From: Amaurobius ferox
Taxonomy: Eukaryota > Arthropoda > Arachnida > Araneae > Amaurobiidae
Assembly (NCBI GenBank): GCA_951213105.1
Contig: OX578145.1
Coordinates: forward strand, 118,713,239 to 118,777,238
Reading direction: 5' to 3'
DNA length: 64,000 nucleotides
Position numbers and translations under genes: made by a program. The notes beneath the pieces are model-generated. The model was given only the letters and a program-made list of their open reading frames with translations. It was not told where the DNA came from and searched no databases. Shown here in pieces: positions 1-64,000 of this stretch. Position 1 is the first letter of the stretch. Each line of letters begins with the position of its first letter.

Positions 1-271
1 GAGAAAGCTAAAATTTTCAATTTATAATATCAGTGGGTCCTTCATAAACAGGATTTTTCTCTCCTCTATCCCGGAATTACACCATCTGCTGGTCAGTCAG
101 AGATTTTTTTTTTCCTTATCACGGATGATTATAAAATTGGGTTTTTTTAAGAAAAATGGATTCAGTTTTGAGAAATCTTACCGGTTTATTACAAATAATT
201 AAAAATCTAATATATAATTTTTTTTTTATCTTAATTTTCATGGCATTCATCCCAAGATCCGTACCTCTCCT
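1..271. other. AT-rich sequence, no gene seen
   Basis: Low-complexity T-rich DNA leading up to the TTAA element; no coding signal or recognisable repeat. Confidence 0.6.
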
Positions 272-1037
272 TTAAGGGTGAGCGTCAGTAAATTTTCTGC
301 CCTATCCGCGCTTTGTTAACTTTCGCGGCACACATATTTCGCCGAAATTCTGCTCAAACAGTTGCGAAATATTTTCTGAAAGATAAAATGCAATGCTTCG
401 ATTATATTAAAACTAAATTTAATGCCCCCCAAAACATAGAATATATTTTTTATTTTAATCCAAAATATTTTTGGTGCTGCCATCTGTTGTCGTAATTTAA
501 TTCATACCGATTATTTTTATTTTTAATGAACATTTTTAAATATCTATTCCTTCTAATACAGTGTTAAATACAACAACAGATCATATATAATATTGCCACA
601 ATCACGGAAAGGTAATTTATGATTCTATAAATTTGATAAGGGATCTGAATTTACATCACTGAGGACTGCAGTTTTGTCTTCAAGTCCAAGTTCAATTACG
701 TTTCCATGATTATGGCATTATATATGATATGTTGTTGTATTTAATAGCGTATTAGAAGGAATAGACATTTAAAAATGTTCATTAAAAAATAAAAATAGTC
801 GGTATGAATTAAATTACGACAACAGATGGCAGCACCAAAAATATTTTAAATTAAAATAAAGCATATATTCTATGTTTTATTGGGTACTAAATTTAGTTTT
901 AATATAATCTAAGCATAGCATTTTATCTATAAAACAATATTTCGCAACTGTTTGAGCAGAATTTCGGCGGAATATGTGTGCCGCGAAAGTTAACAAAGCG
1001 CGGATAGGGCAGAAAATTTACTGACGCTCACCCTTAA
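272..1037. mobile_element. Foldback MITE with TTAA target duplication
   Basis: Two inverted arms of roughly 300 bp (about 276-580 and 725-1033) meet around a short unique middle. The ends read GGGTGAGCGTCAG and CTGACGCTCACCC and are bounded on both sides by TTAA (272-275, 1034-1037). TTAA duplication is characteristic of piggyBac and Kolobok transposases. The GGG start fits Kolobok-like or atypical piggyBac ends, and which of the two cannot be decided here. Arms are perhaps 90 percent identical, so the copy is old. The open frame at 313-495 is simply arm sequence. Confidence 0.85.
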
Positions 1038-2670
1038 GACAAACTTGTTTTTTTAGTTTTTCTAAGACAAACCTTTGCTTCTCTGCACCCAAAATTTGTT
1101 TTTTAAATTCCGAGGGACACACATGGCTTATTGGTTTATTTTAATGGTTTAGTGCATTAGCGCCATTTCAAGACATTCCTTGAGTGGTGGCAAACATCGA
1201 TTGACTATTATTTTAATAATGGAAATATGATTCGATGAAAAATTATTTAAGAAATATGATACGTTGGAAATCCTTGGGGGTGGGGAAGCCAAACTCTAGC
1301 CCCCCCCCCCCCCTCCCTCAATGGCGCCCCTGGATACGTGTATCGCATTCTCATATCAATATTTGTTACTATCACTCCCTCTGTTTCTACCATGATGTTT
1401 AAATTGAGTTCTAACGGATAAACACTGCTCCATTATGTTACGAGACTCTTCTGGATATTATCTCATTTCGGAACAAACTTCTTGGAGCTGTTCCAGGATC
1501 ATCTACTAGCAGGTGAATGTCAAAGCACAGGTGCTAAAGGCAGAGCAAGGTGATGTTTAAATATACCAATGAAAATTATGAAAACTGTTGGTGGGATGTT
1601 TGTACCAGAATGAAAATAATGTGATGTGGGCAGTATATGACTTTTCTTGCAGACTCATATTCATATTTTTTTTTCGTATATTCCGTAATTTTTAATTTAA
1701 ATTTTACTGCACAAAATAACACATTAAATAGATTCCTTATTGAAATAATCAAAATGTCTAATTACTCAATGTTCAATTATGAATATGCAATTCGCCGATG
1801 GACGAATTTGAAAAGGAATAGGAGACAATCTCAGCTCAACAGACGATTAAAAAAATCGTTTTTAAAAATTTATATAAAAAATATTTTTTTATCTAATTAT
1901 TTAATTATGTTGTATCATTTCCCAGATATTTAGCTTCCATTTGAAAAGAAGGCGAGATTTTAATAATAAAATTTGCGCATTGAGAAAAATTTTCTTTTTC
2001 AAAAATTTTGGTAAATAATTAAAAACATACTAAATCTTTTAAATTTTCGAATGTTTCGCATCCATGCCCAGATCATTGCATCACTTAAGAGAATCCTCAT
2101 GAGATTCTCCCAGAATTAACGCCGAGTTTTTTTGTAACTAATTAAACATCTAGCAAATATTTTGAATATTTCACGTACATTTCCAGTTCGTTGCTTAACT
2201 TTTCAAAAATAACCGCGCGATTCTAAACTAAGAGTTCGAGTTTAAAATCGGTTGGAGATGTCAATTTTTACATTTTTGAAATAATTAAAAATATCTTAAA
2301 TCTTTTGAATTGTTTTGCGTATATCGTTACCTCCATTAATTAAAAAATTCCCAAAAATTAGCATTTTAAATGCTCAGTATATACATACATACACCAATGG
2401 TCATATAAAAATCAGTACTATAGATATATATTTCATTATTTTTTTGTAGAAAACAATAATAATTCCTAGAGCCATGATAGTATATAGTACTAGCAGATAT
2501 ATCCGGTGTTACTCGTAATTTAAAATATGTGCAAATTGTAATAACAATCAAAATCATATTGTTCTTCAAATAATTCCATTAAAAATATTTAATTGAATTT
2601 CTTTATAAAAAATTAAAAAAGATAAGAAATTCTGTCCTCGTCATACAAAATTATCTTTACGGCTAAATCT
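1038..2670. other. AT-rich intergenic sequence
   Basis: No supported gene. It contains a C-rich run near 1300-1315. The 98-codon frame at 1637-1933 has strongly A+T-driven composition and no recognisable motif. Confidence 0.5.
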
Positions 2671-2676
2671 AAAAAA

Positions 2677-3536
2677 TCTGATGTGGGCAACACATGACTT
2701 CCCTTATATAATGCAATGAATTTACTACTTTTACAGTAAAAAAAAAATCTGATGTGGGCAACACATGACTTTCCTTATATAACGTAATGAATTTACCACT
2801 TTTACAGTAAAATAAATAGGTTTTTCTTATAGTAGATACTAATATTCTTTCCAAGATATTGAATTTTCGACAATTAGTCGTCATTTTCATTAATTTAGCA
2901 TCATTTTTATCCATTTGGCGAGATTTTCTTTAGTTTGGCAACATTTAAAAAAGTCGCCAAGTTGGCGACATTCCGCCAAATTCGTCGCCAAAATCTCGCC
3001 AAGAGTTATGGACTAAGAAAAAAGTTATTCTTACAGCAGATAAATGACTATTGGCGTTCTAATACAAAAGTATTATTCAAAGTATATTTTTTCATGAATG
3101 GAACGAGCTAGATCCACGAGAATGATGTCACTCAATTTATCGCATGGTATTACATATGAAAAGTGAACATGTTTCCCAATAGGAATTTTTTTTTTTTTAT
3201 GTGACTTTTTCATAATTTTTTTGAAAAATGTACAATATCTCGAGAACGGTTCATGTTAGCGTTCTAAAATTTATGCCAATCGTTTTCTAATGAAAAATTA
3301 CATAAGAAATGTCTATTTGCGTAACTTTATTAGCGGTTTTGATTTTTTAGCGATTTTTTCAAAATTTCATTCGATAATTTAGGGGGGTTCTGAACATTCG
3401 ATCACGGATAAAAACAATAGACTTCCAGTGTTTACGGATTGTGATTTTTGTACCAAATTTTGTTCGAATCGGTTCATTCGTTCGTCAGTTATCGTCTCCA
3501 CAGACTCACTGACACACACACACACACACACACATA

Positions 3537-3600
<64 letters not shown>

Positions 3601-3731
3601 TCACTTCAAAAATGTTTGATTCGTGATCAGGGATGCTTGAAACGTGCTCTCCTGTCGAAAACTCGAATTCGAATTTTCGACCCCGTCACAATACTTTCCT
3701 TATACATTATGTATATAAGGAAAGTAATAGG
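2677..3731 (+). repeat. RepA dispersed element, copy 1
   Basis: Begins TCTGATGTGGGCA and runs through a block of GGCGA/TCGCC motifs (2930-3005), an ACGGTTCATG block (3246-3258), a (CA)n tract (3511-3597) and a CGAATTTTCGACCCCGTC block. It ends in a hairpin made of CTTTCCTTATACAT and its complement. The first 71 bp are tandemly duplicated (2677 and 2748). The same order of blocks recurs in at least six more copies in this window. Short open frames here are repeat sequence, not genes. Confidence 0.85.
3511..3598. repeat. (CA)n microsatellite inside RepA
   Basis: Nearly pure CA dinucleotide tract broken by one TACTTT interruption. It generates the spurious Thr-His and Cys-Val frames on the two strands. 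Confidence 0.95.
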
Positions 3732-4622
3732 TTTTTCTTATAGTAGATACTTAGATTATTTCCAAGATATTGAATTTTCGACAATTAGTCGTCATTTTCA
3801 TTGATTTAGCGTCATTTTTATCCATTTGGCGACATTTTCGTTAATTTGGCAACATTTCAAAAAGTCGCCAAGTTGGCGCCATTCCGCCAAATTCGTCGTC
3901 AATAACTCGCCAAGCGTTATGGGCGGAGAAATAAGTTATTCGTATAGCAGATAAATGACTATTGACGTTCAAATACAAAAGTATTACTCAATGCATCTTT
4001 TCTCATGAATGGAACGAATTAGATCCACGAGAATGATGTCACCAAATTGATCACATGATATTACATATGAAAAGTGAACATGTTTCGCAAAAGTTAATAT
4101 ATTTTTTTTAATTTATGGGGTTTTTTGATAAATTTATTTGAAAAATGTGCAATGTCTCGAGAACGGTGCATGCTAGCGTTCTAAAGTTTATGTCAATCGT
4201 TTTCTAAGGAAAAATTACATAAGAAATGCCTATTTGCGTAACTTTATTGAAGGTATTGATTTTTTGATGAGTTTTTCAAAATATCACTCGATAATGTAGG
4301 GTGTGGGTTCTGAACATTCGATTGCATTTTAAAACAATAGGCTTCCAGTATTCACGGATTGTGATTTTGTGTCAAATTTCATTCGAATGACTTCATTTGT
4401 TCGTGAGATATCGTCTCCACAGACTCACTGACACACACACACACACACATACTTTCACACACACACACTTTCACACACACACACACACAGACATCACCTC
4501 AAAAATGTTTGATTCGTGATCAGGGATTCTTGAAACGTGCTCTCCCGTCGAAAAATCGAATTCGAATTTTCGACCCCGTCACAATACTTTCCTTATACAT
4601 TATGTATATAAGGAAAGTAATA
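3722..4622 (+). repeat. RepA copy 2, tandem with copy 1
   Basis: Joins copy 1 directly at its terminal hairpin and lacks the TCTGATGTGGGCA start. The internal blocks and CA tract (about 4431-4490) follow in the same order, and the copy ends in the same hairpin (about 4588-4618). This gives a head-to-tail array. Confidence 0.8.
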
Positions 4623-5345
4623 ATGAATTCATCAATTTGACGTCATTTCTGTTTATTTAGCAATTTTGATTATATTTTCGTCAATTTGGGACGACATATC
4701 GCCAAGTTAACGATATTTCGCTAAGTGAATCGCCAAGCTCACCAAATTTATCGCCAAACGTTACACACAGACGAAGAGAAGAGCTTTTCTTACATATAAA
4801 TGATTATTGGCAATTGTTGGTTGTAAAAATACAAAACTATTACACAAGTATCTTACCCCGACCGTCCAAACAGTTACCTTACACCTTTCTGGTAGGTCGG
4901 ACGGTCTGGGTTTCAACAAGTATCTTACGGTCCCTGTGGATGCCTCCCCCACTGGGTTCCGGTCTAAATTGGGTGGGACTTCATGGCCGTCCAAACAGTT
5001 ACCTTACACCATTCTGGTAGGTCGGACGGTCTGGGTCTCAACAACAACAAGTATCTGCTCTCGTGAATGGAACGTACACAATCTACAAGAATGATAACAA
5101 ATTTGTCGCATAATATTGCATTAAAACTGAACATATTTCACTATAGTTAATACTTTTTTTAATTTTATGTAATATTTTTTTATAAATTTATTAGAAAATC
5201 GTGCAATATATCGAGAACGATTCATGCTAACCTTCTAAAGTGTATATCATTTATTTTCTAATGAAAAATTACAGAAAAAAAATTATTATTTACATAACTT
5301 TATTGAAGGTTGTGATTTTTGATGATTTTTCTCAAAATTTCATTT
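4623..5345 (+). repeat. Diverged RepA copy 3 interrupted by SINE sequence
   Basis: Degenerate copy with the TCGCCAA motif block at 4680-4755 and the GAGAACGATTCATG block at about 5213. SINE-tail sequence interrupts it at about 4857-5044, between two copies of ACAAGTATCT. Confidence 0.7.
4857..5044 (+). mobile_element. SINE tail modules (two) inserted in RepA
   Basis: Two copies of the SINE 3' module (GGTAGGTCGGACGGTCTGGG, ending 4911 and 5037) are joined by SINE body sequence. They sit between direct repeats of ACAAGTATCT, consistent with a target-site duplication. A third ACAAGTATCT at about 4916 marks the junction of the two modules. The tRNA-derived head is missing, so the insertion is 5'-truncated. 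Confidence 0.7.
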
Positions 5346-7899
5346 CAAAATTATCCGCGGTTTTTCCGGCATCTAATGTTTCGAAACATTCGGTGGTCGG
5401 GCACGTTTTTCAAATCATCGTATTCGGGTCCGGAGCTGCAGATGGGTATAGACAAAAGGGTGTTTTGCATAGAGGCCCTGAAGGCTTGGGGCTCCGTATC
5501 GCATAAACATATTAAGAAAAAAGGTCAATAATTTGTAAAATAGGGTAGTGGGTAGTAGGAGGCGCGCATTTATTGCATTGGTGAACAAACATTTTGTTGA
5601 TTTCATTGTTCAAATCCATTTGGCTGCACTCAGGAACATCTACTGTAATAGACTAAATGCTTTTATATGCAGATTTATGTTTATTGAAATTTGCCTTATA
5701 ATTTTTAAATTAATTTAAATGTTTCATGTACGTTCAGTGTAATTCTGCCTGTGTAACTCTATAGACAAAAAATATCATTTATTGTTCATTATTTTGTCTT
5801 AAACTAATATTTTTTACCCCATTCTAGTTCGACATATTTATTATTCTGTACCGCTGGCATATTTATTATTCCTGTACCGCTGAAGTCCTGAAATCGTAGA
5901 ATTATCGGAAGTTTACTGTATATTTTATTTTATTTGTAACCTAGCTAAAATATATAGCATAAAATTTTATTTGCACATTTTGATCCCCGGTTTCCCATCT
6001 GCCCCAAAGGATTTTATCACGCTTTGCTACTGATTTTGACTTAAAGAGGACTTAAACTTTTTGAAACAGCATATAAAAATTTATTTTTACTTTCGTCTTT
6101 AAAATCATTGTATTTAAGAGTCAGATGATGGTTCATCAAGAATGTCTACAGCGGGAGAACAGCGTCTTGCATTCGAATTGGTGAATTACTGTGCGCGACT
6201 GCACATGCGTTTAAACTAAAGAATTCTGTCTGCTTGTAAATTAATGAATTAAGTTAATCCCTGTTTTAACTGCTGAGAAACGGAGGATATATTTTGAAGT
6301 CAAAAATATAATACCGTTCATTTATAAAATACATCAATTTCCTTAATATTTCGATCGTATAAATTGAAATAATTGAATACAAATCGTCTGCTTTATAAAT
6401 ACGTAAAAATTCCGTTGCAAAGCGATATGATATTTTTAAACAAAATATTTTTTTCGTAAAACTTAAACGTAAAAGGAGGGGGAAGAGAAAGATTACTGGG
6501 GTTGAACAAACAACGTTCAATTGACCGTAACCATCGATATTTTTTGTCTATTTTATTTTTCTGGCATACTGTAAAAAAGTCTGTAACCCATTTTAGTCGT
6601 GAAGGGGTAGGAGGTGGAGAGGCTCGAACGGGCTCGCTAATCCTTTCTTTGGTCTAATCTAAATAAGCAAAGAAAAAGTTACAACTCTTTCTGGATGGGC
6701 CAATGTTGATCCATCTTTTGCCCAGTGGGGTGGTGAGAGCCGTGCGAGATTTGAATGAATCGTCTGTGAAATCGTCTAGTGAAAGCGAAAGAAACTTTTT
6801 TTCGCAGACTTTCCGGACTTTATCCGGCTGTGTAAATTCTGTTTGGAATTTTTTTTTTAGTGTTGACCACATTATGCAAAAGGTTAAAGGTCTTAAGAGT
6901 GAAGGTTTTCGCCTCGCATTAAGTATGTGAAGAGTTATAAAGAAAAAAATCTTCCCTGTTGCCCAATTTCTGTCCCGGAATGAACATATTTTCACTGAAG
7001 GTTAGATTTAGGTATTACTTTGGAATCCCTGTTCAGGGGTTGCTCTGGAATGCTGCTATGTTTTGCCAACTCAATTGCAAAATGACTTGTCAGAAAACGA
7101 AGGCCGCACTCGCCCATCTGCGCCCTTTATTGCCGCCTGTCAACGAAAAATAAATTATTGCTCTTAAAGTCCCGTATTCGTCTATTTATGACATGCTGTT
7201 CCTAAATTTGGGGAACCGTGGCTGAGATGCATCTCAACAAACTCCAAGTTCTTAAAAATTACGTACTTCATTCATTCATTCATTTTCCGATTTACATCAA
7301 GCTAGAAGCCTGGCATAGAGATGACGTTCGGCCTTCTCTGAACTGGTGTTCAAAAATTATCTCTAAACTTCTTCAAGGGTCTCAGTAAAGTAAAAAATCC
7401 TACGCTCGACAGCATTCCTGTGTACGATCTTCGGCACTCCAGGACGAGAAAAGGCCCTCACACATTGCCTGGCCATGTTGTAAAGGATACTTTCTCCGCA
7501 ATGCTAAGCGGAGGTGTCTAGCATAGTTTTATATCTGCTCTTATTTTATTCGCTGACTTTTAGCTATATCCATATATCTTCCCAGCATTTAGGAATTTGC
7601 GTTTTTCTCATCTCCCCTTTAACCCGTCCTCCGTCCTCCCGATCCAACACTTTTTCTCAAGTTCAAGACCCTGTGCCTCTCGGGGTGCACCTCCTCACCC
7701 CCTTTTCGCGAAACCTCATAGGTACCTGCTTGGGCCCTAGTTATTTTCACTTCTGAAGAGTTGGAGAAGGGTACCACTTCAGTCGTCCCCCCTCCCCCCT
7801 CCGAGCTCCCCATCGATAAAAATTTCTATCAAATCTTACTCTCAATCTTTTTCTCTTCTTTAGAAGTTTAAGGGTGGTACTCAGCATCCCTAAGCTTAA
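5346..7899. other. Unassigned sequence with a GC-richer block
   Basis: Mostly AT-rich. The block about 6690-7160 is more balanced in composition and open on both strands (75 and 113 codons), but no family is recognisable and no splice structure is convincing. A CATT run lies at about 7268-7284, and a further GC-richer stretch of unknown nature at about 7600-7815. Confidence 0.4.
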
Positions 7900-8260
7900 A
7901 TCTCACGTTTTTGAGATGATTTCAGTGTGCATGCATGTACGTGTGCTTATGGCTATGGAAATAATTTCTCAAGAGCGAATCGAATCAAATTTGGTATTAT
8001 AATCTGCGAATTGAAATCCTATTGAACCCTATTGAAAATCCATATTTAAATGTGATCAAATATTCAAAAGAACCACAAATTTTTGATTTTTTTTTTCCAA
8101 TCGCAAAAATAAAACTTTAATAATTTTATATGGACAAACATTCTAAACGTAATTTATCATTAGAAAACGAATGGCATTAATTTAAAAAAAATCTAGCATG
8201 AACCGTTCGAGATGTTGCACGGTTTCCGTACAAATTTGTCAATCATCGTCATCATCATCA
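7900..8260. repeat. Degenerate RepA fragment
   Basis: Retains the GAGCGAATCGAATCAAATTTG and AGCATGAACCGTTCGAGAT blocks of RepA in reverse orientation, strongly diverged and without the microsatellite or terminal hairpin. Confidence 0.55.
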
Positions 8261-8889
8261 ATCATCGTACCTGGTGAGGCCTTAATTTGTCAATAAAGTT
8301 ACATAAAATAAAGAAAAAGTATTAATATTTAACTGGTATGTTGGTTCATAACTGGTATCGTCGTACAAGTTGTGAACAAAAAATACACCATATTAATTAA
8401 GAGTTAAAAGCAAATAACTCAATATTTAACTAAACAATGAAATAAGCCTAAAGAAATATTTTTAAAAGATGTCAAATATATTTGTGACTCTGAAAAGGCT
8501 TTTGTCATCATTCTCATCATGATAAAAGTCAAAGAACGTTTAGGTATCTATAAACGTTATACCAATGATTCCCAACCTTTTCTATTTGGAGGAGCCCTAG
8601 AAATATTTCGTAAAATCTCTGGGAAGCTCGCTCTTACCAAGCTGACAAACATTAGGTTTAAGACAGATAAAGTACGAAATAGATGTGTAAAGGTATTTAT
8701 AAAGTATAACTAACTGGTACTTTTGAATTAAATATTAGAAGAGTATTTATTGCCTATTTCCATTTATTAACGACTGTTAGAAAATTTACAAAACTTTTCA
8801 CTTTACATCTGGCATTTTGGTTGCAAATAAACATTATGTATATATTTTGTAATTAAACCTTATTAATTTTAATTTTTTGCTCAATTATA
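8261..8889. other. AT-rich sequence, no gene seen
   Basis: Includes a short CATCAT-rich stretch near 8240-8265. The 64-codon frame at 8519-8713 has no recognisable motif. Confidence 0.45.
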
Positions 8890-9146
8890 TAAAAAGTGGG
8901 CAGTTAATCTTTTAATTTTCGATTTCGAGATTTTGATGTCCTTATATATGTTTTAAGACCGTCTGAACACGTTTTGGCTATTTTTGGAGGGATGTCCGGA
9001 TTTTCACGAAGCTTTATATCCGACTTTGTTATCAAAAAATCTAGAACTAGACAGATTTTTTTTAAATTCGAGCAAAAACTATATTTAACGGCAATGATCA
9101 CGAGGCTTAATAATTTCAATCATTGTTGAGAAAAATAGCCGCGATA

Positions 9147-9192
<46 letters not shown>

Positions 9193-9310
9193 TGCAAGCT
9201 ACCCACCCCCCGAGGTGGAGTGGGGGGTACATTGTGAAGTATTATGGTATCAATCGAAAGATTTTTTCAAGCTCTTCAAAGTGAAGGGTAGCACGCCATA
9301 GTTGTCATAA
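8890..9310 (-). repeat. RepB dispersed repeat, copy 1 (reverse)
   Basis: Shares blocks with 26860-27430 and 28470-29030: a block ending GTTATCAAAAAATCTAGAAC, a T/A homopolymer, a CCCC/GGGG run, and AAAGTGAAGGGTA. It contains a poly-T of about 40 nt (9150-9191). Confidence 0.65.
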
Positions 9311-9672
9311 TTTGGACCTACAAAACCGATTTTTCAAATTTTTTTGTAAAATTGGAATGGGGGGGGAGGGGGGGGGAACTACTAAAAATGGATTCTGGTA
9401 TGAGAAAATCGATTTGAGCCATACTCCAGGAAACAAGAATACCTGAAGAAACACTGCATACATCCATTGAAGCCTTGAATAAAGCGACCAATGTTGCCAA
9501 TCTCAAAAAATAAAAAGATGAGAACTGCTGTTGCCAATCGTGAGAGAGAAATAACAGTAATGCGAAAAGACGATAAAAGGTGATATTCAACAGTAAGAAC
9601 ATGTAAATACATGGTAATGCTTATTCAAGAGAAAGTGGATGTCTGGCTAAAATAAGATACTAAGGAGAGAAT
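9311..9672. other. Unassigned sequence next to RepB
   Basis: G-rich run at 9358-9376. Overlapping short frames on the minus strand show no recognisable domain. Confidence 0.4.
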
Positions 9673-10760
9673 TTAAATATGATCTACCATTCCAAACTTT
9701 TTAACTATACTATGTACTAAATAAGCAGGATATTTATATAATTTGCTAGTAATTTTAAATTTATTAATATGCATAGCATGAAATTTTTTATCAGATAATC
9801 TATAAATTCTAAAAAGCTGATTAAGTATAATATTTCTAAACAATTGAATCGAGTTACAGGAATTAAAAGGTAATGTATTATTAATGTTAAAGTTAAAATA
9901 GTATTTTTTATCATATAAATTGGTAACTATCCTATTAGTAGGTTCAATAATAAGATTTAAATCCAAAAAAATTAACGTTATTCCTAATGCTTCATTAGGA
10001 ATTAGTTCCAAATTATCCGCATAGAAATCTATATGACACAGCTGTCTGTAAAAACCAAACAAATCAGATCATTAATATATCTGTAAATTTTATAATCTGT
10101 TGAAGTAAAAGATTTTTCATAATGATAAAGGTATAAATTAGCTAATATACTGCTACTACAGCCACCTTGTGGAACCTCTGAAAGTTGTAAGTATCATTTA
10201 TTACCTTGAAATATATAATTATTGAAAAGAACAAAGTGAAGAAGTTTAGGAAATTTGGGAAATTTAGTAAATATAGTATGAGTAGTATTATAAGTAATAT
10301 AAGCAATATATAGAGCTAAAATTACTACATAAAGATCAGAGATCTTTATATTATTAGAAAGATCTTTGAAATCAAAAGTTTGAAATCCAGTTAGTTTACT
10401 GAGTGATTTTAATTTATTCTTTAATTCTTTACTATTATTTAGAATAAGGTAGTTATTGCTAGAAAAACGTAAACTATCATTTATTACATTTAAATAATTT
10501 AGAAGTAATTTACTCGCAGTAGTAGAGTAAGTATTATGACCACTAGTTACTGTTTTAAATTTAATAGGATTTTTATGAAATTTAGGTATTAGCACTATAT
10601 AAGGAAATATAAGAAATTTATAATTAATATTTAAATCACTATACATGTTGATAATTTTCAGTTTAATACTATTAATGGAGTGGGAATCAAGTTTAAATAG
10701 ACCATTGTTTTTTAAATAATCTAACAGAAATTGTATATAGAATTTTTTACAGATATATAT
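9673..10760 (-). pseudogene. Reverse transcriptase pseudogene (retroelement fragment)
   Basis: On the minus strand, a frame containing LIPKFHKNPIKF followed by SGHNTYSTTASKLL (10194-10646) reads through one TGA (10194-10196) into VPQGGCSSSILANLYLYHYE. It then shifts frame near 10050-10070 into a segment with LFLDLNLI-type and LYDKKYYFNFNI motifs (9673-10062). These match a widespread animal reverse transcriptase family with PMGxNCxPLLAxLFLYxYE, (F/Y)xDD and a conserved YDKRDDFNF segment. The catalytic box here reads YIND, so the first Asp is lost. Together with the stop and frameshift this marks a dead copy. N-terminal RT sequence may extend to about 10760. No endonuclease domain is visible. 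The exact class (Penelope-like versus another non-LTR lineage) is not settled. Confidence 0.75.
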
Positions 10761-10770
10761 ATATATATAA
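10748..10770. repeat. (AT)n microsatellite
   Basis: Short AT dinucleotide run just upstream of the reverse transcriptase remnant. Confidence 0.8.
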
Positions 10771-10859
10771 TGATTTAAACCCTTAAATTTTAATTCATTT
10801 TTAATTAAAATTTAAGGACTTGAAAATTTTATTATAAGTAAACTAGAGTTCGACATAAT

Positions 10860-11880
10860 GACATTTGAAGAATTGTTTACTATATAAACTTTCCTGTTGA
10901 AACCGCCTGAAATTTTTTTTCTGACGACTGCGCATCAAGACGCGCCCGTGTGTGTTTGAATCGAAGTTTCGATTTCGCATTGTCATGACGGACTGACATC
11001 AAAACTTCTGCGGAAATTGAGCCCCACCTATACCGGCGGCCTTTTCCGAAAATCTCAAGAGCGGAAAGCAGAACTTTGCCGCTTGTCTCCATTTTTATCT
11101 CCGGAGACATTGATTCCGCCTCTTCGGAGAAATTGCTATTTTAGTCATTTGGCGAGAAAAAACGCGCCGAGAATCTTCATTTTTTTTAATACGAATTTTA
11201 CACGATGTTAACAAGGAATTCGTTCGCAAATACCGAAGCATTACATTAATATCTTTTGCACGAAGAGCGAGCGCATCCAGAGAAAGGATGTTTGACAGAT
11301 TGAACTTGACTTGTCAATTTCCGGGTTAACTCGATGACATGGACAGTGGTTATGTCCGGTATGTCGCCCGGCTTCTGTTCGACACTAAATGTCATTCGCA
11401 GTTCTGACTTTTCCGACATGCTTAGTAATAATGATGTATAAGGAATGTCGGGTTGGAACGGGTTCGAATTTTTGTCGGATAACCATGTTCTGGACAGACT
11501 TGAACTCGTGCAGTGGCATTGGTAGGAAGTTTGGAGGTCACCCCCCCCCCCCCTTCAAATGACTAAACAATTATTTTAGTTCGCCATAAAATATACATTT
11601 TTAATGAAATCTCGCACTGTGAGCGTATTCGATTTGACCCACCTTCCATTTCCGAAATTCTGGCTACGCCTACGTGTGCGTATGAACTTGAGATCTGCAG
11701 GGACCAAAATTATAGACTTCGACCCGGCTGGGTTCGGCAGTAACAGAGCCCGAAGCGGGTGAAATCTTAAAGACCTTTTGCGATTTAAAGACCGAGCCCA
11801 TACACGGCCCTAAACATTTAACTTTAACATAAATCGAAGTAATCTATGTTTTTTTTTTAAAATGTATTTTGCGTTAATTC
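10860..11880. other. GC-richer unassigned sequence
   Basis: Composition rises at about 10900-11500, with CpG-containing words such as AAGACGCGCCCG and ACCGGCGGCC. Both strands are open for 64-76 codons but nothing is recognisable. A C-run lies at about 11541-11553. It could be a promoter or exon of an unseen gene; there is no direct support for either. Confidence 0.35.
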
Positions 11881-11898
11881 ATTTAAAACTTGTGAAAA

Positions 11899-11971
11899 AG
11901 CATTGATATCGTCTGGCTATAGCCAGACGATATCAATGCTTTTACAAATGCAGGTCTATAGACCTGCATTT
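11899..11971. repeat. Two adjacent perfect palindromes
   Basis: A perfect 42-bp palindrome (11899-11940, centre GGCTATAGCC) is followed 5 bp later by a perfect 26-bp palindrome (11946-11971, centre GTCTATAGAC). Both have CTATAG at the axis and no spacer, so they could extrude as paired cruciforms or form paired RNA hairpins. Confidence 0.9.
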
Positions 11972-13000
11972 TTCCAAACTCAGCCAACTCAGCCCCACCA
12001 CAGCTGGACTTAAAATATGTATTTGAAGAGAAATGTGGCGTGTGGGCCAAACCCGAGTCCATGCAGAACTCTAATGTGAACAAAATATCTCAAGAACAAA
12101 TTGAGATATTTATTGAAATGTAGCACGATTGTTAAAATTTGTATACTGGAACCCGATAAATACTGACAATCTATTTTTTTTTTTCTTTTACATTGAAGAT
12201 CAAATTTTTTCGTCCCTAATTACAGAAAATTGCTTTCATTGCCGCCTTTCATCCAATTGGCAGCTATCCAACTCATTTTATGAACATATCCCGTATCCTT
12301 GTTTCATTTTCCGTAATTCCACATTCTCAGCGCAAATCCCTGGCAGCACCCTCACACTAAGCCGCATTATCCAATTTCCGAACCTGTCTGTCGTTTCGTA
12401 AACTTTTCTGTGGGGGCCAAGGCATATTCATGTTTTGTAATTTAAACTGTATAATTTTCATTTTGTATAAGGTTCCATTTATGTCTTTAAATGTCCTATG
12501 TAATTTTGTATTTATGGTTTATTCTTTTAATTCATTATTTTAAGTTACGTAGATCCAAAAGATTAAAAAAAAAAAAAAAAAACATTATTGTAATATATAG
12601 AGTGATGCAAAAGGATCGGAAATATTTATATTTTCTTTAAATTTATTTTTCTTATGTACAGAAAATACGAATATTTCCAGTTCCTTCGCGACTTTTGCAC
12701 CACCCTGCACATACAAATAGGCATGTATGATAATGTGGAGATCGGCTGTTTTGTGGCTCCCTGTCAGGTTAGAACCTAGGGCCACGAGTATGTATCCCCG
12801 GAACTATGTGCTTTGTAGCCCAATGCTATAGTGCTTTTTTTGCCCAATGCTAGACCAAAAACTAGCTTCTTGTCTGAACCTATAAATCAGGTAAGGCGTG
12901 AAGCCGATCTCTCCATACAGTGGGAAAAAACGGCTTCGCACTTTCCAATATCGATCGAATATACTAAGCATTAATACCCGAATTATATTTTTGGATAAGA
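11972..13000. other. AT-rich sequence, no gene seen
   Basis: Contains an A-run at 12567-12584. A segment near 12310-12400 (CATTATCCAATTTCCGAACC) recurs at about 16970-16990, so part of it is a dispersed repeat. Confidence 0.45.
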
Positions 13001-13004
13001 AGCT

Positions 13005-13075
13005 ATCTTTTGGTCTAACCTTGTAGCATCGGGTTACGAAGCACAAGGTCCGGGGTTCAAACCTGAACGGGGCCA
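13005..13075 (+). repeat. tRNA-like sequence with Pol III A and B boxes
   Basis: TAGCATCGGGTTACG resembles box A and GGGTTCAAACCTG resembles box B about 25 nt downstream, at roughly the spacing of a tRNA gene. No acceptor stem closes it, so it is more likely a SINE head or tRNA relic than a working tRNA. Confidence 0.4.
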
Positions 13076-13239
13076 AAATAGTCTATCCCCACAATATTAA
13101 TAATAGATAGTATCAGGGGGAAATTGATGATTTGAACAACTATCGATGTTAACGGTATGAAAATAGTTTATATTATTTCGCTTAATTAAGTTAAAAATTG
13201 TCATACTTTCAATTTAAAGTATTATTTGAAGAATTTTAA

Positions 13240-13460
13240 GGTATAAATTCGAAGGCCGTCTGCGACCGCTTAATCCGCCAACAGGTAAATCCGTCCTTGA
13301 CGTATATCCATAAGATGTTTTGTCGTATATGCAGATGAAGACAGTGTTGAACATTCTTGGAAGCACCTGCTGCCTCGCCTGCTTGCACGATCGATTTCTT
13401 TTGAGGATGCTGTTTTCTGCTCTTTCGTTTACCTTTTCGATTTAAATTCAAATATGGAGG
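13240..13460 (-). repeat. Dispersed segment shared with 17060-17230
   Basis: Minus-strand translation of both copies contains KGKRK, then KSIVxxGEAAGA about ten residues later. This shows shared ancestry and a formerly or apparently coding reading frame. No family is recognised. The flanks differ. Confidence 0.4.
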
Positions 13461-13929
13461 AGGATGAATTTAAAATTAGATGATACTCGTGTTAAAAAGA
13501 TTGTCTTTTTAACCCTTTATGTTTCAACGATGCGTTTAAAGCAATGGTGGGAATACTCTTGGGTCGCTGCCTCAAAGGGGTTGCCGATTTTTTTTTTTAT
13601 TATTTATTTATGGAAAACAGATAATATATCCTACATATTATTTCCATTTAGATGAAATATTTTAACATTTTGAATTGCAAAATGTAACTAATATTGGCGA
13701 ATTTAAAATAAATGCATTCATAAAAATGTAAAGAAAATATAACCCTTTTATTTTATTTACCGGTTGCAAAGAGGGGGTCTCCTAAATAAAATAATACTTA
13801 GATGAGGTCACATCAGCAAAAAGTTTGCACACCTCTGCTTTGAAGTTCCATTATTAAATTATTTTCAAAACTGGGAAAGGTATTTGCATAAAATACGAAA
13901 TCTATGCTAAGAGTGGCGACACGTCACGG
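13461..13929. other. AT-rich sequence, no gene seen
   Basis: No motif or repeat recognised. Confidence 0.4.
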
Positions 13930-14887
13930 TTTCAAATACAAATTACCAACAAATGACAAATCTCACAGATCCAATAGTCATTCTGTTTTAAAATCATCCT
14001 ACAGACGTAAAAATAATAGCCAAAGCGCTTTCGGACATTTTACGTGTCCATCCTCAGTGGCAGTACAGTTAGAAATGATGCCAACGTGCTTAAATACACT
14101 TCAATACTTTCAAGAAAAAGTTGCATATCATGAAATTGTCAGTTATACTTAAATGTGGGTTATGAGTCAGATTATAATTTATACAAAGCTCAAGAGCAAA
14201 TACTCCAAAAAGGTTTAAAAATATATGATTTTTAAAAAACACATAATAGTTATAAATCAATGTATCTATGCAACGGCTTAACATGCAGGGAATCGAGAAC
14301 GAGTCGCCAAGCATAACTGCTAAATAATAGGTAAATTAACGACTGCCCTTGCCCAGTTCGTGAGTAAAGATAATTTTCGCCCTCTTTTTGAAAAAAACTT
14401 TTCTTTTAGTTAGCTGTAATAGCCCCCGTTCGATCTTGCTTTATGAATCCTTTTTATATTTTTATACCGTTCTTCTATTTGTAATTTTGACCCTGTTCAG
14501 GTCCTAAGTTATGCTTGGCGACTCGTTCTCGATTCCCTGCATGTTAAGCCTTTGCATAGCTACATTGATTTATAATTATTGTGTGTTTTTTAAAAATCAT
14601 ATATTTTAAAACCTTTTTAGCTCTTGAGCTTTATAAATTATAATCTGACTCATAACCCACATTTTTGTATAACTGACTATTTCATGATATGCAAATTTTT
14701 CTTGAAAGTATTGAAGTGTATCTAAGCACGTTGGCATCATTTCTAACTGTACTGCCACTGAGGATGGACACGTAAAATGTCCGAAAATGCTTTGGCTATT
14801 ATTTTTACGTCTGTAGGATGATTTTAAAACAGAATGACTATTGGATCTGTAAGATTTGCCATTTGTTGGTAATTTGTATATGAAATC
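13930..14887. repeat. Inverted repeat, arms about 385 bp, exon-like content
   Basis: Arms 13930-14317 and 14508-14887 are inverted copies separated by about 190 bp. Both encode the same stretch (plus strand in the left arm, minus in the right): LKSSYRRKNNSQS, then FGHFTCPSSVAVQLEMMPT. In-frame differences are largely amino-acid changing, and the left copy stops early after VSYT. No TIR-type ends or target duplication are obvious. Confidence 0.75.
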
Positions 14888-15471
14888 TAACTTCTTATAC
14901 AATTCCTTCAGAGCAAAATGCCCCATTACTTGAAAAACGTTTATAAACTTTTAATATGATAATTAGCTATTTTATCATCTGTACCTCTATAATCAAAGCA
15001 TGGGGAAACAAAGATTCTTGACTTACACGCAAGATCCACGCTCTACTAAGCAATTTTCGGAAGAATTAAGGGACCCACCACAAAATATAGCTTAAACGTA
15101 CTTTGTGCGTATGGTTTTGATGCAAATCATTATTCAATGCATACGCGGTCTCTAAAAATTCGTCCCATCACGAGTTTTTCACTTAAAACCGTTATTTTTT
15201 TTTCTTCAATAAGCTTCAAATGTTATGCGAATTTTTCTAGTAATCGAACTTTCGTCTGTAAGAAAGCTATATAAAATGTCTTTCTTTACACTGCTTTATT
15301 TAGGTTAGTTTCTGTGTCTGTTTCTTTGGGTCAAATGTTAAAATCAATTTCCGACTCACTTCTACCAAGCCGATTTTCTTGAAATTTTACACAAATACAT
15401 ATTTGCGATGACAATACAACATATCATCAAATTTAAATTGATCCCATCCCCGGAATCTGAATGGGATTATA
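14888..15471. other. AT-rich sequence, no gene seen
   Basis: No recognisable coding or repeat content. Confidence 0.4.
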
Positions 15472-16151
15472 CAGGGTGTCCCAAAAAGATTGAAACTCGC
15501 TTTAATCTTTACCTGTTGGACATAAGTGGGCAATGCAAATTGCAAAAATGTTGAAAGTAAGGTAGGAAATAAGACTACGTTAATGAAATAGTCCTGCCAT
15601 TCATTTTCAAAAAGTTACACTTTTTAAATTTTTATACGACCCCCTTAAACAAATTGGGTCAATCAGAAAAAAATTATTTTTAATGCAACAAGATCATTAA
15701 AAAAAAACCGCATGTCTGTATCTTCAAAATTGAGCGAGTTATATTTAATTGAGAATTGAACATTGTGAATGGGGACCCTATATCAAATTAGAAATGTAAA
15801 TTTGTGATATATCACAAAAAAGATAAAACTGGATGATAATACATAGGAGACATTTTTGCGAATTCCACGTAGGCTCACGATGTAATTACGGATTCTTAAG
15901 TACTTTTCAGTAACTAAGTACTTTTTCAATAATTAAGTACTCTTAAGTACTTTTTTTATCTAAACAATTTCCATCGTCCATTTGTTTATGATCCCTATTT
16001 TTACTGACGAAACAGGCTTTCATATGGTACGGAAAATCGGCATCAGTCAGATTTTTCCCTTTATCATAATTCAGTTGATTTTAAAGATACAGATATGCGG
16101 GGTTTTTTAATGATCTTGTTGCGCGTTTCAATCTTTTTGGGACACCCTGTA
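15470..16151. mobile_element. Mariner-type foldback MITE, copy 1
   Basis: Termini CAGGGTGTCCCAAAAAGATT (15472) and its inverse ending 16149 are flanked by TA on both sides, as Tc1/mariner integration requires. CAGGGTGTCCC ends are typical of mariner-derived MITEs. The element is 678 bp, with repeated internal AAGTACTT motifs at about 15895-15950. The right arm is rearranged relative to copy 2. No transposase is present. Confidence 0.85.
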
Positions 16152-17660
16152 TATATATACATAGAAGTAAGATCGCATATTGAACACTTTTTAGCTATCT
16201 TACAACAGTAGGATTATGTAAAGCAAAGGAGATTTTTTGCGGGTCATTTCGCAAAAAACTGTCGGTTCCATTTTTTCAAGGATCCGCTAAATTTTAATAG
16301 ATTAAAATGTTCCACTGGACTAAGGAAGTATGTTAACAAGAAAGATCAATCATACATAAAGCATCGATTAACATTGAACGTTATGGGTGTTAATGGTATA
16401 GCAAAAGAGTTTATATTATGACAAATCATCCAGTAGCATATAATTCATTAACTTCACTAAAGTGTTGCCAACTTGAAAAAATAAACTATTAAAAATATTT
16501 AAGAAAATTTATAATTTGGACGACTGCTCATAGCAGTATGCATATTTTATTCCCTTCTGATTCTAATTATGATCGCAATAAATAAAGCTGCTGCTTGTGA
16601 CATGACTTTCCAATACTTCTTAAAGAAAGTTACCTAATTTTCTTATGCTTTTTATCTTCCAGGAAGTATTAGAAAGTTATATTCTAATTATGAAACTAGT
16701 GGACCTAAATAATATAGAAAACATGGAAGCATGAGAAACCGAGTTTAGGCTCATACTTCTGATCTTTTTCTTTTGCGTCGAAGGCGCCCAATCTTCTTGA
16801 TCACCCAACTCCATAAAATTATCTCGATTGCTGCGCTTCGCCCAATTGCCAACGTGACCACTTTCCAACCCTTTTCATGATCACATCGTATCGAAGCTAA
16901 TTTCCTTTAATTCCACATTCTCGACGTGTTTAATCATTTTCGCACCTCCTAGACCCCTACTTATGCCATTATCCAATTTCCGAACCTGTCTGCTGCTTTG
17001 TCCAGTCTGATTACCTTATTATTGTTGGTTTCGTTTTTTTTAAATTTTTTATTTGAATGTTCATATCGTATGCAGATGACGGTGTGGTGTTAAAGAGTTC
17101 CAGGTTGCACCTGCTGCCTCGCCGACTGGCACGATTGATTTTTTCGAAGTAGCCGTGTTTTCCAAACCTTGATCTTTTCGTTTACCTTTCGTTTGATTGC
17201 AAATCCAGACGAAGGGGAATCTCGAATGAGAAGATGGGATACTCATGCTTTTTTTTTTTAACTCGTTATTAGTTGCAAGCAGGACCGTTTGCGACCATAG
17301 ACGGCAGGCAAAGTAAATACATGCTGGGCTCTGGGGACCTATCCTTAAACAATGAAATTTTTTTTTTACTTTAAAAGTTTTACAAAGGGGGAAGGAGTCA
17401 TAGAATTTACTTTTGCCTAGGAGTTTCGGAAATTTGTAAAGCGGGTCTATTGGCATAAGTAGGGGGCGAGCATCGAAACTGGAGGGATTTTTTTTTTTTT
17501 GTAGCTATCACATTTTTAGCGGTGACTTTCTTGGCAGGCGCAATCAATCCGCATAAGATGCAATAATGATAATCCCATTCCATACAAAAACGATTTGTTC
17601 TCTGCGGATTCTTACACCTCCTAGAAATCCTTAAAAACTCCTGTATTTAAGGACTTTTTT
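16152..17660. other. Mixed AT-rich DNA with dispersed fragments
   Basis: Contains the partner segment (about 17060-17230, minus) of 13240-13460 and the CCATTATCCAATTTCCGAAC segment shared with about 12370. T-runs lie near 17250 and 17487. The open frames at 16677-16868 and 17061-17456 are not recognisable proteins. Confidence 0.4.
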
Positions 17661-17689
17661 TTATAAGAGCCATTGAAAACTCCTTATTT

Positions 17690-18110
17690 TGTTCGTTTTA
17701 GCATTTTATACTCATGGTAATTGGAAAAGAATCCTAGGAAATTACTAGTAATTACATCGCAAACTTTTATTTCCGAAAACCATATAAGAATAGGAAATTT
17801 TAGCATTCTTTCGTAAAGATAGCAAGTTTTAACGATCGCAAAAGAAAGAAAATCGGGAATGTTAGCGCTCTTTTGTAAGAATCGGATCGCGAATTTTAGA
17901 TTTATTTCGTTAAAATCGTGAATTTTGGCGTTCTTTCGTAACACTGCGAATTAACATTCGCATAACAATTTTTAGAAAAATCACGAATTTTTACGATATT
18001 TTTTTTTTTTTTTTTTTTTTTTTTTGTAAAAATCTCAAATTTTAACGCGTTTTCGTAAGCAATTTTCGAATTTTAGCGATTTTTCGCAACCTCTAATTTC
18101 AACTGTTTTT
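17690..18110. repeat. Degenerate tandem repeat with AATTTTAGCG/TTCGTAA motif
   Basis: Successive variants of GAATTTTAGCG, followed by TTCTTTCGTAA, recur every 35-60 bp. A T-run of about 26 nt lies at 17999-18025. No gene is present; the 86-codon minus frame is repeat-derived. Confidence 0.55.
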
Positions 18111-19862
18111 ACGTGTTTGGAATAAAAAAATTGTTTCATTTTTCCAATGTACAAAATAGTTTAATAGTTTCCAATGCTTTAAATACAGCAAACGTTTTCA
18201 TACATCATTGATATTTTAGGAATTATTGAATAAAAATTGGCAATTTTTTTTAAATTATTATTATTATTATTAATATGCACGTGCAGTGTAATGTAATGCA
18301 AGGGAATTATTTGTATGGTTGGAGCGGTGTAATTAGTACAAAGCTAAGATACCTGATTCTAAGAGAAACTTCTTCAGAATCTTGGTTTTATTTTTGCTTT
18401 TAGTATTTAAAAAACTCCTGGGAAAAATTAACCCTCCTAGAAAACTCCTTAATAACTCCTGAAATTAGGCACTAACAAAGAAGTACTGCCTCTGCAGAAC
18501 AAAGCGTATGTATTTTTTTCCATTATTATGTACAAAAATTATATTTGCTTCAGTATAGGTTCAAAGTACTATCTTCTGGCCCACCATTGTTTTTAAATAA
18601 TGTAATGTGGCCTGCGTCATTGATTTGAAATTTTGTCGTCTAACATATAGTGGCGTTCAGTACCCCCATTGCTTTAGCAGCTACATTAGTTCTTCTTAAA
18701 GTCTATATTAAAAAACAGCACTGTAACCCTCCCCCGATTGGATCATAACCGTCCCCCTTTTCAAGATCTTATCTACTCCTATGAGGCCCACTGACTCAAA
18801 AAAATTTCTCCATGCCTAGTTTAAATTATAATTTAAGAATGCATTTTCCCTTATCTTACACATCGTTAATGAATCGCATTTTGAAAGAAATCTTGATCAG
18901 AGAACAATCTGGAATAGTTGATAGAAGGGGGGAAGGGAAGTACGAGAAAGATTTCCTTCGCGATGCCCGAATTACATTATTTGAGCATGAGAAAAAGATT
19001 CGATAGAAAAGGAAGTGTCGAATTTCAAGAAAAACGAAAAAATATCGAGCTCAATGAAGTATGCCATCATTTGATCTCATATGTGTACGTACTTTCCTGT
19101 TAACCAACTTTTAAAGGTTAGAAATAAAGTAAAATATCAAACGCAAAAAAAAAAAAAAAAAACTGAACTGTTTTCTTATAGACACGCCTCAAATGTAACT
19201 GGCGTTGCCACCCACCCACTCAAAGGTAAGATTTCATTTTTCAACCTGGCAATACAGGAAAAGAATAAATAATCGGCTGCCTTTGTGTCGAGTTGCCCGT
19301 GCAGTGAGGTATGAACAATACTAGTCTATCTCTTCTGAAAGGAACTTTTTTTTTTACAAGTTTTGAGATATTTGAAGTCGATAAAAAGGTTTTAGGCTAT
19401 TCTTTTAATTAATACTTAGTATCTTTTTCACACTGTGAAACCCTTGAATGTTCGCTTTTCATGTTTGACGTTCTGTAAAGTTTTACTGTATTTTTTTGTG
19501 ACGCCATTAAAAATTGCATTTCACTCCAACGTAGTTAAAAGTAATTTGAATTTTTTCAAATATTCAGATTTGAATTCCCCTTGACATATTGGCCACTTGA
19601 CTATTTTCATAAAATCCTGCACTTTATTGAGAAACATTACAATTTCAAATTCTGTATGTCTGAGATTAATAAATATTTTAGGAAATAATCACTTTTTTCA
19701 ACATTCTTGTATATTTATTTCATAGTTTTTCAAATAACACTCTAGTTTGTGAAGTCTTTATTATGAAAATTTGTCTAGACAATCGAATGCTGGATTTCGA
19801 TTTATAATATGTGTCCTGTGGAGAACTAATGTAGTTATTCACAAAATGGTGGAGAGTGGGTG
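18111..19862. other. AT-rich sequence, no gene seen
   Basis: Short open frames around 18812-19272 show no recognisable motif. An A-run lies at 19145-19161. Confidence 0.45.
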
Positions 19863-20507
19863 TTGTTGTTGAAACCCAGACCGTCCGACCTACCAGAAAG
19901 GTGTTGAAAACCCAGGCCGTCCGGCTCGTCAACAAGGACTTGAGCATCCATTTGGACGGCCGGGAAGGAGTTAGCCGAAACCAACTCCCAACTTCCATGG
20001 CTTTCGTCCGACGGTCCAGCAGCGTTTATTTTGAGAATCAAAAATTTACAGGAGAGTTTACATAATATGTTTCACATTTTGAAACAATATAAAGTTTAAA
20101 CAGTGAAAGACACATTAAAACGGATTACAATAATTCTTGAACAATTGTTACTTCAACTGGTGCACAATGAGAAATAATACAACAAAAACAACAACGAAGA
20201 CAAAAACAAAAACTAAACCTGGATAAACTAAATATGGATTGGGGGAATACCAGAAAGGTGTAAGGTAACTGTTTGGACGGTCGGGAAGTGCCAACCAATT
20301 TAGACCGGAACCCAGTGGGGGAGGCATCCACAGGGACCGTACCCTCCTTCCCTACCACCAACCACTCGGAAGGACTTTCGGACCCACATGTTTAACGTGA
20401 TCGTACTCCGCATGAACACGGCAGCAGTTTTTTGGCAGTGGCTGGAATCGAACCCGGGCCTACCGAGTGCAACTCCAGGGCGCTAACCAATGGGCTACCG
20501 CGCCCCC
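19863..20507 (-). mobile_element. tRNA-derived SINE, composite copy
   Basis: Read on the minus strand, the head at about 20507-20440 carries box A (TAGCCCATTGGTTAGCGC) and a perfect box B (GGTTCGATTCC). A conserved body follows (ACTGGGTTCCGGTCTAAATT) and then tail modules ending in GGTCGGACGGTCTGGG and GTT repeats. Direct repeats TGGAGAGTGGGTGT lie just left of 19863 and right of 20507, consistent with target-site duplication. Unrelated AT-rich sequence (about 20046-20247) separates body and distal tail modules, so the insertion is composite or interrupted. Confidence 0.8.
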
Positions 20508-20734
20508 TGGAGAGTGGGTGTGTAATCCCCTCCCCCTTCGTCCGCCACTGATTCAACGTTTCTTAAAATTAAATATAATGTGATAAGCTGGCCTAAAATA
20601 TAAGGAGTTGGGAATTATCTTCACGACCAGTTCCGCTTCCCAATATCATCTGCGAGAAAGTGGGGAATGGGCTTCGTAGATTGTGCCTAGACACACTACC
20701 GGCTACACTACTTCACTCATATAATTAATCATTA
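20508..20734. other. Unassigned sequence
   Basis: Flank of the SINE insertion; nothing recognisable. Confidence 0.4.
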
Positions 20735-21095
20735 CTTGATTAGAAAAACTTGAGCAATGTATAAAAGCACAAATAGCACAATAATGAAGCGAAGGAGATT
20801 CAGCGTATCCTTGAACACTGCTGTTTCGAGGATATGCTGGTCCCCTTCATCATTGCATCCCCTTCGTCGTGTACAAAAGCCAGTCCTCTATCGGACTTCG
20901 ATTTTTTTCGTAGATAACCTACATAACCTTCTTTAGAATGACCTTTCGATAACCTTCTTTAGGATTTTACGGTTTTTCTGGTTTTCTTGCACTGACGAAG
21001 GGGATCCAGCGTATCCTCGAAACAGCTGTATGTTGCATTATTGTATTCTTTTGTGCTTTATACGTTGTCAAATTTTTCTTATCCTTCGCACAAAG
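20735..21095. repeat. RepC inverted repeat unit
   Basis: The outer parts are inverted copies, with GATACGCTGGATCCCCTTCG-type sequence on both sides and ATAAAGCACAAA-type ends. Related sequence recurs at about 35645-35750 and, more distantly, at 42955-43100 and 61290-61430. Confidence 0.6.
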
Positions 21096-21252
21096 TATAT
21101 TGTACTTATTCATTGTAATTTATTATTGATACCAATCGAGAGTTCCGAGCTTGGCTTCATTAACGCCGACTCAAATTAAGTGTGAAAGTTTCGTTGTCAT
21201 TGTAAAAACTCAACCGATTCGAATAAAATTTTGTGCATAGCTTGTCTATTTA

Positions 21253-21367
21253 TTACTTTCCTTATATACATAATGTATAAGGAAAGTATTGTGACGGGGG
21301 CGAAAATTCGAATTCGAGTTTTCGACGGGAGAGCACTCCCTGATCACGAATCAAACGTTTTTGAGGT

Positions 21368-21407
<40 letters not shown>

Positions 21408-22207
21408 CGTGTGTGTGTGCGTGTGTGTGTCAGTGAGTCTGTGGAGACGATATCTCATGAACGAATGGAGTGATTCGAATAAAGTTTAGTACAAAACTCA
21501 CAATCCGTGAATACTGGAAGCCCCTTGTTTTTATATGCAATCGAATGTTAAGAACCCCCTAAATTTTCCAGTGAAATTTTGAAAAAATCATCAAAAAATC
21601 AAAACCTTTAATAAAGTTACGTAAATAGACATTTCTTATGTAATTTTTCCTTTGAAAATGATTGACATAAACTTTAGAACACTAGCATAAACCGTTCTCG
21701 AGATATTGCACATTTTTCAAATAAATTTATCAGAAAAATCCCATAAATTAAAGACAAATATTAGCTGTTGAGAAACATGTTCACTTTTCATATGTAATAC
21801 CATGCGATAAATTGGGTGACATCATTCTCGTGGATCTAGCTCGTTCCATTCATGAGAAAAGATACTTTGAGTAATACGTTTGTATTTGAACGTCAATAGT
21901 CATTTATCTGCTATAAGAATAACTTATTTCTCCGTTCATAACGCTTGGTGAGATTTTGGCGACGAATTTGGCGGAATGTCGCCAACTTGGTGACTTTTTG
22001 AAATGTTACCAAATTAACGAAAATCTCGCCAAATAGATAAAAATGACTCTAAATCAATGAAAATGATAACTCATTGTCGATTATTCAATATTTTGGAACA
22101 AATATAAGTATCTACTATAAGAAAAAATTATTATTTTTTTACTGTAAAAGTAGTAAATTCATTGCATTATATAAGGAAAGTCATGTGTTGCCCACATTAG
22201 ATTTTTT
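21253..22207 (-). repeat. RepA copy 4 (reverse)
   Basis: The terminal hairpin at 21255-21287 is followed by the CGAAAATTCGAATTCGAGTT block, a (TG)n tract (21366-21430), the conserved internal blocks and the end GCCCACATTAGATTTTTT. Length about 955 bp, with all blocks in order. Confidence 0.85.
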
Positions 22208-22980
22208 ATTTATTACAAATGGACCGGCATTTAATACATTCAATCATTCGTCTATAATCGGCCAGAATCGTGAATTTAGCAGTTACATGACTTTTCACAG
22301 GCGCACCAGAGGAGGCGGATATTTCAAACACTTCTAAAGGTAGAGCTAGCTGATACTAGATATCCTGCTTCGCTGCAGTTTCGGGTCGCGAGAGGCAGCG
22401 CGGTAAATTAATTAATTAATTACACGATGTAATTGAACTCATACAGATGGTTTTATAATTATCCTCATCTTCCTTTGTTCCTCCGCCATTTGCCCTCACC
22501 ACACCTCGACATTTTGACGACTTCCGCAGGAAAAGAATTCCCTGGCGGAATTCCTATAACTTGCAAAAATGCGTATCCTGTTCCAAGGCACAGAAATCCT
22601 AGACAACACAGGACTATGCCCTCGATTAGGCCTGTATACACCTGTCCCGGAGGAAGAGGAAGGATGTTGGGACAACTGTCCCGGCATGTACAGTCACCCA
22701 GATGTGTCGTGTTTTGGGCTGCTAAGAGTTGTAGAAATGAAAGGGTTTGTTTCCCTTGATGAGTTCCGGCTTCACCCCCCCCCCCCCCCCGCATTCGCTC
22801 TTCTTACCTTGTGAAAGTTGATATTCTTTCTCTTAGAAAAAAAACTTTTTTTTTTCTTCCGAAAACTAAGAAAGTTGTAAGCATAATCCAATTGCTGTAA
22901 GCATAATTCAATTGCTGTAAGTTTAATCCAATTGCTGCAAGCCCAATGGGTCGGCTGCAGGCTTGCTACGATTAAAGTAT
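22208..22980. other. GC-richer block of unknown nature plus short tandem repeat
   Basis: About 22440-22810 is open on both strands (108 and 109 codons) and has clearly higher GC than its surroundings. No domain is recognised and coding status is undecided. A C-run lies at 22776-22790. At 22873-22955 a roughly 20-bp unit, CTGTAAGCATAATCCAATTG, is repeated four times with changes. Confidence 0.4.
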
Positions 22981-23460
22981 TATTCAATATATTCACTTTC
23001 GATATGCAATATTATGCAACAAATCTGTAAACATCGTTCTCAAGGATTTAGTTCGCTTCCGTCACGAGAGAAGATATTTTTTAACACTTTACAACATAGA
23101 TGAAAAGTGTTTATGACTTTGTTCATTCTGTCTGTCTGTCCGTTAGCACGATAACTGCCGTAAAAATGACTTTATCAAAATGAAATTTTAGTATGTTTTT
23201 CAGACGGTCTGTGGGACCTATGGGAATATAAATAAATAATATCACCCAATTAGTTTTTTATTGAACTCGGGTTGAAAACATGAAATACATTGATCCCTAT
23301 GGGACCTAATTTTTCAAACATTTTTTAAGCAAATTTAAAATTCGCAGATTGCTTCGAAATTTTTAGGAAATATTCACATTATCCCATAAAATATATAAAA
23401 AAAAATTTCAGTAAAATATATTAAGTAGTTTTTTAATTAAAAATTATTTAATATAGGGGA
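22981..23460 (-). repeat. RepE dispersed repeat, copy 1
   Basis: Shares the blocks CAGACGGTCTGTGGGACC and CTATGGGACCTAATTTTTCA with 33140-33400 (inverse) and 41340-41520. No coding capacity. Confidence 0.65.
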
Positions 23461-25681
23461 AAAAACAAATTCAATTAAATTCTGACTTTTGGGATATCCT
23501 CCAGAAAGAAAAAAGAGATATATTATATAATAAATATCTTTCCAAGAGTTTGATCATTTTTATGAGAGAGGCTTCACATTTTAAAATAAATTTGGTAGAT
23601 AACAATTTTTCATATTTTTTTTTAATTTTATATAACTTTTCGTGATATACTTATTTAATGGCATTTTTAATGCACTTTCCTACGTTCTAGAGAGTTAAAA
23701 TTTGGTACACATCTTAAATTTGTTGAACATTTTATTCTACAAAAATTTGGTGTATCTTTAAATATAGATCCTACATTTTTTTCGAAATGGCCTGCAAATA
23801 ATCCCCGTTCACTTAGTACTGTGATAATGTAAAAGAGATATCACCACTGAATGTATCGCATTTTAGAAATTTTTAAATGAAATTGCATTTCAGTTGGAAA
23901 GTGTTTCATGATCAATGCTTATTCATGATTGATCTTTCTTGTTTGTAATAGTCTTATATTTTGATGCGAAGCATTTATTTCACGGATTATTAGTTAAATA
24001 TGAATTGTATTTTGATGAGAACTGTGCACTTGAGCATGCATAATTTATTCTGTTTGGGTTATTAAGTGCCAATTGTTTCAATTTGCGTAGTGTTAATTTA
24101 ATGCTAAAAATGTTGTTCTTTAGATCTTAGATCTTGTGCACCATTATTTCGCTTTGCGAGAAGCACAGTCAGTGCATTATGTATAAGGAAAGACATGTTG
24201 CCCCAATTAGATTTTATTTTTCTGTAGCATTGATATTAAAACCCAACTAATGTCACACATATTGCATTAATCGTAGTCTCACGATAAAATGCCTCCTGAT
24301 AAAAGGGTCTGTAGCCCACACACACACATAAGCAAAAACAAAATTTTATTTTCTGGACTTCAAAAATTGAGTTTTGTGATTCAAACAACGCAAACTGCAT
24401 GTTTCTGTGGGGATTACATCAGCTGATATAGCAGTGTTTATGGTCTACTATCTGTGTTGTACTTAATAAGAGAGTACCTTAAACTTAAAGTCCATTTATC
24501 TCGCAATGGATTTTTTTTCATGATTTGTCAACTTACATCTTACATCTACCTGCAGTGCTTACCAGAAGAATATCTAAAATTCTTTGTAAGGTATAAAATT
24601 TGGGGCAGAGTTTCTTTATTCTATTTCCAATAAATCGTCTTCAGGATTTTTGATTTTGAGTAAAAATTTTGAAAATATTTTTACTCAAAGCAAATATTAC
24701 TCTGAAATATAACGCTTTTATTTACTTTAGAAATTATTAAAAATTTTTATAACTTATATTTTTTTAAATCGTGAAGACAAATTAACTTTAAGAAAAGATT
24801 CGAAAGTACCTAGAAGAAAATTTGCTTCGACCCAGTGAAATCTTGGGTGATTATCTTGGGTGATAATCACCAAATGATTATCTTGGAAGTATTAAATCAT
24901 GACGCCGTCAACAGTTTTTTACGAGCGACTTTTCAGCACCACTGGTTTTATTTGCGACAATGAAGAAAGAGAAGCAGACTAGATCCGGAACGTGTTCGAA
25001 TGCTCGTTTTCTTAAATAAAAATCTGCAGTAGGTAAGAAGCAACAATTGTAGTTTACCTAAAATAAAAAGCTACGGAAAAATAACTAGCATTTAAAATAA
25101 AAAATTTCATTTCTAAATTAATGTTGTTTTATGACACATTTTACTTTTTCATTTTAAATTAATTTATTTACTAATGATTAATAAATAACATTTAATAAAT
25201 ATAAATATTATTTATTAACAATTTGAAATTCGGGGTGATATTTGAGATCTTGTTTATATCGAATTTTAGAAAAGTATTATTCGTATTTTTCTACTTTTAA
25301 GTCAAAATGGAGGAACAAGCGTACAAGGACTAATATTATGTGATAACCGTAACCACTTTTTAACAACTTGATCTAAATTATTTTAGAAACATAGACATTA
25401 AATAACATTCATATGTAGTAAGTGGATGGTCCGTTGGACTTTAGCAGATTTGAATTTGAACAAAAGTAGATGCACGTGCTTCTGCGGTTTGAACGGTTGT
25501 GTCAGCAGCGATCTCTGAGGATAACTGACTCGGGTTAAACTGCAGATGAAAGAATTCAATACGTTGAAGTTGAATCACTCGCTCATTGTTACATGTCGTG
25601 GGAAACATAAGACTCCAGGAATTTTCCATGACTTTGTTCTGTTAAATACAGACTTATGCATGACTGAAATTTCAACTTATC
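23461..25681. other. AT-rich sequence with repeat fragments
   Basis: The segment at about 23860-23950 (AATTGCATTTCAGTTGGAAA) recurs at 42860-42935 and inverted at 31455-31510. A RepA end fragment lies at about 24175-24225. No supported gene. Confidence 0.45.
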
Positions 25682-26660
25682 ACTTTCCTTATATACAATA
25701 ATGTATAATAGGAAAGTATTGTGACGGGGTCGAAAATTCGAATTCGGGTTTTCGACGGGAGAGCACGTTTCAAGCATCTCTGATCACGAATCAAGCATTT
25801 TTGAAGTGATGTCTGTGTGTGTGTGTGTGAAAGTGTGTGTGTGAGTGTGTGTGTATCAGTGAGTCTGTGGAGACGATAACTGACGAACGAATAGACCGAT
25901 TCGAATGAAATTTGGTACAAAAATCACAATCCGTAAACACTGGAAGCCTATTGTTTTTATACGCAATCGAATATTCAGAACCCCTTTAAATTTTCGAGTG
26001 AAATTTTGAAAAAATCGTCAAAAAATCAAAACCTCTAATAAAGTTACGTAAATAGACATTTCTTATGTAATTTTTCATTAGAAAACGATTGACATAAATT
26101 TTAGAACGCTAGCCTGAACCGTTCTCGAGATATTGCACATTTTTCAAAAAATTATCAAAAAGTCATATAAAATAAAAAAAAATATTTCCTATTAAGAAAC
26201 ATGTTCACTTTTCATACGTAATACCATGCGATAAATTGGGTGACATCATTCTCGTGGATCTAGCTCGTTCCATTCATGAAAAAAAATGCTTTGAGTAATA
26301 CTTTTATATTTGAACGCCAATACAATAGTCATTTATCTGCTGTAAGAATAACTTATTTCTTCGTCCATAACGCTTGGCGATATTTTGGCGACTAATTTGG
26401 CGGAATGTCGCCAACTTGGCGACTTTGTTAAATGTTGCTAAATTAACGAAAAACTCGCCAAATGGATAAAAATGACGCTAAATCAATGACGTCTTACTGA
26501 TGATGACGACATGGAAAATGATGACTCATTGACGAAAATTCAATATCTTGGAAAGAATATAAATAACTACTATAAAAATAATCTATTTTTTTTTACTGTA
26601 GAAGTAGTAAATTTATGCATTATATAAGGAAAGTCATGTGCTGCCCACATCAGATTTTTT
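25682..26660 (-). repeat. RepA copy 5 (reverse)
   Basis: Hairpin at 25682-25716, (TG)n tract at about 25812-25855, all conserved internal blocks, and end GCCCACATCAGATTTTTTT. It carries an extra local duplication around 26487-26540. Confidence 0.85.
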
Positions 26661-26859
26661 TAAATTTTGTTTTGAGTAATCAAATATCGTAATGAAGTGC
26701 AAGTCTCCAATCAATTTTCTCCGGAATTTATATTCAACATTTGTATATCTATTTATATCACAATCGGTATCAAAGTGAACATTAACTGAAGTACGGCTCA
26801 ATTCGACATTTTGATATCAGAATCCATTTAGTGGTAACTTTTTTTCTTTTTTAAATTTT

Positions 26860-27430
26860 ACAAGAAAAATTTTGAAAAATCGGTATTGTGAGTACAAATG
26901 ATTATAATTATAGCTTGTTACCCTTCACTTTAAAGGGCTTGAAAAAATATTTCGATTGATACATACTTGACAATGAACCCCGGGGGGGGGGGGGGGGCTA
27001 ATGACGTCACGAACAAAAAATAAATTATGTTGCGGCTATTTTTCACAACAATGATTGAAATTATCAAGGCTCGTGATCTTTCAACCATAAATAAACCATT
27101 TTATACATTATTATATCATATTTTATCCTATGGTTCTATCTTACAAAAAATATAAAATTTCGAAGTTTTCACTCGAATTTAAAAAAAAAAAAAAATTTGT
27201 CTAGTTCTTGAATTTTTTGATAACAAAGCCGGACATAAAATTTCGTGAAAATCCATTCATGTTTGTGGCCGTTATCGTGTACTACACAAGAAATCGACTA
27301 CATACATACATACATACAGACAGACAAACAGGCGGACACTCCAAAAATAGTCAAAACATGTTCAGGAGTTCTTAAAACATTGGCATCAAAATCTTGAATT
27401 CGAAAATTTTCGTGGAAACAATACTTACCC
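26860..27430 (+). repeat. RepB copy 2
   Basis: Shares CTTGTTACCCTTCACTTTAA, a G-run (26982-26998), an A-run and GATAACAAAGCCGGACATAA with copies at 8890-9310 and 28470-29030. Confidence 0.7.
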
Positions 27431-27436
27431 TATACT

Positions 27437-28471
27437 ACACTGGTGTCCAAAATTAAGGTTACAAACACAAAACATGTTGTTATTGTTGAGACCTGGACCG
27501 TCCGACCTGCTAGAAAGGTGTTGTTGTTGTTATTGAGACCCAGACTGTCCGACCTACCAGAAAGGTGTTGTTGTTGAGACCCAGACCGTCCGACCTACCA
27601 GAAAGGTGTAAGGTAACTGTTTGGATGGCCAGGAAGAGCCACCCAATTTAGACCGGAACCCAGTGGGGGTGGTATCTACAGGGAACCGTACCCTCCTTCC
27701 CCTATCACCAACCTCTCGGAAGGACTTACGGATCCACATGTTTAACGTGATCGTACTCCGCGTGAACACGGCGGCAGATTTGGCAGTGGCGGGATCGAAC
27801 CCGCGCCTACCGAGTGCAATTCCCGCGCGCTAACCACTGGGCTATCGCGCCCCAACATAAAACATGTGATATCTCGAAAAGTATTTGGTTTATTCTAATG
27901 AAATTTTGTGCACAGATGACCCCAAACTATGAGACTGCTAATAGTAACATAATAAAATAAACAGGAGGTATATTTTTTGCGATATATAAATCAGACCAAA
28001 AACGGCCATACCTTGATACGTCATATCTCCAGAATGGTCCGGCTAATATAGAATGGGGCCCGCCCCGCACAGCTTTACAAGCCGCACTACGGGCAATACT
28101 GTAAATAAGATTGTTGATCATAGCTTGTGGCAGCAAATCCCAGTCTTCTGAAAGCGAGGATTTTAACGCCTGGAGGGTCCTGATAGGGGGTTGACGTCGT
28201 GTAATGGCTATATTCCTAAAGCATACCAAACATGCTCTATAGAATTTAGGTTCGGCGACTTCTCTAACCACACCATACGGAGAATACCCTCTTCCTCCAG
28301 AAAATCGTCGACAAGTGGAGCTCTGTGTTGCCTTGCATTATCGTTCATAAAAATAAAGTCCTCTCCAAAAACTCCTCGGAAAAAACTCACATAAGGTTTA
28401 AGGATCTCATCTCTATAGTGCTGTGCGGTCACAGTGTCCGCATCGAAGATTGGCAGTGGTCGTTGATCCAA
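27437..28471 (-). pseudogene. Tc1-like transposase remnant, interrupted by a SINE
   Basis: A Tc1-type end (GGTGTCCAAAATTAAGGTTA) lies at about 27442-27461. Minus-strand coding sequence runs from 28471 to about 27990. It has VTAQHYRDEILKPYV, then FMNDNARQHRAPLVDDFLEE (second catalytic Asp in the NDNARQH box), then SPNLNSIEHVW (catalytic Glu retained). A frameshift near 28208-28271 moves to the frame with RTLQALKSSLSEDWDLLPQA. The first catalytic Asp and the DNA-binding domain are missing because the 5' side is cut off at the RepB junction. This is the C-terminal half of a DDE transposase, inactive. Confidence 0.85.
27478..27856 (-). mobile_element. tRNA-derived SINE with triplicated tail
   Basis: Minus-strand head from about 27855 has box A (TAGCCCAGTGGTTAGCGC) and box B (GGTTCGATCCC), then the same body as the 20.5-kb copy. 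The 3' end has three successive tail modules of about 40-50 bp (GTAGGTCGGACGGTCTGGG type) separated by GTT repeats. AAAACATGT flanks both sides (about 27469-27477 and 27860-27868). It is inserted into the Tc1 remnant and is therefore younger than it. Confidence 0.85.
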
Positions 28472-29030
28472 ATGATTGCAGTTATAACGTGTTACTCTTC
28501 ACTCTTTAAAGGGCTTAACAAAATCTTTCTATTAATACCATACATGGCAACGTACCCCTGGAGAGATTAATCCCCTCCCCAGAGGGGGATAACGACGTGA
28601 CGAACACAAAAATTGTATCGCGGCTACTTTTGGCAACAATGTTTGAAACTATTAAGCCTCCTGATCATTGAACCATAAATAATCCCTTTTATGCATAACT
28701 ATGTCAAATTTTGTCGTATGCTGCCATGTTAAAAAAGTATAAAATTGTGAGTAAATTTCGAAATTTTCGCTCGAATTAAAAAAAAATTCTATCCAATTTA
28801 GATTTCTCGTTAACAAAGCCGGATATAAAGTTTCGTGAAAATCCAATAGTATTTGTAGCAGCTATTGTGTGCACTAAAGATCGACCACAGACAATCAGAC
28901 ACACAGATGGACATCACTCCAAAAATAGTCTAAACGTGTTCATGAAGTCCTAAAACACATATTGGCATAAAAATCTCGAAATTGAAAATTTCTTGAAAAC
29001 AATACTTTCTCAACAAAATATATGGGAAAG
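28470..29030 (+). repeat. RepB copy 3
   Basis: Same block order as copy 2; it directly truncates the Tc1 remnant at its left edge. Confidence 0.65.
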
Positions 29031-30959
29031 TAAAAATCAAACACAGGAGGAGCAAAATTAAAAAATTGCAAATATTTTGCAAAATAAAAATAAACCTAAA
29101 GGAGGGAGGGGGGGGGGGGATTGGAAAAGTAAAATGTTTTTCTTCAAGAATATTTATGATTTAATATAGAACGAACGCATCGGCTTTCTAATAAAGCAGA
29201 ATTTTGAAAAGCAATTTGACATCTCCTCAGAAGTAGAATTATGAAATATTGGGTTACGTTTTACTTTAAATATACAGAACGTCAATGATTAACGTATAAA
29301 ATAACAATTTAAAATGCAAACAAAAAATATATTTTGCATTCTGTGTAACTTCGAATCTCGTGATCTCGATTTGGTAGTTTCGAGTTCCTCTTCGGTGACT
29401 CAGCCATTTTTTTTTTTTAGGGTATCATTTCACAAGTGTTACGACAATATCAAAATCTGTAATTATCTTTTTTATTAGGTTTGTTGAAATTACTGAACTG
29501 CAACATTACGAAAAGCTTTTGAATTTTTTTTTTTTTTTTTTTTTTTTTTCGCGTTTTGTATTCGTTGTGCACGCTTGACGCTTCGTGAATCTATTTTCCC
29601 TCTTTTTATAGGGGGGAAAAAATCGTTTGTTGATTTTTTTTTTCTGTATAAACATATAGATCGTTACCATTAGGTTATTTACTTCGACCGTGAAGTTTGA
29701 GTTCAACTCTTTTACGAAAATGTTGCTTCGAAGCAGGGCCTGTCTTACGCGCGGGCGACCGGGGCCGTGGCCCCCAAATTTCACTATAAAGAGCAGAACA
29801 TTTAAAAAGTTTCTGAAACATTTAGAAATATCAGCTATATGTAAGAAAATTTTAGCGAAATTTATTCTCTTAGTAAACATAAACTTTAGAAAATTGTGCA
29901 GAGGGAGCGCATTTGTGCTATACGAAAAGGACTAGTGCAGTACAAAAGTGGAATTTGTGCAGTGTATAAAAACTGTATTTTATTTAATATTTTTCAGTCT
30001 TGCAGTTGGGGTTTAACGGATATATTTTTCTTATAAAAAAATAAATGTGTTTATTTAAACGGCCGTAAATTTTTTATTAAAATTGAAGTGTCATAGTTGA
30101 ATTACTTTTGTTGTAAGTTAAGCCCTTTTATTTAATAAAAACTGCACAATAGGCTTTGTATATATGAATTAAAAAGAAATGTATTAAATAAGAAATGTAT
30201 TAACACATATATAGAAGTTCAAATTTTTGTATCATCCATGTGTAGTATTAACATTTAAAATATGGCGTATATAATTTTAAACATTTGTTTGCAGTTGCCT
30301 TATATTTTGTAAATGTATTCATTTCTTTACTTTTTATATACTTAATTTACTATTTTACTTTTCAGGTGAGTGATTTAATTTTCTATATCTTGATCTGCAT
30401 CTCCTCTGTAAGTAAGTTTTGAATTTTCATATGTATTAGTTGACTGATTTAGGAAGAATGGCTTTGCTATCAATAGCAAAGCCAATAGTCATCAATAGTC
30501 ATAAATAATAACAAATCACTGCTGGATGACAAAACATCGATTTGGATTTTCTTCTGCCTTTATAATTCAACAGTGTTTGTCAGTTTTTCACCTGAAACTC
30601 TGTGATGTTTTTCGTACTATTAAAAATTGCAAGAAACTGGTTAATGACTTATTTCTGACGGCCAATTCCTCCCAGTTATAGCTTGACCAGGGTTTTTTCT
30701 CCCTCTTTTCTTGTTAGATATTTGGCTGTATCGTCCAGGTTTTCACGTTCATTTTTATGATTTCTATATTCTATTCTCTATTCCTTCTGCTTCCTTTCAC
30801 TAAGTGGCTCTGGTACTGCCAGCGCGAGTAGGCGCAGCGCATGGTAAGTTCATTTAGTGTGTCGTCTTTAACTTGCGCTGAACAACAACAACAACAAAAA
30901 AAAATCCATAGCGTGGTATTGAAATAATCATCTGTTTCTTACATTTTATTTGTGCGTCA
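29031..30959. other. AT-rich sequence, no gene seen
   Basis: G-run at 29108-29119 and T-run at 29526-29550. The block at about 29730-29775 (CGGGGCCGTGGCCCCC) is GC-rich and probably repeat-derived. No recognisable protein. Confidence 0.45.
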
Positions 30960-31068
30960 TTACTTTCCATTAGTATAGTGTATAAGGAAAATATATCGAG
31001 TTTTCGACGGGAGAGCACGTTTCAAGCATCGCTGAACATAAATCGAACGTTCTTGAGATGATGTCTTT

Positions 31069-31099
<31 letters not shown>

Positions 31100-31389
31100 G
31101 GGACAATATCTCACGAACAATTGGAGCGATTCGAACGAAATTTGGTACAAAAATTACAATCCGTGAATAATGGTGGAAACCTATTGTTTTTAAACGCGAT
31201 CGAATGTTCAGAACATCCCCCAAATTTTCGAATAAAATTTTGAAAAAATCATCAAAACATCATAACGTTCAATAAAGTTACGAAAATAATCATTTCTTAT
31301 GTAATTTTTCATTATAAAACGATTGAAATAAATTTTAGAATGCTAGCATGAATAGCTCTCGATATATTGCACATTTTTTAAATAAATTT

Positions 31390-31390
<1 letters not shown>
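30960..31390 (-). repeat. RepA copy 6, truncated at an A-run
   Basis: Starts at the hairpin (decayed) and carries a TG then poly-G tract (31070-31102). It ends at a roughly 36-nt A-run (31388-31424), beyond which the rest of RepA is missing. Confidence 0.75.
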
Positions 31391-31427
<37 letters not shown>

Positions 31428-31508
31428 ATAAGGTGAATAACAAGATCAATCATACATAAAGAAAGCATCGATTAATTGATTATGAAACACTTTCCAACTG
31501 AAATGCAA

Positions 31509-31551
31509 CCCGCTGAATGTATCGCATCAATAAATGCGATACATTCAGCGG
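31509..31551. repeat. Hairpin, 18-bp stem
   Basis: CCGCTGAATGTATCGCAT is followed by a 6-nt loop and its exact complement. It sits at the join of the 31455-31510 dispersed fragment and RepA copy 7. Confidence 0.85.
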
Positions 31552-31560
31552 TAATATTTT

Positions 31561-31690
31561 TACTTTCCTTATATACATAATGTATAAGGAAAGTATTGTG
31601 ACGGGGTCGAAAATTCGAATTCGAGTTTTCGACGGGAGAGCACGTTTCAAGCATACATGATCACGAATCAAACATTTTTGAAATGATGTC

Positions 31691-31740
<50 letters not shown>

Positions 31741-32513
31741 TCAGTCTGTGGAGACGATAACTGACGAACGAATGGACCGATTCGAACAAAATTTGGTACA
31801 AAAATCACAATCCGTAAACACTGGAAGCCTATTGTTTTTATACGCAATCTAATGTCCAGAACACCTCTAAATTTTCGAATGAAATTTTGAAAAAATCGTC
31901 AAAAGATCAAAACTGCTAATAAAGTTACGAAAATAGACATTTCTTATGTAAATTTTCATTAGAAAACGATTGACATAAATTTTAGAACGCTAACATGAAC
32001 CATTCTAGAGATATTGTACATTTTCAAAAAAATTATCAAAAAGTCATATAAAATAAAAAAAAAATATTTCCTATTGAGAAACATGTTCACTTTTCATATG
32101 TAATACCATGCGATAAATTGGGTGACGTCATTCTCGTGGATCTAGCTCGTTCCATTTATGAAAAAAGATACTTTAAGCAATACTTTTGTATTTGAACGCC
32201 ACTAGTTATTTGTCTGCTGTAAGAATAACTTATTTCTTCGTCCATAACGCTTGGCGAGATTTTGGCGACGAATTTGGCGGAATGTCGCCAACTTGGCGAC
32301 TTTTTGAAATGTTGCCAAATTAACGAAAATCTCGCCAAATGGATACAAATGACGCTAAATCAATGAAAATGACGACTAATTGTCGAAAATTCAATATCTT
32401 GGAAAGAATATTAGTATCTACTATAAGAAAAACCTATTTTTTTTACTGTAAAAGTAGTAAATTCATTACATTATATAAGGAAAGTCATGCGCTGCCCACA
32501 TCAGATTTTTTTA
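31561..32513 (-). repeat. RepA copy 7 (reverse)
   Basis: Complete copy: hairpin 31562-31594, (TG)n at 31690-31738, internal blocks, end GCCCACATCAGATTTTTTT. The 69-codon plus-strand frame at 32339-32548 matches the minus frame at 2669-2914 only because both lie in RepA. Confidence 0.85.
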
Positions 32514-33415
32514 ATTATCACAGAACTACAATAATTTATTTTACTTGAAAACATGAAACTTCATCGAAAAAAGGTAACTTTATTCCAATAACGTCATCAA
32601 AATATAAATCGTCTCGCTCTCGCTGTAGAAGTAGTGAATATTACATTTTTACACTTTTATTCCAGACTCTAGAGTTAACAAATTTTGCGTGAAAAAAAAA
32701 TTCAGCAATTCTTATACAACTCATCTTACAATCACTTGTTTACATTCTGTATCCATTAAAATTAGGCTTCGTTGTAGAAATAATCAAAGTTTGATTATCA
32801 TTTAAACTAAAAAATATTGTAATTGCTTTGGCGCAGAATATAAATGCACATAAAATGAGCAAAAATAAAGCGGTTTTAGGACGGATGCAACACTAAATAT
32901 AAATTTAAAAGAACTTTAAAAATCACGATTTTTACTCTGGGAAAAGAAGATGCATGCCATATTTTATTTTGAAGTTTTTCACGTGATGTCTTCCTATTAT
33001 ATGGGTGTAATTATTATTTTAAATTTTATTATAAAAAAAAAAAAAACTACCCAACATATTTTGCTGAAATTTTTTTTACATAAAATTTATGGAATAATTC
33101 GAATATTTTCTAAAATTTTCGAAGCAATTTGTGAATTTTAACTTTGCTTAAATGTTTGAAAAATTAGGTCACATAGGGGTGCAATTTATTTCAATTTTTC
33201 AACCCGGTTTTAATCCGAAACTAATTGGGTGATATTATTTATTTATATTCCCATATGTCCCACAGACTATCTCAACAACAGACTAAAATTTCATTTTGAT
33301 AAAGTCATTTTTGCGGCAGTTTTCATGCGAACGGACAAACAGACAGACAGAATGACCAAAGTTGTAAACACTTTTCAACTATGTGTTGTAAGGTGTTAAA
33401 AAGTATTAATTATTG
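32514..33415 (+). repeat. RepE copy 2 (inverse of the 41.3-42.0 kb copy)
   Basis: Contains the inverse of the 41340-41960 blocks, including TTACAATCACTTGTTTACAT and AATTAGGCTTCGTTGTAGAA. No coding capacity. Confidence 0.7.
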
Positions 33416-34690
33416 TGAAGTATGTTCACCTTTCAATTGTGGGATAAATTTGTTAATATATATCTCGTCGATCTAGCTCAATACATTCACGAGAGAAGAT
33501 ACTTTGGGTAATAGTTTTGTATTTGAACGCCATTAGTCATTTATTTACTATAAGAATAACTTATTTCTCCATCCTTGGCGAATTTTGGCGACAGATTTGG
33601 CAAAATATCGCCAACTGGGCGATTTTTCTTTGAATTGCCAAATTGACGAAAATGTGGCCAAATTTATAAAAATATTGCCAAGTTGATAAAAATATCACCA
33701 AATTGATAAAAATGTAGCCAAATTAATAAAACTAACGCTAAATCAATGAAAATGAGGACTAATTGATGAAAATTCAGTATCTTGGGAAGAATAAAAAAAT
33801 CTACTATAGAAATAACTTATTTTTCCGTCCATAATGCTTGGCGAAATATTAGTGGAATATCGCCAACGTGGCGTATTTTAAAAGTTGCCAAATTGATGAA
33901 AATGTCGCCAAATTTATAAAAACTATTGCTAAATTCATAAAAATCTTGAAAAAAATAACGCTAAATCAATGTAAATGACGAATTATTGATGAAAATTTAA
34001 TATCTTGGAAAGAACATAAGATTTGACTATTAGAATAACCCAATTCTCCGTCCGTCCATAATGTTTGACGAAAAATTTGGCGGGATGTCGCCAACTTGGC
34101 AAAGTTTTAAATGCTGCGAAATTAACGAAAAAGTCACCAAACTGATAAAAATGACACAAAATTGATGATGTCCCTAAATTGATAAAAATAACTTTAAATG
34201 GGAGTTAATGTTTTGCAAATTTTTATTTCCGTCATCTTACGGGAATGCCTTCTAGTATATAAGAAATGTTCTTCTCTACGTTTGTTTGTAACACTTAGCG
34301 AATTTGGTGAATAATCTTGCGAAATATCGCCAACGTGGCGATATTTCACCCCAAATTGACGAATGTGTATGGTCAAAATTGCAAAAATTGTGCTAAGTTA
34401 ATGAAAATGATGCCTAATTGATGAATTTATTATTAAAATATTTTGATATATGGACTATATTGCTTATTGAGGATGTTATTAATATTGATAATTGTTAGAG
34501 TTTCATGAAATATGAGTTAATTGGATACGAAATAATTTTACATGTTGTCATCTGGAAAAGCGCCAAACGTACAATTCAACGTTAAAAAAACTGTGCCATG
34601 TATCTTATACATAATTTTTTCACTGTGAAAGAAGTAAATATATTGCATTATATAAGGAAAGTCATGTGCTGCCCACATCAGATTTTTTTA
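33416..34690. repeat. Degenerate tandem RepA-derived array
   Basis: Repeated variants of GCCAAATTGATAAAAATG and TTGGCGAxxxTTTGGCG, with three or four restarts of the TATCTTGGAAAGAA block (about 33777, 34000 and others). It ends in the GCTGCCCACATCAGATTTTT terminus at 34662-34687. It looks like several partial RepA units amplified in tandem. Confidence 0.6.
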
Positions 34691-35600
34691 CGTTCTGACC
34701 TATTTGTTTATTACTTTTAGTTAGTTTATAGTGGTAAAACTGACTTTTCGTTACCACTATGGCATGAAAAATCGTGACACATGACAGGTTTTCTTGTTGC
34801 CACTCGCTAACAGCTATGCGGTACTCATAAGCGAAAAGAAACCTGATTAATGTATTCTTATTATTAGTGTACATTACTTATGTTAATGAATGATTATCTG
34901 TTATTGAATTTCAAAAGCCACTGGCATAGCAATTGCAATTCAAGAACGTTAATACTGGCATAGCAAAACCACTTCCATTGGATCTGTCATTCTTAATCAC
35001 TAATCTGTCACTTGTTGCCACATTTATTTCACTTAATTCCCCTCATTTAGTGAAATAAATACAGAGCGACTGCGACATAAAAGACCGAGACTACATCCCA
35101 TAAAAGATTTCAAAGCCCCTGCACGTGCAGATATCGGCTCGGCAGCGTTTAACCATTTATTTAATGCTCAATCAGAGTAGGAGGAGCCCCCTACAGGAAC
35201 TGAGCAGTGACTCCGAATAAGTCATTCGCTGCTCCCCCCCCCCCCCCCGCTCCTCTTTTTCTGAAATCAAAGAGGGTTTCTGACGTGGATTCACCCTTAG
35301 AAATGCACCCCCTCATGCAATTTTCCCCGAAATTCCCTGTTTCTGCAGAATGTTGCACCATTCATATATCCATAAATATTGTGAAGACTACATTGGAAAA
35401 GCCAAAAGCACAATCTGCCGAAAGGGTGTCATTTTTGTCCACAAAATTTCTACTTTCTCGGACAGGGTAAAGTACCCTGAAAATTGGCTAACTTTCAATT
35501 TTATAGGTAACTAGTGTAAAAACCTGTCAAAGACAGGAAAAATATTACTCACAAGAAATTAAGTGGTAACATTTACAGTCTCTACCCAAAGTCCAAAAGA
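34691..35600. other. Unassigned sequence
   Basis: C-run at 35236-35249. The open frame at 35207-35470 is not recognised. Confidence 0.4.
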
Positions 35601-36800
35601 GGAATGGATGATTCACCCATTCCTCTTTTGGACTTCAGATTTGTTGGTTTTCTTGCACTGACGAAGAGGATTCAACATATCTCCGAAACAGTTGTATGCT
35701 GCATTATCATTTTAGTTGTGCTTATATACGTTGCTCAAGTTTTCCTTAACTTTATAATTGACGTTTTTCGCCTATCTCGCTTTGTTACAGCATCCATTAT
35801 CCTAACTTTTAAAATTCTCCATTGGGGTACTGCAATCACTTTTATTCGATCGGACATGGTCACTTTCGATACAGGGTGACCCAAAAAGATTGAAGCGCGC
35901 TTTAATTCTTTACCTGTTGGAGATAAGTGGGCAATGTAAATTTCAAAAATGTTGAAAGTAAGGTAGGAAATAAGACTACGTTAATGAAATAGTCCTCCCA
36001 TTCATTTTCAAAAAGTTAAATTTTTTAAATTTTTATACGACCTTAGGCAAATTCAGTCAATCAGAAAATTTTTATTTTTAATGCAATAAGATCATTAAAA
36101 AAACACGCATATGTGTATCTTTAAAATCAACTGAATTATGATAAAAGAAAAAATCTGACTTATGCCACTTTTCTGTACCATGTGAAAGGCTGTTTCATCA
36201 GTGAAAATAGGGATCATAAACAAATTGATGATGGAAATTGTTTAGATAAAAAAAAGTACTTAAAAGTACTTAATTATTGAAAAAATACTTAGTTATTGAA
36301 AAGTACTTAAGAATCTGTGATTGCATCGTGAGCCTACGCGGAATTCGCAAAAATGTCTCCTATGTATTATCATCCAGTTTTATCTTTTTTGTGATATGTC
36401 ACAAATTTACATTTCTAATTTGATATAGGATCCCCATTCACAATGTTCAATTTTCAATTAAATATAACTCGCTTAATTTTAAAGATACAGATATGCGGTT
36501 TTTTTTAATGATCTTATTGCATATAAAATAAAAATTTTTCGATTGACCCAATTTGTCTAAGGAGGTTATATAAAAATTTAAAAAGTGTAACTTTTTGAAA
36601 ATTAATGGGAGGACCGTAGTTTTATTCCCTACCTTACTTTCAACATTTTTGCAATTTAGATTGCCCACTTATCTCCAACAGATAAAGAATTAAAGCGCGC
36701 TTCAATCTTTTTGGGACACCCTGTATAGATAAATCTAACGTGCACACCCATGGACATTTTCTTCCACAGTTATTTTGCGTGCTTATTCCTGTGTAAAGAT
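35601..36800. repeat. RepC copy 2, split by a mariner MITE
   Basis: The left part (35640-35870) matches 20990-21090 and 61190-61340, and the right part (36724-36770) matches the continuation seen at 42990-43050 and 61340-61380. The MITE is inserted between them. Confidence 0.55.
35870..36725. mobile_element. Mariner-type foldback MITE, copy 2
   Basis: Termini CAGGGTGACCCAAAAAGATT (35872) and the inverse ending 36723, with TA on both sides. The arms are inverted over almost their entire length (about 420 bp each), meeting near 36270-36310 in AAGTACTT repeats. The 73-codon frame is arm sequence, not transposase. Confidence 0.85.
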
Positions 36801-37489
36801 TATTATTTTGTCAAATGGTAGGAAATCGGTGTCGAGTTAAAAAAGAGCGAACTAGAACCACTAACAAAATAAAATATCAGTTCATAGAATAAAAATAGCC
36901 TTTGCAGATTCGAAATAGGAGAAGTCTGTTTTGTTCTCTGCACTTTGTGCACTTTGTTGGTTTGCATCCTCTCCAAGATTGAAATCGTCCGATTACGCAT
37001 TCTCCCCCCCCCCGCTCATGTTGGTGGAAATGTGGCTGTTGTGTTTTGGAACAGATTTCCTTTGAGCGTTCTAAGGCTTCAGATTTCGCTTTAAAATATG
37101 GAGTTTTAAAGACCAGCTCAGTAGACATCGCATTTTATTTTTTATTGACAAATTAAATTAAAATAAATTAGTGTAAAACTAAACTATAAGATGGGCAATA
37201 GGTTGCATGTAGGGATTATAAACAAATGTGATGTGGGCAGCACATGACTTTCCCAACGGAATCAAATTCAATCTCTCTTTCTTACTTTCATTATGCATTA
37301 AATTGAGTTTAATTGCACAAAAGAAACACGGATACTAATTTGAAATGACACTTGAAATGACTGCAGAAATACCCCAAAACTGATATATCTAAAGAACTAT
37401 TAGACGTGGAGTAATTTAGTTGGTCTTATAATTCTTTTCGTCGTCAAAACGTAAAAAACAGCATTTAATTGATACATTTAACTATAGAA
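36801..37489. other. Unassigned sequence
   Basis: C-run at 37004-37013 and an isolated RepA end fragment (GATGTGGGCAGCACATGACT) at about 37231-37250. No gene supported. Confidence 0.4.
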
Positions 37490-38510
37490 GTAGTTTTTTT
37501 TTTAGATTTTGACGATTTTTGCAGGCCATTACGCAAAAAAAAAATTATTATTATTATTATTATGTTTTTTTTTTTTTTTTTTAATTTATTTTTTTTTTTT
37601 ATTATAAATCTTACCAAAATCTAATCAGCACCCGAGTAACCCACATTCAACTATCTGTCAAATTTATGATATTTGGTCAATTATTTTTTCTGCTATAGTA
37701 TACGATTTTTGTGGGTTATTTTGCAAAAAAAAAAGAGGTTCTTTTTTTCCGAATCGTACCAAAATATAATCATCGCAAGTGTAACCCACAAGTGATTTAC
37801 CTATCAAGTTTTATGAAATTTGGTCAATTATATTTTAAAGTGAATAAATAGGCAGACACACACACACACACAGACGTCACACTAAAAATAGTTTTTTTCG
37901 TTTTCTGGGGTGCTCCAAACGTGGTGAATCCGTCGAAAACTCGAGTTTTATTTTCGACATGATTTCAATACTTCCCCTATACATTACCAAGTATTGCAGG
38001 GAAAGTAATAAATAACTTTTTTTTTTCAATTATCTTTTTAACTTTTTACTTTCTCTACAATAATGTATAGCGAAAGTATTGAATCGTGTCTAAAATTGCA
38101 AAGTCAGTCTGTGACGGATCTTCACATTTTGGGACCTCTAGAACACGAAAAAACTATTTTTAACTCGACGTCTGTGTGTGTGTCCACTCTAACTCAAAAA
38201 CTATTTGACCAAATTTCATAAAATTTTATAGATAAGTCACTTGTGGGATACCCTGGTGCTGATTAGATTTTGTTATGGTGCAGGATAAAAGAACCTGCTT
38301 TTTTTTCTTTTCTTTTTTTTTGCGAACAAAAATCGTATTTATCCACTCAAATTAAAAACTAATAAGCCAAATTTCACAAAATTTGGTAGATAAGTCACTT
38401 GTGAGTTACCCTAGTACTGATTAGATTTTGGTACGATTTGTCAAAAAATAACCTACTTTTATTTTGCGAAATGCCCGCAACAGCAACAATCCTCGAAATT
38501 TAATAAAAAC
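37490..38510. repeat. Inverted pair of a second hairpin/microsatellite repeat family
   Basis: The left arm (37500-38007) ends in a (CA)n tract, the block CGTCGAAAACTCGAG and a hairpin. The right arm (38045-38500) begins with a related hairpin (ACTTTCTCTACAATAATG) and carries a short TG tract and the block TAGATAAGTCACTTGTG in inverse order. Block order is the same as RepA but with different sequence. Confidence 0.65.
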
Positions 38511-38544
38511 TTCATCTTCTCAAACGTATCAATTAAATGTTTGT

Positions 38545-38670
38545 TACTTTCCTTATATACATAATGTATAAGGAAAGTATTGTGACGGGGTCGAAAATTC
38601 GAATTCGAGTTTTCGACGGGATAGCACGTTTCAAGCATCCCTGATCACGAATCAAACATTTTTGAAGTGA

Positions 38671-38706
<36 letters not shown>

Positions 38707-39500
38707 TATGTGTGTGTGTGTGTGTGTCAGTGAGTCTGTGGAGACGATAACTGACGAACGCATGGATCGATTCGAACAAAATTTGGAACAAAAATCACAA
38801 TACGTAAACACTGGAAGCCTATTATTTTTATACGCAATCGAATGGTCAGAACCCCCCTAAATTTTCGAGTGAAATTTTAAAAAATTCGTCAAAAAATCAA
38901 AACCGCTAATAAAGTTACGCAAATAGACATTTCTTATGTAGTTTTTCATTAGAAAACGATTTACTTAAATTTTAGAACGCTAACATGAACCGTTCTCGAG
39001 ATATTGCACATTTTTCAAGAAAATTATCAAAAAGTCATATAAAATAAAAAAAAAATATTTCCTATTGAGAAAGATGTTCACTTTTCATATGTAATACCAT
39101 GCGATAAATTGGGTGACATCATTCTCGTGGATCTAGCTCGTTCCATTCATGAAAAAAGATACTTTGAGTAATACTTTTGTATTTGAACGCCAATAGTCAT
39201 TTATCTGCTGTAAGAATAACTTATTTCTCCGTCCATAACACTTGGCGAGATTTTGGCGACGAATTTGGCGGAATGTCGCCAACTTGGCGACATTTTGAAT
39301 TGTTGCCAAATTGACAAAAATCTCGCCAAATGGATAAAAATGACGCTAAATCAATGAAAATGACAACCAATTGTCGAAAATTCAATATCTTGGAAAGCAT
39401 ATAAGTATCTACTAAAAGAATAACATTTTTTTTCCTGTAAAAGTAGTAAATTCATTGCATTATATAAGGAAAGTCATGTGTTGCCCACATCAGATTTTTT
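38545..39500 (-). repeat. RepA copy 8 (reverse)
   Basis: Complete: hairpin 38545-38577, (TG)n 38672-38729, internal blocks, end GCCCACATCAGATTTTTTT. Confidence 0.85.
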
Positions 39501-39833
39501 TATATGTGATTTTTTAATAATGTCCACCCCCATTACTCTATGACTAGCCATTCTCGAACTATTTTAATTTTTTCGCATTTTTGTTATACCGCCTTTGAAA
39601 ATACGCCCCGTTACCAAATGAAAACGAAAATAGAATTAAAAGTGCAAATTCAGGGTAATTTCAAATAATTATGCGTGTTTTCTGTGTAATTTAATGTATT
39701 ATTAAAGAAATAAAGAGAAACTGAATTTGAGTCTCTGGGAAAAATCATTTGCTGCCTATATCAGATTTTTTTATTTCAGATTCAGCAAGTCACATTCCTC
39801 TGAATTCATAATGGAAATATAAACGTCGAACGA

Positions 39834-40172
39834 GCGAGTTAAAATGATAGAATTGGACCGTTCTTTCCAATGCATTTTCCATAAAATGGCGCTAAAATTT
39901 CTTATTATGTTCACTCAATTTCCATTCGAATATTGTTTATAGGCCTTGAATTGTTGCTGGCTTGTTTGTGTGTGCATACATATTCAAAAATCGTTTTCAG
40001 GAATTCCATAGTTTCATCAGCAGAGTGAACTGTAGCTTCATCTTGCTGGAACCATATTCCTGGAGTATTAACCAGCCGTGGCACTACGAAATTTTCATTG
40101 TCCATTGTTTAATCTGTACTTTCACCATTCACTATCATTAATTAACAGTCCAATTCTATCACTTTAACTCGC
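39834..40172 (-). pseudogene. Internally deleted mariner-like element with transposase fragment
   Basis: Inverted ends of 30 bp (39834-39863 and 40143-40172; GCGAGTTAAAATGATAGAAT type) enclose only 339 bp. The minus-strand frame 39911-40105 encodes GIWFQQDEATVHSADETMEF, the box around the second catalytic Asp of mariner/IS630 transposases (usual form WFQQDGATxHTA). The other catalytic residues are absent. It is a transposition-competent-looking end pair around a dead core, possibly mobilised in trans in the past. Confidence 0.75.
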
Positions 40173-41289
40173 CTGTTTGGCGTGTATCTTTCCGATACGA
40201 ATTTTAAGGCATGTAACTCCAAATCTGAAATTAAAAAAAAATTAGATTTAATTAGAAAAAAAGTTATTGGTTTTTATAACCCCTATGCAACTTATGGTCA
40301 CCCCTTGTACTATGTTTTTACGATGCGAATGAAAATAGTTATAAAAGTCATTCATTTAATGTGTAGAATAGGCGAAAAAGTTGTCTATCAAAAAATAAAA
40401 TATATGAATATTTATGAACGAATTTTGCGTCATATATCAATAACTTTTTGCACACATCTTATTTGCATAATTCTCATTAAATTCTAAAAAAAGTCACTCA
40501 GGTCTTCCTATTGTGAAATTGAAAGTGAATGCAGTTCTTCATTCTAGATATAGTTGAACAGTGGTGGGCTGTCCGCCGGGCAATTCCCCGCTGTAGACTG
40601 ACTGATCTAATTTCGTACCACTAGCAGATGTCGAAAATTTCCCTTAGAGTTGTAATGGGTAAGCCGTAACATTGTACTCAATACAATGAGGCATTTCACG
40701 TGCACAGATTTGCATTTAACAGAGTTTCTATATACTGTAACTATCTCTCTCTAGGTCACTCCTGCCAGTGGAAATTAATTTGTAACTATCGGGAGTTGTC
40801 GATGGTTAAGAGAAAATCCTTATCGTATAATATTTCAAGTCTTTTACAATTATAGTATAATATTTCGAGTCTTTTAGAATTATAGTATAATATTTCGAGT
40901 TTTCTCTCGTGTGTTTTGTTAGGTTTGACTGAAACGTAGTTCAAAATATTGCCTTGCTCAGCACTTTTAGGTCACGCCCCCCCCCCCCCCCCCTCATATA
41001 CGACCCGCAAAACCGTTAATGACCCTTGATTTAAAAAAGACTTCCTCGTTACTGAAATTTGGCCCTTACTTTGAAAAAGATTGACTACCACTTCCCACTT
41101 CCTTAGGAAGTTTTTTATATGGTAAACATACCTTCTTTGGCTGCACGGCCAAATTTTGTCCTTGTCGAATGATTTTAAGATCGAACGATTTAACGATTTT
41201 GATGAATTTAAATTACACAAATCCAATAAAGAAAAATATTAATTTAAATAGGAAATACTAATTTTAAAGTAAATTTAAAAAAACAAATT
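40173..41289. other. AT-rich sequence, no gene seen
   Basis: C-run at 40978-40993. The 20-30 bp motif TTATAGTATAATATTTCGAG is repeated around 40825-40900. The frame at 40182-40487 is not recognised. Confidence 0.45.
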
Positions 41290-42571
41290 TATATCTTGAG
41301 TAATATACAAAGTTCCTAGGAAAGTCGCTAACAGCCGCAAAAATGACTTTACCAAAATAAAATGTTAGTATGTTGTTGAGACGGTCTGCGAAACATATGG
41401 GAATGTAAATGAATAATATCACTCAATTAGTTTCGGATTGAACCCTAGTTGAAAAAGTGAAATACATCGAACCCTATGGGACCTAATTTTTCAAACATTT
41501 TTTAAACTAAGTTAAAAATCACAAATTGCTTCGAAAATTTTATAGTTCAATTATCCCATAATATATATGTATAAAAAAATCAGCAAAATATGTTTAGTAG
41601 TTTTTCAAATAAAACTTAAAATAATAATTACACCCATATTATATGAAGAGACCCACTTCAAAATAAAATATAGCATCTATCTTTTTTTTTTCCCAGTGTA
41701 AAAATCATAATTTTTAAAGTTCATTTAAATTTTAATTTAGTGTTGCATTCGTCCTAAATCATCTTTATTTTTGCCTATTTTCTGTGCATCTATATTCTGT
41801 GCCAACCCAATTACAATATTTTTTAATATAAATGATCATCAAACTTTGATTAATTCTACAACGAAGCCTAATTTTAATGGATGCAGAAAGTAAACAAGTG
41901 ATTGTAAGATGAGTTGTACAAAAATTGCTGATTTTTTTCACGCAAAATTATTTAGCTCTGGAGTTTGGAATAAAAGTGATTTCAAGATCTCAAGGGAAAT
42001 TTTCTTGGAGCACCTAGCAAACCCGAAGGTTTTGCGTTAATCACCGATCATATAAAATAACGGTTTGTGAAGAAAAAGAGACTTAAAAAAGAGACTCAAA
42101 TAAAACTTAAAATAATAATTACACCCATATTATATGAAGAGACCCACTTCAAAATAAAATATAGCATCTATCTTTTTTTTTTCCCAGTGTAAAAATCATA
42201 ATTTTTAAAGTTCATTTAAATTTTAATTTAGTGTTGCATTCGTCCTAAATCATCTTTATTTTTGCCTATTTTCTGTGCATCTATATTCTGTGCCAACCCA
42301 ATTACAATATTTTTTAATATAAATGATCATCAAACTTTGATTAATTCTACAACGAAGCCTAATTTTAATGGATGCAGAAAGTAAACAAGTGATTGTAAGA
42401 TGAGTTGTACAAAAATTGCTGATTTTTTTCACGCAAAATTATTTAGCTCTGGAGTTTGGAATAAAAGTGATTTCAAGATCTCAAGGGAAATTTTCTTGGA
42501 GCACCTAGCAAACCCGAAGGTTTTGCGTTAATCACCGATCATATAAAATAACGGTTTGTGAAGAAAAAGAG
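41290..42571 (-). repeat. RepE copy 3 with a 476-bp exact tandem duplication
   Basis: 41605-42080 and 42096-42571 appear identical base for base, separated by 15 bp (ACTTAAAAAAGAGAC). Upstream, 41340-41520 matches the RepE block at 23180-23330. No coding capacity in either unit. Confidence 0.85.
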
Positions 42572-43315
42572 TAGTTAGCATGATAGGGATCCGGTGGGAT
42601 CAGAGCGGTGCACGTAGACAGAATTAGGACAAGTCCCAATAAAGTCGAAACGTGTCGTATAATTTAGAATAAAGACAGTAAAATTTCTCCTGTGATATGA
42701 ATGAAATATTCAGTTCTGTTACATAGAGACGATGTATATTTCGATGACGTCATTTAAATAAAGTTCATTTTTTTCGATGATGTTTTAAGTTTTCAAATAT
42801 AATAAATTATCGTAGTACTGGGATAATTTAAAATATATCATCGCTGAATGTATCGCATTTTAGAGATGTTTAAATAAAATTGCATTTCAGTTAGAAAGTG
42901 TTTCATAATCAATGCTTTATGCATGATTGATCTTTCTTGTATACATTCTCCTCTAGGAGTGCTGTAATCACTTGGGCATGGATCAATCGGTCATGGCTAC
43001 TTTAATATAAGTAGACTTAACGTGTACATCATGTATCATTCTACACAAGGTTATTGGGGATGCATAAGAACTTTTACAAGAACCCTATATATACGAAAGA
43101 CAAAGAAGACACTCCCGTTGCAGTTCCCAGCAACTATAGACCGATCTGCGTTTATATATAACTATATACTGTATGCCTGTATATATGGTTTCTATACTTT
43201 TATCACAAGCGAGAAGCTGCATCTGTCGTATCTCGAGTCTCGGATCCGAAAATGAAAAGAGGACCCGCCCTGACTGGGACCCACTTTTACACAGGTAGTC
43301 CATCTGTGAGTCTTT
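42572..43315. other. Repeat-derived flank of the minisatellite
   Basis: 42840-42935 repeats the 23860-23950 segment, and 42955-43100 repeats RepC-type sequence (GTTATTGGGGATG). The frames at 43022-43303 are not recognisable. Confidence 0.45.
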
Positions 43316-44267
43316 GAATTTTATAACCTAGAACCACCAGAAACCTTAATGTGAGGCCTTTAATTTTATAACCTAGGACTACCAGAAACCTTAATGTATC
43401 ATCTGTGAGGCCTTTAATTTTATAACCTAGGACTACCAGAAACCTTAATGTATCATCTGTGAGGCCTTTAATTTTATAACCTAGGACTACCAGAAACCTT
43501 AATGTATCATCTGTGAGGCCTTTAATTTTATAACCCAGGACTACCAGAAACCTTAATGTATCATCTGTGAGGCCTTTAATTTTATAACCTAGGACTACCA
43601 GAAACCTTAATGTATCATCTGTGAGGCCTTTAATTTTATAACCTAGGACTACCAGAAACCTTAATGTATCATCTGTGAGGCCTTTAATTTTATAACCCAG
43701 GACTACCAGAAACCTTAATGTATCATCTGTGAGGCCTTTAATTTTATAACCCAGGACCACCAGAAACCTTAATGTATCATCTGTGAGGCCTTTAATTTTA
43801 TAACCTAGGACCACCAGAAATCTTAATGTATCATCTGTGAGGCCTTTAATTTTATAACCTAGGACCACCAGAAACCTTAATGTATCATCTGTGCAGCCTT
43901 TAATTTTATAACCTAGGACCACCAGAAACCTTAATGTATCATCTGTGAGGCCTTTAATTTTATAACCTAGGACCACCAGAAACCTTAATGTATCATCTGT
44001 GAGGCCTTTAATTTTATAACCTAGGACTACCAGAAACCTTAATGTATCATCTGTGAGGCCTTTAATTTTATAACCCAGGACTGCCAGAAACCTTAATGTA
44101 TCATCTGTGAGGCCTTTAATTTTATAACCTAGGACCACCAGAAACCTTAATGTATCATCTGTGAGGCCTTTAATTTTATAACCTAGGACTACCAGAAACC
44201 TTAATGTATCATCTGTGAGGCCTTTAATTTTATAACCCAGGACTACCAGAAACCTTAATGTATCATC
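43316..44267 (-). repeat. 54-bp minisatellite, left array (about 17.5 units)
   Basis: Unit in plus orientation: GTGAGGCCTTTAATTTTATA, then ACCTAGGACYACCAGAAACC, then TTAATGTATCATCT. Because 54 is a multiple of three, the minus strand stays open and reads an 18-residue repeat (TDDTLRFLVVLGYKIKGL). One unit lacks 9 bp (about 43350), removing three residues in frame. Variants are mostly single C/T changes. The array stops exactly where the palindromic element begins and resumes in the same orientation at 56536. Confidence 0.95.
44262..44267 (+). repeat. Left target-site duplication ATCATC
   Basis: Last six bases of the left minisatellite unit. The same six bases begin the right array, so the minisatellite phase overlaps by exactly 6 bp across the insertion. 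Confidence 0.8.
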
Positions 44268-44317
44268 AGTAGTTGTGGAAAGGGTGTTCAAGCCCCGCAG
44301 GAGCAGCAGAGCAGCAG

Positions 44318-44489
44318 TGACGTCACGGAGGATGACGTCATGATGACGTCACGTTATCTTATCTGATCTTATCAGATGACGTCATCGCCTTATCTTATCT
44401 AATCTTTTCAGATAAGCTTATCTTATCGGATGACGTCATCGGCTTATCTTATCGGATGACTCACTCGATAAGATTATTGGCTGACGTCA
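44318..44489. promoter_or_regulatory. Left-tip cluster of six TGACGTCA sites with GATAAG motifs
   Basis: Perfect TGACGTCA octamers at 44318, 44333, 44344, 44377, 44431 and 44482, interleaved with many TTATC/GATAA words, several forming short inverted pairs. TGACGTCA is the CRE consensus bound by CREB/ATF bZIP factors. It could equally be a binding site for the element's own recombinase. Confidence 0.75.
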
Positions 44490-44519
44490 TGTACTGAGAC
44501 AGACAGTGAAGAAGACCTT

Positions 44520-44533
44520 GGCGGCCATCTTGG
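44520..44533 (-). promoter_or_regulatory. YY1/Pho-like site, left arm
   Basis: GGCGGCCATCTTGG is the inverse of CCAAGATGGCCGCC, close to the YY1/Pleiohomeotic consensus with AAGATGGC. Mirrored at about 56270-56283. Confidence 0.5.
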
Positions 44534-44597
44534 AAATTTTGGTGGCGCCCTCTATGGACAGATTGGAGAACTGTGTTGGCTAAAAGGAAAGAATTGG

Positions 44598-44673
44598 TTC
44601 TGGACTGAGCTGGATTCGAACTGGGGACCCCTTGCACCGTAGGAGAGTGCTTTAACCACTATACAGTTTGAGA
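44598..44673 (-). repeat. tRNA-like Pol III promoter sequence, left arm
   Basis: On the minus strand, TATAGTGGTTAAAGC resembles box A and AGTTCGAATCC closely matches box B, about 40 nt apart. Acceptor and T-stem pairing is poor, so this is a tRNA relic or SINE head rather than a functional tRNA. Confidence 0.55.
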
Positions 44674-45190
44674 CTTGTTAGCAGATGCTGAATGAATGAT
44701 ATCTTTCCTGCGAAAGGAGTTGGGTACTTAGAATATTTTCTGAACTTCTACGAGGGGATAGTTCGAGTGAATTAAGATTTTAATTCATTTTTAATAAATG
44801 AATAAAATATATTATGAAAAAAAAAATGGAATATAGTCATAATTGAATTTTAATAAGAGGATTATTTTTTTAATGATTGGAACGTGGGTAATTAATTTTA
44901 TTATGGAATGGTTTAGAAAGTACTTGAAGATATTTACGAAAGTTTAGATGACGATGATGGCGCCATCTATTGGCACTTGAATGAAATACATGCGACGAAT
45001 TTTAATAGAATTAATTTCGAGTGAGGTTTTTGTGTTCTTTTAATTCGATAGTCGAACGATGACTTCATAATTTTAGCTTCACACTCATACATGTTTTAAT
45101 GAAGATAATTAATTTTTTTATACATTGACCGTTCATCAGAATTTTAAGGATGGGATGTGTGTTATTGAATTTTATTCATTTGAATAAAAT
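44674..45190. other. AT-rich arm sequence
   Basis: No coding signal. Contains the perfect palindrome GATGGCGCCATC at about 44957-44968, the core of a YY1-like word. Confidence 0.5.
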
Positions 45191-45713
45191 GATTTTTGGG
45201 ATATTTTTGAATGAAGTAATGGGGGATTTCTATAGCGAACTAGCATATCGCATGTTTGATGTTACCACAAGTTGGGAACAGGATTTGACCCTTTTAGAAG
45301 AGGTGTATCAGCCAAGATTTATGTTTCAAAACCCTGCAAGATTTTAGGGATCGGTTATACTACTCGCTGAACACGTTTCGACAATTTTTTCAGCTAACAA
45401 GAATGCATTCATGGAGTTCTACGATGAATTTCCTGATAATATAGTAAAAGTACTATGCACGATTTTTTTTACATCCTTTTAAAATTTTACATGCTACTAA
45501 ACACGAATGGACTATTTTTTTTTTCGGTGGCCCATAAATTTTTCGCAAACTCATTCCTGAAAGAAACGTGATTAATACACATCATTAAAAAAACTTGCTT
45601 TTTAAACTTACCATGACTCTCACAGCTGAAAAACAAAACATACATTAAAAATTATAATACCAGAAACTTGTTAAATAATATACATTGATAGTAACAAATA
45701 TTTATTTTTTAGG

Positions 45714-45759
45714 TTTGAGCCCACCATCCACCCGGTGTCTTTGCACCGCCTCAAACCTT
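45714..45759. ncRNA. Hairpin module 1, left arm
   Basis: GGTTTGAG at one end pairs with CTCAAACC at the other (8 bp). Inside, CGGTG pairs with CACCG. Module 2 preserves the same structure. Transcription is not shown; the call rests on structure conservation. Confidence 0.4.
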
Positions 45760-46014
45760 GTACATTTTTTTTTTTAAATCTTCTTTTAAAGTTCATCATG
45801 ATTTGCTCTTTTAAAATTACAAATATGCAAAATGATTGTAACATTTTTTTTTTTTCTTTAATGTACAATACTTTTAAAAGTTTGTAAATCTTCTTTTCAA
45901 TTTTTTCAGGACTTGTCTATTTTAGTCATGTAAAACAAATATCACATTTTTTTTTTCTTTACATAAAGTCCTTCATAGCAAAATGAATTTGAAAAAAAAA
46001 ATATTTTTTTTTTA

Positions 46015-46060
46015 GGTTTAAGCCCACCATCCACCCGGTGTCTTCGCACCGCCTCAAACC
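46015..46060. ncRNA. Hairpin module 2, left arm
   Basis: Same structure as module 1, but one stem strand reads GGTTTAAG against CTCAAACC. On the opposite strand this becomes GGTTTGAG with CTTAAACC, a G-U instead of a G-C pair, so pairing survives in an RNA made from the minus strand. The loop differs by one base. Confidence 0.4.
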
Positions 46061-46399
46061 TTGTACGTTTTTTTTTTTAATTTTCTTTTCAAATTTTTGA
46101 ATGATGGAATGGGGGATTTCTAACACTCCATAGCGAACTAGCATATCGCATGTTCGGTGTTGCCACAAGTTGGGAACAGGATTTGACCCTTTTAGAAGAG
46201 GTGTGTGTGCGCGTATACCAGCCATGATTCATGTTTCAAAACCCTGCAAGATTTTAATGCTAGGTTATAATACTCACAAAATATGACTCGACCCTTTTTC
46301 AGAATGATTGTGTGTGCCACGCGATTTTTTTTATGACAAGTATCAGAACCTGCTGAATCCGTATCGACTGTTTTTTTAGCTATGAAAATTGGCTGTATT

Positions 46400-48028
46400 G
46401 ATTTCTTTTCAAATATATGGGAAATTCAAGACTTTGCTATATTGAAGGACGTAGTTAAAATGAATAGGTGTACTGAATTATCAGTAAATGGAATAATTGG
46501 GATATATTTTTAAAATGCAGAGTACTGAAAGCTTCACAAGTTAATGTTGTACACAGATGTGACTTGCATATGTATTGTGACATGGATGTTCTTACCAATG
46601 TCTTCTGAAAAGGGAATCCATATTATTTTGAAAAGTATACTAGGCTACTTTAAAGTATCCTCTAAAATGTTATACATTAGAAAAAAAAATGGCGCTAAGA
46701 TACTATTGAGTGAATTTTAAGTGAATAGAGGACTCATGAATTTTAGAGTACTTGGATGATTTCGGTATAAATAGATCGGTTTAATTATGTTAAGTGCGTT
46801 GCTAATTAATTTTTTAAAGCTAAGACACTAATGAGTGAATTTTGTGACAAATTTTCAGTGTTAGGGTTTAAATGATGTTAGCGACAAACATTATATGAAG
46901 AATTGAATGTTTACGGAATACACAGTATGATCATTATTTTTTTTGACGCTGAGATATTAATGAATTTTAATTGAGTTCTAAAAATGAGGTAAATTTAACT
47001 GTAAAGAGTGAAATAGTGTATCTCATCCATGATTTTAACGATATACCGCATTGTATACGATTTAACCATTTTTAAAGTGAGGTATGTAATTTTAGCATCG
47101 AAGTTTAGAATTTAACAAGCTAAGGAACACGAATCGATCATTTTTACAGACATGAGCGTATTTTACTATTTTACCGAATTGTGTGCTTCTTAGCGAATGT
47201 TTGATGAACTAGGAGTTTTTTTTTTAATCTTACACAAGGCCTATGACTCCTTTATCGCTTAAAATTATAGCATTTAATTTAAATTTAGCAAAAATTACTC
47301 GACACATAGTGCATGTTCGAGGAATTAGAAGTATGTGTTTTTTTTTTTTTTTTTTTTCGATATTCGATATTCCAAGAGGTCTAAGACCCTAAAATTTCAT
47401 GAATTTAGTGAATTGTTTGGTTCTTAGCATATGTTTGGGGAACTAAGAATGAATTTTTTAATGTTACATAAGCCGTAAGACTCCTTTAGCGCTTAAAATT
47501 ATGATTTTTTAATAAAATTTGCAAAAATTGCACAATACTTAGTGGATAATTACTGAATAAGAGATATGTTTTTAATGTTACAACAACATCTAAAGCCCTT
47601 AAATCGGTATATTTTTAAAATTGTCATGAATTTTAGGGGAATAGAATATCACTTAACGATTTTTTTTTAAGGACATGCGATTGTCAACATTGAATTTAAA
47701 TGAAAGACTGACCCTCTAGGCCAAGTGTAGTACATTGTAATAATATTAAAATATGAAAGATATGCATTTAACACTTTAAAAGAAACATGTAATAATGAGT
47801 TTTGATATCTTAATAGGAGACATTATTAACATACAAATAGGAATATCATGATCTCGCGGCTGTAGGTGCACCATAAAATCATTCAATTCATAATGAATGT
47901 CCACATTTGAATGTACATATTTAACAACACCTGGAAAATGATAGGGCGAAACTGAGACAAAATTTTACACTTCCTACGAAATAAATCCCAACTTCGTAGA
48001 CTTTTAGGAAACTAGGGCTGAATTTTCA
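46400..48028. repeat. AT-rich degenerate direct repeats, left arm
   Basis: Variants of TTAGCG, GAATTTTAG and CTCCTTTAxCGCTTAAAATT recur. The last is at about 47247 and 47491, a spacing of about 244 bp. No coding capacity. Mirrored at about 52776-54400. Confidence 0.5.
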
Positions 48029-48048
48029 CCTATTCTTAGAGATTGAAA

Positions 48049-48102
48049 GGCCCAGACCACCCGACCAACCCTAAAGCTTACGGTAACTAACTCTGTGGCC
48101 GA
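48049..48102 (-). mobile_element. 54-bp SINE-tail insertion, left arm
   Basis: Flanked by 20-bp direct repeats (48029-48048 and 48103-48122, CCTATTCTTAGAGATTGAAA). Its content (CCCAGACCACCCGACCAACC) is a diverged version of the host SINE tail. The identical insertion in the other arm shows it was present before the arms were copied or homogenised. Confidence 0.75.
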
Positions 48103-48337
48103 CCTATTCTTAGAGATTGAAACACCACATTCTTTATAAATCTTCATACTTTTAGAGAATGGAACATAACTTAGCATTTATTTTTAGTGAATAAGGGTAT
48201 ATAATTTCAGAATTTTAACACTGAATATAAATTTTATAAATTAATCTCTGTAAAGTGCAAATATCGTTCATTACGAAACTCACACTGTAAACATTTTATA
48301 TGATTCGAATAAATTTATTTTTAATTTTTTTTTGTAT

Positions 48338-48343
48338 TTTATT
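48338..48343 (-). terminator. Candidate poly(A) signal, left gene
   Basis: AATAAA on the minus strand about 208 bp after the stop codon of the left gene. Mirrored at 52464-52469. Confidence 0.45.
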
Positions 48344-48550
48344 TTAAAAAGCGATATTAGTAAACCTATTATACTTGAATGTATAGATACATAACCTACG
48401 AGCACATAGCATTTTTAAATAAAACATGTTAAAAATGAGTTGATGAACGTAAATAAGGAGTTCACTTTGAAAGATAAAAATCCATTTAATGAATCTATTC
48501 TTCATAAAATACACATTAAGCATTATTTGTTGCACATTTAATCAAACAAG

Positions 48551-49666
48551 TTAAAATAATTTCCTTATCGCACATTCATAGTCCTCTGATTTAAATGACT
48601 TGAAAAAATTTCGATCATACCAGTAAAAGACTTCTTCACCACGCAACAAAACTTTCTTTGCTATGTTATTAATGTCAAGATTTAGAAGTACCTGTTCAGC
48701 CACTCTGTTGTACATTTCTAATGGAGTACTGTAAAGACATTCGTGGTAACTTTGTTCTTCAATTTGACTAACACAGCCAACACATTTGAAAAGTTTTCTT
48801 ACATGATACATCATGCTCTCATGAATACAAGAGATTAATTGTTCGAATGCAAAATTTTTGTCACAAATAACTGATGGTAGAAAGGTTATCGTGTCCTTTA
48901 TTTTTAATATTTGAGCAGGAAGCCACTCTAGAAATATACTTTCTCGAAGTTCCATACTAATGTTGTTGACACAATTCAGTAAACATGCTATTTGATTTTT
49001 ATCTAAGGTAATATGACACTGCGTTAGACAAAATTTTGAATCATATAATTGAATTATCTTCTGTAAATGAAGTTTTCCATTGTCATTGAAACAGAACAAC
49101 TCATTGCGACTGACGAAAGTGGTATCCGCATATAGACTATTGAACGACCACAATTTTTGTGAAAATTCACTCCAAGTAGCAGGTGACAATGTAACCCATT
49201 CCCGCGTAGGCACTAGTTCATTTCGTTCGTTAGAGATATATCTCCATATATACACTTTTAGCTTCTCATGGCGAAGTTTCAAATATACATAGACACCAGA
49301 ACCTAAATGCCAACGACGGAGTGCATCTTGCACGGAATCTGAAGAAGTAAATTCAGTCGAAACAGATTCTGTAGTGGTGGCTAACACTCCGCTGTGTGTT
49401 AGAGCACAAGAAAGCAGATCTTGAGATGAGTTTCCGACGTCGGTGAGGACTTGTGAATCGGCAGTGGTAGGTGTTTCTGCTGGGGGTATGGAAGACATAA
49501 GATTGGTGTCTAACCAATCCACCACAAAGTTTGATGAAGGTGAATTAATCACATTTGAGACGATATCCACAGATTTTGTTTCATCTAGGGTAGGAACCGA
49601 CATCTCCACACTATTTCCACTAGAAATTAACTGTTCGAGTGATGGCATACTTTGAATTTTAGACAT
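48551..49666 (-). CDS. Tandem PC4-like, Cys/His-cluster protein (left copy)
   Basis: 371 codons from the first ATG (49666; G at -3). The frame is open upstream, but only a GTG lies there (49702). Residues 1-115 are Ser/Thr-rich and look disordered. Residues 119-175 (VYVYLKLRHEKLKVYIWRY, then WVTLSPATWSEF) follow the strand-strand-helix pattern of the PC4/p15 single-stranded-DNA-binding fold. Residues 188-240 (KLHLQKIIQLYD, then CHITLDKNQI) look like a second, more diverged module. C295, C298, H308 and C310 form CxxC-x9-HxC, a possible zinc knuckle. The C-terminal 60 residues are of unknown fold. Single exon, transcribed outward from the element centre. A plausible role is ssDNA binding during element replication or transcription; that is inference. 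Confidence 0.8.
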   Translation of the reverse strand: MSKIQSMPSLEQLISSGNSVEMSVPTLDETKSVDIVSNVINSPSSNFVVDWLDTNLMSSIPPAETPTTADSQVLTDVGNSSQDLLSCALTHSGVLATTTESVSTEFTSSDSVQDALRRWHLGSGVYVYLKLRHEKLKVYIWRYISNERNELVPTREWVTLSPATWSEFSQKLWSFNSLYADTTFVSRNELFCFNDNGKLHLQKIIQLYDSKFCLTQCHITLDKNQIACLLNCVNNISMELRESIFLEWLPAQILKIKDTITFLPSVICDKNFAFEQLISCIHESMMYHVRKLFKCVGCVSQIEEQSYHECLYSTPLEMYNRVAEQVLLNLDINNIAKKVLLRGEEVFYWYDRNFFKSFKSEDYECAIRKLF

Positions 49667-49702
49667 TACTTGCAGATAATAACATCCAAGTACAACATTC
49701 AC

Positions 49703-50385
49703 AGTATAAGATTTATTTTTAAAACACTATGATCTTAAAATACTATAAATTTCTCGCAGCTATGAACGAACCGAACCTATCCACGCAACGTCCAAGGTTG
49801 AAATGGCTTATCGGACCACGTCATAAGACTAATCACGTGACCTAAATAGAGTGTCGTGTGCAAATAGATTACATAAGATAAGACATGAAGGGGTTAGAAC
49901 TTGTAATTTTCAATGAATCGCACAACATCGGTTTGTGTCAAGCGCAATTGTTATCTACGTGGGAGACTGTCTACATTATTTTATTCATCTTCGAAATCAT
50001 AAAGTGGAAATATGTACCAAACTTAGTTAAAATTCATAATTTTTAATCACACTATCATTAAATACATAGGAAAATTTTGTATATTTTTATATCTTTAGGG
50101 GATATGCTTACCACATCGCACAGAATATACAAGAATAGTTAGCAAAAACATGAAAATAAACTTACAGAATGAGGTCTTCACCAGCCGACATCCAAACCCT
50201 AACTGCAATACTAAAATGAGAGCTTATCTTATCTAAGATCTAACATATGATGACGTCATCGGTCCAAAGTTCACAAGATGGCGTCATAGTCCAAAGCAGA
50301 TCTTTCTTAATTACTTATTTTTTAATTACGGCTTATTGTTTTAATTACTCCCTATTTTTAATTACTGCTTAATTTTTATAATTAT
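49703..50385 (-). promoter_or_regulatory. Left half of shared divergent promoter region
   Basis: 680 bp between the left gene and the centre. Holds TGACGTCA (50251-50258), AAGATGGCG (50275-50283, YY1-like), a TCACGTGAC E-box (about 49833) and ATTACTTA/TTAATTAC words near the axis. Because arms mirror each other, the two genes share one divergent control region. Confidence 0.55.
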
Positions 50386-50421
50386 GAATAGGTGATCATA
50401 AGTAATTACTGCTTAATTTTT
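50386..50421. other. 36-bp spacer at the axis of the large palindrome
   Basis: The only sequence not mirrored between arms. Its right half repeats arm sequence (TAATTACTGCTTAATTTTTA), so it forms a second, nested palindrome with the right arm. Confidence 0.85.
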
Positions 50422-50448
50422 ATAATTATAAAAATTAAGCAGTAATTA
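50403..50448. repeat. Nested perfect 46-bp palindrome at the element centre
   Basis: TAATTACTGCTTAATTTTTA meets its exact complement around ATAATTAT (50422-50429). It is offset by 22 bp from the axis of the 12-kb palindrome, so two alternative fold points exist. Confidence 0.9.
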
Positions 50449-51104
50449 AAAATAGGGAGTAATTAAAACAATAAGCCGTAATTAAAAAATAAGTAATTAA
50501 GAAAGATCTGCTTTGGACTATGACGCCATCTTGTGAACTTTGGACCGATGACGTCATCATATGTTAGATCTTAGATAAGATAAGCTCTCATTTTAGTATT
50601 GCAGTTAGGGTTTGGATGTCGGCTGGTGAAGACCTCATTCTGTAAGTTTATTTTCATGTTTTTGCTAACTATTCTTGTATATTCTGTGCGATGTGGTAAG
50701 CATATCCCCTAAAGATATAAAAATATACAAAATTTTCCTATGTATTTAATGATAGTGTGATTAAAAATTATGAATTTTAACTAAGTTTGGTACATATTTC
50801 CACTTTATGATTTCGAAGATGAATAAAATAATGTAGACAGTCTCCCACGTAGATAACAATTGCGCTTGACACAAACCGATGTTGTGCGATTCATTGAAAA
50901 TTACAAGTTCTAACCCCTTCATGTCTTATCTTATGTAATCTATTTGCACACGACACTCTATTTAGGTCACGTGATTAGTCTTATGACGTGGTCCGATAAG
51001 CCATTTCAACCTTGGACGTTGCGTGGATAGGTTCGGTTCGTTCATAGCTGCGAGAAATTTATAGTATTTTAAGATCATAGTGTTTTAAAAATAAATCTTA
51101 TACT
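50422..51104 (+). promoter_or_regulatory. Right half of shared divergent promoter region
   Basis: Mirror of 49703-50385: TGACGTCA at 50549-50556, inverse AAGATGGCG at about 50524-50532, E-box GTCACGTGA at about 50967, and TTTTAAAAATAAATC just before the open frame. Confidence 0.55.
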
Positions 51105-51140
51105 GTGAATGTTGTACTTGGATGTTATTATCTGCAAGTA

Positions 51141-52256
51141 ATGTCTAAAATTCAAAGTATGCCATCACTCGAACAGTTAATTTCTAGTGGAAATAGTGTG
51201 GAGATGTCGGTTCCTACCCTAGATGAAACAAAATCTGTGGATATCGTCTCAAATGTGATTAATTCACCTTCATCAAACTTTGTGGTGGATTGGTTAGACA
51301 CCAATCTTATGTCTTCCATACCCCCAGCAGAAACACCTACCACTGCCGATTCACAAGTCCTCACCGACGTCGGAAACTCATCTCAAGATCTGCTTTCTTG
51401 TGCTCTAACACACAGCGGAGTGTTAGCCACCACTACAGAATCTGTTTCGACTGAATTTACTTCTTCAGATTCCGTGCAAGATGCACTCCGTCGTTGGCAT
51501 TTAGGTTCTGGTGTCTATGTATATTTGAAACTTCGCCATGAGAAGCTAAAAGTGTATATATGGAGATATATATCTAACGAACGAAATGAACTAGTGCCTA
51601 CGCGGGAATGGGTTACATTGTCACCTGCTACTTGGAGTGAATTTTCACAAAAATTGTGGTCGTTCAATAGTCTATATGCGGATACCACTTTCGTCAGTCG
51701 CAATGAGTTGTTCTGTTTCAATGACAATGGAAAACTTCATTTACAGAAGATAATTCAATTATATGATTCAAAATTTTGTCTAACGCAGTGTCATATTACC
51801 TTAGATAAAAATCAAATAGCATGTTTACTGAATTGTGTCAACAACATTAGTATGGAACTTCGAGAAAGTATATTTCTAGAGTGGCTTCCTGCTCAAATAT
51901 TAAAAATAAAGGACACGATAACCTTTCTACCATCAGTTATTTGTGACAAAAATTTTGCATTCGAACAATTAATCTCTTGTATTCATGAGAGCATGATGTA
52001 TCATGTAAGAAAACTTTTCAAATGTGTTGGCTGTGTTAGTCAAATTGAAGAACAAAGTTACCACGAATGTCTTTACAGTACTCCATTAGAAATGTACAAC
52101 AGAGTGGCTGAACAGGTACTTCTAAATCTTGACATTAATAACATAGCAAAGAAAGTTTTGTTGCGTGGTGAAGAAGTCTTTTACTGGTATGATCGAAATT
52201 TTTTCAAGTCATTTAAATCAGAGGACTATGAATGTGCGATAAGGAAATTATTTTAA
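51141..52256 (+). CDS. Tandem PC4-like, Cys/His-cluster protein (right copy)
   Basis: Encodes the same 371 residues as the left copy; the one base change noticed is silent. Start at the ATG at 51141 because the upstream 12 codons begin with GTG. Two intact, silently diverged copies mean either recent duplication, ongoing gene conversion between arms or selection on the protein. The PC4 family (general transcription coactivator p15, and phage and organelle relatives) binds single-stranded DNA as a dimer, so tandem modules in one chain could give a self-contained binding unit. The CxxC-x9-HxC cluster is not part of canonical PC4. No neighbour gene exists in the arm. A viral or transposon origin is more likely than host, because the gene sits inside a target-duplicated insertion. 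Confidence 0.8.
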   Translation: MSKIQSMPSLEQLISSGNSVEMSVPTLDETKSVDIVSNVINSPSSNFVVDWLDTNLMSSIPPAETPTTADSQVLTDVGNSSQDLLSCALTHSGVLATTTESVSTEFTSSDSVQDALRRWHLGSGVYVYLKLRHEKLKVYIWRYISNERNELVPTREWVTLSPATWSEFSQKLWSFNSLYADTTFVSRNELFCFNDNGKLHLQKIIQLYDSKFCLTQCHITLDKNQIACLLNCVNNISMELRESIFLEWLPAQILKIKDTITFLPSVICDKNFAFEQLISCIHESMMYHVRKLFKCVGCVSQIEEQSYHECLYSTPLEMYNRVAEQVLLNLDINNIAKKVLLRGEEVFYWYDRNFFKSFKSEDYECAIRKLF

Positions 52257-52463
52257 CTTGTTTGATTAAATGTGCAACAAATAATGCTTAATGTGTATTT
52301 TATGAAGAATAGATTCATTAAATGGATTTTTATCTTTCAAAGTGAACTCCTTATTTACGTTCATCAACTCATTTTTAACATGTTTTATTTAAAAATGCTA
52401 TGTGCTCGTAGGTTATGTATCTATACATTCAAGTATAATAGGTTTACTAATATCGCTTTTTAA

Positions 52464-52469
52464 AATAAA
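52464..52469 (+). terminator. Candidate poly(A) signal, right gene
   Basis: AATAAA 207 bp after the stop codon, followed by A-rich sequence. The 63-codon frame between (52272-52463) is probably 3' UTR. Confidence 0.45.
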
Positions 52470-52701
52470 ATACAAAAAAAAATTAAAAATAAATTTATTC
52501 GAATCATATAAAATGACAGTGTGAGTTTCGTAATGAACGATATTTGCACTTTACAGAGATTAATTTATAAAATTTATATTCAGTGTTAAAATTCTGAAAT
52601 TATATACCCTTATTCACTAAAAATAAATGCTAAGTTATGTTCCATTCTCTAAAAGTATGAAGATTTATAAAGAATGTGGTGTTTCAATCTCTAAGAATAG
52701 G

Positions 52702-52755
52702 TCGGCCACAGAGTTAGTTACCGTAAGCTTTAGGGTTGGTCGGGTGGTCTGGGCC
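52702..52755 (+). mobile_element. 54-bp SINE-tail insertion, right arm
   Basis: Flanked by 20-bp direct repeats (52682-52701 and 52756-52775, TTTCAATCTCTAAGAATAGG). Contains GGTTGGTCGGGTGGTCTGGG, diverged from the host SINE tail GGTAGGTCGGACGGTCTGGG. No tRNA head, so it is 5'-truncated or a stand-alone tail. Confidence 0.75.
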
Positions 52756-52775
52756 TTTCAATCTCTAAGAATAGG

Positions 52776-54400
52776 TGAAAATTCAGCCCTAGTTTCCTAA
52801 AAGTCTACGAAGTTGGGATTTATTTCGTAGGAAGTGTAAAATTTTGTCTCAGTTTCGCCCTATCATTTTCCAGGTGTTGTTAAATATGTACATTCAAATG
52901 TGGACATTCATTATGAATTGAATGATTTTATGGTGCACCTACAGCCGCGAGATCATGATATTCCTATTTGTATGTTAATAATGTCTCCTATTAAGATATC
53001 AAAACTCATTATTACATGTTTCTTTTAAAGTGTTAAATGCATATCTTTCATATTTTAATATTATTACAATGTACTACACTTGGCCTAGAGGGTCAGTCTT
53101 TCATTTAAATTCAATGTTGACAATCGCATGTCCTTAAAAAAAAATCGTTAAGTGATATTCTATTCCCCTAAAATTCATGACAATTTTAAAAATATACCGA
53201 TTTAAGGGCTTTAGATGTTGTTGTAACATTAAAAACATATCTCTTATTCAGTAATTATCCACTAAGTATTGTGCAATTTTTGCAAATTTTATTAAAAAAT
53301 CATAATTTTAAGCGCTAAAGGAGTCTTACGGCTTATGTAACATTAAAAAATTCATTCTTAGTTCCCCAAACATATGCTAAGAACCAAACAATTCACTAAA
53401 TTCATGAAATTTTAGGGTCTTAGACCTCTTGGAATATCGAATATCGAAAAAAAAAAAAAAAAAAACACATACTTCTAATTCCTCGAACATGCACTATGTG
53501 TCGAGTAATTTTTGCTAAATTTAAATTAAATGCTATAATTTTAAGCGATAAAGGAGTCATAGGCCTTGTGTAAGATTAAAAAAAAAACTCCTAGTTCATC
53601 AAACATTCGCTAAGAAGCACACAATTCGGTAAAATAGTAAAATACGCTCATGTCTGTAAAAATGATCGATTCGTGTTCCTTAGCTTGTTAAATTCTAAAC
53701 TTCGATGCTAAAATTACATACCTCACTTTAAAAATGGTTAAATCGTATACAATGCGGTATATCGTTAAAATCATGGATGAGATACACTATTTCACTCTTT
53801 ACAGTTAAATTTACCTCATTTTTAGAACTCAATTAAAATTCATTAATATCTCAGCGTCAAAAAAAATAATGATCATACTGTGTATTCCGTAAACATTCAA
53901 TTCTTCATATAATGTTTGTCGCTAACATCATTTAAACCCTAACACTGAAAATTTGTCACAAAATTCACTCATTAGTGTCTTAGCTTTAAAAAATTAATTA
54001 GCAACGCACTTAACATAATTAAACCGATCTATTTATACCGAAATCATCCAAGTACTCTAAAATTCATGAGTCCTCTATTCACTTAAAATTCACTCAATAG
54101 TATCTTAGCGCCATTTTTTTTTCTAATGTATAACATTTTAGAGGATACTTTAAAGTAGCCTAGTATACTTTTCAAAATAATATGGATTCCCTTTTCAGAA
54201 GACATTGGTAAGAACATCCATGTCACAATACATATGCAAGTCACATCTGTGTACAACATTAACTTGTGAAGCTTTCAGTACTCTGCATTTTAAAAATATA
54301 TCCCAATTATTCCATTTACTGATAATTCAGTACACCTATTCATTTTAACTACGTCCTTCAATATAGCAAAGTCTTGAATTTCCCATATATTTGAAAAGAA
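52776..54400. repeat. AT-rich degenerate direct repeats, right arm
   Basis: Mirror of 46400-48028; includes an A-run at 53446-53465. No coding capacity. Confidence 0.5.
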
Positions 54401-54542
54401 ATCAATACAGCCAATTTTCATAGCTAAAAAAACAGTCGATACGGATTCAGCAGGTTCTGATACTTGTCATAAAAAAAATCGCGTGGCACACACAATCATT
54501 CTGAAAAAGGGTCGAGTCATATTTTGTGAGTATTATAACCTA

Positions 54543-55600
54543 GCATTAAAATCTTGCAGGGTTTTGAAACATGAATCATGGCTGGTATACGCGCACACAC
54601 ACCTCTTCTAAAAGGGTCAAATCCTGTTCCCAACTTGTGGCAACACCGAACATGCGATATGCTAGTTCGCTATGGAGTGTTAGAAATCCCCCATTCCATC
54701 ATTCAAAAATTTGAAAAGAAAATTAAAAAAAAAAACGTACAAGGTTTGAGGCGGTGCGAAGACACCGGGTGGATGGTGGGCTTAAACCTAAAAAAAAAAT
54801 ATTTTTTTTTTCAAATTCATTTTGCTATGAAGGACTTTATGTAAAGAAAAAAAAAATGTGATATTTGTTTTACATGACTAAAATAGACAAGTCCTGAAAA
54901 AATTGAAAAGAAGATTTACAAACTTTTAAAAGTATTGTACATTAAAGAAAAAAAAAAAATGTTACAATCATTTTGCATATTTGTAATTTTAAAAGAGCAA
55001 ATCATGATGAACTTTAAAAGAAGATTTAAAAAAAAAAATGTACAAGGTTTGAGGCGGTGCAAAGACACCGGGTGGATGGTGGGCTCAAACCTAAAAAATA
55101 AATATTTGTTACTATCAATGTATATTATTTAACAAGTTTCTGGTATTATAATTTTTAATGTATGTTTTGTTTTTCAGCTGTGAGAGTCATGGTAAGTTTA
55201 AAAAGCAAGTTTTTTTAATGATGTGTATTAATCACGTTTCTTTCAGGAATGAGTTTGCGAAAAATTTATGGGCCACCGAAAAAAAAAATAGTCCATTCGT
55301 GTTTAGTAGCATGTAAAATTTTAAAAGGATGTAAAAAAAATCGTGCATAGTACTTTTACTATATTATCAGGAAATTCATCGTAGAACTCCATGAATGCAT
55401 TCTTGTTAGCTGAAAAAATTGTCGAAACGTGTTCAGCGAGTAGTATAACCGATCCCTAAAATCTTGCAGGGTTTTGAAACATAAATCTTGGCTGATACAC
55501 CTCTTCTAAAAGGGTCAAATCCTGTTCCCAACTTGTGGTAACATCAAACATGCGATATGCTAGTTCGCTATAGAAATCCCCCATTACTTCATTCAAAAAT
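54543..55600. repeat. Duplicated modules and two hairpins, right arm
   Basis: Mirror of 45205-46265. Hairpin modules lie at 54743-54788 (GGTTTGAG with CTTAAACC, containing a G-U pair) and 55044-55089 (GGTTTGAG with CTCAAACC). The 88-, 65- and 65-codon frames here are these duplicated modules. Confidence 0.7.
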
Positions 55601-56129
55601 ATCCCAAAAATCATTTTATTCAAATGAATAAAATTCAATAACACACATCCCATCCTTAAAATTCTGATGAACGGTCAATGTATAAAAAAATTAATTATCT
55701 TCATTAAAACATGTATGAGTGTGAAGCTAAAATTATGAAGTCATCGTTCGACTATCGAATTAAAAGAACACAAAAACCTCACTCGAAATTAATTCTATTA
55801 AAATTCGTCGCATGTATTTCATTCAAGTGCCAATAGATGGCGCCATCATCGTCATCTAAACTTTCGTAAATATCTTCAAGTACTTTCTAAACCATTCCAT
55901 AATAAAATTAATTACCCACGTTCCAATCATTAAAAAAATAATCCTCTTATTAAAATTCAATTATGACTATATTCCATTTTTTTTTTCATAATATATTTTA
56001 TTCATTTATTAAAAATGAATTAAAATCTTAATTCACTCGAACTATCCCCTCGTAGAAGTTCAGAAAATATTCTAAGTACCCAACTCCTTTCGCAGGAAAG
56101 ATATCATTCATTCAGCATCTGCTAACAAG
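55601..56129. other. AT-rich arm sequence
   Basis: Mirror of 44674-45200; nothing coding. Confidence 0.5.
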
Positions 56130-56205
56130 TCTCAAACTGTATAGTGGTTAAAGCACTCTCCTACGGTGCAAGGGGTCCCCAGTTCGAATCCAGCTCAGTC
56201 CAGAA
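56130..56205 (+). repeat. tRNA-like Pol III promoter sequence, right arm
   Basis: Box A-like TATAGTGGTTAAAGC at 56140-56154 and box B-like AGTTCGAATCC at 56181-56191. Stems do not pair as a tRNA. Oriented toward the tip, so a Pol III transcript would run into the TGACGTCA cluster. Confidence 0.55.
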
Positions 56206-56313
56206 CCAATTCTTTCCTTTTAGCCAACACAGTTCTCCAATCTGTCCATAGAGGGCGCCACCAAAATTTCCAAGATGGCCGCCAAGGTCTTCTTCACTGT
56301 CTGTCTCAGTACA

Positions 56314-56485
56314 TGACGTCAGCCAATAATCTTATCGAGTGAGTCATCCGATAAGATAAGCCGATGACGTCATCCGATAAGATAAGCTTATCTGAAAAGA
56401 TTAGATAAGATAAGGCGATGACGTCATCTGATAAGATCAGATAAGATAACGTGACGTCATCATGACGTCATCCTCCGTGACGTCA
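56314..56485. promoter_or_regulatory. Right-tip cluster of six TGACGTCA sites with GATAAG motifs
   Basis: Mirror of 44318-44489 with all six octamers intact. Confidence 0.75.
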
Positions 56486-56535
56486 CTGCTGCTCTGCTGC
56501 TCCTGCGGGGCTTGAACACCCTTTCCACAACTACT

Positions 56536-56920
56536 ATCATCTGTGAGGCCTTTAATTTTATAACCCAGGACCACCAGAAACCTTAATGTATCATCTGTGA
56601 GGCCTTTAATTTTATAACCTAGGACCACCAGAAACCTTAATGTATCATCTGTGAGGCCTTTAATTTTATAACCTAGGACTACCAGAAACCTTAATGTATC
56701 ATCTGTGAGGCCTTTAATTTTATAACCTAGGACTACCAGAAACCTTAATGTATCATCTGTGAGGCCTTTAATTTTATAACCCAGGACTACCAGAAACCTT
56801 AATGTATCATCTGTGAGGCCTTTAATTTTATAACCCAGGACTACCAGAAACCTTAATGTATCATCTGTAAGGCCTTTAATTTTATAACCTAGGACCACCA
56901 AAAACCTTAATGCATCACTG
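56536..56920 (-). repeat. 54-bp minisatellite, right array (about 7 units), including right ATCATC duplication
   Basis: Starts ATCATCTGTGAGG at 56536, continuing the left array in the same orientation after a 6-bp overlap. The rightmost unit is the most diverged (CACCAAAAACC, TGCATC), as expected at an array edge. Confidence 0.95.
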
Positions 56921-57072
56921 CTTCTGACATCAGCATTCTGATACGGTAGAAGAGAATCTTCAATGTTTAATATTTCCTCTTTAAATTTTATAGTGAGACT
57001 TGCTGGGGATTCTTCTGGTGAAAAATGAAGTCGAAATTGTTTTCTAATTCTATCAGTACTTCTGTAATTTAT
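56921..57072 (-). CDS. Possible exon leading into the minisatellite frame
   Basis: On the minus strand a unique segment (FRLHFSPEESPASLTIKFKE, then EILNIEDSLLPYQNADVRSS) runs in frame into the 18-residue repeats. A splice-acceptor-like TTACAG lies at its upstream edge (about 57064). The segment starts with no ATG. Amino-acid composition is balanced for so AT-rich a region. If real, the palindromic element interrupts the gene's repeat tract. No family is recognised and coding status is uncertain. Confidence 0.3.
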
Positions 57073-57090
57073 TATTTCCCGAATTGACAA

Positions 57091-58829
57091 AAAATTATTT
57101 ATATAAAAATGTATAATAAATTTTTAAATAATTTCAAATTCATTAAGTATTGAAAATATTCGAGGTGGGGGGTGGGGGTCCATTTGAAGTGAGGACCCAA
57201 AGCGACTGCTTATCTCACTTATTTGTAAATCAGCCCCTGATAATATACTTTGCTTTATTTTTGCTGTTATTTTACTTTATTTTTTCTCCATTTTTGCCCA
57301 CTTTCATGGAATCGGTTTGGTATTAAACAGGCCTTACGTCACCCCTATAAAAATGTGATTTGTCTTTTGGATTCTCCGCCCCCGAACGCTTTCTGTTATT
57401 ATTTCTGGAACTGCTTGTGCCACGGAAGCAGCTTGAATCCATATCCTTTTTCTACTATGGGGAATGAATAAGAATTGTCAACACGAGGGGCGCATGACGT
57501 CACGCGTACACCCTTGCACGCGTTTCCTGTTCATCCGCGGTATCGGTTATTGTTGCATTCTGAAATATTTAGATGTCACTTGGGTGATATTTATTCTATG
57601 CTGGGGTATTAATGCTACGCGCGTAGAAATGTGGAACAGGAGTTATTCACACACGTATACTGAGAGGAGTGGTGCGGTTGGTGTTGCCACCGATTTGGAA
57701 TAAAAAAAAATGATTATTCTGGTTCTGGGGACTCATAAAGTTTGTTCATAGTTGATAAAGAAAATGTTTCGGGTGTGTGAAGTAAAGTTCCGCACAGTCT
57801 TCGTCCTCCCTTAGTCCGCAAACCATCTAGGTCGACCGTCTTTTAATAAGATTCGGGCTAAGTTTGAAAATTTTCGTACCGGGTCGGGTCGGACGATATC
57901 TATGATTTGAAAAAATAATTTGTCTATGGTTTGATTATGAAGATGGATTGCCTATGGCTTAACTACTACACAAAATGCACAAAACATTATTGTTAATTTT
58001 AGCAATCATGAGAAAAAACAAATGTGTTTTATGTGGTACATTGCTGTACCGTGATTTCTCTCGCATTTTGATGTCTTTCCAAACAAGAATTCGAGTTTCA
58101 AATGTGAAATAAAAGCATTCGCGTTACACAAAGTCCAACTCCATTATTGAATCACTCATATCAATTTATCTTAGTTATAATTAATTAAATTTGGCGTAAA
58201 TTATAAAAAGGAAGGTGAAAAGTACAGTCTTGTTCAAGGTACATGACATTGATAAAGAATTGTCTCCCCCTTCCAAAATATAATTTAATTTTCACGGTGT
58301 ACATTCGATAAAAATGTCCTCTTAAAATGACATAGTTCTCTTTCAAACACAAACTAAAACCTCTCCAATCACAACTCGATATCGGAGTTAAATTACTGAT
58401 TCCGTACTGCTGGAATACATCAACACAATAGATTCAAACAATTTCGGATATAAACTAGGTGCAGAGGTTTATGATAAATAAAGTGCAAAAATTCCTCATG
58501 CCAATGTCTTGAGAAAGTGCATATGTAGGAGCATCTGCGGTTTTTTAGCAATGGAAGTAAACACATCAAGGATTTTTTAATGAGAAGTTTATGGAATAGT
58601 TACATATTTTACATGGGTAATTTACGAATCCAAACGTACTAATGATGAGAAATGGTTTGCACTAAGCATAATTTACAAAGAGGGTGAACCAAAGAATTTT
58701 GAATATTAGCAGAGGCCTACGAAAATTAGTTTAGGCTATACTGGCAAAATGGCTCGAGCTTGCGGTACGTTAGACTTGCATAAGTTTAAGATAAGCACGT
58801 GGTACAGTGACGAAGCGCGATAAGAACAT
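57091..58829. other. AT-rich sequence, no gene supported
   Basis: The frames at 57250-57471 and 57464-57703 are not recognisable. No repeat family identified. Confidence 0.4.
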
Positions 58830-58970
58830 TTAACCTTTTGCTTACGGGTGGGACAGCGTCCATCCGAAACGAAGAACCTCTCAAAAAACAGGTATTTGAC
58901 ATACCCTATCCCAAACAGTTCGATCCCCCTTTGCAGGCATTGGCGTCCCCACCCGTAAGAAAAAGGTTAA
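58830..58970. mobile_element. 133-bp piggyBac-type MITE
   Basis: Inverted ends CCTTTTGCTTACGGGTGGG (58834) and CCCACCCGTAAGAAAAAGG (ending 58966), bounded by TTAA on both sides. CCYTTTGC-like ends with TTAA duplication are typical of piggyBac-derived MITEs. No coding capacity. Confidence 0.85.
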
Positions 58971-59297
58971 GGAGACATAAAACCAATTACCAAAACTAGC
59001 AAATACAAAGTTCCATGCTGTATATTTACAATTAAAATAAGGTTACATATAAAATATAATATAAAAGTCGGCGGCGACTCAAGTTCGATGGAGCCGAAAT
59101 GGTTTTGCGTGAATAACATTTTGTAAAATAAAACTCAACTTTTGTAATATCGAAAAGAAAAGAACTCGATCCAAAATCTGATTAAATACACTTTATAGGG
59201 TTTTCAAAGAGCTACAGATTCTTGCTTATTGTTTATAGCTATCACTTTAAGTTTTTAAGATATAAGCATTCCAGACTTGAAAAACGTAAAAAAATTT
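58971..59297. other. AT-rich sequence, no gene seen
   Basis: Nothing recognised. Confidence 0.4.
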
Positions 59298-59311
59298 CAC
59301 ACTTCTTCAAC

Positions 59312-59368
59312 TGCGGCCACTCATCTTGCTGCTCATACCCTAGGGTGAGTCAGGTGACCTGGGTCTGC
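59312..59368 (+). mobile_element. Solitary 57-bp SINE-tail insertion
   Basis: Flanked by 14-bp direct repeats CACACTTCTTCAAC (59298-59311 and 59369-59382). Begins TGCGGCCAC and ends CAGGTGACCTGGGTCTGC, the same layout as the 54-bp insertions in the palindrome arms, which begin TCGGCCAC and end GGTGGTCTGGGCC. Confidence 0.7.
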
Positions 59369-59399
59369 CACACTTCTTCAACAAGACAATTACTCGACA

Positions 59400-61189
59400 A
59401 AACGATTAAAATGAAAGTTTAGTGGGAAATTATCTTGGTATACACTATTTACCTTTTCTATCCTGACGCTTTATCAGTGATGGTATTAGAAAATAATTTG
59501 TATAAAATTTAGTAATAAAAAAGGGGTGCTTTTGATAAGGGAGGTTAAAATTTCTGTATCATGTACGTGTGTACGTCTGAGATGGGGGACACGATAACTT
59601 CAATCACGCTATTTTAAGCAATGTCCTTCCTCGACATTGGAACCATTTTAACTGCTCACAGAAAGTATAAAAATACGAAATTGAAACACAACCTCACAGC
59701 ATCCGATTTATTTATTTGTGTAAGATCAAGGTTTCGATACTGCAGCTGATTTCATGCGTTTTTCAAACCCACGGCAAGAGATGCAACAACAGTGGTCAAA
59801 GGCAACAAAAAAAAATGACTTCGTTGAAAAATGTCTGATAAAAACGGAGTTGGCGTCGCTATAGCATATAACTTCTGATTGAATTTCGATAAAACACAAG
59901 TTGGCAGTGTTGGCACCATGGCGGTAAAAGCAAGGAGTTAAAACTCCATATTAAACAAACGCCACTGTCGTTTGAGACAATCATTCAGGTGGCTCTGGGG
60001 TAAGATAAGTAGTCTTGCATTGTATGCATTTCAATGGCTAAAGACCTAAAATATTTATTTAAACTGTCCATTTTTAAAAATAAATTATTAGCGCAATGCA
60101 AAGTAGAACTGAAACAATAAAGAATATTCCCATTCAACATTCTTTTACTTTTCAATTTATTTTTATCTCCCTACACTCTATTCTACAACTATGAAAAAGT
60201 ACTGGTTAGATGTACTCATAATTAAGGAACTCATAATTTAAAAATAATTAGAAATACATATACTAAATACTACGCCTTTCTGGTGTGTCAACTAACAATA
60301 GCGGCCACTTTACTAACTCTAGCGACACCTTAGATGTAATTCTCAAAGCATTATGGCATTTTCAAGCATTTCATCCATACGGGTTTTATCTCCTTCTTTC
60401 TACCTGCATGGTTGGCACTCCCAAATGTCAGAAAATTATTTTATGGGTTGAATTGTTTCATTACTTTACGGTTGTTTTATGCACACAGGGATAACCAAGG
60501 TCGGAACATACAGTTTAAAACGAGTTCCAAATTTGGCTCAAATGTAGCATGCCACATGTATGCAGGATTCCTACGAAGCCCTTAAGCACCCCAATAACTT
60601 TGTAAGAAAAATCCATGAGTGTACACGTTAAGTTTATCAACAGTAAACTATTGTCGTCAGAGGGGGGGGGGAGGGTCCCTCCCCCCAGGAACCCATCGAA
60701 CCCATTCAATTTCAAAGAAATGATATATGACAAAATGGAAAACAAAATATTTGGTTACCAAAAAAATCCCCAGAAATTTTTCTGACGACGCTACTGCAGT
60801 AAAGAGACCATGGCCGATCGAATAAAATTGATTGCAGCGCCCCTAGCAGAGAATTTAAAAAGCTATGATGGCGAACTCGGCAGCAAAGCGCAATTGACTA
60901 AGAAAGCCAATGGCAAAGTTGTAGCGCATGATCTAACACAAGGTAACACAAGGCATTTATTTGACACATGGTGAATGGCTGTCTTGCTCAGGAATGATAT
61001 AAAAAGCATACACAGGAATCTAATGTTCAGCCCGTTCAAAGTGCTTACCAACATCAAGAATACACATTTGAGAAAGAATAGTACTGCGTTTTTTGACAAA
61101 CATTGCAGATGTCACCGTGTTAGAGTCTCCGATGAAACGACTTTTTGCCTTCCATATATATACTCGTTTCGTTCGTTCTTGGTGTCGAT
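59400..61189. other. AT-rich sequence, no gene supported
   Basis: G-run at 60662-60670. The short frames around 60285-60745 and 60863-61202 are not recognisable. Confidence 0.4.
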
Positions 61190-61430
61190 TCCTACTAATT
61201 AGGCAATGCTATACAACTATGTACTACTACATTTCCCGCCTACTTTTCCTTGTTGCCGAGTTCGTTATGCTACTTTTTTCTAATTTTCAACTAATTGGCG
61301 CTGCAAACCCTTTCATTCCATCGGGCATGGTCACTTATAGATAGACCTAACGTATACACTCGTGGGCCTTTCCTTACAAAGTTATTGGGGATGTTTAAGA
61401 ACTTTTCTAGAACTCTGTATATAAAAACAA
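61190..61430. repeat. RepC copy 3
   Basis: Shares GGGCATGGTCACTT and GTTATTGGGGATG with 35840-35870 and 42980-43060. Confidence 0.5.
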
Positions 61431-61689
61431 CGTCACGATTTTATTAAATTTTCCTGTGTGGCGCGTAATATACATGCATATTCCACAATCTAATTTCAAT
61501 TTTGATTTACCATCCAATTTACACCGCGTTTATTTAGAATACTAAGATAACTTTATAGGAACAATTCAGAAAGGATATAAGATTTACTGTTACAAGAGAA
61601 GACATTTTATGCGTAACATTTTATTTAAAAATGATTGATAGAATTTACAGGATGTTAATGGGTGCCGGTTTGGAGATATTATACTCTTT

Positions 61690-63027
61690 TACACTCACGG
61701 ACAATGAAAGTTGTGCACCAAGAAGAAAACATGGTAAAACCGCGAAATGATGTAACTAACTAGAGGGCGTGCTGGTATGCAAATGATCCCAGTCTGGTGG
61801 GATTGCGCATGACCGTACATCCGTGAGTGGCGCTGCAAACATAAGCTAGCGAACTTATAAACCGGCGTGTAGTCGACGCCCCATCAATGCGAGAAGCTTC
61901 GGCCAGCGCAAGCACGAGTACGGAGTGAAAAGAATGGTGGGTAGACGCCAGAAACGTCGATATACGCAACTGACGGACTTCGAGAGAGGCATGAAAATCG
62001 CAGTGTGGTCAGCGCGCCGGATAGCCCATCACGTGGATCGGTCGGACTATACCGTCCGACGGTGTTGGGAGCACTGGTCACGGGACGCCACCCAGACACG
62101 GAGGACGGTCGAATGATCGTGCGGCAGGCACTTATAGAGTCCACGGCGACCCGATCCTCGATACAGGCACACGTAGCGGCTCCTGTGTACCCACGAACCA
62201 TATCTAGATGCCTGAAGGAAGCGAACCTTACGTGTGCTGCCGTTAACACGGGAACATCGGCGACTCCGGTTGCAATGGTGCTGGGCCAGCATCGTGGAAC
62301 GTCACATATTGGCGATGTGTAGTGTTTAGCGATGAGTGCCGCTTCGTTTTATGGACCGATGATCAGCGTGTTCGGATGTAGAGGTGCACAACGCCACAAT
62401 CCCAACCTCGTTATCGAGCGCTACACCAGTCCCACTGCGGGCATCATGGGCTGGGGAGCCATAGCCTACGACAGTCGATCCGCTCTAGTAGTGGTACCTG
62501 GAACGTTGACGGGCCAGCGGTACGTGGATGAGATTCTACTGCCCCATGTGCTCCCAGTCGTTGCTGGGATTCCAGGTGCGCAATTCCAGCAGGATAATGC
62601 CCGGCCGCACACGGCTCGGGTCGCCCTGGCCTGCCTGAGCCATGCCCAGACACTTCCATGGCCTGCTCGCTCCCCAGACCTGTCTCCTATCGAGCATGTG
62701 TGGGACTAGTTGAAACGCCAGCTGCCTCGTTGCCGCAATCTTCGGGATATGGAACGTAACGTCCAACAGGTGTGGACTCGTCTGCCGCAGGACAACATTA
62801 GGCACCTGTTCGACACCATGCCGAACCGTATTGCTACTTGTATCGCGGCACGAGGCGGTGCGATGAGGATGACCGGACTGTGTACCACAGCTTCCTCTGT
62901 ACGTGTTCTACTGCGCTGTTTTTGTGATCATGTTGTATATCATTCATCTATATCCTTCCATCAATAAAATTTCAGGTCCATCCTATGCTTCCTTCTTAGT
63001 GTGGAACTTTCACTGTCCGTGAGTGTA
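61690..63027 (+). mobile_element. Full-length Tc1-like element
   Basis: Termini CACTCACGGACAATGAAAGT (61692) and the inverse ending 63025, flanked by TA. At 1334 bp it is a normal length for a Tc1 family element, with markedly higher GC than the surroundings, suggesting fairly recent arrival compared with other elements here. Confidence 0.9.
61934..62937 (+). pseudogene. Tc1-like DDE transposase, frameshifted
   Basis: The N-terminal frame from 61934 (MVGRRQKRRYTQLTDFERG, then DYTVRRCWEHWSRD) resembles the helix-turn-helix DNA-binding half. It shifts near 62100 to a frame with RSSIQAHVAAPVYPRTISRC. FSDECRF, carrying the first catalytic Asp, is present in yet another frame at about 62326-62346. 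The C-terminal frame has AQFQQDNARPHTARVAL (second Asp) and ARSPDLSPIEHVWD (Glu). It is followed by TAG (62707) where Gln is usual, then LKRQLPRCRNLRDM. All three catalytic residues survive but on broken frames, so the protein is not made intact. Confidence 0.85.
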
Positions 63028-63077
63028 ATTTAAAACAGAAAAATCGTAAAATTTTGCATATGTTCGCTATTATCAAA

Positions 63078-63300
63078 TACACTATATGATCAAAAGTATC
63101 CGGACACTTTGAATGTTAGAATGTTTTCGAATTTCTAAACAAACACTTGGTGAAGTGTTCTGTAACTTTGACGATGTGAAGAACATGCTTGAACACACAC
63201 TTTCCAGTAAAGTTTCTATGACTTGTGCATTTAGGGTATCACCAAGATATTGAAAAAGGGGGAAAATATATTTGATCACCCTGTATTATAAAAAGCTGGA
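63078..63300 (+). mobile_element. Tc1-type terminal fragment 1
   Basis: TA followed by CACTATATGATCAAAAGTAT, then CCGGACAC: a Tc1-type inverted end. No transposase follows before the next end at 63840. Confidence 0.6.
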
Positions 63301-63837
63301 AATGATTTGTAACTTTCACAGAGAATAGTTAACTAGCTTTGTTCAATGCGTATAAGTATTTTCGTAAAACAAAAACGTATATTAAGATATAAACGTTTCT
63401 TAAAAAAAAAAAAAAAATTGTTACATGTTTTTTGCTTACAATATCCATAGGTTTTAATCAAATTTCACGAAACTTATAGAACATTTGTCAACGTCCAAGA
63501 AAAACATTATACTTCAATTGAAAATTAAAACATTGAATATATGATGAGATATAAGCTTTTGAAGAAACTAAGTTTTTACTGCGCAGGCACGAAACATAGC
63601 AATAGCTTTCTTTCATGATTTTGTAGTGAATACTGTAGGGCAACTTCTATAAAAAAAAAATCCACTGGAATATCGTGAAAATTCAGAAAGATATCGACGA
63701 TATAGTGATCAGTTTTTCTCTGACTCTCTGAAAGTACCTGGATGATAAGGGGTTTTCCACAAATTGACATTTTAAATCTTAAATGATAGGATAGTTAAAC
63801 TGGCGTAAATACAATTAACTAATATACTAAATACATA
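63301..63837. other. AT-rich sequence, no gene seen
   Basis: A-run at 63403-63417. The 64-codon minus frame is not recognised. Confidence 0.4.
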
Positions 63838-64000
63838 TACACGATCTGATCAAAACTATCCGGGCACCTGTACATTTTACTTAAAATTGGACTAGTTCAT
63901 TTTCAGAACAGGGGTGTCCGATGAATTTGTAAAATGTCAATTTACGCTGTGATTATGTCGATATCAATAATCATGTCAATGTCATTGTCAATAATTACGT
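63838..64000 (+). mobile_element. Tc1-type terminal fragment 2, runs off the window
   Basis: TA then CACGATCTGATCAAAACTAT, then CCGGGCACC, in the same orientation as the end at 63080. The remainder lies beyond the window. Confidence 0.55.

Follow-up and report, generated by a model that had tools for sequence, protein, structure and literature searches.

A palindrome of more than 12 kb raises the question of what kind of element it is and how it came to lie in a chromosome of Amaurobius ferox. In the 64,000-nucleotide stretch of contig OX578145.1 analysed here (the window), the near-perfect palindrome was confirmed at positions 44268–56535 and measures 12,268 bp.

Extent, borders and insertion site

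When the window is aligned to its own reverse complement by blastn, the palindrome is recovered over 44268–56535 with 99.8% identity in 12274 columns, and the runner-up inverted pair in the window covers 1002 columns at 86% (blastn, E 1e-10). The inverted arms of about 6.1 kb and the 36-bp spacer described in the first-pass annotation were found again (Table 1), and outside the centre the arms agree in 6113 of 6114 aligned bases apart from two short indels. The differences are a 1-bp indel in a T-run (47338), an AAA present in the left arm only (48289–48291) and one substitution (49235). In all, 36 of the 12,268 bp lie unpaired in the centre, and the sequence consists almost entirely of long inverted repeats in the manner of Foldback and Galileo elements. 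An arm has no match in the rest of the window (blastn, E 1e-3, low-complexity filter on). Two other palindromes in the window, 272–1037 with TTAA ends and 37727–38306 with A/T runs, were considered as members of the same family and rejected.

The inverted repeat is limited exactly by AGTAGT...ACTACT, at 44268 and 56535, with the left border between ...AATGTATCATC and AGTAGTTGTGG and the right border between CCACAACTACT and ATCATCTGTGAGG. The bases just beyond it, C on the left and A on the right, are non-complementary, and the inverted repeat thus stops precisely at the start of the ATCATC duplication. The insertion site is located inside a 54-bp minisatellite, and joining the flanks with a single ATCATC gives an unbroken 54-bp unit, i.e. 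the empty site is restored. The exact limits and the duplication within the minisatellite therefore indicate that the whole palindrome was integrated as a unit, and the earlier claim to this effect is supported by the borders, the 6-bp duplication and the restored unit.

In assembled sequence, nearly identical arms could also come from a fold-back that caused a single arm to be read or assembled a second time. However, in a folded read the flanks would be mirrored as well, whereas here the mirror stops exactly at the 6-bp target site duplication (TSD), after which the minisatellite continues in unchanged orientation and is followed by a different unique sequence on the right. One substitution and two indels also distinguish the arms, and the centre is not symmetric, although single differences could be errors as well. 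Since the flanks are unmirrored and a TSD is present, a simple fold-back read is unlikely, and we consider an assembly artefact very improbable.

Mavericks are recognised by (AGT)2//(ACT)2 or (AG)3//(CT)3 ends, and (AGT)2//(ACT)2 with 6-bp TSDs is the commonest end type described in vertebrate Mavericks/Polintons (PMC8097293). AGTAGT and ACTACT stand at the palindrome limits, flanked on either side by ATCATC as a perfect 6-bp TSD. Judged from the sequence, the locus is a whole-element palindrome with (AGT)2//(ACT)2 ends and a 6-bp TSD that look like those of Mavericks/Polintons. The G+C content of the first 500 bp of the left arm is 0.45, and the G+C-richer terminal part is a candidate end/origin region. 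The 21-base element end was not found in viral_contigs.

Table 1. Coordinates of the features of the palindrome in the window.
Feature	Position	Strand	Remarks
Target site duplication, left copy	44262..44267	.	ATCATC, 6 bp
Left arm	44268..50385	.	6118 bp, starts with AGTAGTTGTGGAAAG
G+C-richer terminal part, left arm	44268..44560	.	six TGACGTCA and three CTTATCTTATC motifs
AT-rich outer arm, left	44700..48550	.	diverged internal direct repeats, no reading frame beyond chance
371-aa gene, left copy	48551..49666	-	weak PC4-like domain; directed outward from the centre
Asymmetric spacer at axis	50386..50421	.	36 bp; axis between 50403 and 50404
Off-axis perfect palindrome	50403..50448	.	46 bp
Right arm	50422..56535	.	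6114 bp, ends with CTTTCCACAACTACT
371-aa gene, right copy	51141..52256	+	same protein as left copy, one silent difference
Target site duplication, right copy	56536..56541	.	ATCATC, 6 bp

Coding content of the arms

Each arm contains one intact gene for a 371-aa protein, which is the sole gene recognised, and the substitution between the two copies is silent (ATC/ATA). The protein has two database relatives, P0001 and P0002, one with 56% identity and one with 50%, each at 99% query coverage, and repeated searches returned the same two proteins every time. No relatives were found in phages, none was confirmed among 7 and 45 pattern matches in viral_contigs or among 184 in genome_contigs, and PHROGs gave weak matches only (best E 0.027). 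The PC4 domain of Pfam (PF02229) was detected in P0002 with E 0.0016 and 18.4 bits, under the Pfam cut-off of 25 bits, and Pfam gave no match to it for P0001 or the protein of the window. A PDB search for the PC4-like domain gave E 0.18 with the sequence alone and E 0.012 as a profile. The AlphaFold model has a mean pLDDT of 32.5, too poor to serve as support; in Foldseek its first 8 rows were PC4 homologues (best E 0.015), and no match at E 0.001 or better was obtained for it by Foldseek against the PDB. The similarities are a weak indication of a PC4-like domain, a fold that binds single-stranded DNA (ssDNA).

In the outermost 4.3 kb of both arms no reading frame exceeds chance length, and a coding function was rejected for this part, the longest stop-free run (89 aa) being matched in 57 of 100 dinucleotide shuffles. 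Diverged direct repeats are found in the left outer arm at 45203–45389 and 46093–46299 (80%), 45693–45793 and 45996–46095 (91%), and 47160–47340 and 47394–47573 (74%). There are 95 stop-free runs of at least 30 aa that overlap 44200–50480, and 10 stop-free left-arm pieces scanned in addition to the 371-aa gene contained no Pfam family at the cut-off (best E 0.091). Rfam gave no match at the gathering score in the whole window and one chance-level snoRNA match in the left arm (22 bits versus 45, E 0.91), and ARAGORN found no tRNA.

None of the Maverick core genes (protein-primed DNA polymerase, integrase, ATPase, protease, capsid) was recognised by Pfam in the 371-aa gene or the 10 left-arm pieces, and a literature search found no paper that mentions both Polintons and PC4. 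Both results would suit an element of another superfamily that has AGTAGT ends and a 6-bp TSD by chance, as would the basis of the assignment to Mavericks, namely the ends and the TSD length. Against this, the hexamer, its mirror at the opposite end and the TSD length all match the commonest Maverick type described, and Ginger, the nearest integrase-type family checked, differs in both respects with TGTNR ends and 4-bp TSDs, or 5-bp TSDs in TDD-4 and TDD-5 (PMC2836005). An origin unrelated to Mavericks appears quite unlikely.

The centre and the origin of the palindrome

The first 27 nt of the off-axis 46-bp palindrome are a repeat of 50359–50385, and 17 nt (50386–50402) separate the two copies. 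Folded as ssDNA, the region 50330–50480 reaches -56.5 kcal/mol, against -11.1 on average for shuffled sequences (z -18.8). The off-axis palindrome and the repeated 27-mer are consistent with a fold-back of the copied strand at a short, AT-rich palindrome, accompanied or followed by a loss of exact symmetry. In mouse-derived cells palindromes are about 25-fold stabler when the central symmetry is broken, and 93% of 118 palindrome rearrangements were deletions (PMC8701086).

An element with very long terminal inverted repeats (TIRs) could also have reached this structure by internal deletion, if the TIRs grew to 6.1 kb by expansion or gene conversion and the unique core shrank to 36 bp. The arms do contain diverged internal direct repeats, and Galileo copy 112, as described, resembles the end point of such a route (PMC4168063). 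However, the centre is a perfect 46-bp palindrome with no remnant of a recognisable core, and a deletion would therefore need endpoints that exactly create that palindrome, while the 6113/6114 identity of the arms requires recent copying or conversion. We regard this route as possible but rather unlikely.

The explanation we prefer, and to which we give about an even chance, is that a non-autonomous mobile element whose ends are of Maverick/Polinton type has integrated here, as a snap-back product inserted by an integrase acting in trans. The palindrome itself is probably the result of a strand that doubled back during replication and served as its own template. For Mavericks, replication by protein priming is inferred. 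Their end repeats are considered to serve jumping back (PMC8097293), and the ends of the palindrome might likewise serve protein-primed replication in which jumping back would use the repeated AGT triplet, with the machinery supplied in trans. A strand copied from one end would turn round at TTTTTATAATTATAAAAA, a short AT-rich palindrome with its axis at 50425.5, and copy itself back to the starting end, so that both ends of the element would be one and the same end. A snap-back should leave two copies of a single parental end that meet at a small palindrome, and this is what the sequence shows. Slippage between AT-rich repeats, during the turn-round or later, could have left the duplicated 27 nt with the 17-nt filler between the copies, and by breaking the exact symmetry might have made the palindrome easier to keep in the chromosome. 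The product, carrying at each end the signals for origin and integration, would then be inserted whole, its ends being substrates for a Maverick-like integrase provided in trans, and the product of the 371-aa gene may bind the single strands exposed by strand displacement. Head-to-head duplication of a linear element by snap-back, as proposed in the first-pass annotation, remains the best-fitting origin and gains support from the 46-bp palindrome and the duplicated 27-mer; that account stands for the palindrome and its integration as a unit, but had missed the Maverick/Polinton-type ends and TSD and the gene with relatives in each arm.

If this explanation is true, the locus is an integrated fossil of a protein-primed replication error with the fold-back point still readable, a snap-back molecule can keep both ends and be accepted for integration, and near-perfect 12-kb palindromes can enter and persist in an animal-type chromosome given an asymmetric centre. 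It would also point to single-gene satellites living on Mavericks. A standing class of Maverick satellites with self-complementary genomes is a speculative and unlikely extension, in which the displaced strand would fold into 6 kb of duplex closed by a 36-nt loop, one end would suffice as origin, both arms would carry a single ssDNA-binding (PC4-like) gene, and polymerase, integrase and perhaps capsid would come from a helper; both protein relatives would then belong to the same class.

Comparison with known systems

The small foldback transposon Tc4 of C. elegans is almost all inverted repeat, and palindromic defective genomes are found in adenovirus, which is protein-primed. The layout was at first thought to have no described family, but precedents exist in Galileo copy 112 (PMC4168063) and in the snap-back genomes of AAV (PMC8235507). 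Copy 112 of Drosophila willistoni (9021 bp, TIRs of 4246 and 4680 bp), a Foldback-like element of the P superfamily, resembles the palindrome in being nearly all TIR, with identical TSDs, repeats inside the TIRs and no transposase segment (PMC4168063). It differs in belonging to another superfamily and in its unequal arms with many indels, the section that describes the copy reports no gene, and most Galileo copies have a 7-bp TSD as against 6 bp here. AAV produces symmetric snap-back genomes, self-complementary from one end, as well as forms with an asymmetric loop, but these were seen in particles of a parvovirus with ITRs and hairpin replication, and the paper suggests end joining, not template switching, as their cause (PMC8235507).

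Vertebrate Mavericks/Polintons share with the palindrome the (AGT)2//(ACT)2 ends, the perfect 6-bp TSD and the kilobase scale. Titles and abstracts, in literature mostly outside subscription journals, revealed no palindromic Maverick/Polinton. Intact vertebrate elements are 12,723–24,620 bp with TIRs of 46–1447 bp (PMC8097293), and the palindrome, at 12,268 bp, is just under that minimum, whereas its 6.1-kb arms are far above the TIR range; the whole element is formed by its arms, and no core gene was recognised in it. Its genes are directed away from the centre, while most vertebrate Mavericks described have two inward modules, and in this respect it resembles the cane toad elements, in which the genes also point away.

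Structure of the palindrome and other repeats in the window

The inverted repeat at 44268–56535 is real and complete, as the two arms taken together cover the whole of it in a repeat search of the window, and in the self-comparison they constitute by far the longest inverted pair (12274 columns, the second having 1002 columns at 86%). In the arm alignment 6113 of 6114 bases agree, excluding a 1-bp indel in a T run and an AAA indel, and the only substitution is silent within the gene, which bears out the near-perfect palindrome described in the first-pass annotation. The element starts with AGTAGT and finishes with ACTACT, the limits of the repeat coincide exactly with these ends, and ATCATC adjoins on both flanks. 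Once the element and one ATCATC are removed, the flanks join into a normal unit of the 54-bp minisatellite, whose listed units number 17 on the left side and about 7 on the right. Given the exact borders flanked by ATCATC and the restored unit, the whole palindrome entered as a single unit, as had been proposed. A folded-read artefact is unlikely, since the flank should then be mirrored and is not.

Features of the element and of the surrounding window
Feature	Position	Strand	Remarks
Left arm	44268–50385		6118 bp
Right arm	50422–56535		6114 bp
371-aa gene, left copy	48551–49666	-	reads outward
371-aa gene, right copy	51141–52256	+	reads outward
Central short palindrome	50403–50448		perfect, 46 bp, axis 50425.5
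tRNA-like stretch	44605–44677	-	mirrored in right arm
Smaller full palindrome	272–1037		766 bp, arms 87%, TTAA ends
Diverged palindrome	37727–38306		72%, ends are A/T runs
Tandem pair	41605–42571		491-bp copies, identity 100%
DDE_3 remnant	28208–28498	-	E 1.4e-5
DDE_3 remnant	61850–62967	+	E 3.4e-4
Penelope-like stretch	9673–10811	-
Interspersed repeat, about 0.9 kb	2741–4623, 21250–22212, 25677–26661, 31556–32512, 38541–39501		both orientations, 86–93% identity

Elsewhere in the window, the smaller full palindrome is probably a foldback MITE, and the tandem pair reflects a very recent duplication or one made in the assembly. The DDE_3 matches are broken remnants of Tc1/mariner-type transposases, both under the Pfam cut-off. 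Together with the microsatellites, these remnants suggest a eukaryotic host, probably an animal. On visual inspection the reading frames at 9673–10811 resemble a Penelope-like reverse transcriptase, with no Pfam support. The interspersed repeat contains (AC)n/(GT)n tracts.

Coding capacity of the arms

The 391-aa stop-free run of the gene far exceeds the expectation from 100 shuffles of that stretch (mean 82, maximum 134). Repeated protein searches returned two database relatives and no others, P0001 with 56% and P0002 with 50% identity, both aligned over 99% of the window protein, and all three share an MS start. PC4 is a single-strand-binding fold, and residues about 115–170 resemble it with E values of 0.18 (single sequence) and 0.012 (profile). 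P0002 has a Pfam PC4 match under the cut-off (E 0.0016), while P0001 and the window protein have none. The structure model is of low quality (pLDDT 32.5); PC4 homologues take the first eight places among its PDB matches, with E 0.015 or worse. The product is likely, though unproven, to be PC4-like.

The outer arm carries diverged internal repeats and no reading frame beyond chance, the longest being 89 aa and matched by 57 of 100 shuffles. Six TGACGTCA and three CTTATCTTATC motifs lie close to the arm end, and one of each (50251, 50223) is found again upstream of the gene, close to the centre, where they might be part of a two-way promoter. The tRNA-like stretch has by eye A-box-like and B-box-like (GTTCGAATCC) sequences and is perhaps a SINE remnant; neither ARAGORN nor Rfam calls it.

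Centre and proposed origin

The axis of the large palindrome falls between 50403 and 50404, beside that of the separate 46-bp palindrome, whose first 27 bases repeat 50359–50385 with 17 bases between the copies. On folding, the central strand gives a long hairpin (z -18.8). The layout of the centre is most simply explained by an original turn-round at the short palindrome, without a spacer, with repeat slippage producing the present asymmetry then or later; as a net change, one side may have gained 44 bp or the other may have lost sequence. Broken symmetry is reported to stabilise palindromes in mouse-derived cells, where deletions are most of the events (PMC8701086). Protein-primed copying would begin from one end of the element, the strand would turn round at the short central palindrome and be copied back to its starting end, and an integrase supplied in trans would insert the palindrome. 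Snap-back genomes are known for AAV, for which the authors prefer end joining (PMC8235507).

Element ends and relation to known families

According to Barreat and Katzourakis, the commonest end motif of vertebrate Mavericks is 5' (AGT)2 with 3' (ACT)2, the target duplications are 6 bp long, and repetition of the motif would be used for jumping back during protein-primed replication (PMC8097293). The element agrees with the motif letter for letter and with the duplication length, whereas Ginger is described with TGTNR ends and 4-bp duplications (5-bp in TDD-4/5) (PMC2836005), and the ends are therefore classed as Maverick-type. The element itself is not named a Maverick, because no Maverick core gene was recognised in it, its length falls a little under that of the shortest intact vertebrate Maverick, and each of its arms is four times as long as the longest vertebrate Maverick TIR given in PMC8097293. 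It is a palindrome with Maverick-type ends and one gene per arm, a more specific description than the first reading. The main rival explanation is that an element with very long TIRs lost its core, and Galileo copy 112, reported as nearly all TIR like the present element, indicates that elements consisting almost wholly of TIR do occur (PMC4168063); the layout, earlier thought to be without a described family, thus has a precedent.
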